Part shown: in pieces, positions 1 to 64,000 of the stretch | Position numbering within the stretch: position 1 is the first letter of the stretch | Layout: every line of letters starts with the position of its first letter | NCBI GenBank assembly: GCA_950295325.1 | Contig: OX485806.1 | Coordinates: 11,408,001-11,472,000, forward strand | DNA: 64,000 nucleotides | Reading direction: 5' to 3' | Source of the DNA: Polytrichum commune | Taxonomy: Eukaryota; Streptophyta; Polytrichopsida; Polytrichales; Polytrichaceae | Made by a program: the position numbers and the translations under genes | The notes under the pieces: generated by a model | Told to the model about the DNA's origin: nothing | Databases searched by the model: none | What the model saw: the letters and a program-made list of their open reading frames with translations, nothing else

Positions 1-1149
1 AATGATAGATCTTGGATCCTATTTAAAGGAAGACAAAGGGGACCTAAGACACCTCATTCTAACCACGAGCCATTTCATGTGAGCGTCACGGTGTAATTCG
101 GAAGCTTGGTAAAACGGAGGACTTGAAGATCGGAGGGCCTCGGAGGTTTCTTAACACGTCGAAGGATTGAAAAAAAAAACCTAAGGTCCTTATAATGTTG
201 GAGGATTAGACAATTGGAGAACATCAAAAGCATCGGAGGTCTTGTAAATTGGAGGACTTGCCAAAAGCAATAAGAAGCTTCTTGAAGTTTAGAAACATTT
301 GAGAAAAGGAAAAGATAAACTTGGCAAAAATTTGACTTTTGGGACCAAAGTACGATATGATGTGCAAGGCGTGAAACATTGGATACGAAATCATGAGAGG
401 GACAAAGAAAGGGGCCGACAAAGAGGCCATTTCAATCACCACATGGCTCTCGAGCAAGATTAAGGTTTCACTTCAAATTTTGCTCATCGATTAAAGGGAA
501 TTTTAGAGGATTACATAAGATTTAAAAGGAAGATGAGGACATGACCATATGAGGTTCCACAACCATTGTAACGAGAGAATTCATATGAATAATGTGCATT
601 CCATAAATGATGAATTGGAAATCTTGTATAATGTACATTAGTGAGGGAGTTTGTTTGAATTTAACAAAGACTTTGACTCTCTCATAATTACGCAATCTTG
701 GAATATTAAGAATAGTTATAAGTCATTTAAACCATGAAAGAGATTGGAATATCTCTACACGATACTAGGCATAAGAATGATTTATCTCTAAGAACACTTA
801 AGCTTGACATTAGGATTTAGGGGAACATAAACTTGCAAACTTAGGACAACTACTCCTTGAGAATTCAAAAGAGCATTAAAGGAACGTGTTACAAAACTAA
901 GAAGTCAATATTAGTATACATGCAACCACCTTCATAGACTCAGATGGAGACCTAGAGTGGTCTAATTTTGGTGAGAGTGACTTCCATGTAAACCGGTTCA
1001 GCAGCGGGTTACACTGTCTAAGGCTGAGGGTTGAAGGTGACCTTGACATACTCACCCACCAAATTAAAGCAACTATACCGCTAATTAGGAACCAAAAATA
1101 AGTGTCCAATTAAGGAAGCTAACCAAATTAGCCTCATTTACCTCATTGT
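1..1149. other. Gene-free AT-rich stretch
   Basis: No coding region, RNA gene or clear repeat end is supported here. There are several short phrases of the type ggagga/cggagg between 115 and 260, but no unit long enough to call a tandem repeat. Open frames are below 80 codons and show no protein-like composition. Confidence 0.5.
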
Positions 1150-1370
1150 CCAAGGAGAATTTTGAACATAAAAGGTCAAAATCCTAGTGCTTCCAAGTCT
1201 AGTCAGTTACATGTTGTGATCCTTCGGTTATTCTCCACTAATTTGAGATATATTCCACACATTCTTCTAAAATGATCTATAATTTTCCTAAAATCTTGAA
1301 CTTCAATTGGTCAATTCTCAAACTCAACCGGTTCATCCATAACTAGCGATCGGTTCTTGCCATTCATTAA
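1150..1370 (-). mobile_element. Diverged copy of the 226-bp hAT-like MITE (family M2)
   Basis: This stretch aligns along most of its length with the well-bounded M2 copies at 7913-8138 and 34515-34741. Shared blocks include the 'tcctagtg..ccaagtc' start, 'aattttcct..atcttgaacttcaa' in the middle and 'aaactcaaccggttcat' near the end. It lies in the same orientation as the 34.5-kb copy. The ends are too decayed to show a target-site duplication, so the limits are approximate. Confidence 0.65.
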
Positions 1371-1710
1371 TCTACGTTACGAGTGTACCTTATATCGGTC
1401 CTTAAGCAATCCGTGGTGGTGGACGGAGCTCGTGAGGGCCCCCCAAGGTGGTTGGTTGTAGGTGGTCAACCTTCCTCAAGAAGACCTTGAGGTTGTCTTC
1501 CAATTTTGACAATCTCAAGTCTTCACAACCTAATTTGTAAAAGTAGGTGAGCCGTTTCTTTATCTGAATTTGTGACATCCTCCATCATTTCACTTTCTTT
1601 GCCACCCTTTCTTCAAATTTCTCAAGTGAGTTCCTCATGCATTGCAATTTTGGAGGAGAGTTGTCTCATGTGTTTTGTGTGTCCATGTAGTCGGATGGTC
1701 AATAACTACA

Positions 1711-2385
1711 TTTATATTGTATAATTTGGTGTAATTAATAATATATTATGGCAATACATATGTCCACGTAGTCGGATGGTGGATAGCTACATCCACCAAT
1801 CAGATTGCAAGAAACCGAGAATTCGGTCTCTCGACCCTTCACACTAGAGGCCAAAGTCCAAAGACCGTCGTAATTTAAAATGACTACATGGTAGTACTTT
1901 TTGACCAAGGCGACGGACTCTCGAAGGAAGTTTGGGTCAGACGGAAATGGAAATCCAAACTATGGTCGAGAGGCCGTTCATTTTTTTTCATAAAAAAATC
2001 AAACATTGACAAGATCTTGGCCGTTAGATTGGAGGGGTTGTTTTGGGAAGGGAATAAAGTGGTATGCTCCTTCTTCCTTCGGACTTTGGGCTTGGACTTT
2101 AGATGCTTCACACTATGGCCGTCCAAGTCAAGAGGCTATGGGAGTTCATGGCGAAAGGTTTGAACTTTGGGCTTGGCCTTTGGAGGCTTCACATTGTGCC
2201 TGGCCAAAAGGCTCCACTTACTATATTTTATTGGTTATTTTCAGCCCATTTCTTTGGACTCTCAACAAAGTTTGGCCATTCAATCTCACGGCCTCTCAAC
2301 TTGGATGGCCATAGTGAGAAGCGGCCCTTATATTGTATGATTTGGTGTTATAAATATATAATGGCAATACATGTGTCCACTTAGA
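1711..2385. repeat. Direct repeat of about 55 bp flanking a decayed MITE-like insert
   Basis: The segment at 1711-1766 (ttatattgtataatttggtg ... aatacatatgtccac) recurs at 2329-2380 with a few changes. Between them, inward-facing ends (gacccttcacactagaggcc at about 1835 and the inverse ggccatagtgagaagcggcc at about 2308-2327) resemble the Harbinger-like TIR at 4071. The interior repeats a phrase 'tttgggcttggMctttRgaKgcttcacaYt' at about 2085 and 2164. Best read as a degenerate Tourist/Harbinger-like MITE in a locally duplicated site. Confidence 0.4.
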
Positions 2386-3480
2386 CTATTAATAAGTATT
2401 ATAAATAATGGGTTTCACGACATCTATGTTCAGCTACACTGCAAATGTGTGCAAAAAACACTGACTTGTCTACAATTTTTCTTCTTTACTTGCAATAGAC
2501 ACTTGCCCATCCTCGTGTTTTCTAGTTGTTTCTTTGTGCTGAACCAAAACGAAGACTTCCTTCTCCTTTTCGATGTTGTTCGTTCACATGCAGTGGTGTG
2601 CTCTTGCATTGCATCACTTTGGGCATTGCTATTGACCTTTACCATTATAGACCTCACAACGTATTTCCTTATTGGATAATATATTAATCAAAGGGCCTTA
2701 AGAACCAAAAATGTCTACAAAAAAGCACAAAAAACCGCATTAGTAATTACAAAAACACAAATTTTATTAACATAAGCTAAATTTACATGGTAGACTTAAA
2801 AAGCCTCTTCCACACTATCTTCCCTAAGCTCTCTAACAAGAATGTACAATGGGACAACCACTCCAAGGGAAGGCACCTCTATAGAAAATTGGCATACATG
2901 TGCGAGAGCCAAGTATTTTGTTTGGGGGCTATTTATCTTAGTCTTGGGATTCTTTTGGACCCTATAATAATAACAAGTCCTACTTATCACCATTTTCCTT
3001 CACCTTAATAAGGAAACATAGCAAAATGACAAAATGTTTGAAAATTTGAAGATGGCGTGATGATGTGGCTAATTTAGCTATGCAAAATGACAATGGAAAG
3101 AGAAAACTAGCTCAACGTGCTTCTCACCCTAAATAAACTTTTTCTTTCTTTCTTGTTTCGTCCATAACAAACCAAAGTTCATCCACAATGAATTGAATCT
3201 CATCTACAATGTCTGAAATTCCATTTATGTTTCCAACAAAACCCCATTATTTCTTTAACATAACTCACCTTATATTCTAAACTTACTCAACTTCCAAAAA
3301 AACAGTTCATTCTAATTTTAATTAGGCTATTGAAAAGAGAGAGTAAATGATCATAATTTATAGTACCATACATTATATATAAATTACTTACGGAGATTTA
3401 ATAAAGCCTAATGTACATCTTAACAAAATATAAAATTTATGTCTTACGAACATATTCCATCTTACACATTCTCGCATGTC
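2386..3480. other. Gene-free stretch, nothing recognised
   Basis: AT-rich sequence with only short open frames in all frames. I see no splice-bounded coding block, RNA gene or repeat end. Confidence 0.45.
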
Positions 3481-3519
3481 ATTTCTATGTAAATTGCTAG
3501 TGAAACTCCGCTAACAAGC

Positions 3520-3520
<1 letters not shown>

Positions 3521-3558
<38 letters not shown>
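3521..3558. repeat. (GATA)n microsatellite
   Basis: About nine uninterrupted copies of the tetranucleotide, directly abutting the putative retroposon end that begins 'aaactccggtc'. Confidence 0.98.
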
Positions 3559-3700
3559 AACTCCGGTCCCAATTTAAGGGGCCGGCGTGAATGAAGTGTC
3601 TGTTCGTATTGTCAAATGACCCGATGCCCGCCAGACAAGGGGAAATTTGGACAGTACTACTCTCCCCTTTCGAGGATGGACACTATAGTAATCAGAAGAC
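3559..3700 (-). mobile_element. Retroposon 3' end with GATA/TATC simple-repeat tail
   Basis: Read on the minus strand, a non-coding segment ending '..cgccggcccc..ggaccggagttt' runs straight into (TATC)n. A related end, '..ggagaccggagttc' followed by (TTC)n, lies at 58803-58850 on the same strand. Two copies that share a 3' end but carry different simple-repeat tails fit target-primed SINE/LINE retroposition. The family is unnamed and the 5' limit is not visible. Confidence 0.4.
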
Positions 3701-3784
3701 AAATAAGAGTAACCCACCGTAGTTGTTAGCAAGTAATTACGTTTGTGTTATAGTATAAGTTTTGATTTGTTGTGTTGGTGGTCG

Positions 3785-3870
3785 CCAAGTCATGTTTCCT
3801 CGGTTGGTTGAGGGAGGATGTTTGTACTGCACTTAGACGGTCCGGGTTCGATTCCCGTTGAGTCCGTTTG
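3785..3870 (+). mobile_element. tRNA-derived SINE-like head or tRNA pseudogene
   Basis: A perfect plant pol III B box, GGTTCGATTCC, is at 3845-3855. An A-box-like stretch (tcctcggttggttgagg) lies about 45 bp upstream at 3796-3812, the normal tRNA spacing. The flanks do not pair as an acceptor stem, so this is not a functional tRNA gene. A SINE head is the likeliest reading. Confidence 0.55.
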
Positions 3871-4070
3871 ATCGTTTAGTGTGTTATCGCTAACAAGCAC
3901 CGTTGCTAACAATTTGCTAGTGTTGTCTGTCAATTATGATGTGCCAACAACAACCCCAACTTGGCCGACTGGCTGCAAATTAGAGGATCGAATTAGAGCC
4001 AAATTAGAGTGGTGAAAATTAGAGCCTTGCCTCCCCATCACAAAAGCCACCGCATGCCATTGCCTGCTAA

Positions 4071-4569
4071 GGGCCACTTCACACACGAGACCGTGAGCCC
4101 GTGACCATTACACTTCAAGCACTCTCATTGGTGGAAAAGGCGGAGCTGGTCCAAGTTCACTTCACACTACACTTGAGGGACCGACGGAGTATGTGAATGC
4201 AAGATGGATGTAAAGTGTACATGGATTCTTACATGGCATCGAATGGATCATGTTACATGGTCACTTGGACTATTCTCAAAAACCACCTCTTGGAGGTAGG
4301 CCTAACACAAAACCGGAAGACTATGGCACTCCGAACGCTCACAACCGTTGGTTTATTCTACTCTATCATATGTGAGGACCCACATGAATAGAAATTCATT
4401 AAAATAGCATTTGGTTGAGGGCCGGTCACATACAACTTCACATGACACTTGAGGATCCGTGACCACACTACATGATGTTGGAGGGTGTGTTGGGACGGCC
4501 TTTGGACACTTTCTTTTGGGCTCTCACAATTTCATGGTCACGGCTCTTGGCTCGTGTGTGAAGTGGCCC
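4071..4569. mobile_element. Tourist/PIF-Harbinger-like MITE with TAA target duplication
   Basis: The left end GGGCCACTTCACACACGAG matches the inverse of the right end over more than 30 bp with few mismatches. TAA precedes the left end (4068-4070) and follows the right end (4570-4572), the 3-bp duplication expected of PIF/Harbinger elements. Length is 499 bp with no coding capacity. The element at 35053-35755 has related ends. Confidence 0.85.
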
Positions 4570-4958
4570 TAAGTTAGCTGTTGTTGAGTTGCCACCAATG
4601 CCCGCAACTCAACACTTCTAACATGTTGCCTCCAAAGCCTTCCACCTCTGCAACCCTAGCAACGAAATCCTTTCGTAGCTAGCCTTGCTAGAAATCTCTT
4701 AGCGCAAAATCTCTCCCTTCCCCTTCCAATCCCACTTCATCATTACCGTAGGTTTTATATATACACTTCTTCCATCCTATGGTTAAGGATGTACAATTTG
4801 CTGCACATTGAATACCGCATGCTAAAGACCTTAAAAATAATGCAAAAAACACATTGTAAATGTCTCCTAGTTTGATGTCGTGAGGGTTCATCGTATCCTC
4901 CAAATTGAAGCAACCTTCTTGACATCCATTTCATGTAGAGCTCAAAAGATTCACCCTT

Positions 4959-5281
4959 CATTAGTAGAAAACTATGCCCAAAAAAACCGCAGCCGGTTCT
5001 TTTGACCAACCCTGATCTACACTTGCTAAACAACTACAAGTTTTGTTTTTGTTCTTGTGACTACAATTTTCAATTTTTTGGGGCGTGTAGTATACTGTTG
5101 GGGGTGTGAAAGGTATTTTCAAGACCTTTCCAATGATATATTGTACGTCCCCAAATTCCTAAAATGTCAGTTGCTAAACCAAAAAACAAGTTTGCAGTTG
5201 TTTAGTGATTGTAGATTAGGATGGTCAAATGAACCGCAACCGATTTTGGATGCAATTCTTTTTGGCATAGTTTTCGACTAG
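4959..5281. mobile_element. CACTA-like MITE (family M3), left copy
   Basis: The ends CATTAGTAGAAAACTATGCC and the inverse of ..GGCATAGTTTTCGACTAGT match the better-preserved copy at 35234-35536. They are followed inward by a subterminal palindrome related to 'accgcaaccgattttg'. The 3-bp flanks (ctt/cat) agree at only two positions, so the target duplication is eroded. No coding capacity. Confidence 0.65.
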
Positions 5282-7904
5282 TACATTGTGGGACTAAAAA
5301 AGAATTGCCCACTTTTGCACATGTGAAATAATGTGCTAGGAAGATTGACATCTAAATGCTACTTCATTCATAATCTTGCCCATCGATGGGCTCGTTGCAA
5401 AACGTTGCGTTAAGACCCCATTTTCTAGACCCACCTTCCAAGATTCACATACTCCATTTTCGCTTCATTCATATCATCAACAAAGGCATTGTGTTGTGCA
5501 AACTCAATGTGATCTTCGCCATTATCCTTCGTGCAATTCCCAACCATCTTGTGAAATGTGTGTAATTCCTTGTCTCTCAATTGCTTGTAAGAAACAACAT
5601 GCCATGTAGGAGGAATTTGATCCCATCCGAAGGCCACCTTGATTTCCTTGTTCGAGATTGGTAAATTACTAAAACTATGCTGACAACCGTCTGAAATTGT
5701 TTATTAGTCAATGCCCCTCCCCTCTTAGTGGAGCACAAACCAATAAGACAATGATCTTCAATGGATATCCTCAATTTCACCAAAAGCTTAATACCAATTT
5801 CCACCCCACCAATTGCAATAGTCATGGAAAGTTTAAAATATTTTAAATGAGCACGAGTGCGTTTTGTGATTGTGCACAAACTGCAACTTGCATCCTAGCT
5901 GAAAATCATCTTTAGAACACTTAAAAGCAAAAAAATCCAACAAAGTCTAATTAGAAACCAAAATAGAACACAACCCAAAAAAAGACATCCACAAAGTTCG
6001 CACCCACTTTGACACCCCTCTAGCACACTGCACTCTGGAAAATGAACAAAAAAAGGCCCTAGATGTTTGGCCCATCGGCGCAGTGGAGCATGCAGTGATC
6101 ATGCCCATGCCACCTTCCAAACACCCTTCTCCCCACCACCTGCCACTTGTTCTTGGCGCCATTGCTAGTGAATAAAAACTCCCCCCCATCCCCATGAGCC
6201 AACAGCAAGGTTGCTTTGCCCAATAAATCCACCATGGCAATTTCGGCTATTTGGAGTAACAATACATTATTGCTTATTTGTGTTCCCTTTATTTGAATAT
6301 GTATCATGCCAGTTTAGGATTTTGGCAATTTAGGGACTGCTAGTTTCTAGGCCCCTATTACACTAGAATATATTATGTTTCTAGCAACTATCACTTTCAC
6401 CTAACCATGTGCCATATGTCATCTTCTATTTAATATTATGCCATATGTTTCTTAGGGGGAAGTGATACCAATCTACGTGATTTGTTCACATGCATCAACT
6501 TCTCATGATAGGTCTTGATATTCCTTCTCGCATGTGGAGCATGTCCCCAAGGTCCATGAGAGCAATGCTTGGCCAAACATGTCTACAAGATTTATCATTA
6601 TCTTGAGTTTTCTTGTGCTCTACACCTTCAATGACCTTTTACATGGCGGATCTCTTGTCTCTACTTAAAAACCAACAAATACATGTATCAATAGAAATTG
6701 GGCATGGATATTGATATAATTTTTAAATATATATTTGTAAAATTAGTACACGCAATTTAGAAATTTTACTCACACAAGTATAGACATGACACTTGAAGGT
6801 TAGATGAATACCCAAAGCTTGATTAGATAGCAATGGAGTTGGGCTAGAGGGAGGGAAGCTGGAGTAGGAGAAGCAACACCTTGAGTTCATTGAGTTGCAG
6901 GAGACTCCAAGGTATATTCCCTTAAGCCATTCATTGGATTGGTGCTTTAGGAATGCAAGTGTATGTTAGATTACCAACCAAGAATGGATATTGACGAGAA
7001 TATTTTCCCCAAAAAACCCCAAGAGCACACATGTTGAAATCACACATGTATACCATGGAGAGTGGGTTGGAATAATATCATTGGAGGTTGTGTCTAGAAA
7101 CAAGAGCATGTTTGCAGCTGAAGATGTTGGCAATGGGGAGAGTGCAACTCCAACTAGGATATTCAAAAAGATAAAAGCAATGCCCGCCTTTTTTGCACTC
7201 AATCACATCTTCAGTTGGTGCTCTTGTGCCAGGAGGTGGACTATGTTACACGAACCATATGCAGAATGGTGTACCACTACTTGTGTTGCCATTATGCTTG
7301 TAAAGGTGACGGACTCAACCTCCAATGGACTCAAAGGAGCTTCAAAAGTTGTCAAAAGATTATGCCAAACACTTGTCATGTTTGCAGATGCGCTTTGGGA
7401 AAAATGTTGAGGGATCACCAGGGTCCCATCAAGGTAAGTGTCTACCCTTGAATTTGATGTATTGCGAGGGCTCTAGATCAAATCATTTGAAGGCATGTCT
7501 ATAAAATTGGAAGACACGGAAATTACACTTGCAAATTGTAACAACAATTGCAACTTGCAACTACACTCAAAACACAAATGGTAGAAGATTAGTCAACTGA
7601 AAAGCAGCCCTCCACAATTTTCACACTCGACCTGCAAGGCACCACCATGAAAAACACATAAGAAATCCAACCAAATTTCGTGATCATGAGTTTCTACAAA
7701 CTCTGCAATTTCTCGTGCTCTAAGGTTGAATGCACTGCACATGTATGTGGCGGCAACAATAAACATAAACATCTTACTTACAAGCAGAAACTCATGTGCA
7801 GAAATCAGTCCACATTAAACTTACTAGAGGCAATATTGTTGTCAATTGAAGCTCACAAATTGGAGCTCACTTCCCCACCTCTTCGCAACTTACTTGATCA
7901 AATA
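5282..7904. other. Gene-poor stretch with two unassigned ORFs
   Basis: Two frames stand out slightly. One is a minus-strand frame at 6059-6307 (82 codons). The other is a plus-strand frame at 6991-7410 (139 codons) that lacks an ATG at its start. Neither has a motif I recognise, and no splice-bounded extension is obvious. I would not call either a gene without transcripts. Confidence 0.4.
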
Positions 7905-7912
7905 CACCAACC

Positions 7913-8138
7913 CAACGATCAGGGAGAACCGGCAGTTAGTTACAGATGAATAGGTTGAGTTTGAGAAATAACCGGTTGAAGTTCAAGACTGCAGGAAAAT
8001 TACCGATCATTTTAGAGGAATTTATAGAATATGCCCTAATTTAATAAAGGAAAACCGGAGGATGTCAACATATAACTGGTTGGACTTGCAAACATTAGGA
8101 TCTCAACCGATTATGCCCAAAAATCTCCCCGATCACTG
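7913..8138 (+). mobile_element. hAT-like MITE (family M2) with perfect 8-bp target duplication
   Basis: This 226-bp element is bounded by CAACGATCAGGGAGA and the inverse of TCTCCCCGATCACTG. It is flanked by the perfect 8-bp duplication CACCAACC (7905-7912 and 8139-8146). CA-starting short TIRs with 8-bp duplications are the hAT hallmark. An inverted copy, about 90% identical by eye, is at 34515-34741. Two older copies are near 1.2 and 61.1 kb. Confidence 0.92.
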
Positions 8139-8146
8139 CACCAACC

Positions 8147-8960
8147 TTCCACCATTACCCACTACCTGAGCCCCATCAGCTACTACCCACGCTCTTCTCA
8201 CCTGACCTCGATGCCCAGCTCAGAAACCTCAACGCTTTGGAAGCAGCTCAATCCGAGCTCGATGGCAACTGACAACTTTCTGCATTAGAGCTGCTCCAAA
8301 CCTCGCTGATGCTCCATCACATCCAGATTTACTAATGGACGTGTGGTTCGGTGAGGATCATAGGCTCTAACACCATATAGACACATGTTTAAAAGAGACT
8401 GGACTACATACGTCTTCGCATTTGATCAACTATTCCATACTCCATAGTGAACACAATAGGTCGGACCTATGTATAGTAACACTATATTCGTTAATTTAGG
8501 ACTTTTTGGGCATTTTGAGACTTTTACAAATAGAAGAACATGGATAAAATGGCACAAATATTGGAGATTGTTGTAAGATGCAAATACTTTGAAGCGGGTG
8601 TTCATATCAAGGAACGAATAATGAACTCATATCGAGATGGTTTAGGTAGGACAATCCAAACATTAGATCATACTGAAGGGGAAATCATATGACACTTATA
8701 TTATTACAAAAAAAATACAGAATATATGGCATGTAAAATGCATAGCATGCTAGCACCACACATCCAATAGATAGTGTGACCCAAACTCATCTTGCATATG
8801 GCCCAAAACCCTACGCCTACTATGGCCTATCTAGCCTTGGAGATAGTATCTTTTTTCTTTTGCAGCGGCTTCTTTTGCTCGCATTGCTTCAACATTCCTG
8901 AAAATCTCCACCCCGCGACTATAGCCAAGGTTGGGACAACCGCCCTCCATAACACATTTT
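8147..8960. other. Gene-free stretch
   Basis: Nothing beyond short open frames is visible. It separates the M2 MITE from the stop codon of the minus-strand Ser-rich ORF. Confidence 0.45.
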
Positions 8961-8968
8961 GGATTCCG

Positions 8969-9655
8969 TCAGCCGCCTGAATTATACGACGAAGAATTCG
9001 AATACGATGAAGTAGATTGTCTTGCATTTGTGTGCATGGCGTACGAACGCTCCAACTCTATGGATGCACTGGACCGCATAGGTTTAGGGTTGGACGCAAC
9101 CAGCAATGCGCCACACCAAGAAACACATGTGTTAGTTTGAGGGGGATGACCCAAACATGTCACACGCTCTTTTTTAGTGCAAAACGATTGTAATACATGG
9201 TTAAGCCATGTGTGGGGGGTCACCTTGGCACGGGGGGCGCTCGCGTCCGAGTTGGCGAGGAGGGGCAAGGCGTCATGCAAAGGAATAGGAAGGGTTCCAC
9301 TCTTTGTAGGCCGACCGTCCATCCGTAGCCGCCGTTGAGGTGTAATATTGCCGCCGGGCCGAGAGGGGGACTCTTGGACGCATTTGCGATCTATGCCCTT
9401 GAGCGGCGACGGAGACGAAGATTGTCGGAAGATTTGCTTGGGTGGGGGGCTATCGACGACGCCGGCATCAAGGGGCTCCTTGGAGTAGTCGATGGAGGAC
9501 GCAGCATCGTAGACGGTCTCGTAAAAGAAGCTCCCCAAGTTTGATTCACTGACGACCTCAAGGGAGGGCTCCAAATGCTGATGCCAAAATAAAAACAGAC
9601 AAAACCCAAGGGAAGGGGAAAAAAGGGGGGAGCATGTGAAAATCGATATACATTT
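8969..9655 (-). CDS. Ser/Pro-rich ORF of unknown function, probably a 3' exon
   Basis: A minus-strand frame is open for about 229 codons, far longer than expected by chance here, but it has no convincing ATG at its upstream end. A pyrimidine-rich tract ending '..ttggcatcag' near 9577 could be a splice acceptor, so it may be an internal or last exon. The product is Ser-, Pro- and Arg-rich: a Pro/Ser block lies near residues 68-85 and a Ser/Asn-rich tail (SSYSNSSSYNSGG) closes it. No domain is recognised. It lies downstream of the FCP1-like exon on the same strand, separated by the M1 MITE, so it could be the 3' part of that gene or a separate one. Confidence 0.4.
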   Translation of the reverse strand, partial: KCISIFTCSPLFSPSLGFCLFLFWHQHLEPSLEVVSESNLGSFFYETVYDAASSIDYSKEPLDAGVVDSPPPKQIFRQSSSPSPLKGIDRKCVQESPSRPGGNITPQRRLRMDGRPTKSGTLPIPLHDALPLLANSDASAPRAKVTPHTWLNHVLQSFCTKKERVTCLGHPPQTNTCVSWCGALLVASNPKPMRSSASIELERSYAMHTNARQSTSSYSNSSSYNSGG

Positions 9656-10063
9656 CACGGGGAGGTCACTTCATTGTCAAGTTGACACCACGTGCGGACA
9701 AAGTTTGCTACCCCTATATTACATGCCATATATAATTTTAAAATTTATGATATTTTTTCTACATATACATAACCATTGATAGTATCTTTTGTATACTTTC
9801 TTGAAATTTTTAGTCATCTTTATTTTTTTAGTAATTTTTTTAGTTCAATTCTGTGTCATTCTAGTTAGAAATGGTATGTTTTATGAAAAAACAAATCATC
9901 AAATTTAGTTACCACTTTTGACTATGTTATAGGTAATGTGTATATCTACTCATGAAAAAAATTTGATAAAATTTTGACCCATTTTGGTGGTGCAACTTAC
10001 CAAAAGAAGATTTTTTTTGGTCGCACGTGGTGTTCAACTTGACAATGGAGTGATCTACCCGTG
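9656..10063. mobile_element. 408-bp hAT-like MITE (family M1), copy 1
   Basis: TIRs of about 43 bp start CACGGGKAGRTCACTYCATT and are inverted at the right end. The target duplication is a perfect ATACATTT (9648-9655 and 10064-10071). The interior is AT-rich and non-coding. A second copy of exactly the same length is at 32212-32619, about 96-97% identical by eye, so both moved recently. This copy sits between the FCP1-like exon and the Ser-rich ORF, in an intron, 3'UTR or intergenic DNA. Confidence 0.95.
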
Positions 10064-10113
10064 ATACATTTGAGGCATAATATATCACACAAAATGGCAC
10101 ACCATGTAGTATC

Positions 10114-10960
10114 TCAAATGAGTTTATTATATTTCGCGTGAGCGTACAACTCTCTGTACATATAGTCCCTCGGATCCATGTATCTTTTGCCTATCGGATT
10201 ACAACTAAGGAACCGGGGCACGGGTAGTCCGCTACCCGTGAGCGATTGCAAGTACTTAATTAGGTCTAACAAAAAACGGTCTCGGACCTTCTCGACCGTC
10301 CACGAAGGGCAAACTATGAAGTTGGAGGTCGGGTTCAAAATGTTCTTGGAAGCGTTGTCGTCCACCATTAGCGTGTTCTCACGGGTGGGGCGAACGTCGT
10401 AGGGACAACCGACTATAGGGGGGCACTGGTCCCATACGATTGGCTTCAAGACCTTAAGATATTGATTTACGGCGGGGTTGTTGGGCTTGCGGACAACCCT
10501 GCCGTTGGGGGTGTATAATGTTTTACAAGACTCCTGTCCTAAGACCAAGCAGGGGGGTTGGAGCCCCTTGAAGATGAACTCCACAACCGCCTGCGTGTTC
10601 TCGGACTTCATGGAACTCCACACGATCACCCACCATTTTGATAGGGCGACATGCAAGAAGCGCCGAAGCCACGGGCGGAGGTACACTAGCTTGCTCTTGA
10701 TGTACGCGGGGGGTCCATCGTAGTTCGCATCCTCAGGCTTGCAGAAAGGCACCGTGGGAACCATGGGACAATGCACACACTGGACGAGGACCCCGTTGAG
10801 GTCTAGCACCAGGAACCGTGTCTTCGGCGGCGGAGGTTGCGTGGGCAGGATCGGGGGGACCACCACACTGTCCTCCACGCTTCTCGGAGAGGACCGGTGG
10901 GGAGCCACGACGCTATGCTCCGACCCCTGCGGCGACGAGCGAGAGAAGGCGGCAAGGACT
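10114..10960 (-). CDS. FCP1/NIF (HAD superfamily)-like domain protein, last exon
   Basis: This frame is intact and ends in a stop at 10114. An acceptor-like '..acatatatag' lies at about 10960, so the upstream part of the open frame (to 11094) may be intron. After a Ser/Pro-rich leader comes the HAD motif I core FLVLDLNGVL, then VIVWSSM (motif II region) and TLMVDDNASKN (motif IV region, with the Asp pair). This order matches the FCP1 homology domain that dephosphorylates RNA polymerase II CTD and related proteins. The second acidic residue of the usual DxDG is Asn here (D-L-N-G), so phosphatase activity may be lost or changed; I recall this DLNG form from plant paralogues. It sits downstream of the decayed DGQHR-like gene on the same strand and could be its final exon or a neighbour. 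No stops or frameshifts are visible, unlike nearby genes. Confidence 0.65.
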
Positions 10961-11171
10961 ATATATGTTATGTCCATTTCAAGCATAAAGTAAATTTTGT
11001 GCAAACACAAGAACAATTGGACCATCGGTGGCAACAAAACTACACCAGGAGAATAAGATACATTTGAACACGGAGGCAAACATATGGGCACCAAAAATAA
11101 TAATTTTATTTGTACAATTCTCTATGTACAATTTTCTTGGGGGAATACCGCGGTGGACGAGAGCATTCACA

Positions 11172-11988
11172 CTATCCTAATTTTACATCTACAAAATTGC
11201 TTGCACGCCGCCAAGATCGAGCGTAGTTGAGTGCAGGGGAGACGAAAGGGAATCGGGGGGGGGGGGCACGTGGTGGGGGCAAGTGTCGAGCAATGGGTGG
11301 GGGGGAGGGGGGCGGTGGAGGGGTGTTTGCGTCTGTGGAGTTCCTCCTAGCTAGGGGGACACGACCACGCCAACAAGACAATGACCCAGGAAGTTTGGGT
11401 CGGTCGACCCAAACTAGGAGGGGCTCAGTGCATTACCTCGCCCTGGTCATGTTTCGACGCTGTGGAAGCCTCCACCGTCCCCGCCGCCCCACCTCTCTCG
11501 CCACCGCCTTCTCCGACGACGTCGGAGACCTTCTCCTGCAAAGGTTCAGCATCAGGCCCTTGTCCTAAACCAATCTCCGCATGTGCATCATGTATGGGTT
11601 CATCGATTTGGATAGGAGTAGAGGTATCACAAGGCCTTTGCAGGCCTTCAACATCTAACATGGCCGTGTTTCTTTGACACCCATGTTGGTCAAGGGCAGA
11701 CTGCACTGCAACGGGGTTTGGGTCGCCCGACCCAAACTCTCCTGCATCGGGAGAAGGGCCTTGGGGCACTACATGGGCGGGTGTGTTTGGGTCGGACGAC
11801 CCAAACATCCTGGGGTTGTCCTGCTGGTGAGGGGGCACCATATCTATGGGGGGCCGTAGTGGTGGAGGACCCAAGGGGGAGGAGGCTCCAGAGACGCGCC
11901 AAATGTTGGGGTCGTCTACTTGCTGGACCGCGGCGTAGGGAGCATGGTGTGTCGCAACCCTTGCTAGTCCCCTTAAAAATCTTGCCAA
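11172..11988 (-). other. GC-rich composite stretch with three 20-bp palindromes
   Basis: A minus-strand frame (11425-11988) is open for 187 codons, but its product is low-complexity (Pro/Gly/Asp-rich). Part of it simply translates the palindromes at 11717-11736 and 11786-11805. A third palindrome is at 11394-11413. A G-run of about 12 and GGGGGAGGGG tracts lie at 11255-11320. It may be the leader of the LTR element upstream or exon sequence of the FCP1 gene; I cannot decide. Confidence 0.35.
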
Positions 11989-12945
11989 TTTTTGTTTCTA
12001 GCAAAGGTTACGAGCGCTAACCCTTCGCATTTCGCGGCTAATGGTTAGCTCCTCCTACCCCGGACCTTGTAATTTATAAAAGGGGACCAACTCTCCTACT
12101 TTGCTTTCGGGACTCACCCCTTAATCAGTAACCATTCCTTAGATGTGGACTTCCATCCATGGAAGTCCAATCCTATGTTGATCATCGCATTGCCGGAGCA
12201 ACACTACAACAACCCGAACCATACTAGGCAACTATGGCCTCACAATGGGCCAAAGCCCATGGAGGCCGTGCTGTTCAGCCTCGGATGGGTGAGGCCACAC
12301 CACCTCACCCATACAAGCCTCTAGGACTCTACGCGGGGCCCCTACCCCACCGTCAACCAACCTCTTGTCTCTCCACCAAGAGTTGGGGCCAAGTAGACAT
12401 TTTCCCTTAGCCGCTGGGCCTAGAAGCCCCAGCAGCTTCAGACCATCATAACTTCCTTGTATGATGTCTGATGCTACCAAAAAACCGCTCCATCCTCATC
12501 TACGCTTCACGTAGATACCGATGGACTCCTCACTTGCCTCATTCGGGCAAGTCTTGAGGAAGTTATGCCTGTTTGAACCTTGACAGTCCTGGGAATCACT
12601 CCCAGGCACTGCTGTACCAGGGCGCTGTCCCGGGACAGCGCCCCACTCAAATGGCCATAACTCCTAGCTCACACCTCCGATTGAGGTGTTCTTGAGCATT
12701 CTAGAATCATCACGCCATGAGCTACGCATACCTCATGGCCTTACCCTTGTGCCTCCTAGTCTCTGTGGGTGGGAGGCGTTCCCAACGCCCGGGGCCCTCA
12801 CCCACACTAGGATCACTTGGGCCCTCTCACCAACGGCGCCACAAGTCCCGGGTGTGACTTTGGGGTCCCCCTTGTGCCCATGGTGTTTTGGGCACTCCTC
12901 ATGGAGAGGTGCGCAACATGGTGTGGCCGCATCATGTGCTGGAAG
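11905..12945 (-). mobile_element. Probable Ty3/gypsy-type LTR with primer-binding-like site
   Basis: On the minus strand this stretch reads like a plant gypsy LTR. It contains 'gttatggccattt' phrases, a 24-bp perfect palindrome at 12620-12643 and a TATA-like 'ttttataaatt' near 12075. The LTR would end '..cccaaca' near 11905, followed directly by 'tttggcgcgtctctgg', which resembles the tRNA-Asp-type primer-binding site of Tat/Athila elements. It begins where the third exon of the decayed gene loses sense. No second LTR is visible, so it is a solo or truncated copy. Limits are approximate. Confidence 0.45.
12620..12643. repeat. 24-bp perfect palindrome
   Basis: GGGCGCTGTCCC followed at once by its exact inverse, with no spacer. 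It lies within the putative LTR, so it may be part of LTR regulatory sequence or RNA structure. Confidence 0.95.
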
Positions 12946-13894
12946 CTGAAGGACCCTTGCGGCAAAGGGTGCTGAGGGATGTTTTGCGCAGGAAGCCGGG
13001 GGGCAAGTGCGGAAACGAGCTGGAGGGAGCCACCACCAATCCTTGCGCCCACATTCCTTGTATGACTTGCGATATCAAGTCGGCATTGGATGGAGGTTGG
13101 GCCATCGCCCTTTGCCGTTCCTGCTCCAAGAGGAGAGCCCTCAACTCTGCAACCTCGTTTCGCACTGACGGTTCTTCTGCGGCAGCTTTTTGCAGACGGA
13201 TGCGTTGCTCCTCGTCCCTCCGCATCTTCTCGTTAGTCTCCTCCACAGTTAGGACTTCGGGTTTTACCCTACCCATGCCTGTGAACGCTGTCGGGGAGGG
13301 GGGATCCGACCTAAGCCATTTGGCGAGCTCAATGTCGTCTTCGTCCTCGTTGCTTATGGCGATGGTCTCCTCCACTGCGTAGTCACCATAGAGTTTCTTC
13401 CCTTTTAACCTCCTCCTCTCCCTGAACGTGGCAGTTGTGTCCCTAGAGTACATGTCCCTAGCATCGTCCACCGTGAGGACGGGCACCAACTTACTTTGCG
13501 GGGTTGCCACCCGCATAGCTTTCTTCCGTTGGGGGGCTTCGGATTCCTGCGTGTAACTCGTTGCTCCTTCTTCGACCTCCCCTTCGGCCTTCTGGTCCTC
13601 TTGTTCCTCTTCTTCTTCATCCTCCTCCGCCTCGTCAACTGGCTGACGAGATGAGGTGCCGGGATGCAACCCGACGAGTGGTTCGGGTGCTCCAACCGGC
13701 GCCCTCATGACAAATTCTTCTGGATTTATACGCCTCGCCATATCCATTGGATTTTCACCCCCCTTTACGATCTCCTCGATGTAGCTCCCCGGGATCCAAT
13801 CAAGGATGTCCATCTTCTTTGCTAGGGTTTTTTGGGTTTTGTAAAATTGAAAATCAATATCCTCTATATAGGAGTAGACGTTCAAACCCAACAT
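12946..13894 (-). pseudogene. Decayed DGQHR-like gene, exon 3 (acidic/coiled-coil region)
   Basis: The exon starts after an acceptor '..ggaatgtgtag' at 13895 in phase 0 and stays open to about 12946, where LTR-like sequence begins. The product has an acidic block (EEDEEEEEQEDQKAEGEVEEG, about residues 90-110), a Lys/Arg-rich stretch and a helical, coiled-coil-prone segment (..VRNEVAELRALLLEQERQR..) near residues 245-265. The C-terminus is replaced by inserted DNA. I do not recognise the domain; its link to exons 1-2 rests on matching splice phases and on the same strand and order. Confidence 0.6.
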
Positions 13895-14078
13895 CTACAC
13901 ATTCCAAAAAACAATTTGAATAAGAATTATGCTCAATAAATCACACCACGAAGAAGAACAAGAAACAATAAACGGAAACCAAAAACAAAAGGATTGGGTC
14001 GAGCGACCCAAACCAACACAGTGTCTAGTTTGGGTCGCTCGACCCAAACTATAAATCAACTATTTTAAAGTCACTTAC
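13895..14078 (-). other. Intron 2 of the DGQHR-like gene, carrying two palindromes
   Basis: The donor is GTAAGTGA at 14078 and the acceptor AG at 13896-13895; length is 184 nt, phase 0. It contains two palindromes, at 13993-14012 (central AG) and 14029-14048 (central CT). Confidence 0.7.
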
Positions 14079-15401
14079 CATGCCAGCATAGATAGGTTTG
14101 GAGCCCCCGAAGACATTGAAAATTGAGTCCCCTCTCCTTGTAAGCGCCCTCATGATCCGCAAGTAGAACTCCATCCGCAGCTCGTCCGAAGTATAGTTGG
14201 TGTATTTGGCCTCATCGTAGAGGCTTTTGCTGGCACCCACCCCCTCTGCAACTTGAAAAAGTTTCTCCATCTGGTTTATGGGGTGGTTGTCCACCTTCAG
14301 CAAGTTCGTTTTTTACCCAAAGTACAAACAAAGTACATTGACGACCTTTGTTTTCTTGTCTTTCAACGTCGTGTAGGCCCCCTCCGCCGGTGCAACAATG
14401 TAATGAAATTTGGAGACAGCATAATCAGGCTGTAATTTCCTCACAATCTCATATACCTGCTCCGCCCTCCTATCCTCTACTATCCACAGCCAAATGTCGA
14501 CCTCCCTGAATTTGGGACTTGCATAGTCGACGAACTTCGATAGGAAGGGCTCATAAAAGGGGGTGCTCATGGTACCCTCAAACGAACTTCCAAGGATGTT
14601 CCGGAAGTCTATCATTCCGAAGGGGAATCGATCCCTTGTATTTGTCCTTATCGCCTTACGAGCATCAACGCCAGGCCACCCCTGGATTCTTAGAGGCTCC
14701 AGGGTGACAAGGTTGAATTGCGCGTCGCCCTCAAAACTGACAATCTTCTTCTCCTTTATGAAGTTGGAGAAGACACGCACGGTATGATCTGGAAGCGCCA
14801 TGTTCTTCCCACCCTTCACCAGCTTTGACCGCAGAAAGTCTTCCCCCGTTTCCCTTATGAGAGCCACCATAGACGCACTGGTGAATTTGTATTCCACCTT
14901 GAAGGCTCTCCAGTTGGCCTCGTGGACCTCGCCATCTACAAAAATATTCATATCGGGGACTATCTTGTGTAGCTCCTGCACGATGGTGGTCTTCTTTTTC
15001 CTATTCTCCGTCCATTCCTTCATGGTATAGCATGAAGGAACGAATGATTTGGGTTTGGATAAGACTATCTTCGGGTGCGCCCAACATCTCTTACTTGTGG
15101 GCTTGACGTGCAGGATGTGCGTTGCCGCCTTCCCCATGTCTGTCTATGAAAGGCCTTGGAGTGTTCGAAAGAACTCTCTCATTAGGGATTTCAACTGCTT
15201 GAAACGCAAGGTCGCGTTGAAACGCAGGCCTGTGTCGGGATCGATTAGGTCCCCAGTCTCTTGCTTCTCGAATACGTTCTTCTATTTCAACCAGACATTA
15301 TCGGATGTTGTTATCAAATAAATTTCTCCTCGCAACTCATTGTATTGTTTTTGCTTGTGACTCGCATTATCAATAGAGGAGAACTTGTTTATCATTTGGT
15401 A
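14079..15401 (-). pseudogene. Decayed DGQHR-like gene, exon 2 with three in-frame stops
   Basis: One continuous minus-strand frame of 441 codons runs from an acceptor '..actttaag' at 15402 to a GTAAGTGA donor at 14078. It is interrupted only by TAG at 15284-15282, TAG at 15146-15144 and TAA at 14315-14313. Both ends are in phase 0, matching exons 1 and 3. Every stop can be explained by one transition (TGG to TAG, CAA to TAA). The protein contains 'GDLIDPDTGLRF' and a central block around 'LEPLRIQGWPGVDA' and 'DIWLWIVEDRRAEQVYEIV'. No domain name can be given. Stop spacing and good codon texture elsewhere indicate recent decay of a real gene. Confidence 0.7.
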
Positions 15402-15652
15402 CTTAAAGTATTGCATATGAAACATAGAAACACGTGTTAGATATGTATATGTTGTTTCCTCATTTTCTTAGACGAAAAATCATAAATAATATCTCCTATA
15501 TCAATTTGGGTCGATCAACCCAAACTATGAACCAAAAACTAGAGTTTGGGTCGGTCGACCCAAACTATGAAACACAACAAGTGTTTGGGTCAGTTGACCC
15601 AAACTATGAAACAAAACAAGTGTTTGGATCGGTCAACCCAAACCATATTCAC
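15402..15652 (-). other. Intron 1 of the DGQHR-like gene, carrying four palindromes
   Basis: The donor is GTGAATAT at 15652 and the acceptor 'ctttaag' ends at 15402; length is 251 nt, phase 0. Palindrome copies lie at 15505-15524, 15545-15564, 15584-15603 and 15623-15642, spaced about 39-40 bp. The last two carry single mismatches in the arms. Confidence 0.65.
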
Positions 15653-16570
15653 CTCCCACTTTGGATTCTTGTTCTTTGCATTCTCCCTCTCCTTGGGAGG
15701 CCTGCCGTAGAAGTCCCATACATCACGCGAGGCCATGATGTTCCGAATCCACAAAGCTTGGTATGCCCGTTTCTTGTTTCCCATGTTGAAGTAGCGGGAG
15801 ATGTCGCTGAGTCTGGTTTCGTCATCTGACCACACCACCAAGGCCTTCCACACCTTCAATTTTTTCTTCTTCTGGTAATTGGGATCATCCCACTCAGTCA
15901 TGAGTTGGATTTTCTTCAACGCTTCCACGCTGTGCTGACTGTCAATTAGCCAAAAATTGCCTTTCTGAATTGACGGCCACATATCTGGAGTGGGCATTCT
16001 TGTGTGTCCCTGCGGCATGACTACAATAGTTTGTCTATCGTCTTTGAATTGTTCGCTCACTATGTGGGCGATTATCCAATCGACGTAGGCATTTTCCTTT
16101 GCCCGAACACACTTTTTTGGTGGGGCTAGGTGGCACTGAGCAATATTGACGTCGAACTTGAAGTCCCTACCCATGAAGAAACAGTGAGAGCACTTGGTTG
16201 TGAAATTGTCCACGATTCTTTGGATCTCAGACGCATCCACTTCTTGACCGGGCTTTGGCATGCGCAGCTCTGGGGAAACTGGCTCGTCAGTCATAATTGA
16301 TACCGATTCTCTCGGCCTCTTTGAAGGAGTTGTTTGACGGCTATTTGATGGCGTGGGTGTCTCACTATCTGCCGGTGTTGTCGTAGGCGTTGTTCTTCTT
16401 GAGTTAGTGGGAACCGCCCGCGGCTTCCTCATTGTTTGAGGTCTCGACGAGCCTGCGCCTTCTTCAGTTGTAGCCTTCCTCCTCACCGGCTGTTGTGATT
16501 TGGACTTGCTCTGTTGAACCTTGTTTAATGCGTTGATTGCATGTTTGAGCTTCGTAAACCTGGTTGCCAC
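15653..16570 (-). pseudogene. Decayed DGQHR-like gene, exon 1 (DGQHR/ParB-like motif)
   Basis: An ATG at 16570 opens 306 codons ending in phase 0 at a GTGAAT donor. Residues 1-95 are Ser/Thr/Lys/Arg-rich and probably disordered or DNA-binding (repeated SRxTTP phrases). Residues 105-306 are globular. A Cys/His pair (CSHCFF) lies near 127-132 and WLIDSQHSVEALKK at 207-220, which resembles the (D)GQHR motif of the DndB/DGQHR and ParB-Srx folds with Gly replaced by Ser. LSDISRYFNMGNKK near 254-267 could be helix-turn-helix-like. This exon has no stops; the gene as a whole is broken in exon 2 and by the LTR in exon 3. The function is unknown and the motif match is by eye. Confidence 0.55.
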
Positions 16571-17934
16571 CTTCGTGTTTGAAACGCTTTCATCTATGAA
16601 GATAGACTATGGTTTAATAACATCTGGCTCAATGCATGAGTCTTTTACGTACATGGGGTCAAATGGCTCGGAGAATTGGTGCATGATACTACTATGAGTC
16701 GAGGCCACCTCCAACTAGTAGTTAAGTATATGCTAGCAAGCTCTCCCTCCATGCCTTTAGGATAATTCTAAGTGTACTTAACTAATGGTCGTTACTTACG
16801 AGGTAGAACCAAGTGTAAAACCATAGCTTCAACTAGTTAATTCCCTTTACCTTTAGGACTGCTAGAGCACTCAGGGTAGCGCCTCTAGTCTTCTAGTAAA
16901 GGAGTCCTAGTTGAATGAGAGGTTGTAAATAAAACAATAAATATGTAATACACATTACACCTAGAGCCTGTACTGACGCCACCTCCCACCCCGTCAATGT
17001 TGCCTATGTGTTTTGATCCACTGTCCCAACTTTCACCACGAAAATGATCTTGAATTGCGATGCCTTAACAACTTGGAGGGACCACGCAATGACAAGCCCG
17101 TCCTTAGGCACATATGACTCATCTTTAGGGGTTTCGTGTTCCTTCTATACCGCATCTGGTGCGAGTATGAACCATATCTATCTCCAGGTCTTTTTTGGGG
17201 GGCCATCTGCAAAAGAAACCATAGCACTGTCAGTTTCGGTTGCTCGACCCAAACTATTACAAAATTATATAAGCATGCTGATGGGTATGACTGATGCTAT
17301 GTATGTTGAGGTCACAGATTGTTAGGTTTGGGTAGATCGACCCAAACACAAGCCAAATGAAGTTTGATAATTGGCAACAATTATAAAACGTATGGAATCA
17401 GCTCATTGGTGTGACACAAATTTAGAGATAGTGGGTAAAATAATTATTCAGAAGTGCTTTGGTTATTGGCAACTTTCATATTCCTTGTAGATATAAATCT
17501 ACATCACAAAATAGATTGGTATAATAAATTTGTTTCATAAGATCTTACATAATGGGATCAATATGTATATGTTGTTTTATGGTTTCGGACGTTGGAAACA
17601 AACAGGCTTCATGGTTTGGGTCGCTCGAACCAAACCAGTTTTTTAAAATTGAAACAACAAAAATTGGTTGTAAATTATAAATACATTTCAATTAATTATA
17701 GTTCTATCAATGTTCATATTCGAATGATATACTTCTTATTATAGAATTCTTAATATAGAATGCTTATGATAGGTATAAGAAAGGCATTCTTATGAAATAG
17801 AACAATTACCTATTCTTGCAAGCTTTACAAGAAGCTTTTATTGCAAGCTGTTTTTGTAAGTTAAATCTCACAAATACTAGAGAATATGATGAATCTTAGA
17901 ACACTCAACACTATAAAGCTTATAGAGACTTTCA

Positions 17935-18335
17935 ACTTCACAAATACTAAGAATATCATATACCCTCAAGACTCACAATCTGAATCTCACAAACTCGAAA
18001 CCCTCAAGACTCTCAATCTAAATTTGACAAACTCAAACCCTCAAGACTCTCAATCTAAATCTCACAAAGTCGAAACCCTGCAGACTCTCAATCTTACAAA
18101 CTCACAACTCTCAACACTCTCACTCTCACAACCCTCAACACTCTCAATCTAAATCCTTCAACCTATGAACAGTCTCATATCCTAAACCCTCAACAATCTG
18201 TATCTCACAACCTTCAACACTCTGAAGCTTACAACCCTCAGCACTCTAAATCTAAATCCTTCAAGCTATCCACACTCTAAAGCTTATAAATCCTAAACAC
18301 TATAAATCTCACAACCCTCAACACTCTGAAACCCA
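17935..18335. repeat. Degenerate minisatellite (ctcaacactct-aatct-acaacc)
   Basis: About 15 imperfect units of 20-30 bp share the phrases 'aaccctcaacactct', 'caatctaaatc' and 'tcacaa'. Units vary in length, so this is an old array. Confidence 0.8.
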
Positions 18336-19287
18336 CAACAAAGAAAGTAATCACACACAAAATACTCAAGCTACCAACACCCTGAACTCAGAAACTACGG
18401 CGCCTGGATGTAGAAACTACACACTATGGAAACAAAAATTAAGGAGGGAGGAGGAGATTGTGCAAAGGCACACGTCGCTTCGTGGAGGCGGTGCTTCCAG
18501 TAGCGGCGCGGAGCTCACTTGGCGCGAAGAGGTGAAAAAAACCCCGAAAGTGCGACCTTTCGGGTTTTGTTGCCCTCGGGCAAAGGCCCTACAACACGGC
18601 TTTAGGGTGCCCATTGGATTAGGGCATCCGCGCAAATAGGGTTACGGGGCAACCCTAATCCCTAAACCCTTACCGCACTTCCTTTAGCGGCATTTAATTT
18701 GTTCCGAAATAGGTCCATAGCCTAAGGTATTGCACAAATTTTTTAATTTTCCAAAGTAGTTAAACTTATTGGCTTCTAAGCCGTTTAGGGACTTTAGATA
18801 AAGAACACAATTCATTTCACATTGAACTATGTCATCTTAGTTGAACATCTTTCCCAAATCCGATTTCAATGTATTGAATTGAATGGTCCTTATTAGTATG
18901 GTAACCATTTACATGGTTTGATAATATGAATTCGTACTGTAATTTCTATGATGGTTAATGTTGGAGGACAAGGCTATAGCCTATCATAGATCCCCTAATA
19001 AGTAGCATTACACTAACTCAATTACACAAGTTTATGTATTGTCAATTATTATAACATGAAATTAGGCAAAATGTATCGACACCTTGTCATAGTTTTTTGT
19101 CAAAAACAAGAAATCGATTGTTTGATTTATATCATGAAACATTAATATATTTATATGGAAGTTAACATGTAAAGTAAACACGAGAAGCATAATGATTACA
19201 AATGTAATCCCTATACCCCCATGAGTTCAACATCATATGAAGTCATTCAAGTAATGTTTTTATTGGTCAATGGTCGCTCCACATATA

Positions 19288-19328
19288 TTAGGGTTTAGGG
19301 TCTAGGGTCTAGGGTTTAGGGTCTAGGG
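19288..19328 (+). repeat. Telomere-like TTTAGGG/TCTAGGG repeats
   Basis: About six 7-bp units alternate TTTAGGG and TCTAGGG. TTTAGGG is the Arabidopsis-type plant telomere unit; this is a short interstitial patch. Confidence 0.85.
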
Positions 19329-20115
19329 TGTGTTGGGAAAGGTAAGGCATGTTCAAATAAAAACAATAAATTGGGACTTGTTGCACCACAAGCCATAAAT
19401 GATTGGCACATAGGTCAAATGACGGGGCCTTAGTGCTTGTAAATTGAAATACAAATGTATGTAGTCATGAGATTATTTTTGAACAAGGAAGTGGAATATG
19501 GTTGTGTGGACGTTTAAGGTTTAAACTCACTAGAGAGAACATGTGATGTAGTGGTCATAATCAGGTCGTCCTTAGTATGAGGAGTCTAATAACAAGGTCA
19601 TAATAGATACGATCTTTATCATGTTAATATGTGATTTGAAATATTTAAACATTATATATTAATAAAAGGTGCATTTGATTTTGTGAATGTTATGAGGACA
19701 TACATTTCCAACTTTGCATGTTTTGCTCACAAACACTGCTAAAGTTAAAATGGATTTGAGGATAGGTTCAAACATCCTTGGAAGAGTGAAGTAGAAAGTG
19801 ACATTTGTGCTTGGAATTTCATTAATGACTTCCACAAAGGTTAGTCATTGTCACACTTGCATGCTTGAGAATGGAGCACCATTACAAATGACATATTGTG
19901 GGCTTTAATAGTTTTCCTCATTTGCACAATGTCATGTTTTGCTCATCTCCCGCTCCTGAAATTTCAACAAGCTCTCTCACTTGGAGCTCTACTACAAGGT
20001 TAGAGCACGGTAACATTCAAGAGCAAGCAATCGGAACATCTATTTATGACTTTAATTTCTCCACACAACCTATATATAGAAATCACCATATTCACGCCGC
20101 ATTAGACGGCGTAAT

Positions 20116-23100
20116 TTACAGATAGATTGGGTCATCCGACCCAAACCATTCCCCACAGTGGGCAGGTACAGGAGTAAACTTAGAGCCCATCTTGCTCTAC
20201 ATAGTTTGGGTCGGTCGACCCAAACCCTTCCCCACATAGGGCATGCACTATGGTGGACTTTGAGCCCATCGCCCCCCTGTCACACAGTTTGGGTCGCTCG
20301 ACCCAAACCCTTCCCCACATGGAGTAGGTACTAGGGTACCCTCAGAGCCTATCATGCCCTACATAGTTTGGGTCGCTCGACCCAAACCTTTCTCTACATG
20401 GAGCATGTACTGGGATAGCCTCAGAGCCCATCATGCCCTACATAGTTTGGGTCGCTCGACCCAAACCTTTCCCAATATGGAGCAGGTACAGGGGTAACCT
20501 CAGAGCCCATCATGCCCTACATAATTTGGGTCGCTCGACCCAAACCCTTCCCCACATGGAGCTTGTACTCGGGTAACCTCAGAGCCCATCATGCCCTACG
20601 TAGTTTGGGTCGCTCGACCCAAACCCTTCCCCACATGGAGCAGGTACTAGGGTACCCTCAAAGCTTATAATGCCTTACGTAGTTTGGGTCGCTCGACCCA
20701 AACCCTTCCCCAGTTGGAGCATGTACTAGGGTACCCTCAGAGCTTATCATGCCTTACGTAGTTTGGGTCGCTCGACCCAAACCCTTCCCCAGTTAGAGGA
20801 GGTACTAGGGTACCCTGAGAGCTTATCATGATCTACGTAGTTTGGGTCGCTCGACCCAAACCCTTCCCCACATGGAGCAGGTAAGGGGGTAACCTCAGAG
20901 CCTATCATGCCCTACATAATTTGGGTCGCTCGAGCCAAACTCTTCCCCACATGCAGGAGGTACTAGGGTAGCCTTAGAGCCCATTATGCCCTGCATAGTT
21001 TGGGTCGCTCGATCCAAACCCTTCCCCACATGAAGGAGGTACTAGGCTAGCCTCAGAGCATATCATACCATACATAGTTTGGGTCGTTCGACCCAAATCT
21101 TTCCCCACATGGAGCATGTACTGGGGTAGCCTCAGAGCCCATCATGCCCTACATAGTTTGGGTGGCTCGATCCAAAACCTTTCCCACATGGAGCAGGTAC
21201 TAGGGTACCCTCAGAGCCTATCATGCCCTACATAACTTGGGTCGCTCGACTGACCAAAACCCTTCCCCACATGGAGCAGGTACTAGGGTATCCTCAGAGC
21301 TTATCATGCCTTACGTAGTTTGGGTCGCTCGACCCAAACCCTTCCCCAATTAGAGCAGGTACTAGGGTACCCTCAGAGCTTATCATGACCTACGTAGTTT
21401 GGGTCGCTCGACCCAAACCCTTTCCCACATGGAGCAGGTAAAGGGGTAGCCTCAGAGCCTATCATGCCCTACATAATTTGGGTTGCTCGAGCCAAACTCT
21501 TCCCCACATGCAGGAGGTACTAGGGTAGCCTTAGAGCCCATCATGCCCTACGTAGTTTGGGTCGTTCGACCCAAACCCTTGCCCACATGAAGGAAGTACT
21601 AAGCTAGCCTTAGAGCCTATCATGCCCTACATAGTTTGGGTCGCTCGACCCAAATCTTTCCCCACATGGAGCATGTATTGGGGTAGCCTCAGAGCCCATC
21701 ATGCCCTACATAGTTTGGGTCGCCCGACCCAAAACCTTCCCCACATGGAGCAGGTACTAGGGTACCCTCAGAGCCTATCATGCCCTACATAATTTGGGTC
21801 GCTCGACCGACCAAAACCCTTCCCCCACATGGAGCAGGTACTAGGGTATCCTCAGAGCTTATCATGCCTTACGTAGTTTGGGTCGCTCGACCCAAACCCT
21901 TCCCCAATTAGAGCAAGTACTAGGGTACCCTCAGAGCTTATCATGACCTACGTAGTTTGGGTCGCTCGACCCAAACCCTTTCCCACATGGAGCTGGTACT
22001 GGGGTAACCTCAAAGACCATCATGCCCTACATAATTTGGGTCGCTCGACCCAAACCCTTCCCCCCATGGAGTTTTTACTCGGGTAACCTCAGAGCCCATC
22101 ATGCCCTAAGTAGTTTGGGTCGGTCGATCCAAACCCTTTCCCACATGGAGCAGGTACTCGGGTAACCTCAGAGCCCATCATGCCCTACGTAGTTTGGGTC
22201 GCCCGACCCAAAACCTTCCCCACATGGAGCAGGTACTAGGGTACCCTCAGAGCCTATCATGCCCTACATAATTTGGGTCGCTCGACCGACCAAAACCCTT
22301 CCCCCACATGGAGCAGGTACTAGGGTATCCTCAGAGCTTATCATGCCTTACGTAGTTTGGGTCGCTCGACCCAAACCCTTCCCCAATTAGAGCAAGTACT
22401 AGGGTATCCTCAGAGCTTATCATGACCTACGTAGTTTGGGTCGCTCGACCCAAACCCTTTCCCACATGGAGCTGGTACTGGGGTAACCTCAAAGACCATC
22501 ATGCCCTACATAATTTGGGTCGCTCGACCCAAACCCTTCCCCCCATGGAGTTTTTACTCGGGTAACCTCAGAGCCCATCATGCCCTAAGTAGTTTGGGTC
22601 GGTCGATCCAAACCCTTTCCCACATGGAGCAGGTACTCGGGTAACCTCAGAGCCCATCATGCCCTACGTAGTTTGGGTCGCTCGACCCAAACCCTTCCCC
22701 ACATGGAGCAGGTACTAGGGTACCCTCAGAGCTTATCATGCCTTACGTAGTTTGGGTCGCTCGACCCAAACCCTTCCCCAGTTGGAGCAGGTACTAGGGT
22801 ACCCTCAGAATTTATCATGCCCTACGTAAATTGGGTCGCTCGACCCAAACCCTCCCCACATGGAGCAGGTACTCGGGTAACCTCAGAGCCCATCATGCCC
22901 TACGTAGTTTGGGTCGCTCGACCCAAACCCTTCCCCACATGGAGCAGGTACTAGGGTACCCTCAGAGCTTATCATGCCTTATGTAGTTTGGGTCGCTCGA
23001 CCCAAACCCTTCCCTACATGGAGCAGGTACTAGGGTACCCTGAGAGCTTATAATGCCCTACGTAGTTTGGGTCGCTCGACCCAAACCCTTCCCCACATGG

Positions 23101-23411
23101 AGCAGGTACTGGGGTAACCTCAGAGCCCATCATGCCCTACATAATTTGGGTCGCTCGACCCAAACCCTTTCCCACATGGAGCAGGTACTAGGGTACCCTC
23201 AGAGCCCATCATGCCCTACATAGTTTGGGTCGCTGGACCGAAACCCTTCCCCACATTGGGCAGATTTTGAGGATGACTTAGAGCCCTTCCTGTATAGGAG
23301 GGTTTAAGTTGGTCGACCCAAACCCCTACCCTGCAGTGGGCATATATTACATGCGATAGTTGCCCCATCCTTCCCTACAAGGTTTGGGTCGGTCGACCCA
23401 AACCCTTCCCT
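20116..23411. repeat. 79-bp satellite array centred on a 20-bp palindrome
   Basis: About 41 head-to-tail units have a period of 79 bp (successive cores at 20204, 20287, 20366, 20445, 20524). Each holds TTTGGGTCG-NN-CGACCCAAA followed by a spacer of the type 'cccttccccacatggagcaggtactagggtaccctcagagc'. The core is mostly CT-centred and well conserved; spacers drift more. Units at both ends are more diverged (20129, 23288, 23390). A higher-order duplication of about 479 bp (six units) is seen at 21712-22190 and 22191-22669 with almost no differences, showing recent unequal exchange. Confidence 0.97.
21712..22669. repeat. Higher-order duplication of six 79-bp units
   Basis: The blocks at 21712-22190 and 22191-22669 are nearly identical, including an aberrant unit 'cgctcgaccgaccaaaaccc' and a rare 'catggagtttttactcg' spacer. 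I noticed one difference (ggtaccct versus ggtatcct). An earlier relative of the aberrant unit is at about 21240. Confidence 0.9.
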
Positions 23412-24761
23412 TGATTTGGCAAGTATTGAGGACAACTTTAACCCCAACATGTTCAACAAGGTTTGGGTTGTGGAAGCACACGAACACCAAAAGTTTCCGG
23501 ATAGGTGTTTTTCAATGCCTAATCCGGTCTATCCGGATGATCCGAGTCTCGTTCAGGGATTCTGTGAAGTGCAGGATGTCAGGGACGCACTTTTCCTGCT
23601 TGAAAGTCGACCACCGGCCGGATTGGCTTTCCGGATCCGGATAATCCTTTGGAAGTCCTTATTCCGGGACTTGCCTTTCGGAATGAACCTCTATAATTAA
23701 GTCTTAATCCTACATGCATCTTTCCTCAATACCTACCTACCTACTTCCTACCTCCATTGATGATTGGGTTCATCCCGTGAAGACGTCCCTATATGGTCAG
23801 AATCCGGATTTCTCTCACAACGAGTCCGGATCGGCCTAATCTTTCCTGGCAGGTCACACAGAGAATCCGGATGGTTCTAGGAACTACAACGACAGAAAGG
23901 TTAAGATTCGACTGGCAACCTGTTAATCCGGGATAACTGGGCGATCCGTGCCACTTTCCGGATTGCCCCGCCCAAGGACTGTGAGACCTCTTCAGAAGGT
24001 CGGATGGCGTAAGTCCGGCACCTCCCGGATCTTACGCAGTCCTAACAACGGCTATCTCACATGGACGTTACCCAGACATCCGGAATAATGAGGTTTCCTT
24101 CCCACTACACTAAAAAAGGAGCCATAGTATTGTAGTCGGATCCGATCCGGGTATCCTCTCCTTTGTCCTATCCGTGCTTCCTACTCATTCATTCCCTCTA
24201 GATTCGCAACATTCTCCTAACAGTCCGTGCACAAAACAAGTCAGAATAAATGGAGAACTAGAGCTTTATTGAGTGAGAAGGGACAAAATACAACATCGGA
24301 GAAGAGAACCCTTCTCAAATTCCTTATTTAGCCTTAAGTAGAGGCTTGCAATCCCTAACTTACTGGTGGCGGCCCAGGCGGCCGCCTAGAAAACCCCAAG
24401 CGCGGAGAAATCTGGAAAAACGTCCTTCACGGAATTTCCGGATCTCGATCCGCTTTTCGCGCTGACAAAAATTTGAATTTACAGTTTTGCCAAAAACTCA
24501 AAAGGGTTATCCTTAATCCTACCTGCCTAATCATGATCTTCCTAATGCTAATATGCTTAAGTCTAAACTAGGTGGTGCAGTGCTTCTTCGAAGCCGTCCC
24601 GTCCTTGGATTGACTCGCGGGCCCGCTGACAGCGGAAGAGCCTCCTCCGGGGGTCAAAAGTCGTCGCTCTTGCAGCCTCGTAATATCCTTCTCATGTTTG
24701 GGGAGGGGGCGACCTCTTCTTCTGAATCGTCTGCTGTGGGCGGATCCTCTCCCAATCCGGA

Positions 24762-26654
24762 TCACGCTGTACCGGAAACGTGTTTCTCCTTCCGGGACCG
24801 ATGGCCAGGCGAAGGGTCACGCCCAATGGTCCCTTCCCTGTTCCGGCCACATGAGACGGAAGTCGTCCGGGGATCCCTTGCGGACATCGCGTGTGAGGGT
24901 GGAGGAGCCCACGGCTCCACTATCATGCAGTCAAGAGTAGGAACGGGCAAAACCTGCATTACCAGTGCCTTACCCCTATCCGGAGTCTTCGTCCGATCCG
25001 GCGTCCTCATCCTTTCCGGAGTTCTGGTCCTCTCCGGCGTTCGGGACCGCCCTGACGCCCTTCCCTGACCCGGACTCGGTGATTGTCCCCGTCCGGACCT
25101 GGCTGACCGTTCTGTACTCTTCCGTCGAACTAGGGATGAGCGGGGCCGTTCCGGAACAAGGGTCTTCTCTCGATCCGGAACTCTTCCGGATTCCGGTGGC
25201 TGGGAAGTTCCGGTTGGCTGACTGGGCCCTGCACCCGCCTGTGAGGCCGGAACCAGTTCCACCTCCCCAATAACCTCGTACAGAGTGCCCGTCGGAGATC
25301 CGGGTGGACCCGGATAGAGCATCCGCCTGGGGGTACCACCTGGCAGCAACTTCTGGATCTCCTTGAGTAGGTCCTTCATCGAGCGGGAGTACTTTACCAG
25401 GATAGGGAGCGTTTGTCGGGCGGAAGACGGATCCGCTTACTCCATCAGCTGGTCGTAAAGGTGTGCCTTGTTGACGATCTCTCCCGGATGGCCCACCAAC
25501 TCCCGGACCCGGCTCAACACCACGGCTTGTTCCGCTTGGTACTTCCGGATCTCCTCGTTCTTCTGGCCGAGCTCCCGGGTCATAGCGGCCACTTGTGCCG
25601 CCATCTGTGCCTTCTCCGTCTCCAGGGTCTCCACCTGTTTCCGATCCGTCCGTTTGGCCAACTCCCGGAAGATATTTCCGGGTCCACAATTGCCTAGGGC
25701 CCTGTTCACTCCCCGGGTGATGTGCTCCATCCGGAAGTACCAGTTCTGGAGCTCCGTCAACTCATCCCGGACGCGTTTAAAAGGGGCTTCCGGAAACTCA
25801 AAGGTGGAGAGGTCGATGTCCTTCCAGGGAACTTCCCGGCTGGGTCCAGCTTCATGTTGGGCTGGTGGTGAGGCGGGTTTCCGGACCTTTGGAGGGGATG
25901 AAACCGGAGGTGGTTCCGGAACCCCTGTGTCGCTGGAATCCTCTGTTCCAGTCTTCGCAACTTCGACTTCCGGACTGATCTTGTACACCACCTCATCTTC
26001 CGCTATCGTCAGCATGTCCTCCTCCTCTTCGTTGATGCAGCCGTGGTGCTGGTAGAGGTGGAGGATGTAAGGGGAAAGAAAGGAGGGTTTCCGGCCAATG
26101 TGGGGGATGGATTTCTCCACATATTCCTGAATTAATCTACCCCAATTTACAGGCTGGGCTCCGGACATGGCCCCGAACAGGGTGTTGGCCATGGTAATGC
26201 TGAGTCGCTTGGGCTTTTCCGGACTAAGGATGGGGAGAATAAATTCTATGACTCTCCTCTCTCTAGGGTTCCGGCAATTCCCGGGATGGAATCCGTCCTT
26301 AGGATCCGGGTCCGTTCTGAATTTCCCTACGTAAAAACTATCCCTGCGGCTAGCCCAGCCCTCGCCCTTTCCTTTCGGAAATCCGTAAACTCTAGCCCAT
26401 ACCTCCGGCGTCCACTTCTCCGGCTCCTGCCTCATCGTCGGAATCCACTGATTGCCTCTCTCAAACAGGAATTCCCGCAATGTGGCCTCCGCCCGGAGAT
26501 TCCAAGGCTTGGCGAGTAATCCCTCGCAACCCATTCGACTAAGGTCCTCTATGAGTTCCTTGAGCTCGGTATCTCTCTTCGGGGTGGCCGGCGATACCGG
26601 TTTCACGGGAATCGGGACCTACTCCCTCTCATCTTCCTCTCGCGCTTCCGGCAT
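24762..26654 (-). pseudogene. Gag-like / plant-transposon-type protein, frame with two stops
   Basis: One minus-strand frame of about 630 codons opens at an ATG (26654-26652) and is broken only by TAG at 26621-26619 and TAA at 25439-25437. The first domain (about residues 25-230) is globular, with phrases such as KPWNLRAEATLREFL, WTPEVWARVYGFPKGKGEGW and NPRERRVIEFILPIL. It recalls the capsid-like 'putative plant transposon protein' domain seen in many plant repeats, by memory only. A Pro/Ser linker and a coiled-coil-like region (about 300-390) follow. A basic C-terminal tail repeats RTPER/RTPDR five times (SR-like). There is no protease, RT or integrase. The second stop could be decay or, less likely, a readthrough site. 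Confidence 0.55.
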
Positions 26655-26924
26655 TTTGCTTCGCACCCTCAATCCTCTAACAATCCCCGGCTTCTTCCCT
26701 CCAGAGTTCTATTTGCCAATCACTAAGGAATCCCAACAATCCAACTGCTGGCGACTCGAAAAACAGCTCACCACTCGTTCTCTCGACAATGCCGCTCGCG
26801 CAAATGGCTCGGAGAAGGAGAGAATTCCTTTAAGTACTCTCTCCCTCTTCCTCTAACGGGTTTGGGTCCTTAACTGTTTCCGTTGCAACCGCTCCAAGTC
26901 CGTTACAACCGTCCGGGTTCCAGT

Positions 26925-26995
26925 GTAACTGTCTTCCAGTGTAACCGTCTTCCGGTGTAACCGTCTTCCGGTATAACCGTCTTCCAGTCCGGACC
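26925..26995. repeat. 16-bp minisatellite (tgtaaccgtcttccRg), four copies
   Basis: Four consecutive near-identical 16-bp units lie inside the 23.47-27.21 kb insertion, between the ATG of the gag-like frame and the right end, that is, in the 5' leader in the minus orientation. Confidence 0.85.
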
Positions 26996-27333
26996 GTTTA
27001 AAAATGGTCCCCCAGGATTAAGTTCCGGTCCAACCAAAGTGTCCGTTCTAACCATTTTAACGCGTAAGGAGGATGCGTAGAACTTTATTTCATAAAACAA
27101 CTATCCGACCCTAGGGAACCCTACTTTGAGAACAATACCAGGGTATTATCCGGATATTAATCCGGTTAGGAAGCCAATCCGGACTTCCGTGGATTTTTGG
27201 GCTCCCACATGGGTCGGTCGACCCAAACTCTAGCCCGCAGTGGGCAGGTGAAATATTTTGCTTGTTTTGCTTTTGGATCCTAAAAACTTGTGTGTTGCTT
27301 TGACAAGGCTCAATGTTCATGTGTGTAGGCACA

Positions 27334-30300
27334 ATGGATGGGTTTAGTGAAAGAGGGGATTGGTCATCTGAAGACATGGCCACTTGGCCATCTGCATCTG
27401 AGGATGAGCTAGACATTGTCGGGGAGGCTACTATGGCTGACAGTGCATATGAAGATCATTTGGATTTACCTTCGCCTTCCGTACCAAACTGTCCCATTGT
27501 TGAATGTACGGGATTTTCAAGGGCTTCGTGGGTGAATTTGGAGGTGGTACTTCTTAATGAGAGTGGAGTTGTTGTGGCGGAGGGGATTTGTCGTAACACC
27601 CATCCACAAGATTGCATTGATGAAAATCCGCTTGGCACCGAGGACGTTGGGGTTGTTATATTGGAGTCGCTCGTTCATTCCGAGGTGGATCCCACTCATA
27701 GGTTCTCCATCCGCAGGTGGCCATTGAGGAATGTCACAATTGATGGATTTAGCTTGCGTGAACATGAGCAACGACACATGCAAATCGAGAAGGAACAACA
27801 ATCAAACATGCGGCCACGCAAGGGTCAAAGAAAGTACGATACATTGGCACATCCTGCTCTGTATGCAACTGATTATAAACGTCAAAGGTTGCTCGGGGAG
27901 GAGTCCATTAGAGAAGTTGCCACAAAGGATTGTTGTGTGCATCGTTGTTGCCAATTGTTTCCAAGGGATAAATTGAAGGCCATTCGCGAGGAAATGTGGC
28001 TTGGAGATTTCCGTCTAAGATCCACAAAAAAACTTGATGTCCATAGGGCGATACATGTGAATGGGACGGGTCGCAAGGTCATCACCATTGAAAGCATATA
28101 CGTGTGTTGTAAGGCATGGTACACCATTCACGGTGTGTCAAAAACGGATTTTTATAGACAAGTTGCTTATTCCAAGGAAGGCCGCTGGTCCCGTCACCAT
28201 GGGAACGTGGGTTTAAAGAAACCTAGGGAAACAACAAAACAAGCAACGGCCACTCTAACAACCATTATTGTCCCCTTTGCCGATGCAATGCCGCACGAAA
28301 CACGCACACTCACAACCGGTGAAAAGGTTGTGGAGAAAGTTTTTCCCACAAGCACAAAATGAAAAGACATATTGTTGGACGTGAATGCAGTTGGCGAGAA
28401 GATTGGGTTGGAGCCAATTTCATTGTCAAAATTGAGTGCAATCAAGAAAAAAAACTTCAGCGAATATATTACAAAAAGACAAGGGGACAAATTTGCCCGG
28501 TGCTCTAATTGCGAGAAGTTGAAGCGCTTTTGGGATGCACACACGATGGGTACGGAATCATATGCGGCACATCAATTGAATTATTTCAAGCACGTAAACA
28601 TGCAAGAGGTACACCGTAATGATTACTACACAAATAAAGCTTTGTCCATCTCCAGGCCCTTAGAGGTTTTACAGTCATCCATGACAAAATGGACCATGCT
28701 AAAATAGCCTCCCCATGTTTTGCAAATCGAATCAAGGCAACAAATGGGTTTTTTAAGTTGTCTGTATCGATTACAAGTGAACTTCGAAACAATGTCATCA
28801 CATACCCTAAATGTTGTGGTATTTTAGTTCATGATGTACTTGAGAATATGGATTCACTCTCAATAGTTTATTTAGACATAGATATTAATCACGTTGGGTT
28901 GGCGGTGCAGGAATGATTGCACATGGACATGGTGATGTCAAGTTTGCTCACTATGATCTTGATTTGTATCTAGCGGATTCAAACCACACGATAGGGTCAT
29001 TTGCAAGGTTTTTACATGATTTAAAGAAACCGCCAGCCTATTCTTCAGGAGTGTTATTTGACAACACGGATTCAATACCTTTATATGAAGCGGTGTTGGA
29101 TAGAAAAGAAGTATGCTTGCATTCGTTGCCCGAGCCACCCACTGAACCCGTGATTGTCAAGAAGTTGCCCCCCACTTTGCGTGTCCGATTGGACAATTGT
29201 GCCAAGGACAATAAAAATAGATATGTATTTGCATATTGGTCATTGTTGGTTGCGAAAGGCATTTTTAAGGAGGTTTTTGTATCCTTCCTATTGGTAGGCC
29301 ATACGCACGATGATATTGATACATCTTTTGGGTGGTGGAGCATGAAGTTGCGGGAGGAGGATTTTCCTACAATCCCATTATTGATGAAGTCGTACATAGA
29401 TTTGAAGAACGTTCCTGTCATCCCCCATATGATCGAGGAGATGCCAGACTTCAAGGCATTTATAGAACCTTATATTCGAAGTGGAGCTCACCGATTGATC
29501 GGCCATACAAAGGCACAACAATTCCGCTTCTACATGCGTGACGATGGTATCCCGGCCATGCAATACAAGTTGTTGTGCACGAAACAAGACTGGAGCCCGC
29601 CGGAGGGTCTCCTTGTGTGGCATGCGGATGCGGATGGGAAGACCATGTTACCGGATGGAGAGCCTAGGCCTTGCAAGCCAATAGCCATGAAGAATTTCGA
29701 GGATATTTTGAAAGGTATATCAGGCTTCATACAATATTGGGAGAGTTTGAAGATAGCGGATGTTGGCGGATCATGTTGGCATCGTTATGGGAGTTGGATA
29801 CATTATTGGACACGTGTTCGTGCCGCCTTGGCAGACCTCCACCAAGATAGCCCTCATACTTTGAAGCACGGATTTTGGCCACAAACTCGTGTCGATGTAC
29901 AAGCTTCGGAGGCTTGCCTTCTGGAAAATGGAGAGGTTCGTGAGGAGTTTGATATGGACGACCATTACGTTGGGCCTGCTAGTCAACGTCCCCCACCATC
30001 TTTCCGCATTGCAGTGGATTATCATGAAGGTTATATGCTCATTTTGCGTCCTGGAGATGAGACATATGCGAAGCCAGTCTAGGTGGCAAAAGCTTTGTCT
30101 AAACCAAATTTTACAACTTCCAGCCCTTATTTTCGAAAAATACAAGTGGAGTACTACCGACCGACAATACGGAATGAAGATGTGATTCGGCATTATACAG
30201 GCTGGGATACAAACCAAAACTTTCGGTGGAAGGTGGATTCTGAGCACGGTCCATCTTGGGTAGATACAGATTTCATATTCATAGCATGGAAACCACGGAA

Positions 30301-30400
30301 AAATCATAGTGGATCAGTGTCTGTAGTTAGCTTTTTGGTTACAAACAAACCCAGGGAAACAATCAGGGAAGACTTAAAAGGTGACTTTTATCTCATCTAG
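27334..30400 (+). pseudogene. DUF7869-like transposase-related gene, two exons, broken
   Basis: ATG at 27334 follows an acceptor-like 'gtgtgtag'. Exon 1 runs to 28776; the intron (28777-28910, 134 nt) begins GTGAAC and ends GGTGCAG; exon 2 runs from 28911 to a stop at 30398-30400. Three lesions are visible. TGA at 28360-28362 is followed in the same frame by continuing homologous sequence. A 1-bp deletion near 28670 shifts the frame until 28689. TAG at 30080-30082 precedes a further 105 in-frame codons. The two stops sit where a Trp (TGG) is expected from relatives I recall. Exon 2 holds LDNCAKDNKNRYVF and VSFLLVGHTHDDIDTSFG, the core of the family annotated as DUF7869, thought to be RNase H-like and transposase-derived. 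An upstream CC..RC..LFPRDK and KLDVHR block is also family-like. It starts about 85 bp after a satellite palindrome. Confidence 0.8.
28777..28910 (+). other. Intron of the DUF7869-like gene
   Basis: GT at 28777 (after '..attacaa') and AG at 28909-28910. Joining the exons restores the conserved H-G-H-G-D region in frame, which supports the splice sites. Confidence 0.7.
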
Positions 30401-32203
30401 GCGTCTTGGACAAGGTCCATTAGGAAAAACATAGAATTATTTCACTTCCTTTTAACTTAGAACTGACAATTATCTTAGGGGTAAGGGATAAAAACTCTAA
30501 AAACTCTCTTTGTCAGTACATACAAATGTGACAGTCTCTCACCTCACACTAATTCCCAGGCAATAGTCTGGCAGTGAGTTCATTTTATTTGGACCAAGTG
30601 CGGTGCACGAGCATAGGCACAGCCATCGACTATAGTCTTTTCAAGAGTAACATCATCGAGTCTTATTTGTCAAAGCCAAGGGCACTTTGATCTTTGCTAT
30701 AGTCTTTAGATCCACATTAACAAAATACACATCTGATTATAGTCTTTAATATAGTCTTTATACGTTATAAATCATAAATCCAACAAAACCATAGGCTGAA
30801 AGCACATACATTCAATTATTAATCAATTGTGAGGCAACAAGGTTTGGAATATCCTTTCCTGGAATAGGAAACGTTCAGCCATTGACTGCGTTGTCCTTTC
30901 GGCTTCCCTCCAAAGCAATTGTTCAAGGCTATAGTCTTGCCACTAGGCCCTTCTATCTTCCAGCATGACTATTGCCTTCTCAATATATTGAGTTCACTTA
31001 TAATTGGGATCACAATCACACACACACCCTCATTGGGGCTAGTACAGATTCCTTGCTTTCATTTAACCATCTTGTTAGCGTATACCCTCACTTCCTTTAT
31101 TAATTTCACATTCTTACTCCAGTATAAGGAGGCTCTCAGATTTACATTTGATTATACCGTGGCAATCATCTCTTAGAAATCCTCTTGATTTCCCGGACTA
31201 TAGCCTTGTCCTAATTGGGTCTACCCTGGTCTCTCAAGGAAATTCCCTCGTCAATCACAAGGTCTATAGTCTTCACTCAAGGTAATTGAGAATGAAATCT
31301 CATCATCCATTCCCACAGGAGGGTAATTTCTCAGACCATGGCCTGAAACTATTATGAGGGATGATCTCATTTACTAATACAGACAATTGCCTGTCCGTGT
31401 TTACTCCCTCTAAATCATTGTATAATGATAAACTTAGAATATGGCCTGATCATGAAATTGATTTACTTAATCTTATTATTCCGAGAGGTCTTGCAATCAA
31501 TTGCACGCAATGCACAAGGCCATGAACTGTAATCACTGTAACAGGGTAGAAACAATTCCTGTAACAGTAATTTCTACACCTTGCAATCTCTGCAAAGGGT
31601 ACTGACAAACACCCACAAACTATGGTCCGGACACTTTCTTAGAATTAGTCTTCCATCCCAATATCAGACTATAGCCTGAACTCACAATTGATATCCAATA
31701 GACACCACAACATAGACAAGGTGAATCTCTCACAATGTAACAATTCAGGATTCACTCCCATAAAAGTATTTTACTTAGTATCGATAAATGATAACATCAT
31801 AAGACAATTGTCATGCTCAACAAAAGTGCATCCACTTGCAAAAGTTCTAAAACAATGGAGTTCAATCCCTATCCCAGAGATGACTGATTTCTATCTCTCC
31901 TCCTCTTCCCTTTATACTCTGTGAGGAGTCCTCCCCACCTTCCATCCTTTCATATCAGACTATAGCCTTGAAAGATGTGCTTTTCGGAATCTGAAGACTA
32001 TAGCCTATTTACATTGACAATGTTTTAGGATTCTAATACAGAATTTAACCCTTTTTACACTGAAATCTGATTTGCAAAAAAGGTAAACTAAAATTTGTCA
32101 TCACAGTGTCCATCCCTCAAAAGTACATAACTTTTGCAAAAGACAACCTTGCTCGGATCGCAGAAGAAGCAACTCACGTTGAATGAGAAGTTGGTAGGAT
32201 TGT
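30401..32203. other. Non-coding stretch with a dispersed ctatagtctt/ctatagcctt word
   Basis: No coding region is supported. The word CTATAGTCTT or CTATAGCCTT (or one-base variants) recurs at about 30629, 30696, 30737, 30749, 30927, 31198, 31262, 31668, 31959 and 31998, always in the same orientation. This density is far above chance. The stretch ends at the M1 MITE. It may be a separate non-autonomous element whose ends I could not identify. Confidence 0.5.
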
Positions 32204-32211
32204 GTTAGTAT

Positions 32212-32619
32212 CACGGGGAGGTCACTTCATTGTCAAGTTGACACCACGTGCGGACAAAGTTTGCTACCTCTATATTACATGTCATATATAATTTTAAAAT
32301 TTATGATATTTTTTCTACATATACATAACCATTGATAGTATCTTTTGTATATTTTTTTGAAATTTTTAGTCATCTTTATTTTTTTAGTAATTGTTTTAGT
32401 TCAATTCTGTGTCATTCTAGTTAGAAATGGTATGTTTTATGAAAAAAAAAATCATCAAATTTAGTTACCACTTTTAACTATGTCATAGGTACTGTGTATA
32501 TCTACTCATGAAATTTTTTTGATAAAATTTTGACCCATTTTGGTGGTGCAACTTACCAAAAGAAGATTTTTTTTGGCCGCACGTGGTGTTCAACTTGACA
32601 ATGGAGTGATCTACCCGTG
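32212..32619. mobile_element. 408-bp hAT-like MITE (family M1), copy 2
   Basis: Same ends (CACGGGGAGG.. / ..CTACCCGTG), orientation and length as the copy at 9656-10063, with roughly a dozen substitutions. The target duplication is GTTAGTAT / GTTAGCAT (32204-32211 and 32620-32627), one mismatch. It is non-coding. Confidence 0.95.
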
Positions 32620-32627
32620 GTTAGCAT

Positions 32628-33797
32628 GATTATAGTTTCATATGTAATTATAGCAATATATATTACTCATATGTGTGCTCTTCAAAATTGGGGCAAAGTT
32701 TGGGTTGAACTTACGAATGCTATATTGTTTGGGGTTGGATGAATATCCATTTACTATATTTCAAAACAATTGTGAATTTCATCTTATTATTAAGTTTGGG
32801 ACTTAAATTGTCGATTGAAGAAATATGCATTTATCACATGCACTTTGTATGTTGCAATGTCTATATTTTATTGAGCATGCTAATAATAGAAATCATTTTA
32901 TATGTTTTTTGGGTGAAACTTGTTTGGAGTGCTCTACGCAATGTGTTTTTGTTGATGAAGTTGATGTCGAGTGCTCTACCATATGTGCTTATGTCCACAC
33001 ATCATAGATTTGGGATATTAGAACATATAATATATTTGAGATTGTTGACAATATAGTTTCGGTCATCTTCATGTTGTTTGATCCATATATTAATTTGAGA
33101 CTAGAGAAAGTCTCAATTTAACGAATATAGTGTTTAATAGAGGCGTCTATTTCCGATCAGGATCCCCATCGGCAGTCTATACGGTACCGGAATTTCGATT
33201 AGGCTAGGATTGAATATCAATCAGCTTGCAATCAATCGTGTCATGACACGTGTCTTGGTTTTGAGTGCTAAAATGAGGAGGAATGAGTGATTCAAATGAG
33301 TGGTTATGGTAGACTCTAGACATCGGTAATATGTTCGAGCCAACTTTTGGTTTCAAAATTTCACAATGATTTCAAATTCAAGCACTAAAATTACCAATTT
33401 TTTTTTGGCAATCCTTCTGATTTCTATCTTCCTACACGGGAAAAATTTACACCGCCTTACACTTCTCAAGCTGATGCAAAATCTCTTAAGTGATCAGTTA
33501 TGGGCAACTCTACTCTATTCAGTTAAGAAATGAACAACCATGCGGCTTCTGATAAACAACATAAAAAAAAAGGGGAGGTTCCGAATTTCAATCCGATCTT
33601 TGCTGATGCTTATGTGTATGTTTGCTAATGCAACAACAATTTCGTTTGTGTAATCTAATCGAAAGAAGTTGGAGAACATGAAAAACAAATTGAATGACAC
33701 CCACATACACTACCTAGGTGTCAATCCATGCAACACATAATGATTAGGCGAGTGACAATGACATAAATAAGAGTGTAAATGTTCTCACCTCATCTAA
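32628..33797. other. Gene-free AT-rich stretch
   Basis: Short open frames only, with strong AT bias. I see no RNA gene or repeat end. Confidence 0.45.
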
Positions 33798-33805
33798 GGT
33801 AGCTG

Positions 33806-34196
33806 CAGTGTTCAAGATTGAAGGCCTCATATGAGTTTCATTTTGAAGGGCTCTCAAATTTCAGTTTTTCAGTTGAAGGGCTCGTTCAAATCCAAGACGT
33901 CAATCCAAGAATATAAAAATGAAATACAAAACTCATATTAAACTTGTGCATGAATTATATGGTACATGTTTCTAGTACAATGTGAAGAATTAAGAATCAA
34001 CCATCTAACTCCGCTTCTTGTAGTGACAATCCCCTACGCTTGTTGGTTCTTGTGACGGACAAATTATCTTAAAAACTTCAAGTGACATCTTCATTTTCAA
34101 TTTGGGGTTGCATTTTGAAGGGCTATTTTGAGAGAGGTATATTCTGAAGGGCCAAATCACATTTGAAGGGCATTGAAGATTCAATCTTGAACACTG
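33806..34196. mobile_element. hAT-like MITE (family M4) with CAGTG ends
   Basis: TIRs CAGTGTTCAAGATTGAA are present at both ends. The target duplication is GGTAGCTG / GGCAGCTG (33798-33805 and 34197-34204), one mismatch. Length is 391 bp. Subterminal copies of TGAAGGGC occur on both flanks (at least five), as is common in hAT elements where transposase binds. No coding capacity. Confidence 0.9.
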
Positions 34197-34514
34197 GGCA
34201 GCTGTGTGCCGCAGCCAATAAAGTAGATCTCCAGTTGCAAAAGTAATCCGATCTAGATTAGTGGTTGTTGATGAAGGCAATAACTTAATGCCCAGCATCA
34301 CCTGCTTGCCAACATTCACTTGATATGAGAGCCCAAAGGTTTGAATGTCTTTTTCAACTTTTTTTCAAACCCACAGAATATCGCCTCTACAGTATGCAAG
34401 CTCAAAGCTTCAGTGACAAAATGAAGGGATAGCAACTTTGCAGAATGATGTAGCTTCTCTAAAGAATTTGTGACTACCTTAGAGACTTCAGTGATTTAGC
34501 AGTTGAATCAGCAC

Positions 34515-34741
34515 CAGTGATCAGAGAGATTTTTGGGCATAATCGGTTGAGATCCTAGTGTTTGCAAGTCCAACCGGTTACATGTTGACATCCTCCAGTT
34601 TTCCTTTTATTAAATTGGGGTATATTCTATAAATTCCTCTAAAACGATCGGTAATTTTCCTGCAGTCTTGAACTTCAACCAGTTATTTCTTAAACTCAGC
34701 CGGTTCATCTGTTAATAACTGCCGGTTCTCCCCGATCATTG
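34515..34741 (-). mobile_element. hAT-like MITE (family M2), inverted copy
   Basis: This 227-bp element has ends CAGTGATCAGAGAGA and the inverse of TCTCCCCGATCATTG. It is flanked by the perfect 8-bp duplication ATCAGCAC (34507-34514 and 34742-34749). It is inverted relative to the copy at 7913-8138. Confidence 0.92.
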
Positions 34742-35052
34742 ATCAGCACAAACTAAACGTACATGACATGGGCCACCCCATGTATTCTTGTTTTAGTGAT
34801 TTTGAATGGACACTTCTTGGCCTCACAGCAGAGGGGACTGCTTTGACAATGTCGATTTTTTTTCTTTTCTTTAGACCTACTGTTCAAGTTTTTGCAACTT
34901 GGGTGGGGTCTCTAATGGATGGACGATCGCAAGTGCCTTGGCAGATGTGAGGTACACTCGTATACAATAATTCCATCTCTTTAGGGCGAAAGGACTCTCT
35001 TCATGTGAGTGTTGTTTGCCTCCCACGATGTGATTCATGGTGGGGCGGTTAA

Positions 35053-35755
35053 GGGCCAGTTCACATGGCATCCCAAGTCCCAAGTCCCACTCACGGTAGG
35101 AGGTCCCAACATGGAAGTGAAGTCCCAACTTTTGAGCCTCAAGAAATCATTAAAATATGGTTATTTGTCATTAAAGTTGGATCTTGATTATTTTATGCAA
35201 ACATGCTTATGGGACTTGTGTTGAGTGTTGGGTCATTAGTAGAAAACTATGCCAAAAAGAACAGCAACCGAAATCAGTTGCGATTCTTTTGACTAGCCTG
35301 ATCTGAAGTTGCTAAAGAATTGCGGATTTGTTTTTTTTGGTTTAGTAACTTGAATCTATTAGAATTTGGGGACTTGTAACATACCATTGGAAACGTACAC
35401 GTCCCAAAATTTTAAAACTACAATTGCAAAACAAAAAAGAAAAATCTGCAGTCGTTTAATGACTGTAATTAGGCTGGTCAAAAGAACCGCAACCGATTTT
35501 GGCTATGGTCTTTTTGGGCATAGTTTTCTACTAGTGGGTCTAGCTTTTCGCTCGACCCAACTCTCAACACAGGTCCCAAGCCTCACCTCCGAGAAGCACT
35601 ACCATGAAAACATTCATGTCATACTTGGGACTTAGAACTTGGGACCCCGTGTGAAATGGTAAATCCAACTTTCAATGCTCTCAACAGCTGAGATTGCACA
35701 GATTGACCTCAAGTGACTTGGGACTTAGGATTTGGGACCCCATGTGAACCAGCCC
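35053..35755. mobile_element. Fold-back Tourist/Harbinger-like MITE with a nested CACTA-like MITE
   Basis: The ends GGGCCAGTTCACATGG and the inverse of CCATGTGAACCAGCCC are flanked by TAA at 35050-35052 and 35756-35758. The two arms pair over most of their length (for example 'gggacttgtgttgag' with 'ctcaacacaggtccc'), so the parent is a long fold-back. A CACTA-like MITE has inserted almost exactly at its centre. Confidence 0.85.
35234..35536. mobile_element. CACTA-like MITE (family M3), right copy
   Basis: The ends CATTAGTAGAAAAC and the inverse of GTTTTCTACTAGTG (that is, CACTAGTAG..) are flanked by GGT (35231-35233 and 35537-35539), the 3-bp duplication of CACTA/EnSpm elements. TIR-like pairing continues for about 60 bp. 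Confidence 0.85.
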
Positions 35756-35758
35756 TAA

Positions 35759-38684
35759 GTGAGCACTATTCTCTGCACATATTGGATATAAAGCTGGGAT
35801 GTAAAACTTGGATATGAAAATCTTGCTGGTTAAAGATGTGATGAGAAAACTATATGCAAAACTATATCCAGATGTGAGAAACAGATCCTAAAGACAAAAT
35901 GCAATTATTGGATTTTCTCAAAGCTTGATGCACTTGTAAAACATTGAAGTTGGATGCAATCTCAATATGAAAATCGGGTGTAAAAGTTGACATATACTCG
36001 TATACTATGAAACTTACATATACAACCAATTTAAATCATAAGTACTGCCACATAAAGCAACTATAGGGTTTGTAGGCAATGAGGTGATATTTGATACAAG
36101 ACTAACACTAGCAACAACTCTATTCACCTCAATTCCTCGATCGGTTGTTGCATTCAAATATCTTTGAATCTGCATCTGAGTTGAATTCTTTTTGAAACTG
36201 AATCTACAAGATCTTCAATTTGATATCTTGAGAGAGAAATTGAATCTAAGTTATGGGCAAGAACCGCCAAAAAAATAAAGAGAGGAGCATTTGAGCTTGA
36301 ATGGCCTTTCGATTTCTTGAATCTACTAGCGAGCTTGACCTTTTTGGGTTCATTTCTTGGAGTTAATAAATGTTGTATGGTTACTTGGTTGATTTGATGG
36401 ACATTTTATTGGGAAATTGAAGGAAGAAATGAAGCCTTATGATAGAACACTGAAATTATTCTTAGCTTAGGATCTGAGAGTGAGCTTGGGGTTGTTAGAT
36501 TCAAATACTACGTTAGGCATCCAACCTATGCACATCTCTCCACCTCAAAACATGGTCATGAATAAATAAAAGTGCCTTCTCTCACGTCTCACCAAACCGA
36601 CAATTAGCTTTTTTTTTCTTCTGTCTTTTTGGTTAGATTCCCATCTGGCATATCTCAACATCAAGTGATTATTCTTCTGAGGTTGTACAAGTTTGCTAGA
36701 GAAATTGAAGGCCGATCCTCTGTGTCACAGTATTGGAGGTCAAAATTATAAAAAGAAGAAAAAAGGGTAGAAAAAGCATCAAATCTACCAGTGAGTATTG
36801 TCTCCTCAAACTTGGAGTTTGCAGGCATGGGCTTGGTGAAATTGTCTCTTGAAGCTCCTCAAAATGAAGCCACAGTTGATATGCATCAATGTGTGTCTTG
36901 CATGGAGAAACTCAGTAAGTTTTTCCCGTACGTCTGTAGGGTGTAGGGTTTAAGGTTCTCAAAATCTGCCAAAATGAAACTCTTGAATTCACATGCAATG
37001 AGATGGAATTCTGGACCAAATGAAGAACTAAAGAACCTTTTGGAGTTTCTTTGAAGACTCTAACAAACCACCACTTTTTCTCTAATTTGGTCAGCAGGTG
37101 TAAAATGCTTGATATGATCGAGTGCATGAAATCGCATTTGGAAACTAACAATAGCTGCCATCTGCAGTAGACAATGGCTGAAAAAAATTAGTTCTTCTGA
37201 TATTGTATCAAAATTGGTTCTCTCATGTTGTAAATTCCTTCTTAGGGATTCTATATGGCATATCTTTAGCATGGGCAATGATCAATTTGGACTTGGTTTA
37301 CAAAGTCGTGGTAACCCATGGGTGTCGAGTTGCTCAAGCAAGTATAGATGCAAAGGATGGGGCTAAAAAGGTAGGTACATTTGGTATCTCACTGGGTGCC
37401 TAAATGAAATGAAACCGATTTTTAAATCCAGGAAGTCAAAAGGCTTATGGGACTAAAAGTACATCAAGATTGTGTCAAACCGGCTAATTCCCTAGAGTGG
37501 CAGAGTGCAGTATTTTTTGTGAGATAAAGGCTAATATCAATTTAATGGTCAAATTGAAAGAAAAATGTGAGACTCTCTAAATTAATGCCACCAACACAAA
37601 GTGTGCCTCATTTTTAACTACTTTAATAAGAAAAAAAAGGCATAATCTATTATCCCTAGAAATAGGGGAAGTCGATCACCGTCCAATTTCAATGGCAAGT
37701 CTTAAATGATTCTTTGCAAGTGTGTACAACCAATTTCTAGTGCTTGAATAATGTCTAGTATTCCTACAATTAGGTAGTTAGAAGAGTACAAAGAAACTAA
37801 GAAAACCATCAAGCTTAAGATTGAAGTGTCGTCTACTAGAAGCTTCAAATATTTAGCAGTGGATTCCTTTTTTGAAAGAGACCTCCCTTGAGACAAGACA
37901 TAAATTTGATAATCATGTGAGCTGAGCCCTTAATACCTACTCAATATAGAATTTTCCCAAAGACAATTTGCTCTCCTTGTCTTCAATGCACCCAAGGTAG
38001 ATGGGCCTGAATCAAGCACTGGACTTCATCAGACAATTAGATTTGAGTTATATGTGATTAGGTGTGAATTAAGAATGGACACAAAAAAAAGACATGTGTT
38101 TAAAAAAATTGGACTACATGTTTAAAATATGCTAATCATCTTAGGTTCGATGGTCAATAAAAATTGGGGGACCTATATGACCACTTAATGAGCATGAGAA
38201 TCTGTACTTTAATAATGTGCAAGATATTCATATGAGCTAGGCCAATTGCTACAGGCATAATCTGGAATTCCTAATCATCTCACACTAATTGTGTGTTTCA
38301 TATTGTATGAGAAGTGGGTGCTGAGAGAAAAGTGTTGGAATAACACATATCTACCTTAGATCTGAGGCTGGAGGTAATCATGCACACAGTTGACATCTTG
38401 TGATTCATCTTTGAGTTGGACGCACTGACAGTATCCTTCAAGCAGAAAGAATAATTTAATCAAGAGGGAAACATCACCATCACAAGCTGTTGAAAAGGAA
38501 ACCCAAAAATGAGTTCAAACTGCGAATCCAGCCTGGTACTCATCAATCAATTAATCTCAATCTGGTGGATTGGAATGAAAACAAGTTTGGGGGACCGCAA
38601 ACAATTGTGGAGATAGATATTGAATGAAGAGAATTGGAGGTTTGAAGTTTTATTTGACCTATGATGCGCGCTACTTTACCTTAC
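35759..38684. other. Gene-poor stretch 3' of the PNGase A gene
   Basis: No coding region is supported. The part just below 38685 is the 3'UTR and downstream region of the PNGase A gene. Several short open frames at 36.9-37.4 kb have no recognisable motif. Confidence 0.45.
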
Positions 38685-40532
38685 CTATGAGGTGAAGCTA
38701 CAGTGTGTGTTGGACTGGTCATACAAGAATGTGTAATTTGCGACTCCAAGTGAACGGAAGTAGCAGCCATCTGTGCTCTCGTACGCGAACCTTTGTTTTG
38801 TGGTGGCTGCGCCGTGGATTGCACCCTTGGGCGGGATGAGGAGCTCCCCGCGTGACCGTTGCTTGTTCTTCAAGGTATTGAACGAGCTTCGTCCGGGACC
38901 GACCCGGGACTGGGATTGTTGCTCTTGCTCCCACCCGTGGTCGATGCTCGCATTGATGGACACGCTCCCATCCGGGTTGTTGGTTTGGTAGTACGAGAGG
39001 CGGAGAGGAAATTGGTATGCGCTATGGTCGTACACCAAGTCCTTCACAGGGGACTTGACGACCACCTTGCTCTCGGACTTGCTCTCTTGCCGCACGTCGC
39101 TCGCATTGCTGCCCTCCGTCAAAACCAACAAGTTGGAGAATCGAAACGAGTACGATGCACTTGTCGTCAAGTTCCCAAACGACGATACCAAGTATCCCTT
39201 GTATGCAAGCGTGCGCAAACCGTCAGTCGCAAACGTCCCGTCGAGTCCATGGTACCGTTCTCGAGTGCTCAGGCTGAGCGCGGGCGCCGTGTGCTCAAAT
39301 AGCTCACCTTGTGTAGACTCCTGCGACCGGTCGAGCCACAAGTGAAGGTTCGCACCGAGGAGCCAGTAGGGGAGCGCGTTTGTGACTGTGAAACTGAACG
39401 AGTGGTTCCTGCCGTTGACGAGCCGTCCCAGGAACGGCGTGATGTCCACATGGAATGACGGCACGACGAACGACCCGATCGCAGAGACCGGGCGCCAGAA
39501 GAAAGGGTCCACCCCACCGGTGTAGAACACCGGGAACGGGTACACCACCCCCGCGAGGAGGCCGTCAATGGACAAGAGCACCTCCCGGAATGTCCCGTTC
39601 CCTGCGACCGCGCCGGTGAGGTTGTTCGCGACAAGGAAATCGTTCGGCGGGTTGGTGTACCAAAACTCGTCATCGCCATGGAACGACACACAAATCTCGA
39701 GCACCGCCTTGTATGCGTTCCGCGGGACTTGCAATTCCCGTCGGTGAACGTCGTTCTCATTTTGGAGTTGGAACCAATACCCCCCTTGGAGAGGCGAGAC
39801 CTCCGAAATCGGGAGGATGGCATCGGCGGCACCTCCATAGCTTTCCGACGTGGAGTCCACCTTGCCGCCCGTGTAGAAATGGAGGGAAAGCGTCACATTG
39901 TACAGGCCCGTGTACGTGTCGTCCACCACATTCGCGAGCTCGAGGGCGAGGAGTTGAGGCTCCTTGAAGAGAGACGAGAATTGGGTCACATCTTTCTCCA
40001 CGACCCACACAATCCCTTGGTTCGTCGGCTCCGCCGTGCACGTCCGGAAGACCTCCACCCCACTGAGCCACACCGCCGAGATTCGGTCGAACTGGCGCCC
40101 CCGCGACGTGGCATGCCACCTCAGCAGCACCTTGGTCCAGTCACCCTGACAGCTTGGCCGTGGTGTGTACGGGACCAGCGTTGGTGGGTCATTGATCGTG
40201 TTCCCAAACGTGTGCTGGAGGATGACGTGGCTACAAAGCTCCGTTGCTCCTTGAGGTATGTCTACAGGTCTCATGACTTCAAAGAAGTGTTGCACTTCTC
40301 GGTTTCCTTTTACGTAGTCGCTGGCTTCTTGTCCACCGGATGTTGTTGATGATGTTTTCGATGTGCGGTAAATTTGTCGCATTCTGTGAGGTCTCGAGCC
40401 ATCTAAAGTGGAAGGGAATTTGGCTCCCCATGCCTCCGGGGTGGAGGCCAATATGAGTATAATAGCAAAGAAGAAGGGAAATGTGAGAAATCTTTGAAGT
40501 GTTTGGGGTTGGGATTCATCTCGTGACCCCAT
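38685..40532 (-). CDS. Peptide-N4-(N-acetyl-beta-glucosaminyl)asparagine amidase A (PNGase A)
   Basis: An intact single frame of 615 residues with an ATG at 40532. The length, and the lack of introns in the coding part, match the plant PNGase A family as I recall it. The enzyme cuts the bond between asparagine and N-glycans on secreted glycopeptides, including core alpha-1,3-fucosylated ones, in the secretory route, wall or vacuole. Residues 16-37 form a signal peptide (FLTFPFFFAIILILAS.. then Ala-rich). Family-typical segments follow in order: FEVMRPVDIP (about 85), GDWTKVLLRWHATSRGRQFDRI and VWLSGVEVFRTCTAEP (about 132-170), FWYTNPPNDF (about 292), YPFPVFYTGGVDPFFWRP (about 332-350) and PYWLLGANLHLWLD near the middle of the C-terminal half. 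Many N-x-S/T sequons are present. It is GC-richer than its surroundings. An acceptor 22 bp upstream of the ATG suggests a 5'UTR intron. Confidence 0.95.
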   Translation of the reverse strand: MGSRDESQPQTLQRFLTFPFFFAIILILASTPEAWGAKFPSTLDGSRPHRMRQIYRTSKTSSTTSGGQEASDYVKGNREVQHFFEVMRPVDIPQGATELCSHVILQHTFGNTINDPPTLVPYTPRPSCQGDWTKVLLRWHATSRGRQFDRISAVWLSGVEVFRTCTAEPTNQGIVWVVEKDVTQFSSLFKEPQLLALELANVVDDTYTGLYNVTLSLHFYTGGKVDSTSESYGGAADAILPISEVSPLQGGYWFQLQNENDVHRRELQVPRNAYKAVLEICVSFHGDDEFWYTNPPNDFLVANNLTGAVAGNGTFREVLLSIDGLLAGVVYPFPVFYTGGVDPFFWRPVSAIGSFVVPSFHVDITPFLGRLVNGRNHSFSFTVTNALPYWLLGANLHLWLDRSQESTQGELFEHTAPALSLSTRERYHGLDGTFATDGLRTLAYKGYLVSSFGNLTTSASYSFRFSNLLVLTEGSNASDVRQESKSESKVVVKSPVKDLVYDHSAYQFPLRLSYYQTNNPDGSVSINASIDHGWEQEQQSQSRVGPGRSSFNTLKNKQRSRGELLIPPKGAIHGAATTKQRFAYESTDGCYFRSLGVANYTFLYDQSNTHCSFTS

Positions 40533-40554
40533 CTTAAGAGTGGGTAGAATGACC

Positions 40555-43500
40555 CTGCAATAATGAGCATGTTGTTTGTTAGCAATCTCTTGTTCATTCT
40601 AGCAAATGAAATAAATCCAATCAAGCTCAGGGATGGAAAGAAGTGATGGTATGCTGGGCTTGAATCAAGATACTCTTGGTATGATAAAGTAAGGCTCTAC
40701 TATCATTTGATAATCAATTGTATCAAGGTCAGATCAGCTGGGTGTCAATTTCTGGAACTCGACTTGTAAGTTGACACTAGGACACAAGGGTTCTTGGTGC
40801 TACTGGGGATGCACTGACCCTGGCCCCAAATTGATCCTATTCGTCGAAGAAAAAACAATCCTGGCCTAGAGTTTCTAGGAATGAAAACTCTTCATCGTCC
40901 CAACAATTTAAATGCAACCAATCAAGCTCAGGGGTGGAGAGAAGTGATGGCATGCTGCGCTTTGAGCAAGCTGCTCTTGGATTAAAAAAAACTAAGGCTC
41001 TACTAATAGTTGACAACCATTTGTGTCAAGTCAGGTCAGCTGGGTGACAAAATTTCTGGAACTTGTAAATTGACTCTAGGACATATAAGGTTATTGGTGC
41101 TACTGGGATACACTGACCCTGCCCCCAAAATTGATCACATTCCTAGAGAAAAAGAATCCTGCCCTGGAGTTTCTAAAAAATGAAAACTACACAATCAAGC
41201 TCAGGAGTGGAGAGAACTGATGTCATTTTCTCACAGGAAAATCCTGGGCTGAAACCAAGCTACTCTTGGTTTCTAAAACGCAGACACTACTATTCTTAGG
41301 CAATTATTTGTTTGTGTCAGCTGGGTGTCAATTCTGGAACTTGACTTGGTGGGATGACCCTATGTCAGGTCAGCTTATTAGCGCTACTGGGATACCCTAA
41401 CTATGCCCCAAATTGATCACAATCCTAATGAAATAACAATCCTGAGCTAAAGATTCTGGGAATCAAAAGTTTTAATCATTCCACAAATGAAAGCAATCAA
41501 GCTCAGCGGTAGAGAAAAGTGGTGACACTGTCTCACAGGAAAATGCTAGCTTACTCTTGGTTTCAAAAACTGGGGCTCTACTATTATTTATCAATTATTC
41601 GTTTGTGTCAGCTGGGTGTCAATTTCTGCAATTTGACTTGTCAAATGACACTATCAATGACAGATTGATCACACTTTAAGGGAAAGAAAACAATTGTGAC
41701 CCAATGACCCTGCAATGATTTATGTTGTTTGTCAGCCACTCAGCACTTTTTGTACAAAGTTACTCTTCCCCATTCCACAAACAAAACCAATTAAGCTCAG
41801 GGTGGAGAGAAGTGATGGCAAGTTTTTCAAGTTAAAGTGCTGGGCTTTAAGCAACCTACTCTTTGGTTTCCAAACTGACAGAGGCTCTACATTGTTTGAC
41901 AATCATTTCTGTGAAGGTCAGGTCAGCTGGGTGTCAATTTCTGGAACATGACTTGTGGAATGACACTAAGGCACGTGCCCCAGATTGATCAAACTCGCAA
42001 TGAAAAAACAATGCGGTCACCAGGATATAGGAGATACTGGAAATATCCACTCTTTGTAGTGAAGGTAGACTCCATAGTTCTACTATTTCGGCCATAGTTT
42101 GGGATAAAAATGTTTGTCAGCCACTCAGTGCTTGAGCCCATAACTACAAAAGCTACTCTTTCTTATTCTACGAAGAAAACCAATCAAGCTCAGGGAGGGA
42201 GAGAAGTGGTGACATTTTCTCACAGGAAAATGCACAGTTTTAAGGAAGCTCTATCAAAACCTCCTGGTTTCAAAACTGAGGCGGCTTTAGTAATTATTTT
42301 TTGACAATCATTTGTGTCAAGGTCAGGTCAGCTGGGTGTCATTTTCTACAACTTGACTTGTGTGGAATGACACTACTGCAAATGAAGGTAGAGTTCGTAT
42401 AACTCATTCAACAGGTCTTGCAAGAGTTTAGGATTGAAGATGTTTGTCAGCCCTTCAGCACTTGTGCTCATAACTGCACAGTTGCTCTTCCTCATTCCAC
42501 AAACACAAAGCCAATCAAGCTCAGGGTTGGCGAGAAGTTATCACATTTTCTCACACGAAATTGCCGGGCTTCAAGCGAGCTACTAGTGGTTTCAAAACTG
42601 AAGCGGCTCTAGTAAATTTTGACGATCATTTGTGTCAAGGTCGGAGTTAGCTGGGTGTCAAATTCTGGAACTTGACTTGTGGGATGACACTAGGAAATAA
42701 GGGCTATTGGTACTACTAGAATGCACCGACCGTGCCCCAAATTGACCATACTCATAATGAAAGAACAATCCTGACCCAGAGTTTAACACTTTCTTACAAA
42801 TGCAACCAGTCACGCTCAGGGGTGGAAAGAAATGGTGAGATTTCTCACAGGAAAATTCTGGGCTTTAGAACAGCTATATCAAAACCTCCTGGCTTCAAAA
42901 CTGAGGCGGCTCTATTATTATTTTGACAATCATTTGTGTCAAGGTCAGGTCAGCTGGGTGTCAATTTCTGCAACTGATGCAAGCACAATTTGGATACCAG
43001 GATACGTAGGAGATACAGGAATGATTCACTCTTGCAATGAAAATACACCTAGTTCATAAAACTCACTCGGGAAGAGTTTGGGATTAAGAGGGAAAGGAGA
43101 TGTCAACCCACAAAAAACTCCCATAAGAAGTGAGCAATATCAACAGGTAAAGGACAGAGGCAAGGTTGAATGATTATATCACAGAAACTTCAATAATTAA
43201 ATGAAAGTGAACTATGCTTTCGAGATACAAACCTAATAATACTTTAGTCAAGACATTTTCTTTCAGAACATGGCAGGAGCTGTTTGAGTGAATCTGTTTC
43301 AGTGGTAACAAAAACCTACGCCTCTCAACTACAGGTCTACAGGCGTGGGCGTGTTTCAGGGCCCAAAAATTCAGGACACTAAATAACAGGACACGAACAT
43401 TTCTCCTGACCCGGAGACTTAAGGCTTGTGTCAGCAAGATTTTCAGACTCGTTCAGTTAATTTTTCTCCTGGTCTCTCCGAAGTAGGGAAAATATCTCCT

Positions 43501-43652
43501 CTCTTTTTCTCGAAAAAAAACCACTCAAAAACCCACTGCATGCACCTGGTATCAATAGAAGTGCATCAAATACAAAACCTTGCAGAGTTCTCTTCAGACA
43601 TCCGAAGCTCTCATTGTTGTTTTTGAGACAATATGAAGGGAGTTGAAGTTAC
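40555..43652 (-). other. Possible 5'UTR intron of the PNGase A gene
   Basis: Minus-strand 'tcattattgcag|ggtc' ends at 40555, 22 bp before the ATG. A strong donor 'cttccaag|gtaact' lies at 43653/43652, following a C/A-rich, UTR-like segment (about 43655-43830). The intron would be 3,098 nt and would contain the whole tandem array. Inferred from splice signals only. Confidence 0.35.
40560..43085. repeat. Eight-copy tandem array of a unit of about 300 bp upstream of PNGase A
   Basis: The phrase 'caatcaagctcaggg-tggagagaagtg' recurs at about 40622, 40922, 41193, 41496, 41790, 42181, 42512 and 42810. Each copy is followed at a fixed order by 'aaggctcta..', 'gtcaggtcagctgggtgtcaa' and 'tctggaacttgacttg'. 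Units are 271-391 bp long and diverged. The first unit begins at the 5'UTR side of the gene, sharing 'aatgaccctgcaat..atg..tgttgtttgt' with a unit near 41700. Confidence 0.9.
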
Positions 43653-44290
43653 CTTGGAAGACGAAGATGCTGCCGAAGCACACCCAACACACACTCAAGG
43701 CTCGACGCTCATTTTTGTGGTTGTAGTTTTGGTTTTGTTTTGCTTCCCCTTTGCAGATTGACACCAGCGACTAAGCCACCCCCAGGGTTTAGCCTCCGAG
43801 AGACAACCTTCCTGTTGCATCAAAATAGTTGATCATGATCACTCTCCTCACCTCCGGCAGCAGCCTAAGGGAAAACAACCAGCCAGCCAACCAGCAATTA
43901 AAGCCACTGTCAGGTTCTGTAATGCAAAGTATTGAGTATTGCAACAAAAGTCGGAGATCAAAGAGTCATCTGGTGGGTGAGGCTTCTTAAATATGCATTT
44001 TATTCGAGAGGCCATGATCATTATGAGTCATCAATGATCTGGCGGGAGAAAGAATATGAAGCATATTTAAGCCCGGCTTCATTGCCCAGCGGTGATCCTG
44101 TGTGTAATATGTATCTTTCTTTCATCCCGGGGAAAACCCTTCATTTCAACTTACCAGACACCTGTGGGCTTCTTCGTCTTGTTCCCTTTAAAACTGTTTG
44201 GAGGGTTCACTAATTAATCCAGGAAGAAAGATGCTAACTAGGTACCTCCTGTTACAGATGATATTGTCTTGTCTACCCTCCATTACCCCC
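43086..44290. other. Upstream region of PNGase A, no separate gene seen
   Basis: Contains the possible first 5'UTR exon (minus strand, about 43653-43830, rich in CA and GTGTG phrases). Nothing else is supported. Confidence 0.4.
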
Positions 44291-44300
44291 ATTGGAGCTC

Positions 44301-44360
44301 TATAAAAAAAAATTCGCTCCCTCGCTCTCTCTCACTTTCTCACTTTCTCTCTTTCTCAAC
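44301..44360 (+). promoter_or_regulatory. TATA box followed by a CT-rich tract
   Basis: TATAAAAAAA at 44301-44310 is followed from about 44318 by a long run of CT dinucleotides (ctccctcgctctctctcactttctc). This is the usual look of a plant core promoter with a Y patch or pyrimidine-rich leader on the plus strand. No coding exon can be assigned downstream, so it could drive a non-coding RNA or a gene with a long leader. Confidence 0.35.
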
Positions 44361-44759
44361 TGCTTTGATCAATCAATTTGCAGAAGTGCAAGGTTTAGGG
44401 ACAGATTTCAGCTTCTAGTGCAGTTGTTTCATCACAAAGCGAGCTTGTCCTATCTTCTCACTCCCTTTGAAGTTTGCTCTCTCCACAAAACTCCGACTTT
44501 TAAGGAGGTAGAAGAAGAAGTGGGAAGAAATTAGCAGGCAGCCCAGCCCAACCCAACCCAACCCCACGATAGCATTGAGCATTGCCATTGGACAGATGAG
44601 CAGGGTGGGTTTGAGCTTTACCTCCAATCAATCAATCCACTTATAAGATCCAAAGTCTTCCCCTTTGCCTGCCTTTGCCCAGTCACTCGCCTCCCTCCAA
44701 GATGAAGCCTCCAAAGAACATCACAAGTAAAATCGCTCCGAGGATTGAGTGGGTGCGTG

Positions 44760-45235
44760 AGTGAGTCAGTGAGTGAGTCAGTGATCCCTTCCTATCTCCC
44801 TCCACCTTGAATCAATCAATCAATGAATCCATCAACCAATGAATAGCTAGCCTCCTGGGCTGTCTGTCTGTCTGTCCGTCTGTCTGTCTGTTTACCTGCT
44901 ACACAACTGCTCTGATAATGGCAGCTTCAGTGACCATGGAAGCAGAATGAGCCACATGTTGACGATTCTTCAGAACCTGTACACCCAAATTGTCGATGAT
45001 GTAACACCACCGGAACTAGCTTAGCCGACCATCCGGCATGACTACTTTGCTAGTTTACCTCCGAGATCGTTGAAACCTGAGACTGCCCAATCCTGGACGA
45101 ACACTAAGTTAGCTATATAAACCTTATCTTTTGGTTCACAGATTCTAGTACTCCTCCCCTATCTCTCTTACATACTAAATGGTTTCTCCTTCTCCTGCTC
45201 CTGCTCCTGCTCCTGCTGCTGTCTACACTAGTTTG
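44760..45235. repeat. Cluster of short tandem repeats
   Basis: The cluster holds gagt-type repeats (44758-44785), (aatc)n-like sequence near 44810-44830, (GTCT)n at about 44862-44892 and (TCCTGC)n at about 45190-45220. Each is short. Confidence 0.8.
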
Positions 45236-47269
45236 TGTAGACAGCAAGACTTGTGGGCTTGAAACCGCTTGATAATGCTCGGAGGAGGAGCACTTGCCAC
45301 ACACAAATGAGAGGAGGAGTTCCATAAGATTGCTACCGAGATACCTACCCAAATTAGCCTGCAACTTGAACACATCAACGAAACAGACCTAGATTCATCA
45401 ACCTGCGGAGGAGCCTTCCGCTTCAATACTACTAACATATTGGAAAATACTAGCAAGCCATGCATAATGATCACCACCACTAAATGCTGCTCTCCAATAT
45501 GCTAGAGACACTAACTTAAACTACTTAGAACACGCAGGGAGGCATTTGAACTTGGTTCTTTGGCAGGCAGGCGAATTGCAAGCAAGGCTCCCAAGCTAAT
45601 AGAGGATTTTACTAAGTTCAGGCAGCAGGAGCAGCAGCAATTCTAGCCCTCACCTCACCTCACCTCACTCGGCCCCAGGAGTAATAAAGATGCAGAGGAC
45701 AAAATAATAAAGTCCCCGGGTACACTAACTTTTGCTGGTACACATGACCACACAACTAGGAGTATGTAGTAAGTAGTAGTAGTGTTGCCAATCAATCAAG
45801 GGGAAAGGGAAGGCAAAGGGGAAGGGATTGCTTGATCCTCCCTTCCCCCGCAATTTTGAGAGATTCTTGCCAACCTTTGTCAACCCAAACGCAACAAGCA
45901 TATGAGACTTAGGCAACTTGTCTTACAAATCTACTATTGGTTCGTCTTGTGTAGGTGAGTTTGCCTGCACATCTACTGGCTAGGGCGAACCAACCCATAC
46001 ATTGGTTCCTTAAAGGCAAGGGTTTAGGCATCCAACAAGGTAAGAGTGTATGGGTTGGGTCGCCCAATCCATATCTATTATGGTCATAGATTTTAAGAAT
46101 TTTCACTAATGCGAGATGATTTGCCTAGGACTCGTATGCTTATAGTGCAAGGAAAGGGAAGGGAAGAGAAGGAAACACTATGAGCATATGAGTCGTAAGG
46201 CAATTATCATGCATCGTTGGAAACTTGTCTTATGTCACTTGTAGAAAATCTGCAAATCTTTCATGATGGTAGATTTGCATTATTGTTCTTTCACAAACAC
46301 AAGTTGATTGCCTAGACTTATATGATGGTAGTGAAAGGAAATCGATTTTAAAGTCTCATAGCATTTACTAAGTCCTTCCTCGAAGCTGTTATGTGGGCCC
46401 TAGAGTCAGTGAAGCATTGCACCAAGAACATGCAAGGGATTCCACATTCAGCATTTGGGTAAGGTTTCTTGTCCCTCCTCCCACCTATCATGCGTTCATG
46501 CTAACATCTTTATTTCTAGAAAGAGAGGTTGGGTAATGTTATGCCAAAACTTAGCCAAAAGAGTTGTGGGCTTCAGAAGCACATCAAGGTGGGAGTTGAG
46601 AAAGTTAATTTTCTCTAGAGGATCGAAGAATTATTGGTCTCCATGAGGCAATTGGTGATACCAAGATGATGATGAGATTTTTAGAAAGACTTGAGACAAC
46701 CTAACACTATAATAGGAAATAGGAAAGTGAACCTCTCTCTAATGGGATTGTGCCCAACTCATGTTTAGTTGTCAATCTCATGTCATGAATTATAATGGTT
46801 AAAACCCCATAATTTTGACACCTCTCGTTTGCCCCCAAACATATAATAACTACTTGTTTCAAAATGAGGAAACTTGATATTTTATTCTAAGGATTAGAAA
46901 TACAACTTATTAATGAAGAGGCTCAAAAAACTAAATGCTCAAAACTCACGATCAATGTTGGGGTGGAGATACCAGGATAACCACTTTAGATTGCAAAGAA
47001 ACCATGACTTCATTAGCCAGTACCTAATTCAAACTTTCACGAACTCAAATGCAGATATAAAACAGGTCCCTTACAGAGTCGCTAATCTCCAACAAAAACA
47101 ACTCTGTACATTAAATTAAATGTTGAGCACGTGAAGGGAAGGGTTGGATCAAGTGCTCCAAAGTGGTTGTTATTGGAAGCAATTCTGCCTCATGCACGAG
47201 TCTGAATGTGGAATATGATTTGATTAATTAGAACACAAATCGCATCAACATCATCACATCAGTCTCACC

Positions 47270-47325
47270 AGGGCAGCGAGGTGGTAGTAAAGTACTTACT
47301 GCCTAGTTCAAACTCTAGCTTGCCT
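47270..47325 (+). mobile_element. tRNA-like SINE head
   Basis: An A-box-like 'ggcagcgaggtggtag' at 47272-47287 and a B-box-like AGTTCAAACTC at 47305-47315. The A-to-B spacing is short, so this is a decayed or atypical tRNA-derived head. Confidence 0.35.
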
Positions 47326-48573
47326 TGCAGAGAGCAATATTTCACCAGTTTGGCCAACATAACTCCAAGGTACTGGGTCACCATCAAGCCTCTCTACTTT
47401 GCGTCCACCTACCACGGCCGAGACTCTGGATCTGCACAACATTACAAAGACATTGTTAAATTTCTACCTACGCTCGCTGCAATAATTATAAGTTAGATTA
47501 TTGGCAGGTGAGAAGTTCGCCCCAGTTAATTCAAAACTGCTTCCATGATACTTTATGCTCCCCAGTCCGAATTGAAGCAGGGGCCGACCCTGGACGTTCT
47601 TATATATTCTGACACTTTAAAATTATGCCAAGTGGACTTACCGGCGGCCTTGCAGCGCAGGTACAAATTTGACCGGGTTCTAGATTCCACATACTAGTTT
47701 CAGTAGTCCGGCGGCCTCTAGATTCTTGGCCTCTCTCAATTCTTGCAAGCTACAAAAACATTTTTATTCGGCTCTCAAGCCGCCTGCCTATTTGGATCTT
47801 CAGACTTGTTCATGATTTTCTGGGTGTCAAGCACCACTTGGAGAGTCAAGCACCACTGGAATTTTATTTATACCTTTTTGAATAGGAGCGAGTTCTTCCT
47901 CTTTCATAATAGGGAGGGGAAAACTAAAATAGGAAGCTAGCCTAGAAGTTGTTTACGACATGACATTACTCAGTTGATGACATGTGTGCAACTGTCCTGA
48001 CTTCAGATTTAGTGTGAAGCACTCAGATATTGGCATCTGGAGGTTTTATTCTCGAATCTACTACAGGTCCATGAACACGACTCATTGGATGAGTAATGTT
48101 GTGAACTAGGTCATGGACATGAGGAGTCTAACGATGGGTTCTAGTAGATGTCCTATCTACCAAGTTGTAGTCGCAACGAGGTAGGTATTGGATGCCTACT
48201 ACACCCAATGGCAAGATGACACATGTCCACTACTGAACATAGTGGCTAGGCCAAGATATGATCATTTCATTGTTCTCCTAGTCATCACAAATACGTGTAT
48301 CACATCACATCACATGGTGATCATGCATGGTGGACATGAGAACATGTCATGTCATGTCATCTACAACATTACTTTGAGGTAACAAAAACTAATACCACAT
48401 CCCTTACATGGGCCACATCAAAACTCTCACTGCTTATCAACTCCATAGAGACAACTTCGATAATGTCTAAAGTATGGTCGGCATGTGATCTAATGGAACC
48501 CCCATCAAAGGATGACCATAGCCCCATGTAAAAAGACTCTTCCATTCGCACTTGCTTCCTCAAGAGACTAACA

Positions 48574-48604
<31 letters not shown>
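48574..48604. repeat. (TATC)n microsatellite
   Basis: About seven tetranucleotide units. Confidence 0.95.
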
Positions 48605-49163
48605 ATACCTATATGTGCCAAGAGCAAACGAAATCATCGTCCTTATGTTGCCGAATTAGTCCCAACTAGTGTGTGTGGGTGTAGTCAAATCGTGTCCTTT
48701 GTGTAAAGGTTAGAACGCATACAACAATCGCGAGATGATCGGTCGAGCTCACATTTCCTTTGGACGCCCCCTTTCAACGTAGGTATTAGGTACTTACACA
48801 TGAAGCCTTCTCACAAAGCTACAACTTCTCACGAGCACATGATAGCAACTCACAACAAGATCCTAACGCTTGTATGTATATATAGGTATGTATGTAAGTA
48901 TGTATGTATTGCAACCTCGAAGGAGGTTTCCCTCGCTAGCCAGGCTCTCTGGGTAAAACAAAACTCTCAGTGAAAGTACCAGCTCCACAGGAAGAGATAA
49001 TTATCTAGAGCTGTGTGTACACATAATTACAGTTGAGACACCACTGACTCGACTCACAAACGAGTTACTGAGCATGCAGGAACAATATTCTTGCAATTTA
49101 CCGTGACAGTCGGTTTCTGACACTTGCCTGCATGGTAATTAATTAGTGATTGAGACGAAGTAG

Positions 49164-49250
49164 ATGAAGATCCTTTTGACAATTGCAAGCCTACTACTTA
49201 CGTTATACCTGTTGAACTCAGCTGTCTACGTAGTCAACCACGCTAAAGGT
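49164..49250 (+). CDS. Candidate first exon of a small secreted protein
   Basis: ATG at 49164 opens a typical signal peptide (MKILLTIASLLLTLYLLNSA, then VYVVNHAK). A donor-like 'ctaaag|gtatgc' follows near 49250. The combination suggests exon 1 of a short secreted-peptide gene, but no second exon with a Cys-rich or other recognisable mature peptide is found. It may be chance. Confidence 0.25.
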
Positions 49251-49389
49251 ATGCAGGTATTATCTGGATACTTGCTTTTGATCAGGAACCTATATTTGAT
49301 GGGTACAAGGTTAGGTGAGGATCAAAGAAAAAAAATCATAAAGATCCATGTTTTAAAGAGATTGAACTGCATCCTCGAATTTTATTAAC

Positions 49390-52300
49390 TACTCTACACT
49401 CGATTGTGAACATAATTCGGAAGACTTGTGTATGACTAAGGAAGCGACAAACATACACCTTTTCATAATTGAAACTAGAGAAGGTGAAGTTCAAATTTGC
49501 AGTCTGTTTTTTTTGGTTGACTTTTCATCACAGATTTCCTAATGCAGTACAAATTTGAAGATGTATACCAATCACTAGAAGATGGAGAACAAGAAGAATA
49601 TACATATTGAAACAAAACAAAAAAAAACAAAAACAAAAAACAACTGACCGAATCACACCTGCATATATACCTGACCTGCTTCTTGTAGATGGTTCTGACG
49701 GAGTAATGTAACAATGATGTGAAATATGCAGTTTGATAATAACATTGTGAAGATGACTCACAAGAGACTTCCCTCACGTAGTGCACGCCTTTATGAGAGA
49801 AATACTTCTCAGCCACTGATGGACTAAATGATATGAAGATACCTCTAATCTTTCGCCTTTGATTTGTAAGTAGATCGAAGTTAGTGCAAACTAGGTTAAT
49901 ATCGATGCTCGGCCAGTCACCTCTGCACGCGTCTTAATCCAGACCATGAAGTCAGCATATTCAAAGCAGATTCTCAAACGTCCTGCAAAATGCACAAGTT
50001 GATTAGCACTTTCACATTAACCTAACATTCATCTCTAACATAGGTTACCATGAACTAATGCCTGGACACCGGGACTCCACAAAACATAGGTTACCACAAA
50101 GTGCTTGTTACTGTGTGGAAATCTAAGTCTACATGCTAACATTGTTCGGTCTAGTCATAATGCCCTTTAAATATATATATATATTTATTTATTTATTTAT
50201 TTATTTAAAGAATGAAGAAGAAGAAGAAGAAAGGAACCTATTTACTCTACATGTTCAGATCGAATTTGAATCCGGTGTATCTTGAACATCATTTAGGGAT
50301 CATGCAAGCATAACTTCCATGAATTTTCAGGCTTAAAGACCTCCGTAGTGGAGTTGATTAGTGTTGTGTTTTTGGCTGAACATATGTCTTTAATTTCATC
50401 AATGACTATTACACTACACAAAACATGAGTTATCACAACTTGATTTTTCGAGGAGGAGACTTATCGTCTTTTTTGGAAATGCCGCCTTCTAAGACAACCA
50501 CATCACTTCCTAGGGTTAGGGTTAGGGTGAGACGCATGACTTGTGTTGAGATAGTTGTTAATGTGAATATCTAGGTTTGTTTGTCAAGGTAAACATATTT
50601 TTACAAGTCCATCGATGGTTTATCTACACGCCTAGTGATGACTTACCAAAAGCTATTATTAATCACAAAAATTCTTGGGTACAATTTTTATTTATGTTGT
50701 TGTTGGGTAGGCTCAACTTGTCTACAAAGTGAAAATCAATCTAAAATTTGATATGAATAAAACATTAAAAAAAATCAATTTCATTCATGCATTCCAAAAT
50801 TTAATTATAGAAAATTATAGAAAATTAAGTTCAAAATTATTAGTCTCAAAGTTCTATTATTTATTTATTAATATAGTAAGCATAGGATCCGATCTTTATC
50901 AATAGTGGAACAAAGCATTCCTTAGCCCTTAATTAACTTAAGGTTACAAATTTCATGACTCAAAGTCACGAGCTACATTAATGTGTTAAAGTTAGGGGTG
51001 CATCTATTTTTAATTTATTTTAAAATATGCATTAAAAAATACTCGCCAAATTTTGAGACGTTTTTTATGTTTTCAATTACAATGAGTCTAGGTCAATAGG
51101 GTGAATATAGACACACACAACTTCACCAATTGTTCCATCCTACCATATAGCATCAGTATAGTCAAACTCAATGGGATTGCCACATGAACTGATGAATACC
51201 GAAATATGGATTTCACATTGGGGGACGATTCAAGCGTTGTCTTGAATCAATACTTGGGCAAAGAAGAGCTCAAAGAACTGATCCTTGAAAAGGGGAATGT
51301 TTTCAACAATGATTTGTCAAGGACCTCACAGATTGATGTCTTTGATGACTTTCAATAAATAAAACATTTAAGAAAAAGTGAAATATTTTAAAATGTATTT
51401 TATAATGTCGCCTCCGACCTCTAGAATAAAAAAATGCAACACTACTTAAAGTATGCAATGTTTTGGAAATCATGCTAAATTTAACACTAATGTAAAAGTT
51501 AGAACACACTGAAGTTAGCTTTAGGTTCTTTCTTCTTCTTCTATTTCCAGTTATTTATCTTATTTATTTTCTAGGGTGCAAACAAACCCATGCATATTGC
51601 ATTGCAAGAGTAAGGTAAGCACAAGTGCCATCTTCAACTCCACATACTAATCTGACCATTATAATTACACTGATTATCCCAATCAATGAGGGAGGCTAAT
51701 TAATAGTGAGTGTGGGAAATTAGTGAAGGTAATGCTAAATTTCTTTATGCTATAAAATTAGTGCCACCAAAAGATCTAGGAAGCATTGTTCACCAACATT
51801 GTTCATTGAAAATACTATTCATATTAGCACTATTCATTGAAAGTACCGGCACTTGGCATTATTCACCGACAAGCATGTGTTTCCATATAATTTTTTTTAT
51901 CACTATGTAGACACCTTGGAACATGCACTAATTTTCTTGACATCTATGGTAAATGAGCATGCATTCATAAATTTAGTGTCACTTAGTTAAAATTTCAACC
52001 CTCAACAACTTTGAGATTTTGGCTAAATAGTGTGTGTTTTGGGAACCAACACTGCACTTACTAATTGGGATAATCAATGTAGTGAGGTAAATCATGCTAG
52101 CATTTTTAATGAGGAAAAATGCCAGTAAGGAATTTGTGATCCGATTTTGTAAGTTCTTGGGGATCTTCAATCCAAGTGCAGTTTATGTAATTCATAAAGT
52201 GGTTGTATAGGGGGTCCAATTGAATGTTTGGTTTGTGTTTAGAATGACAATATTGTGTGCCTACTTGGGTGTCATATGGGATGTAAGAGAGTAGTTTGTC

Positions 52301-53050
52301 GTGCTCGTATGACGCATAGGAGCCACATTATGAGGTTTGCCAAGTTTAGAATTGCGGAAAACCAAGCGGCTCTTGAAGCCGAATTTGTTAGTAGTTGGTG
52401 CACCATTGAGGTGTTTTGTAAGGTGACTTCTCTCACCTCCAATGAAAGTTAACCCTATCCCGCCTTCACTTATTATGGCAATTTGTGTACCCAAGAACCG
52501 GTTCGATGGGCGGTTTGTTTTGGTTTTATGAATTCATTTCAAATCTTTCCCAAAATAATATAAAGATAAAGACAAATAAATAAAAATTTCACATTCAAAC
52601 AAACGTGTCCTCCTTATATTACATTGCATGTCCATATATAAATATTTGACATAAATTTATAAATGAATTCCAAATAATGAAGGATCCATTAAAAGTAGAC
52701 AATCTCATTACAAGTAAGGTAGATGGGTTTAAAATGTGGGCCATTCTTTTTGTGTATAGAGACTGAAAATAAGGATCCTAGGATGTATGTTTAGTAGGAT
52801 CAATTTTGTACGCATGCCTCACAAGGGATGGATGAAAAATGGCTCATCGTTTGCCTAAAATTGGATGAAAATAGCAGCTCTTGTTATTGGTCGTCTTCCT
52901 GCACTGCCATTTGTAAAAAACACCTAGGTTTTTGTTTCTTTCTCGAGTCCGTTGTGTTTTGGGAAACTTTTTGTTGAAGTTCCTCCTTGTTGAAGCTTAT
53001 GGTTACAAAGTCTAGCAAGTATGTCTTGTTGTAATTGGTTTAGTATCTCC
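49390..53050. other. Gene-poor AT-rich stretch
   Basis: No gene is supported. A minus-strand frame at 49475-49816 (113 codons) has an ATG but a Phe/Cys-rich tail and no known motif. A (TA)n/(TTTA)n and (GAA)n patch is at 50170-50232, and a ggttag telomere-like scrap at 50513-50528. A 17-bp inverted pair (attgattatcccaat-type) at about 51668-51684 and 52064-52080 could bound an old MITE. Confidence 0.4.
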
Positions 53051-53063
53051 TTTGTAAAGTCTC

Positions 53064-53112
53064 CTGTGGTACTTTTGGGCCACCCCCTTTCGAGGGAGCC
53101 TAAAAGTATCAC
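53064..53112. repeat. Imperfect hairpin, about 48 bp
   Basis: 'gtggtacttttgggcc' pairs with 'ggagcctaaaagtatcac' around a short loop. It could be a fold-back relic; its function is unknown. Confidence 0.45.
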
Positions 53113-54395
53113 ACAAGCCCTTCGGTGAAGGTGGCCTGCATTTGCAGGCGCCCAAGCCGAACCCGGATGATAGGTGTATAACGTGAGTAGTTAGATTTTT
53201 AAGGGAGATTAAATATGCGTCGTAGTACCTCCGGAGGTTAGGCCTTAGTTTTTTACTAGTGTGGCTTTAAACTCCACTAACCAATTTCATATCTAGTTCT
53301 AACCTTAACCTACAACCTATTCTACGCGCAGACGCACCAGCCTTGAAACCAAGGCAATCCTAATTTGTGAATTGGGATGGTTCTGATACACCCAACCGGG
53401 TGTGACTCATACCACCCTAACTCAACGAACGGAATAACGACAATTTGATGGACCATTCAATTCTTCCTATTTCTTTATTTAGTTATATTTAGTTTTCTAA
53501 ACGGGGGAACTTGGCCTAAGTCCCACCCTTCACACAAATTCCTTCTTAATTACTTACTTTTGTTTGCACGTCCTAACTTACTACATTAACATATTAGGCA
53601 TCACCCCTTACCTCGGGTCTCTTGCCAACAAGGGTTTACGATTTATTTTGTATGTTTTGATTGTTAAATGTGTTTACACTGGATAGACCACGAAATGCAA
53701 CTCAATGGGACCAGGGTGACGGGCGACCTGTAGGTTCAACCTGTTGCGCAATCTTCATAAATTGGGGCCATTACTCCCAATCTATGGGGCCAACAACATA
53801 ATAGTGGATTCGCGGGTCATTAACCCCACCTTTCCACCAACAACATTCAGAGTGGTCGTGTCGGTGATTAATCCGACTTACCACACACGAAACTTGCTAA
53901 TAAATGAAGCTACTACCACAAAACATACCAAGGGCCCCGAAAACAATGGAATTGGGTACTCCCTTGGCGGTCAAGTGGTCAAGCCACTTGACCTTACGAG
54001 ATAGGTGAGTGGGTTTAGAAATGCGTACCTTAGCCGTGCTCCCTCCAATCCTAAATGGAAGGCTTAAGGTTAGTTAATTTACCTCAATTTTCCTCGGTTG
54101 ATTTGGGCTTGATGTAGGCCGAGCCGCTACCTCCTTCCTTGCTCCACTTTCCGAGCGTCGACCTTGCCTCCTTCTTTGTAACTAGTTTGGTAGTAAGCGT
54201 ACCTTAGTTAACAATTAAAATATAAAGTGTTATTCTGCCCTGTAATTTAATCCTAAGCATAATATTTATACTTAGTGCACCAAATTATCTTTCCAATGAT
54301 CTAAAAATCACTCTAATTGGATAAGAAATGCAAAAGTTATGAGGGTTGGAAGTGTGAGGTCGATTCAACCGACCCTTCCAACCCACCTATCTACC
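53113..54395. other. Repeat-like, gene-free stretch
   Basis: It reads like LTR-retrotransposon non-coding sequence ('acgcgcagacgcaccag', 'aaacgggggaacttgg'), but I could not find paired LTRs, a primer site or a domain. A plus-strand frame at 53744-54004 is not convincing. Confidence 0.35.
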
Positions 54396-54960
54396 TTCTA
54401 ACTTCAAAAATTCATAGCACATTCCTTACTACTTGGATCTAGGCTTTCCTTATACCATTGGAAAGCTATGAACAAGCTCTAACTAGAAAAATTATGACAT
54501 CAGCAGGTTAAGCTAATAGAAATTCAGCGGACTCCTTGTAACACAGCAGTCAATCAAGAAGGCTTAAACTATGTATCTCGCCTTCAACAATTCATATCTA
54601 ATTCAAATCTTAGTCAAATCAAACGTTCTATATGACCCTGGAGAGATATTAAAAATATGTATTTGATAAAAATATGTGATTAGAAAGGTAAGCCGAAGTG
54701 AACCCAGCAGATCCTCTGTAATGCAGCAGTCAACCAAAAGTTCTCAAACTATGTGTCCCATCTTGCACAATTCATATCTAATTCAAATCATGCTCAAATC
54801 AAATGTTCTAAGCCATTTTGGAAAGCTACACAAAAGTTCTACTTGGGAAAAATATAATTTCTTGGAATTAAAATTCCTATTGGGCTCGCAGGTCTGATCC
54901 AGCAGCCGCTACCCACAAGACCACCCAGTTTTTTCTACTCCATCTTTGAAAATCCATAAC
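54396..54960. repeat. Three to four diverged tandem units of about 175 bp
   Basis: The phrases 'aattcatatctaattcaaatc', 'gcagcagtcaa' and 'ggaaagcta..aagctcta' recur in the same order near 54400, 54530, 54705 and 54890. This is typical of non-coding DNA in plant LTR elements, but no LTR was found. Confidence 0.65.
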
Positions 54961-55978
54961 TAATTGTCATCTCAACCAAATCACAAATGGGAAACGGATA
55001 TGGATGGCTATATGAAATCTCTCTAAGAGAAAAATGATAAGTATCTTGTTCTAGCTTTTGAACTAAGCCTTCAGGGCATTGGCAGATGAGGTCTATAATG
55101 CCTCTACTCAAAACTCTACCATCCAACCTACCTCTACAAAAGAAGGAATAATTTTGTTGGTGTGTTAATAAACATACAACCTAACTAGGAGAGAGAGAGT
55201 AGAGGAGGTTCTCAAACCTTTCTTTTAGACCATTGAGAATACATGCTAAAGGATTTTTTCCTAACTACATTGAAGCAGGGCTTCGCCCAAAAACTAGAGA
55301 AAGAGAGAGAGCTACAAGGTGGAAGGAGGGGTTTTTAAACCCTCTCACAAAAGGGTTGGACCCCTCCTCCACCGGATCCATTTTTCAAACCCTTTCCCGA
55401 AATTTTGGCTCGGGGGTTTTCCCGGTTGAGGTTGCCACCCTCTCGCCGAGGTGGCTCCGACAAAAAACCTTTAGAAATTTTTCTAATTTTTCCGCCATCG
55501 AGTTGGCAAGGGGGCAAGTGGGCAAGTATCCCCCTTGCTCTCTTACTTTTTTGTCTTCAAAAGTCTTCACGCCGATTTTATCTTCTTACGTAAAACACCT
55601 CCAATAGTCTTGTGTGCCTCACACTAACTAATAAACTAACACTTGCTTAGCTAGCATCTACTAACATTTGCTTAATAACTAGCATCTACTAATATTTGCT
55701 TAGCTAGTTGTTTTTACTAGCTAGCACATTTTTTCTACTTTGCTATCTTCTAGCACTACTTAGTTTCATTTTGACCTTCCTTCTTCTAGGCTAAATGCTA
55801 AATGAACTAATTTTTCCTAAATTCCCTATCAATTCTAACTTTTAATGCTAACATTCTAACTAAAAGTGATCCCGCAGAGTGGTGGACCACTCAAAGGGTT
55901 CACATCTCCTTTGTAATTACTTTAGGATCAAGGGCGGCCGTGAAATTCCATATAGGGTTTCATTTTTCTTGGTTGAAG
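54961..55978. other. Gene-free stretch with a purine-rich/AT-rich transition
   Basis: An unassigned plus-strand frame at 55233-55607 (124 codons) overlaps minus-strand frames of similar length and shows no domain. Near 55630-55740 a short unit 'ctagcatctactaa..tttgcttag' repeats about four times. Confidence 0.4.
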
Positions 55979-56565
55979 GGTTACATAGGTTTGTTTTGTT
56001 TTGCATACCCTAAATCCACTTGTACAAACTTGTAAGGAACCACATGACTTTTGCATAGCTGCAATGATTGCAGTTTTTTGTGAGCAACACATTGGAATTT
56101 GGTGCATTTCAGCTCGCACAAGCCAATGTCACTACGTTTCCTCCACGCTGGCATGCATTTCGAGGGTTGGCAATCATCAACAACTTCAACGCCCACATGG
56201 AGGTGTTGTGTAAGTTGTGGGTTTTGAATAACCCGATGCCCAATTGCCTTCACACGAGCTCTTTTGCACACCTCGACATAACGGACCTTTATGCAATCCG
56301 TCTGCACCTCAAGTCAGGTTGCCCACGAGAATACTTTATCCATCATGGTGATGGTTCGATTAATAATATAGGAGTTAGGGTAACCCCTACTCTTAGACCT
56401 TGATGTTTGTATGCTTTCTTTTAGGTGCATGATTGGACACTAAGGTATGGGACAAGGTTACATAGGTTTGTTTTGTTTTGCATACCCTAAATCCACTTGC
56501 ACAAACTTGTAGGGAACCACAAGACTTCTGCATAGCTACAATGGTTGCGGTTTATTTTGTGTTAG
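55979..56565. repeat. Direct duplication of about 105 bp
   Basis: The segment at 55979-56085 ('ggttacataggtttgttttg..') recurs at 56455-56560 with about 10% change. Between them, a plus-strand frame (56068-56403) is open for 111 codons without a recognisable domain. Confidence 0.8.
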
Positions 56566-57035
56566 GGTTAGACTTTTACGGAGTGGGTGTTGTGCTTGTG
56601 AACACACACTCACTCTTATTGTGTTTCCACCCTAAGCCTTTTTCTTTTTTCGATGCATGAAGGTTATGTTCTATGAGTTGTAAAACAGAAAATTTTAAAT
56701 AAAATTTTAAACTGCACTATGCTTAAATATCCTTGTGTTCTTCATCACTTGCAATTGTATGATATCACTCAGGTTATGGTCTTGGAATGATATGCATCAT
56801 ACTATCACACTTGTTCTTTTGTGATGTGGTTAACAATAAACATATTTTGCACAAGTTAAAATTTCTTTTGGTAAGCACAAAGTCTTTCACCTATATGATA
56901 AGTTTTTGCAATGGTATGTATATTTTATGTCTTTTTGTTGCCATGCTTATTCCCACCACCTTTTCATTGCATATTCTTTTTAAAATAAAATTTTAATAAA
57001 AAAGAATGTAGACTATAAAAAAATTGCAATGACAT

Positions 57036-57844
57036 GGAGGCCATTCACGATTGGGGTACTACTTTTGGGACAAAGGGATTAAGGACTATGTCGCATTGGA
57101 TCTCGGCGTTTGTTATGAATTATTATTATTTGATCAATAAATTTTAAATAGATAAGTAGATAGGTCATAAGACTTATCAAGAAATATATTATTTAAAATA
57201 AAAAATCACCAATAATAGATAAAATCTTAATGAAATGAGTAGATATGCCATAGGACTTGTAAAGAGGTCATATGACTTGTTTGGGCCACATCAATAGCAA
57301 TTTCATTATTGAAGTGTACATCGGAGGTGAATTATTTCCTGTTTTCCATCCTAGTACCTTGGTGTAAGTGTCATGTGTCCATACATGTATTTTTTTATGT
57401 CCAATTCTAATACTAAATGTTCTTTTTGCATGTAGCCATGTTATTGTGTACTGTTGGCCATGTTTGATGTCATATGTAAAGCTATACAATTGGTATGCAA
57501 TACATTTTTAATTCTATTGGTACATAATTGAACGATAATTGTGAGGAAAAAAATCGGGATCATTTCAATTAATTTTTGTTGTCCTTTCCATTCCTTGATC
57601 CTAAGGTCAACAATTTTGACAGCACCCATGGATGTCCGTTAAGGAATCAAAATGATATCTTAGATAACCCTATTTCTTGTAAATTAACTTCGTCGGTGTA
57701 CTCAATATGGAATTTGAAATGTAGGTATGGTCCAAAATATGCTCCACAATACAAATCTAAGCACACCAACTATGTAAAGTTATCCAATTTAGTCCCTTAA
57801 CCGTTAGACACCCAAAAGTAGTACCCCAACTGTGAATGCCCCCC
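57036..57844. mobile_element. Element bounded by inverted repeats of about 34 bp
   Basis: 'ggccattcacgattggggtactacttttggg' at 57038-57069 is inverted at 57811-57842. The interior is AT-rich with no coding capacity. Target duplications are not clear, so the class is open. Confidence 0.55.
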
Positions 57845-58171
57845 ATGAGTAATATAAGTAATGATAGGGTGCAAAAAAAAGGCCATTTTAGATAATTAAG
57901 TAATTATAGGGAGCTTATAATTTCTGCCTTGGAGGTAAATAGCCCTTAAACAAATACCCCTCCGCCGCATGTGGTGCACAAAAATCCTAGAGTGACCTAC
58001 TTGAGGTTCCACTCCTCCTCCAATTGCCAACATCAAGTTTCATGAGTGAAAGTAAACATTTGCTTCACGGTTGTGCAACTACGTCTATTAAGATCATCAA
58101 TTCTAATATACACAAGATCAAAAGTTGGACCATTTATGCATGCATAAAGTCAAGTTAACACCCCAAAACAA

Positions 58172-58390
58172 CTACACTATTTTTTCTAATTAGTGTGGGT
58201 TACCATTTGGAGTGACGCATTACTATAACATTTTATTGGGAGCATCATTTTAAAATCCAAATAAAAAAAGTAGCTAGTATGCACACCAAATATTATGATA
58301 TAACTGAGTTGGCGAAAAATGATAATTCTTGTAAAGTTTATAGCAACACCTAACTCCAAATGGTTACCCACACTAAGACAAATAGTGTAG
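58172..58390. mobile_element. Fold-back MITE with CTACACTATT ends
   Basis: The ends CTACACTATTTT.. and the inverse of ..AAATAGTGTAG match over about 55 bp, including 'agtgtgggttaccatttggagt'. Total length is 219 bp. Read from CACTA, TA lies on both sides, so either a TA duplication (mariner-like) or a CACTA type is possible. Confidence 0.75.
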
Positions 58391-58774
58391 CCGACTACAA
58401 AGGTCCCCTAAGGCACATATATCTTAAATAAATAAATCATAACTAGTCCAATTGTCGTAAGGTTTCTTGCACTTTCACGTTGACTTCAATAAAGCCTAGG
58501 TTGCACTACCTGAATATTCAAGCAATCATGCCCACAATTTTTAAAATGTACATGTGAGATTAAAAATACTTTGAGATTAAAATAAAGCAAAGAGGATTAT
58601 ATGTAACTATTCTATGTGTTCAAAAGAGATTTGAATACATGCTCAAAATTTGTTGACCATTCTAGGTTGAATAGTGAATAGTCTATCTATTTGAAGGGGA
58701 TATGTGACTTTCTAATGACTTATTATGAGTGGACTTTGATATTTCATAAATTTAATATTAATTACATTATCAAA

Positions 58775-58850
58775 AGAAGAAGAAGAAGAAGAAGAAGAAG
58801 AACTCCGGTCTCCGGAGGAGGCTGGATTGAATAGAGTGTATGTTCGTAAA
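58775..58850 (-). mobile_element. Retroposon 3' end with (TTC)n tail
   Basis: The (GAA)n run at 58775-58802 adjoins 'ctccggtctccgg..ttgaatagagtgtatgttcgta', related to the sequence next to (GATA)n at 3559-3605. See that entry. Confidence 0.4.
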
Positions 58851-58859
58851 ACATCCTTG

Positions 58860-59815
58860 GCTATGCCCTACACATAATTAAAAATGTATATTTGCATATT
58901 CACACCCAATGCACCTTAAGAATGTGAGACTAGTATTATAACCTAGCAAACAACAAAAATAACTGATCATGGAGTTTTGAATTTGTAATAATATGCTTAA
59001 CTTAGCTAACCTATAAAGGTAGATGTGCCTAATTTGGGTTACGATCTTAAACGGGCGCTTAGTTTTGAGTGATGTAAATCTAAGGGTTGGTTTGCACTAC
59101 ATTAAATAGGATATTTAGTGTTTGATACACTAAATATGAACGCATACACTAAATATCAATAACCCTATGAAAGTAAGTAACATTAAATGTAAACTCAAAC
59201 ACTAAATATCAGCTATGGTTATATGTGGAAGTTACATGTTTGAATTTAGTGTTAGTAAGGATATGAAAAAAAAGGATAGAATAAGGGAGGTGGTAGTAGG
59301 GAAGGTAGCAACACATTTATGTCTAACACTAATTGTCAAGGAATTGAAAATTAGTGTTGAGCAAGGTAGGGTGGTAACAACACTAAATATCCTATTTAGT
59401 GTAGTGACTAGTGACCATGATCACCGCTTTTTAAATTGTCTTGTGGATTGAGAAATGAGTGGTAGTCCCACTTCGTTTTACACAAGGCCGTCAAAATTGA
59501 AAGTGACCATGTCAAAGAATGGATTTAAGAATATATAAATTTAGCATTCATTTACACGCCCTTAAACTTAGTATTTTTAATTTTATTTCCATACAAAAAT
59601 ACATTATGTCCCGGTCTAAGTCCACTTGACACTATGTCTTGCGACCAAGGCTTTTCGAAAGTGATATGAATTTCTCTTGGACTTTGGTCATGGTTTCACT
59701 TCCCATGAGAAGTGGTTGTTGAGGGAAATGTGACCATTCAAGATCCACTTACTTAAGAAGAAGTTATGAAGAAAGGGAGATTTGATTCATTCATGAATAT
59801 TGTTATGAAATTGAC
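58860..59815. other. Gene-free stretch with short internal repeats
   Basis: The phrase 'cactaaatat' recurs about six times at 59115-59210 and 59385, and part of it may fold back. No coding region is supported. Confidence 0.4.
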
Positions 59816-59824
59816 AAACAACAA

Positions 59825-60235
59825 TACCTTATAGTTTGTCATGTAGGAATCCATGGGGACTTTTCATCCATGATAATTCCTTTGGGCCCTTCCTCATGCT
59901 GTCGCCTTCACGATCTCGGCCTCCTTTTCGACCAATGAGAGATCTTAGAATGCAACGGCCACGGGCCTTCAATCTCGTGTGGGAAATGGCCCTTTAAACT
60001 AACATGGTCTGCTGAAATTTGCGTTAGGCCTACCACTTGAAGGCGGGCTTGATGCAAAGTTCGACAATATAATGAAATGCTATTTATAGTATGTCATGTA
60101 GGAATCCATGTACACTTTTCATCCATGATAATTCCTTTGAGCCCTTCCTTAGGCCGCCTTTTCGACCAACGAGAGATCTTAGAATGCAACGGCCACGGGC
60201 CTTCAGTCTCTTGTGTGGGAAGTGGCTCTTTCGAC
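59825..60235. repeat. Direct duplication of about 150 bp
   Basis: The segment 'gtcatgtaggaatccatg..ttttcatccatgataattcctttg..aacggccacgggccttca' is present at 59838-59990 and 60092-60230. The second copy lacks about 20 bp. Both end in a TIR-like 'gtgtgggaaRtggcYc' resembling Harbinger-like ends at 4071. Confidence 0.85.
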
Positions 60236-60543
60236 TACAATATTGCAGAGAGCAGGAGCGCCTGGAGTCACAGAATCGACGTGTTATCTTCGACTTTTTA
60301 GAGGGTATGACTTTGGGGTGGCTTCCAGAAGGTCACTGCTGGGCAGGAGATCAGAGAGAGCTTCTTGTGTTATGAAGGCACTTGAAGCTCCTCATTAAAT
60401 GACGAGAAGACCTGTTGAGGTAGGTGGGGGAGTATAAGGAAAAAAAACTGACGACAAACAGATAAATAACACAGGAGGCCCTCTAGCTTAGCTTAGCTAG
60501 CTAGCCAATGTCCCGCACAGCTCCGGACTCAGACACCCAAAAA

Positions 60544-60570
60544 ACTCTCTCTCTCTCTCTCTCTCTCTTC
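60544..60570. repeat. (TC)n microsatellite
   Basis: About 12 CT dinucleotides in a row, within a pyrimidine-rich patch. Confidence 0.95.
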
Positions 60571-61009
60571 CTCTCTGGGTACAAATTCCCACATAACTTA
60601 AATACTAATGGGAAATTGGAGGAGAAAACTGAACTGTGTGGGTGGGACAAGGTTCAAGACGAGTGGCAGTGAGCGTCATAAGTGCAAAACCCTCAGAACA
60701 TCATGATTGAGCGCAGGCCATTGAAAGAACCGACCAGGGAATAAAACAATGGGCCTCAGTATTGGTGCTTTGTTGTTACGTCAAATGTTTGACTTTGGGA
60801 TGTAATAAGGACTGTGTAACTTACACCGATCGAGCTTTGGAAATACCAACGGAAGTTGGTTGCGGCAGCGGATATATAGATATATCTATATATATCTCCC
60901 TCGGAACTTGTTTACAGTCGCAGCCATTATCAATCTAACTTACACATTGACTTGTTCTCGTGGAATTGAATTGACTTACTCCCCAACGATGAACTGCGCC
61001 GTGAGACCT

Positions 61010-61240
61010 CATTGCAGGTGAACCGGCTCGATCAGCTTGATTGAGAAACGACCGACCGATCCGTTGTGAAGTTGTTCAAGACTTCAGGAAATTTGCATTC
61101 GTTTTCGAGGAATTTAAAGAACATACCTGAGTCAAAATAGCAAAGGAAACTTGAAAGATGTGAACGTGGAACCGGTTGGACTTGGAAACACTAGGGCCTT
61201 CATCGATTATGCCCAAAAACTCTCCCCGGTTTCTTGATTA
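61010..61240 (+). mobile_element. Diverged hAT-like MITE (family M2)
   Basis: Aligns with the 7913-8138 copy from 'gtgaaccggctcgat' to 'gattatgcccaaaaactctccccgg', in the same orientation. The ends are decayed. Confidence 0.65.
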
Positions 61241-61400
61241 CTACCCACCTAAATGTGAATTGGATAACCATGTTTGAGTGGAATGTGTTTTGGTGTGGCT
61301 CCAAGAATGGATTCGAAAAAGTTGTGTGTTCGAAATAGATTGGATTGCATGCTCAAATTAGGCACGTCGACCTTAGTTGGCTCCAACGTTGGGAGAAAAT

Positions 61401-61460
61401 AAGGTAAGGTAAGGTAAGGTAAGGTAAGGTAAGGTAAGGTAAGGTAAGGTAAGGTAAGGT
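61401..61460. repeat. (AAGGT)12 microsatellite
   Basis: Twelve perfect copies of the pentanucleotide, 60 bp, with no interruption. Confidence 0.98.
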
Positions 61461-61474
61461 ATGCAGACCTATAA

Positions 61475-61935
61475 CATGCACTTCCAACTGCACATTCACT
61501 TTTGTCTGATGGATGGGATTGTGTCTCATCCAGGCAGCGATTGTGAGTCGCGAAGATTTCCGTTTCAAGTGTCAAAATTGGAGTTGAGATGCAACATTTA
61601 TAAGAGGTCAAAGAAAATCCTCTTCTTTCCTTTCAAGTGGTTTCATAGGTTCTCTAAATTGTGTTCGCCACTCTCAAATATAGGCATATGCATAAGACTA
61701 GTAGTGTTTGATTAAGGTCCCCATACCTTACGGGCCCCTCTTGTGGGCACTTCCAACTCCACAAACTCTATTGTCGAGAATCATCTAGTGTTGCATTGAG
61801 TTAAGAATCGTCTCACCTAGTCAACAATTGCAAACCACGAAGATTGTTGGTTCAAGTTTCTGAATTGGAGTTGTGATGCAAAACTTGTCGGAGGTCAAAG
61901 TGAAGATCCTCTTTCCTTTTTAAGTTATCACACAT
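61475..61935. repeat. Two diverged tandem units of about 265 bp
   Basis: 'cacttccaactSCaca..', 'gcgaagattt..gtttcaagt', 'ttggagttg.gatgcaa' and 'ggtcaaag..atcctctt' occur in the same order at 61480-61650 and 61748-61920. Confidence 0.65.
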
Positions 61936-62542
61936 GCCCTTCCAATTGTATTATTGTTGAACCTAGAATGGTGTCTAGAAATATGAATGCATCATCCAAT
62001 CATGAAGAGTTTCATAGGGAGTTGTGTTCTTGTATAGGTTGTTTCTCCATTGTTAGGACTTATAAATAAACACACGGTCAACAAGTTTTTCTCCAATAAT
62101 CGGCCACACTGGAGTTTGATCCCAAGTCTAATTGTATTATCTTGAAAACATGTGCATTGAGCTTTGGAAGTTTTTGGGAGTCGCATGGTTGGTGGACTTG
62201 GCCTACCTATTTTTGGAGTATTTGTTGGAACTGGAGAGTCTTCGGCAAACACACCAAAAGACAAAATGCACCTAGGCCTAACACTAGATGGTTCTTTTAA
62301 GGACAATTGTAGTGTCCGGTTAATCAAAAAAATAACATGATGAGTCATGAGCCATATAAGCTAAGTGGACCTAATTTTGTCACTTGTCTTAAATGACACC
62401 TATATTTCAACATTGTGTTTTTAGGTGTGGATCTAAAAAAAACACTAAACAAACTCGTGTATAAAAGAGATTGGAGTATTCATTCAGCAATTCTTCACCT
62501 TTCCAAGGTCAATAGGCAACATAATGGGGGAGACTTGTATTA

Positions 62543-62762
62543 CTCCCTCTGTTTCAAAATAAAATTGTGGTTTCTATTTCAGTGCGGGATTAAGAACAGT
62601 GACCGGATTTGAACCACAATGCGCTTTTTAACCAAAATTGGGAGCTGCCGAAAAGTTGCCGACGTCTCTGTCATGCCCGGAGGAGGTCCGTAACGAAACC
62701 ATGGTTTTATTCTGGCACGGAGTTTATGCAGAAACCATGGTTTTATTGTGAAACAGAGGGAG
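62543..62762. mobile_element. Stowaway-like (Tc1/mariner) MITE
   Basis: The ends CTCCCTCTGTTTCAAAATAAAA and the inverse of TTTTATTGTGAAACAGAGGGAG are the classic Stowaway TIR. The element is flanked by TA at 62541-62542 and 62763-62764. Length is 220 bp, non-coding. Confidence 0.95.
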
Positions 62763-63145
62763 TATCATTTAATGAGAAATAAATATTCGGTTTGATATTG
62801 AATAAGATATCCATGTGAGCTTTAAAACTTATGAGGAAAATCATGGCTCCACTCACGATTTGGATTTGTTAATCATTTCACACCGATTGCTTGTTTCATA
62901 TTCTACGAGAAGTGGGTGCATAGCTGAAAGTGTCCACTTAAGACCCACTTACCTTTACCCTTAACTTCCCGATGCTCTTAGAGACCATTTACCTCTTAAC
63001 ATTTATTTGTTTATTTGAGCATATGCACTTTCAATAGAAAGACTCAGGTCGGGTCTATCCAAAAGATAATGGAGTATGTGAGGTAATGTATATCACAAGT
63101 CCATAAGATTTGAAGTAAGGGGTGTTCAAGACCTGCTTGCCCTAA

Positions 63146-63330
63146 GGGCCAATTTACACATGGACCAAGTGCCATGACCATGAAAATCCAAGGGCCCTTG
63201 AAATCATCCAAAGGTTGTACCATGTGAATTATTAATCCAATTTTGCAATTGATGGGCCTTCGAGCGTAGTGTAAAATGAAAGTGGACCATGTTGAGGGAC
63301 TGCAACATATTTCTATGGACACTCCAAAAT
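63146..63330. mobile_element. Partial Harbinger-like MITE end
   Basis: TAA followed by GGGCCAATTTACACATGGACC at 63143-63166 resembles the left end of the 35053 element. A convincing right end is not visible, so the right limit is arbitrary. Confidence 0.4.
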
Positions 63331-63827
63331 CGTAGGTGGTCTCTATATCCATGTAACTTCTAACATTTTCACCTCATGGAGTTTCACCACTAAATGTCCA
63401 ACCATTTTCACATATTAACACACATTGTTCATTTCTATTAAAAGAAAGTTGCAAGAAAGTAAGAACTTTGTGAAGAATACTTGTTGATATCAATTTAAAG
63501 TTCTTTCTAAATGTGTTTTTGTGGTCTCTATTGCATTCCATTGCACTTGGATTTTACACAACCACTTAAAACATAATAAATGCATAATGAAGGCCTAAAT
63601 AATGAAAACGCTAGAAATCTAAGAAATGCATGTTGAAGGGCTAAAAACGACAAGTGTACGTTAAAATACCATTAATCTTGGAGAAAACACACATATTTGA
63701 ATCCAACAAAACTCTAAAAATGTTTAAATATGCATTAAAAACAAGAGGGACAACATAGTGGACATAGTAAGATTGATTAACTTTGGTATAAAAGTATAAT
63801 ATTGGCAACATATTCCTCAACATGTGA

Positions 63828-63910
63828 GAAAGTGGCTTGGTGATCTAGTCTAAACCTCCTCTTTTTAAAATTTGGTTGCATATCCTAGGGTCTCTGGTTT
63901 GAAACTCTAT
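63828..63910 (+). mobile_element. tRNA-derived SINE-like segment
   Basis: An A-box-like 'agtggcttggtgatctag' at 63831-63848 and a B-box-like GGTTTGAAACTC at 63896-63907, with spacing near that of a tRNA. Decayed. Confidence 0.45.
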
Positions 63911-64000
63911 CATGGCAATATAATACTTTTAGAAGCCAATGATAATTTAATTCATTATCATGGCCCCTAGTTTTGCGTCAAATCCACCTCTTTTTGATAG

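Follow-up and report, generated by a model that had tools for sequence, protein, structure and literature searches.

The window (the whole 64-kb stretch of DNA that was analysed) contains a DNA transposon in which the palindromes described below are located, and this transposon is a member of a high-copy family, F1, with 28-bp terminal inverted repeats (TIRs), 4-bp target site duplications (TSDs) and a length of about 17 kb (Table 1). The six other F1 copies that were read with both ends measured 16.4–18.1 kb, and 4-bp TSDs were present in six of the seven copies read with both ends; a perfect TSD was not found around the copy in the window. F1 is a recently active, large element that has moved. 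The boundaries of the insertion that interrupts the last exon of the DGQHR-like gene are approximate and overlap the exon match by a few bases, and a similar sequence occurs at L020:4612-5501. The stretch between the satellite and the DUF7869 gene holds long open reading frames (ORFs) at 24762-26618 that look gag-like by eye and gave no Pfam family above the cut-off. Scanning the window for Rfam families and tRNA genes gave no matches.

Table 1. Features of the F1 copy in the window.
Feature	Position	Strand	Remarks
F1 copy, TIR to TIR, with later insertions	8478..33134	+	24,657 bp; from TIRs and alignment to other copies
5' TIR AACACTATATTCGTTAA...	8478..8505	+	
ORF of unknown function	9170..9610	-	taken from copy E, matched in the other seven
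FCP1/NIF-like phosphatase gene	10117..10950	-	Pfam NIF 1.3e-13
Palindrome between NIF-like and DGQHR-like genes	11394..11413	.	exact in 8/8 copies
DGQHR-like gene, last exon, distal part	11428..11958	-	sites 11717 and 11786 lie here and encode FGSxDPN
Insertion of another repeat within last DGQHR exon	11950..12908	.	~960 bp; missing from copy A
DGQHR-like gene, last exon, proximal part	12992..13894	-	dN/dS 0.07-0.16
Two palindromes, intron 2	13993..14048	.	period of 36 bp in 8/8 copies, with 2-5 sites each
DGQHR-like gene, exon 2	14067..15416	-	
Four palindromes, intron 1	15505..15642	.	3-7 sites across copies
DGQHR-like gene, exon 1	15668..17222	-	interrupted, with stops in window copy
Three palindromes upstream of DGQHR start	17234..17634	.	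17234, 17327, 17615
Satellite	20123..23402	.	~79-bp unit, 41 palindromes
Stretch between satellite and DUF7869 gene	23403..27207	.	not seen in other F1 copies
Last palindrome	27208..27227	.	two mismatches; ~100 bp upstream of DUF7869 gene
DUF7869 gene, two overlapping frames	27265..30343	+	Pfam DUF7869 3.6e-40; broken in window copy
3' TIR	33107..33134	-	

NIF and DUF7869 were the only Pfam families to score above the cut-off in the F1 exons scanned, among which no methyltransferase was recognised. The FCP1/NIF-like gene has a dN/dS of 0.14–0.23. Exon 1 of the DGQHR-like gene evolves under purifying selection as judged by comparison between the other F1 copies (dN 0.09–0.14, dS mostly saturated). 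The DUF7869 protein is the likely transposase of F1. The Sola superfamily is characterised by a 4-bp TSD and a DDD transposase; F1 resembles it in its TSD and in the conserved acidic residues seen by eye in the DUF7869 protein, the profile match of which is to DUF7869 alone. The word DUF7869 was not found in a literature text search.

Exact copies of the palindrome occur 34 times in the window, compared to none in 100 shuffles, and 54 sites are found when up to three mismatches are allowed. The positions given in the sequence-only reading (11394, 11717, 11786, 13993, 14029, 15505, 15545, 15584, 15623, 17327, 17615, 41 sites in the satellite and one at 27208) were all recovered with 0–3 mismatches, and a further site with two mismatches was added at 17234, which is some 30 bp upstream of the place inferred for the DGQHR start. 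Genome-wide (408 Mb) we counted 9,731 palindromes versus 0 for the reversed control, and the consensus from 304 related sites widens to 24 bp, RGTTTGGGTCG-NN-CGACCCAAACY. The central dinucleotide had been described as free. The genome-wide sites contradict this, as the centre is RY in 5,678 cases, RR/YY in 4,015 (by subtraction) and YR in only 38 of the 9,731, all of the latter being CA/TG. The accompanying claim that the arms are kept while the centre varies was borne out, since the arms hold as both centre and flanks change.

Most site positions are common to eight F1 copies, and the sites concentrate in the introns and upstream regions and in the array before the DUF7869 gene. Both introns of the DGQHR-like gene carry the palindrome as originally noted, with a period in intron 1 of 39–40 bp in the window copy and 40–57 bp in the others. 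Exons were said to be free of the motif; they are indeed depleted, but motif-free exons had to be rejected because the last DGQHR coding exon has two exact sites in each of the eight copies. Their coding status was missed earlier because the insertion splits this exon in the window copy. The reading frame at these sites is open in the seven copies compared (copy C was excluded, as its match came in two pieces). At four orthologous sites, selected as being present in all eight copies with at most three mismatches, invariant columns make up 71 of 72 in the arms versus 135 of 320 in the flanks (p 8e-22), so that arms decaying as fast as flanks, an outcome named beforehand as refuting, did not occur. 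Arms are also far better conserved than flanks where the site lies in coding DNA. One of the four, upstream of the DGQHR start, has the identical TTTC mismatch in all eight copies, and the degenerate places 482 (seven copies) and 9596 (four copies) were omitted from this count. The identity of spacers from one copy, from different copies and after shuffling was 0.96, 0.65 and 0.42 in intron 2, 0.89, 0.60 and 0.47 in intron 1, 0.75, 0.55 and 0.43 in the satellite, and 0.60, 0.33 and 0.28 in the upstream region. Within F1 the site places stay fixed, and turnover affects the spacers and the lengths of the arrays.

The sampled sites outside the window are likewise tied to transposon families. Among the first 100 listed of the 9,731 genome sites, all within the first 2.2 Mb of contig 1, 81 lie in three F1 copies and 19 in arrays of the type found in a second element, F2. 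There are 167 sites with a GG/CC centre, and of the first 100 in their list 53 have one of the 119 scored DGQHR matches no more than 10 kb away, where 0.65 would be expected at random places. Twelve loci were read from the other 47, in list order rather than at random and skipping the known copies A and B and the place C2:7221771; all 12 match F1 with the palindromes masked, nine of them over at least 90% of 2.4 kb and the others over 1,545, 1,177 and 241 bp. Scattered copies without a link to these gene families, the other outcome regarded as refuting, were thus not what we found in the first 100 listed places and the 12 further loci on which the link to transposon families is based.

F2 bears the palindrome of F1 as 32-bp arrays. 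These lie inside an apparent transposase gene, between its two parts, and also, at two loci, where they precede a DGNHR gene by about 300 bp. The DGNHR exon is followed by a methyltransferase-like exon (PHROG DNA methyltransferase, 5e-5) with a weak match to a phage adenine methyltransferase. The proteins of F1 and F2 gave an hhalign probability below 1% and no tblastn match. A third family, F3, is a relative of F2, and its protein is 38–39% identical to that of F2. Its palindrome has the same layout and another sequence, GGKTTCGG-NN-CCGAAMCC (552 genome-wide versus 1 for the control), and at three loci the last of these palindromes precedes the DGNHR gene by about 290 bp. The F3 sites are in satellites in which the flanks are conserved too, and their centre is nearly fixed (GA in 49 of 51); TA, a YR step, occurs in 1 of 51 and in 2 of the 50 listed places of the genome search. 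Both F2 and F3 are known from few loci and their ends are undefined.

We give about even chances to the reading that a symmetric DNA-binding protein, itself a product of the transposons that carry the palindrome, recognises this site and acts on their own regulatory DNA as VANC does. The DGQHR-like, FCP1-like and DUF7869-like proteins had all been put forward as binder. Neither of the latter two genes was found in the F2 core (the F2 ends being undefined), which has the same palindrome, and both were therefore rejected as the common binder. The DGQHR protein was kept as the best candidate, and by association and a short motif the binder is probably the DGQHR/DGNHR protein. The motif (DGNHR in F2 and F3, DGQH) is ParB-like by eye; searches of DGQHR/DGNHR against Pfam, NCBIfam, PHROGs and PDB gave only weak unrelated matches, and AlphaFold models of F1 exon 1 and the F2 DGNHR exon had mean pLDDT values of 32 and 36. 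The predicted binder would be the DGQHR protein in F1 and the DGNHR protein in F2 and F3, a dimer of which would coat the introns, the upstream regions and the array that precedes the DUF7869 gene; such coating would keep the element expressed and counter host silencing, in the way of VANC in VANDAL elements. Specificity would shift through co-divergence of protein and palindrome, and the common specificity of F1 and F2 would reflect module exchange or one element using the factor of the other. F1 and F2 share the site with no significant protein homology, whereas F2 and F3 have homologous proteins and different sites, a pattern that, on these comparisons, is not that of simple co-divergence.

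A possible, though rather unlikely, alternative is a host DNA-binding protein for which the palindrome is the target, unrelated transposons having gained sites for transcription or chromatin tethering. The presence of one 24-bp site in F1 and F2, which have no detectable proteins in common, would fit this, but all sampled sites lie in transposons (the first 100 listed and 12 of 12 loci, a part of the 9,731), so that no host target appeared in this sample, and F3 has another palindrome beside a diverged copy of the F2 gene. A role in cis in transposition, as sites for transposase, resolvase or synapsis, appears doubtful. The palindrome with its 2-bp centre resembles a recombinase core and F1 has moved, as its TSDs indicate, but no site with fewer than three mismatches occurs in the first ~2.6 kb or the last ~3.8 kb of the F1 copies, and the centre varies among neighbouring sites, which would not be expected of a strand-exchange core. 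Two internally deleted F1 copies with both TIRs and 4-bp TSDs keep only a degenerate site of the 482 type; each deletion junction was found solely at its own locus among 40 scored matches (813 and 776 candidates), so the deletions may postdate insertion.

It is similarly improbable that the transposon methylates these sites with a DNA methyltransferase of its own, or that such an enzyme reads them as a mark. The methyltransferase-like exon downstream of the DGNHR exon in F2 points in this direction, as do the fusions of this kind reported in algal transposons (PMC12477816). Against it, F1 has the same sites with no methyltransferase recognised in the exons scanned. In addition, 24 bp is long for a methyltransferase target. 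That the palindrome is a mere functionless satellite seed, multiplied through slippage and unequal exchange, is very improbable even though most sites are in tandem arrays, as isolated orthologous sites retain both arms while their flanks diverge (on which ground a satellite-only origin was rejected), the same site occurs in an element without other detectable similarity, and YR centres are nearly absent.

For the preferred reading, a palindrome bound by a protein of its carrier, the closest parallel is that proposed from the outset, VANDAL/VANC of Arabidopsis. As described there, a short motif is amassed in tandem repeats in introns, upstream regions and intergenic transposon DNA, the arrays vary between copies, and related families use different motifs (PMC5735166, PMC10398659). 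The parallel holds for arrays of the motif in non-coding parts of the encoding element (introns, upstream regions and the array preceding the DUF7869 gene), which vary between F1 copies, and for the different palindromes of the related F2 and F3; a difference is that exons are not free of sites. The VANC21 motif, YAGTATTAY, is a non-palindromic 9-mer (PMC5735166, PMC10398659), and the F1 palindrome differs from it in sequence, in its 24-bp length and symmetry and in its two coding sites; unlike in the VANDAL accounts, one site is also common to two elements without detectable shared proteins. Algal giant transposons are described as having an accessory gene that pairs a ParB-like domain with an N4/N6 methyltransferase (PMC12477816). 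Here, too, a giant DNA transposon has an accessory gene, and F2 pairs DGNHR and methyltransferase-like exons; unlike in the algal case, candidate sites were identified in F1 and F2, the available part of the algal account naming no binding site, and the F1 exons scanned held no recognised methyltransferase.

If the carrier-encoded binder is real, it would mean a second origin of VANC-like transposon self-recognition, in a class of proteins otherwise familiar from bacteria and with one specificity common to two apparently unrelated elements. It would also offer thousands of sites for statistics on a clear palindrome, suggest a candidate kind of target for the accessory ParB-methyltransferase genes of algae, and possibly provide a sequence-specific tool to open silenced chromatin. 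Bacterial ParB-parS has palindromic sites near a gene whose product carries a DGNHR/DGQH motif. The palindromes adjoin such a gene in F1 (the upstream sites) and in the arrays of F2 and F3, unlike ParB-parS with tens of sites per element and with no ParB domain recognised by profile. An unlikely extension is partition-like self-recognition in eukaryotic transposons, in which a ParB/DGQHR-type dimer would load on the palindromes, read the dyad by shape (YR being excluded in F1 and F2), spread and keep the element open, while unrelated elements would share or steal sites and sister families switch palindromes. A search for viral relatives of the DGNHR exon gave 85 pattern matches, none of them confirmed, and the palindrome was not found in the viral contigs searched; the matches listed for the half-site string in published text look like incidental strings. 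Outside this genome the palindrome was matched in one prokaryote contig (L053).

Within the window, 34 exact copies of the palindrome, two arms around a 2-nt centre, were counted, where 100 shuffles gave none; allowing up to three mismatches raises the number to 54. The site coordinates of the sequence-only reading proved correct on recheck, although one site, at 17234, had been overlooked. The genome contains 9,731 exact palindromes and not one copy of the backwards-read control pattern. Exact matches numbered one in a prokaryotic and none in a viral collection, both of which may omit records of the window's own genome.

Comparison of the window with three motif clusters of contig 1 (C1) revealed one repeated element, the DNA transposon family F1. 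Its ends are 28-bp inverted repeats starting AACACTATATTCGTTAA, a 17-mer that, with up to two mismatches, is found at 1,676 forward and 1,686 reverse places in the genome (control 99 and 111). Perfect 4-bp target duplications (ATAA, ACTT, TATA, ATAG, ATGA and ACAT) flank six of the seven copies read with both ends, the 3' end of copy B lying outside what was read. These six measure 16.4-18.1 kb, while the window copy (8478-33134), which is without a perfect duplication, is larger (24.7 kb) because of later insertions. One insertion, separating the satellite from the DUF7869 gene, carries long ORFs on the reverse strand (24762-26618) that look gag-like by eye. Conserved acidic residues, also judged by eye, make the DUF7869 protein the likely transposase. 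Exon 1 of the DGQHR gene gave 119 scored matches among 1,105 candidates (82-100% identity), many with frames open for about 500 residues and others with stops, and stretches of about 100 bp are identical at many genome places, which together point to a recent spread of F1.

Positions and genes of the F1 and F2 elements
Feature	Family	Position	Basis
Copy A	F1	C1:2112817-2129768	
Copy E	F1	C1:28958577-28975442	
NIF/FCP1-like phosphatase gene	F1		Pfam, 1.3e-13
DGQHR-like gene	F1		three recognised exons
DUF7869 gene	F1		Pfam, 3.6e-40
Short ORF	F1		
F2 core (loci L021/L023)	F2	C1:2152832-2163731 (2152.8-2163.7 kb)	

The first 100 listed places of the palindrome, all in the initial 2.2 Mb of contig 1, divide between three F1 copies, with 38, 18 and 25 sites, and arrays typed as F2 by array and flanking sequence, with 19. 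GG/CC centres occur at 167 genome sites; 53 of the first 100 listed, which span contigs 1-4, have a scored DGQHR match no more than 10 kb away, against 0.65 expected (maximum 3 in 200 random draws). Twelve loci from the remaining 47, read in list order, all matched F1 with the palindromes masked, nine across 90% or more of 2.4 kb and the others across 1,545, 1,177 and 241 bp. The sites sampled are tied to transposon families.

All eight copies have a single palindrome separating the NIF-like from the DGQHR-like gene and one immediately 5' of the DGQHR start. Each also has 2-12 farther upstream of DGQHR, 3-7 in intron 1, 2-5 in intron 2, two in the last DGQHR exon and 8-41 in the array preceding the DUF7869 gene. 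Coding segments hold 16 of 262 sites (up to two mismatches), exactly two per copy, seven more calls in copy G being excluded as palindrome arrays matched via their own translation. Since matched coding DNA accounts for roughly half the length of a typical copy (in copy A, 8.4 of 17.0 kb) and for 35% of the window copy, the exons, earlier described as motif-free, are depleted but not empty. Both coding sites translate as FGSxDPN, and no arm base has changed across the eight copies, third codon positions included, which points to constraint on these arms as DNA. The site-bearing part of the exon has no stops and a dN/dS of 0.35-0.50 in the seven copies compared.

That the arms are kept while their surroundings change was confirmed at four orthologous sites in eight copies, where the invariant columns number 71 of 72 in the arms, 1 of 8 in the centre and 135 of 320 in the flanks. 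The p-values for arm versus flank (8e-22; 1e-19 with four diverged copies) are a guide only, as the choice fell on sites that every copy has, and the copies are themselves related. Spacer identity within copies, between copies and after shuffling was 0.96, 0.65 and 0.42 in intron 2, 0.89, 0.60 and 0.47 in intron 1, 0.75, 0.55 and 0.43 in the satellite, and 0.60, 0.33 and 0.28 upstream. In intron 2 the sites recur every 36 bp whatever the copy; in intron 1 their period is 39-57 bp. The F1 arrays have a fixed core with spacers turning over, in much the way reported for VANC targets (PMC5735166).

The centre, in contrast to what had been supposed, is not free: the 9,731 exact sites comprise 5,678 RY, 4,015 RR/YY (the remainder) and just 38 YR centres, all CA/TG. 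The 304 local sites include no YR centre, where our own arithmetic from column composition predicts about 6%. Eighteen of the 38 YR sites have a scored DGQHR match less than 10 kb away, usually at 6-7 kb, as if derived from a single old change. Neither TA nor CG occurs among the exact genome sites, so that CpG decay alone is insufficient to account for the scarcity of YR, which a protein reading the dyad through its shape could explain.

The same palindrome is carried by a second element, F2, in whose core no F1 genes were detected. Its long two-part ORF has a SWIM-like Cys/His pattern and appears by eye to be MULE-like and transposase-like (Pfam: SWIM alone, E 0.21, below cut-off). One palindrome array separates the two parts and another lies about 300 bp 5' of a gene encoding FFIWDGNHR, an arrangement of array and gene seen again at C1:478 kb. 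An exon farther along gives a match to phage DNA methyltransferases (5e-5) and a weak one to an adenine methyltransferase; the nearest protein parallel for F2 is the ParB-methyltransferase accessory genes of algal transposons (PMC12477816). A distant DUF7869 match about 6.6 kb past the last exon (C1:2170306-2170923, L023; 27% identity, 3e-20) probably belongs to another element; on the side read, the adjoining 10 kb contain no palindrome. An F2 satellite of about 64 bp (L019:62-619 and L021:4579-5868) carries a second, ungapped palindrome, CCCTGTGCGTTAACGCACAGGG, and no main motif.

F3, known from three loci (L024, L025 and L026), is a relative of F2: its DGNHR protein is 38-39% identical to that of F2 (42% over the matched part), and one locus has a segment that shares 48% identity with the SWIM-bearing half of the F2 transposase-like ORF. 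The F1/F2 palindrome is absent from the three loci with up to four mismatches allowed; they carry GGKTTCGG-NN-CCGAAMCC at 52 places (up to three mismatches), and in all three the locus's last palindrome is about 290 bp 5' of the DGNHR gene. This palindrome occurs exactly 552 times in the genome versus once in the control, and sits in satellites (unit 213 bp in L024). Its centre is GA in 49 of 51 tallied, and TA, though rare, is present (2 among 50 listed places), so that avoidance of YR is unsupported for F3.

The palindromes fit sites for a symmetric protein acting on the elements themselves, with VANC as the nearest working parallel, and DGQHR/DGNHR is by its short motif the sole gene type common to F1, F2 and F3. 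Recognition by a host factor remains a serious rival, because comparison of the F1 and F2 proteins gave no demonstrable homology despite their common site, and the models returned no usable fold for either.

Comparison of copies E and A gives a dS of 2.25 for DGQHR exon 1, 0.64 for NIF and 0.28 for the second part of DUF7869, hence the F1 modules differ in history. This uneven synonymous divergence suggests recombination between F1 lineages, with module exchange likely; such exchange could also have carried the palindrome from family to family. Two F1 copies with internal deletions (L054 and L055) keep both terminal inverted repeats and 4-bp target duplications (ATGT and CACT) and are without good palindromes; each deletion junction occurs, among the scored hits, at its own locus only.
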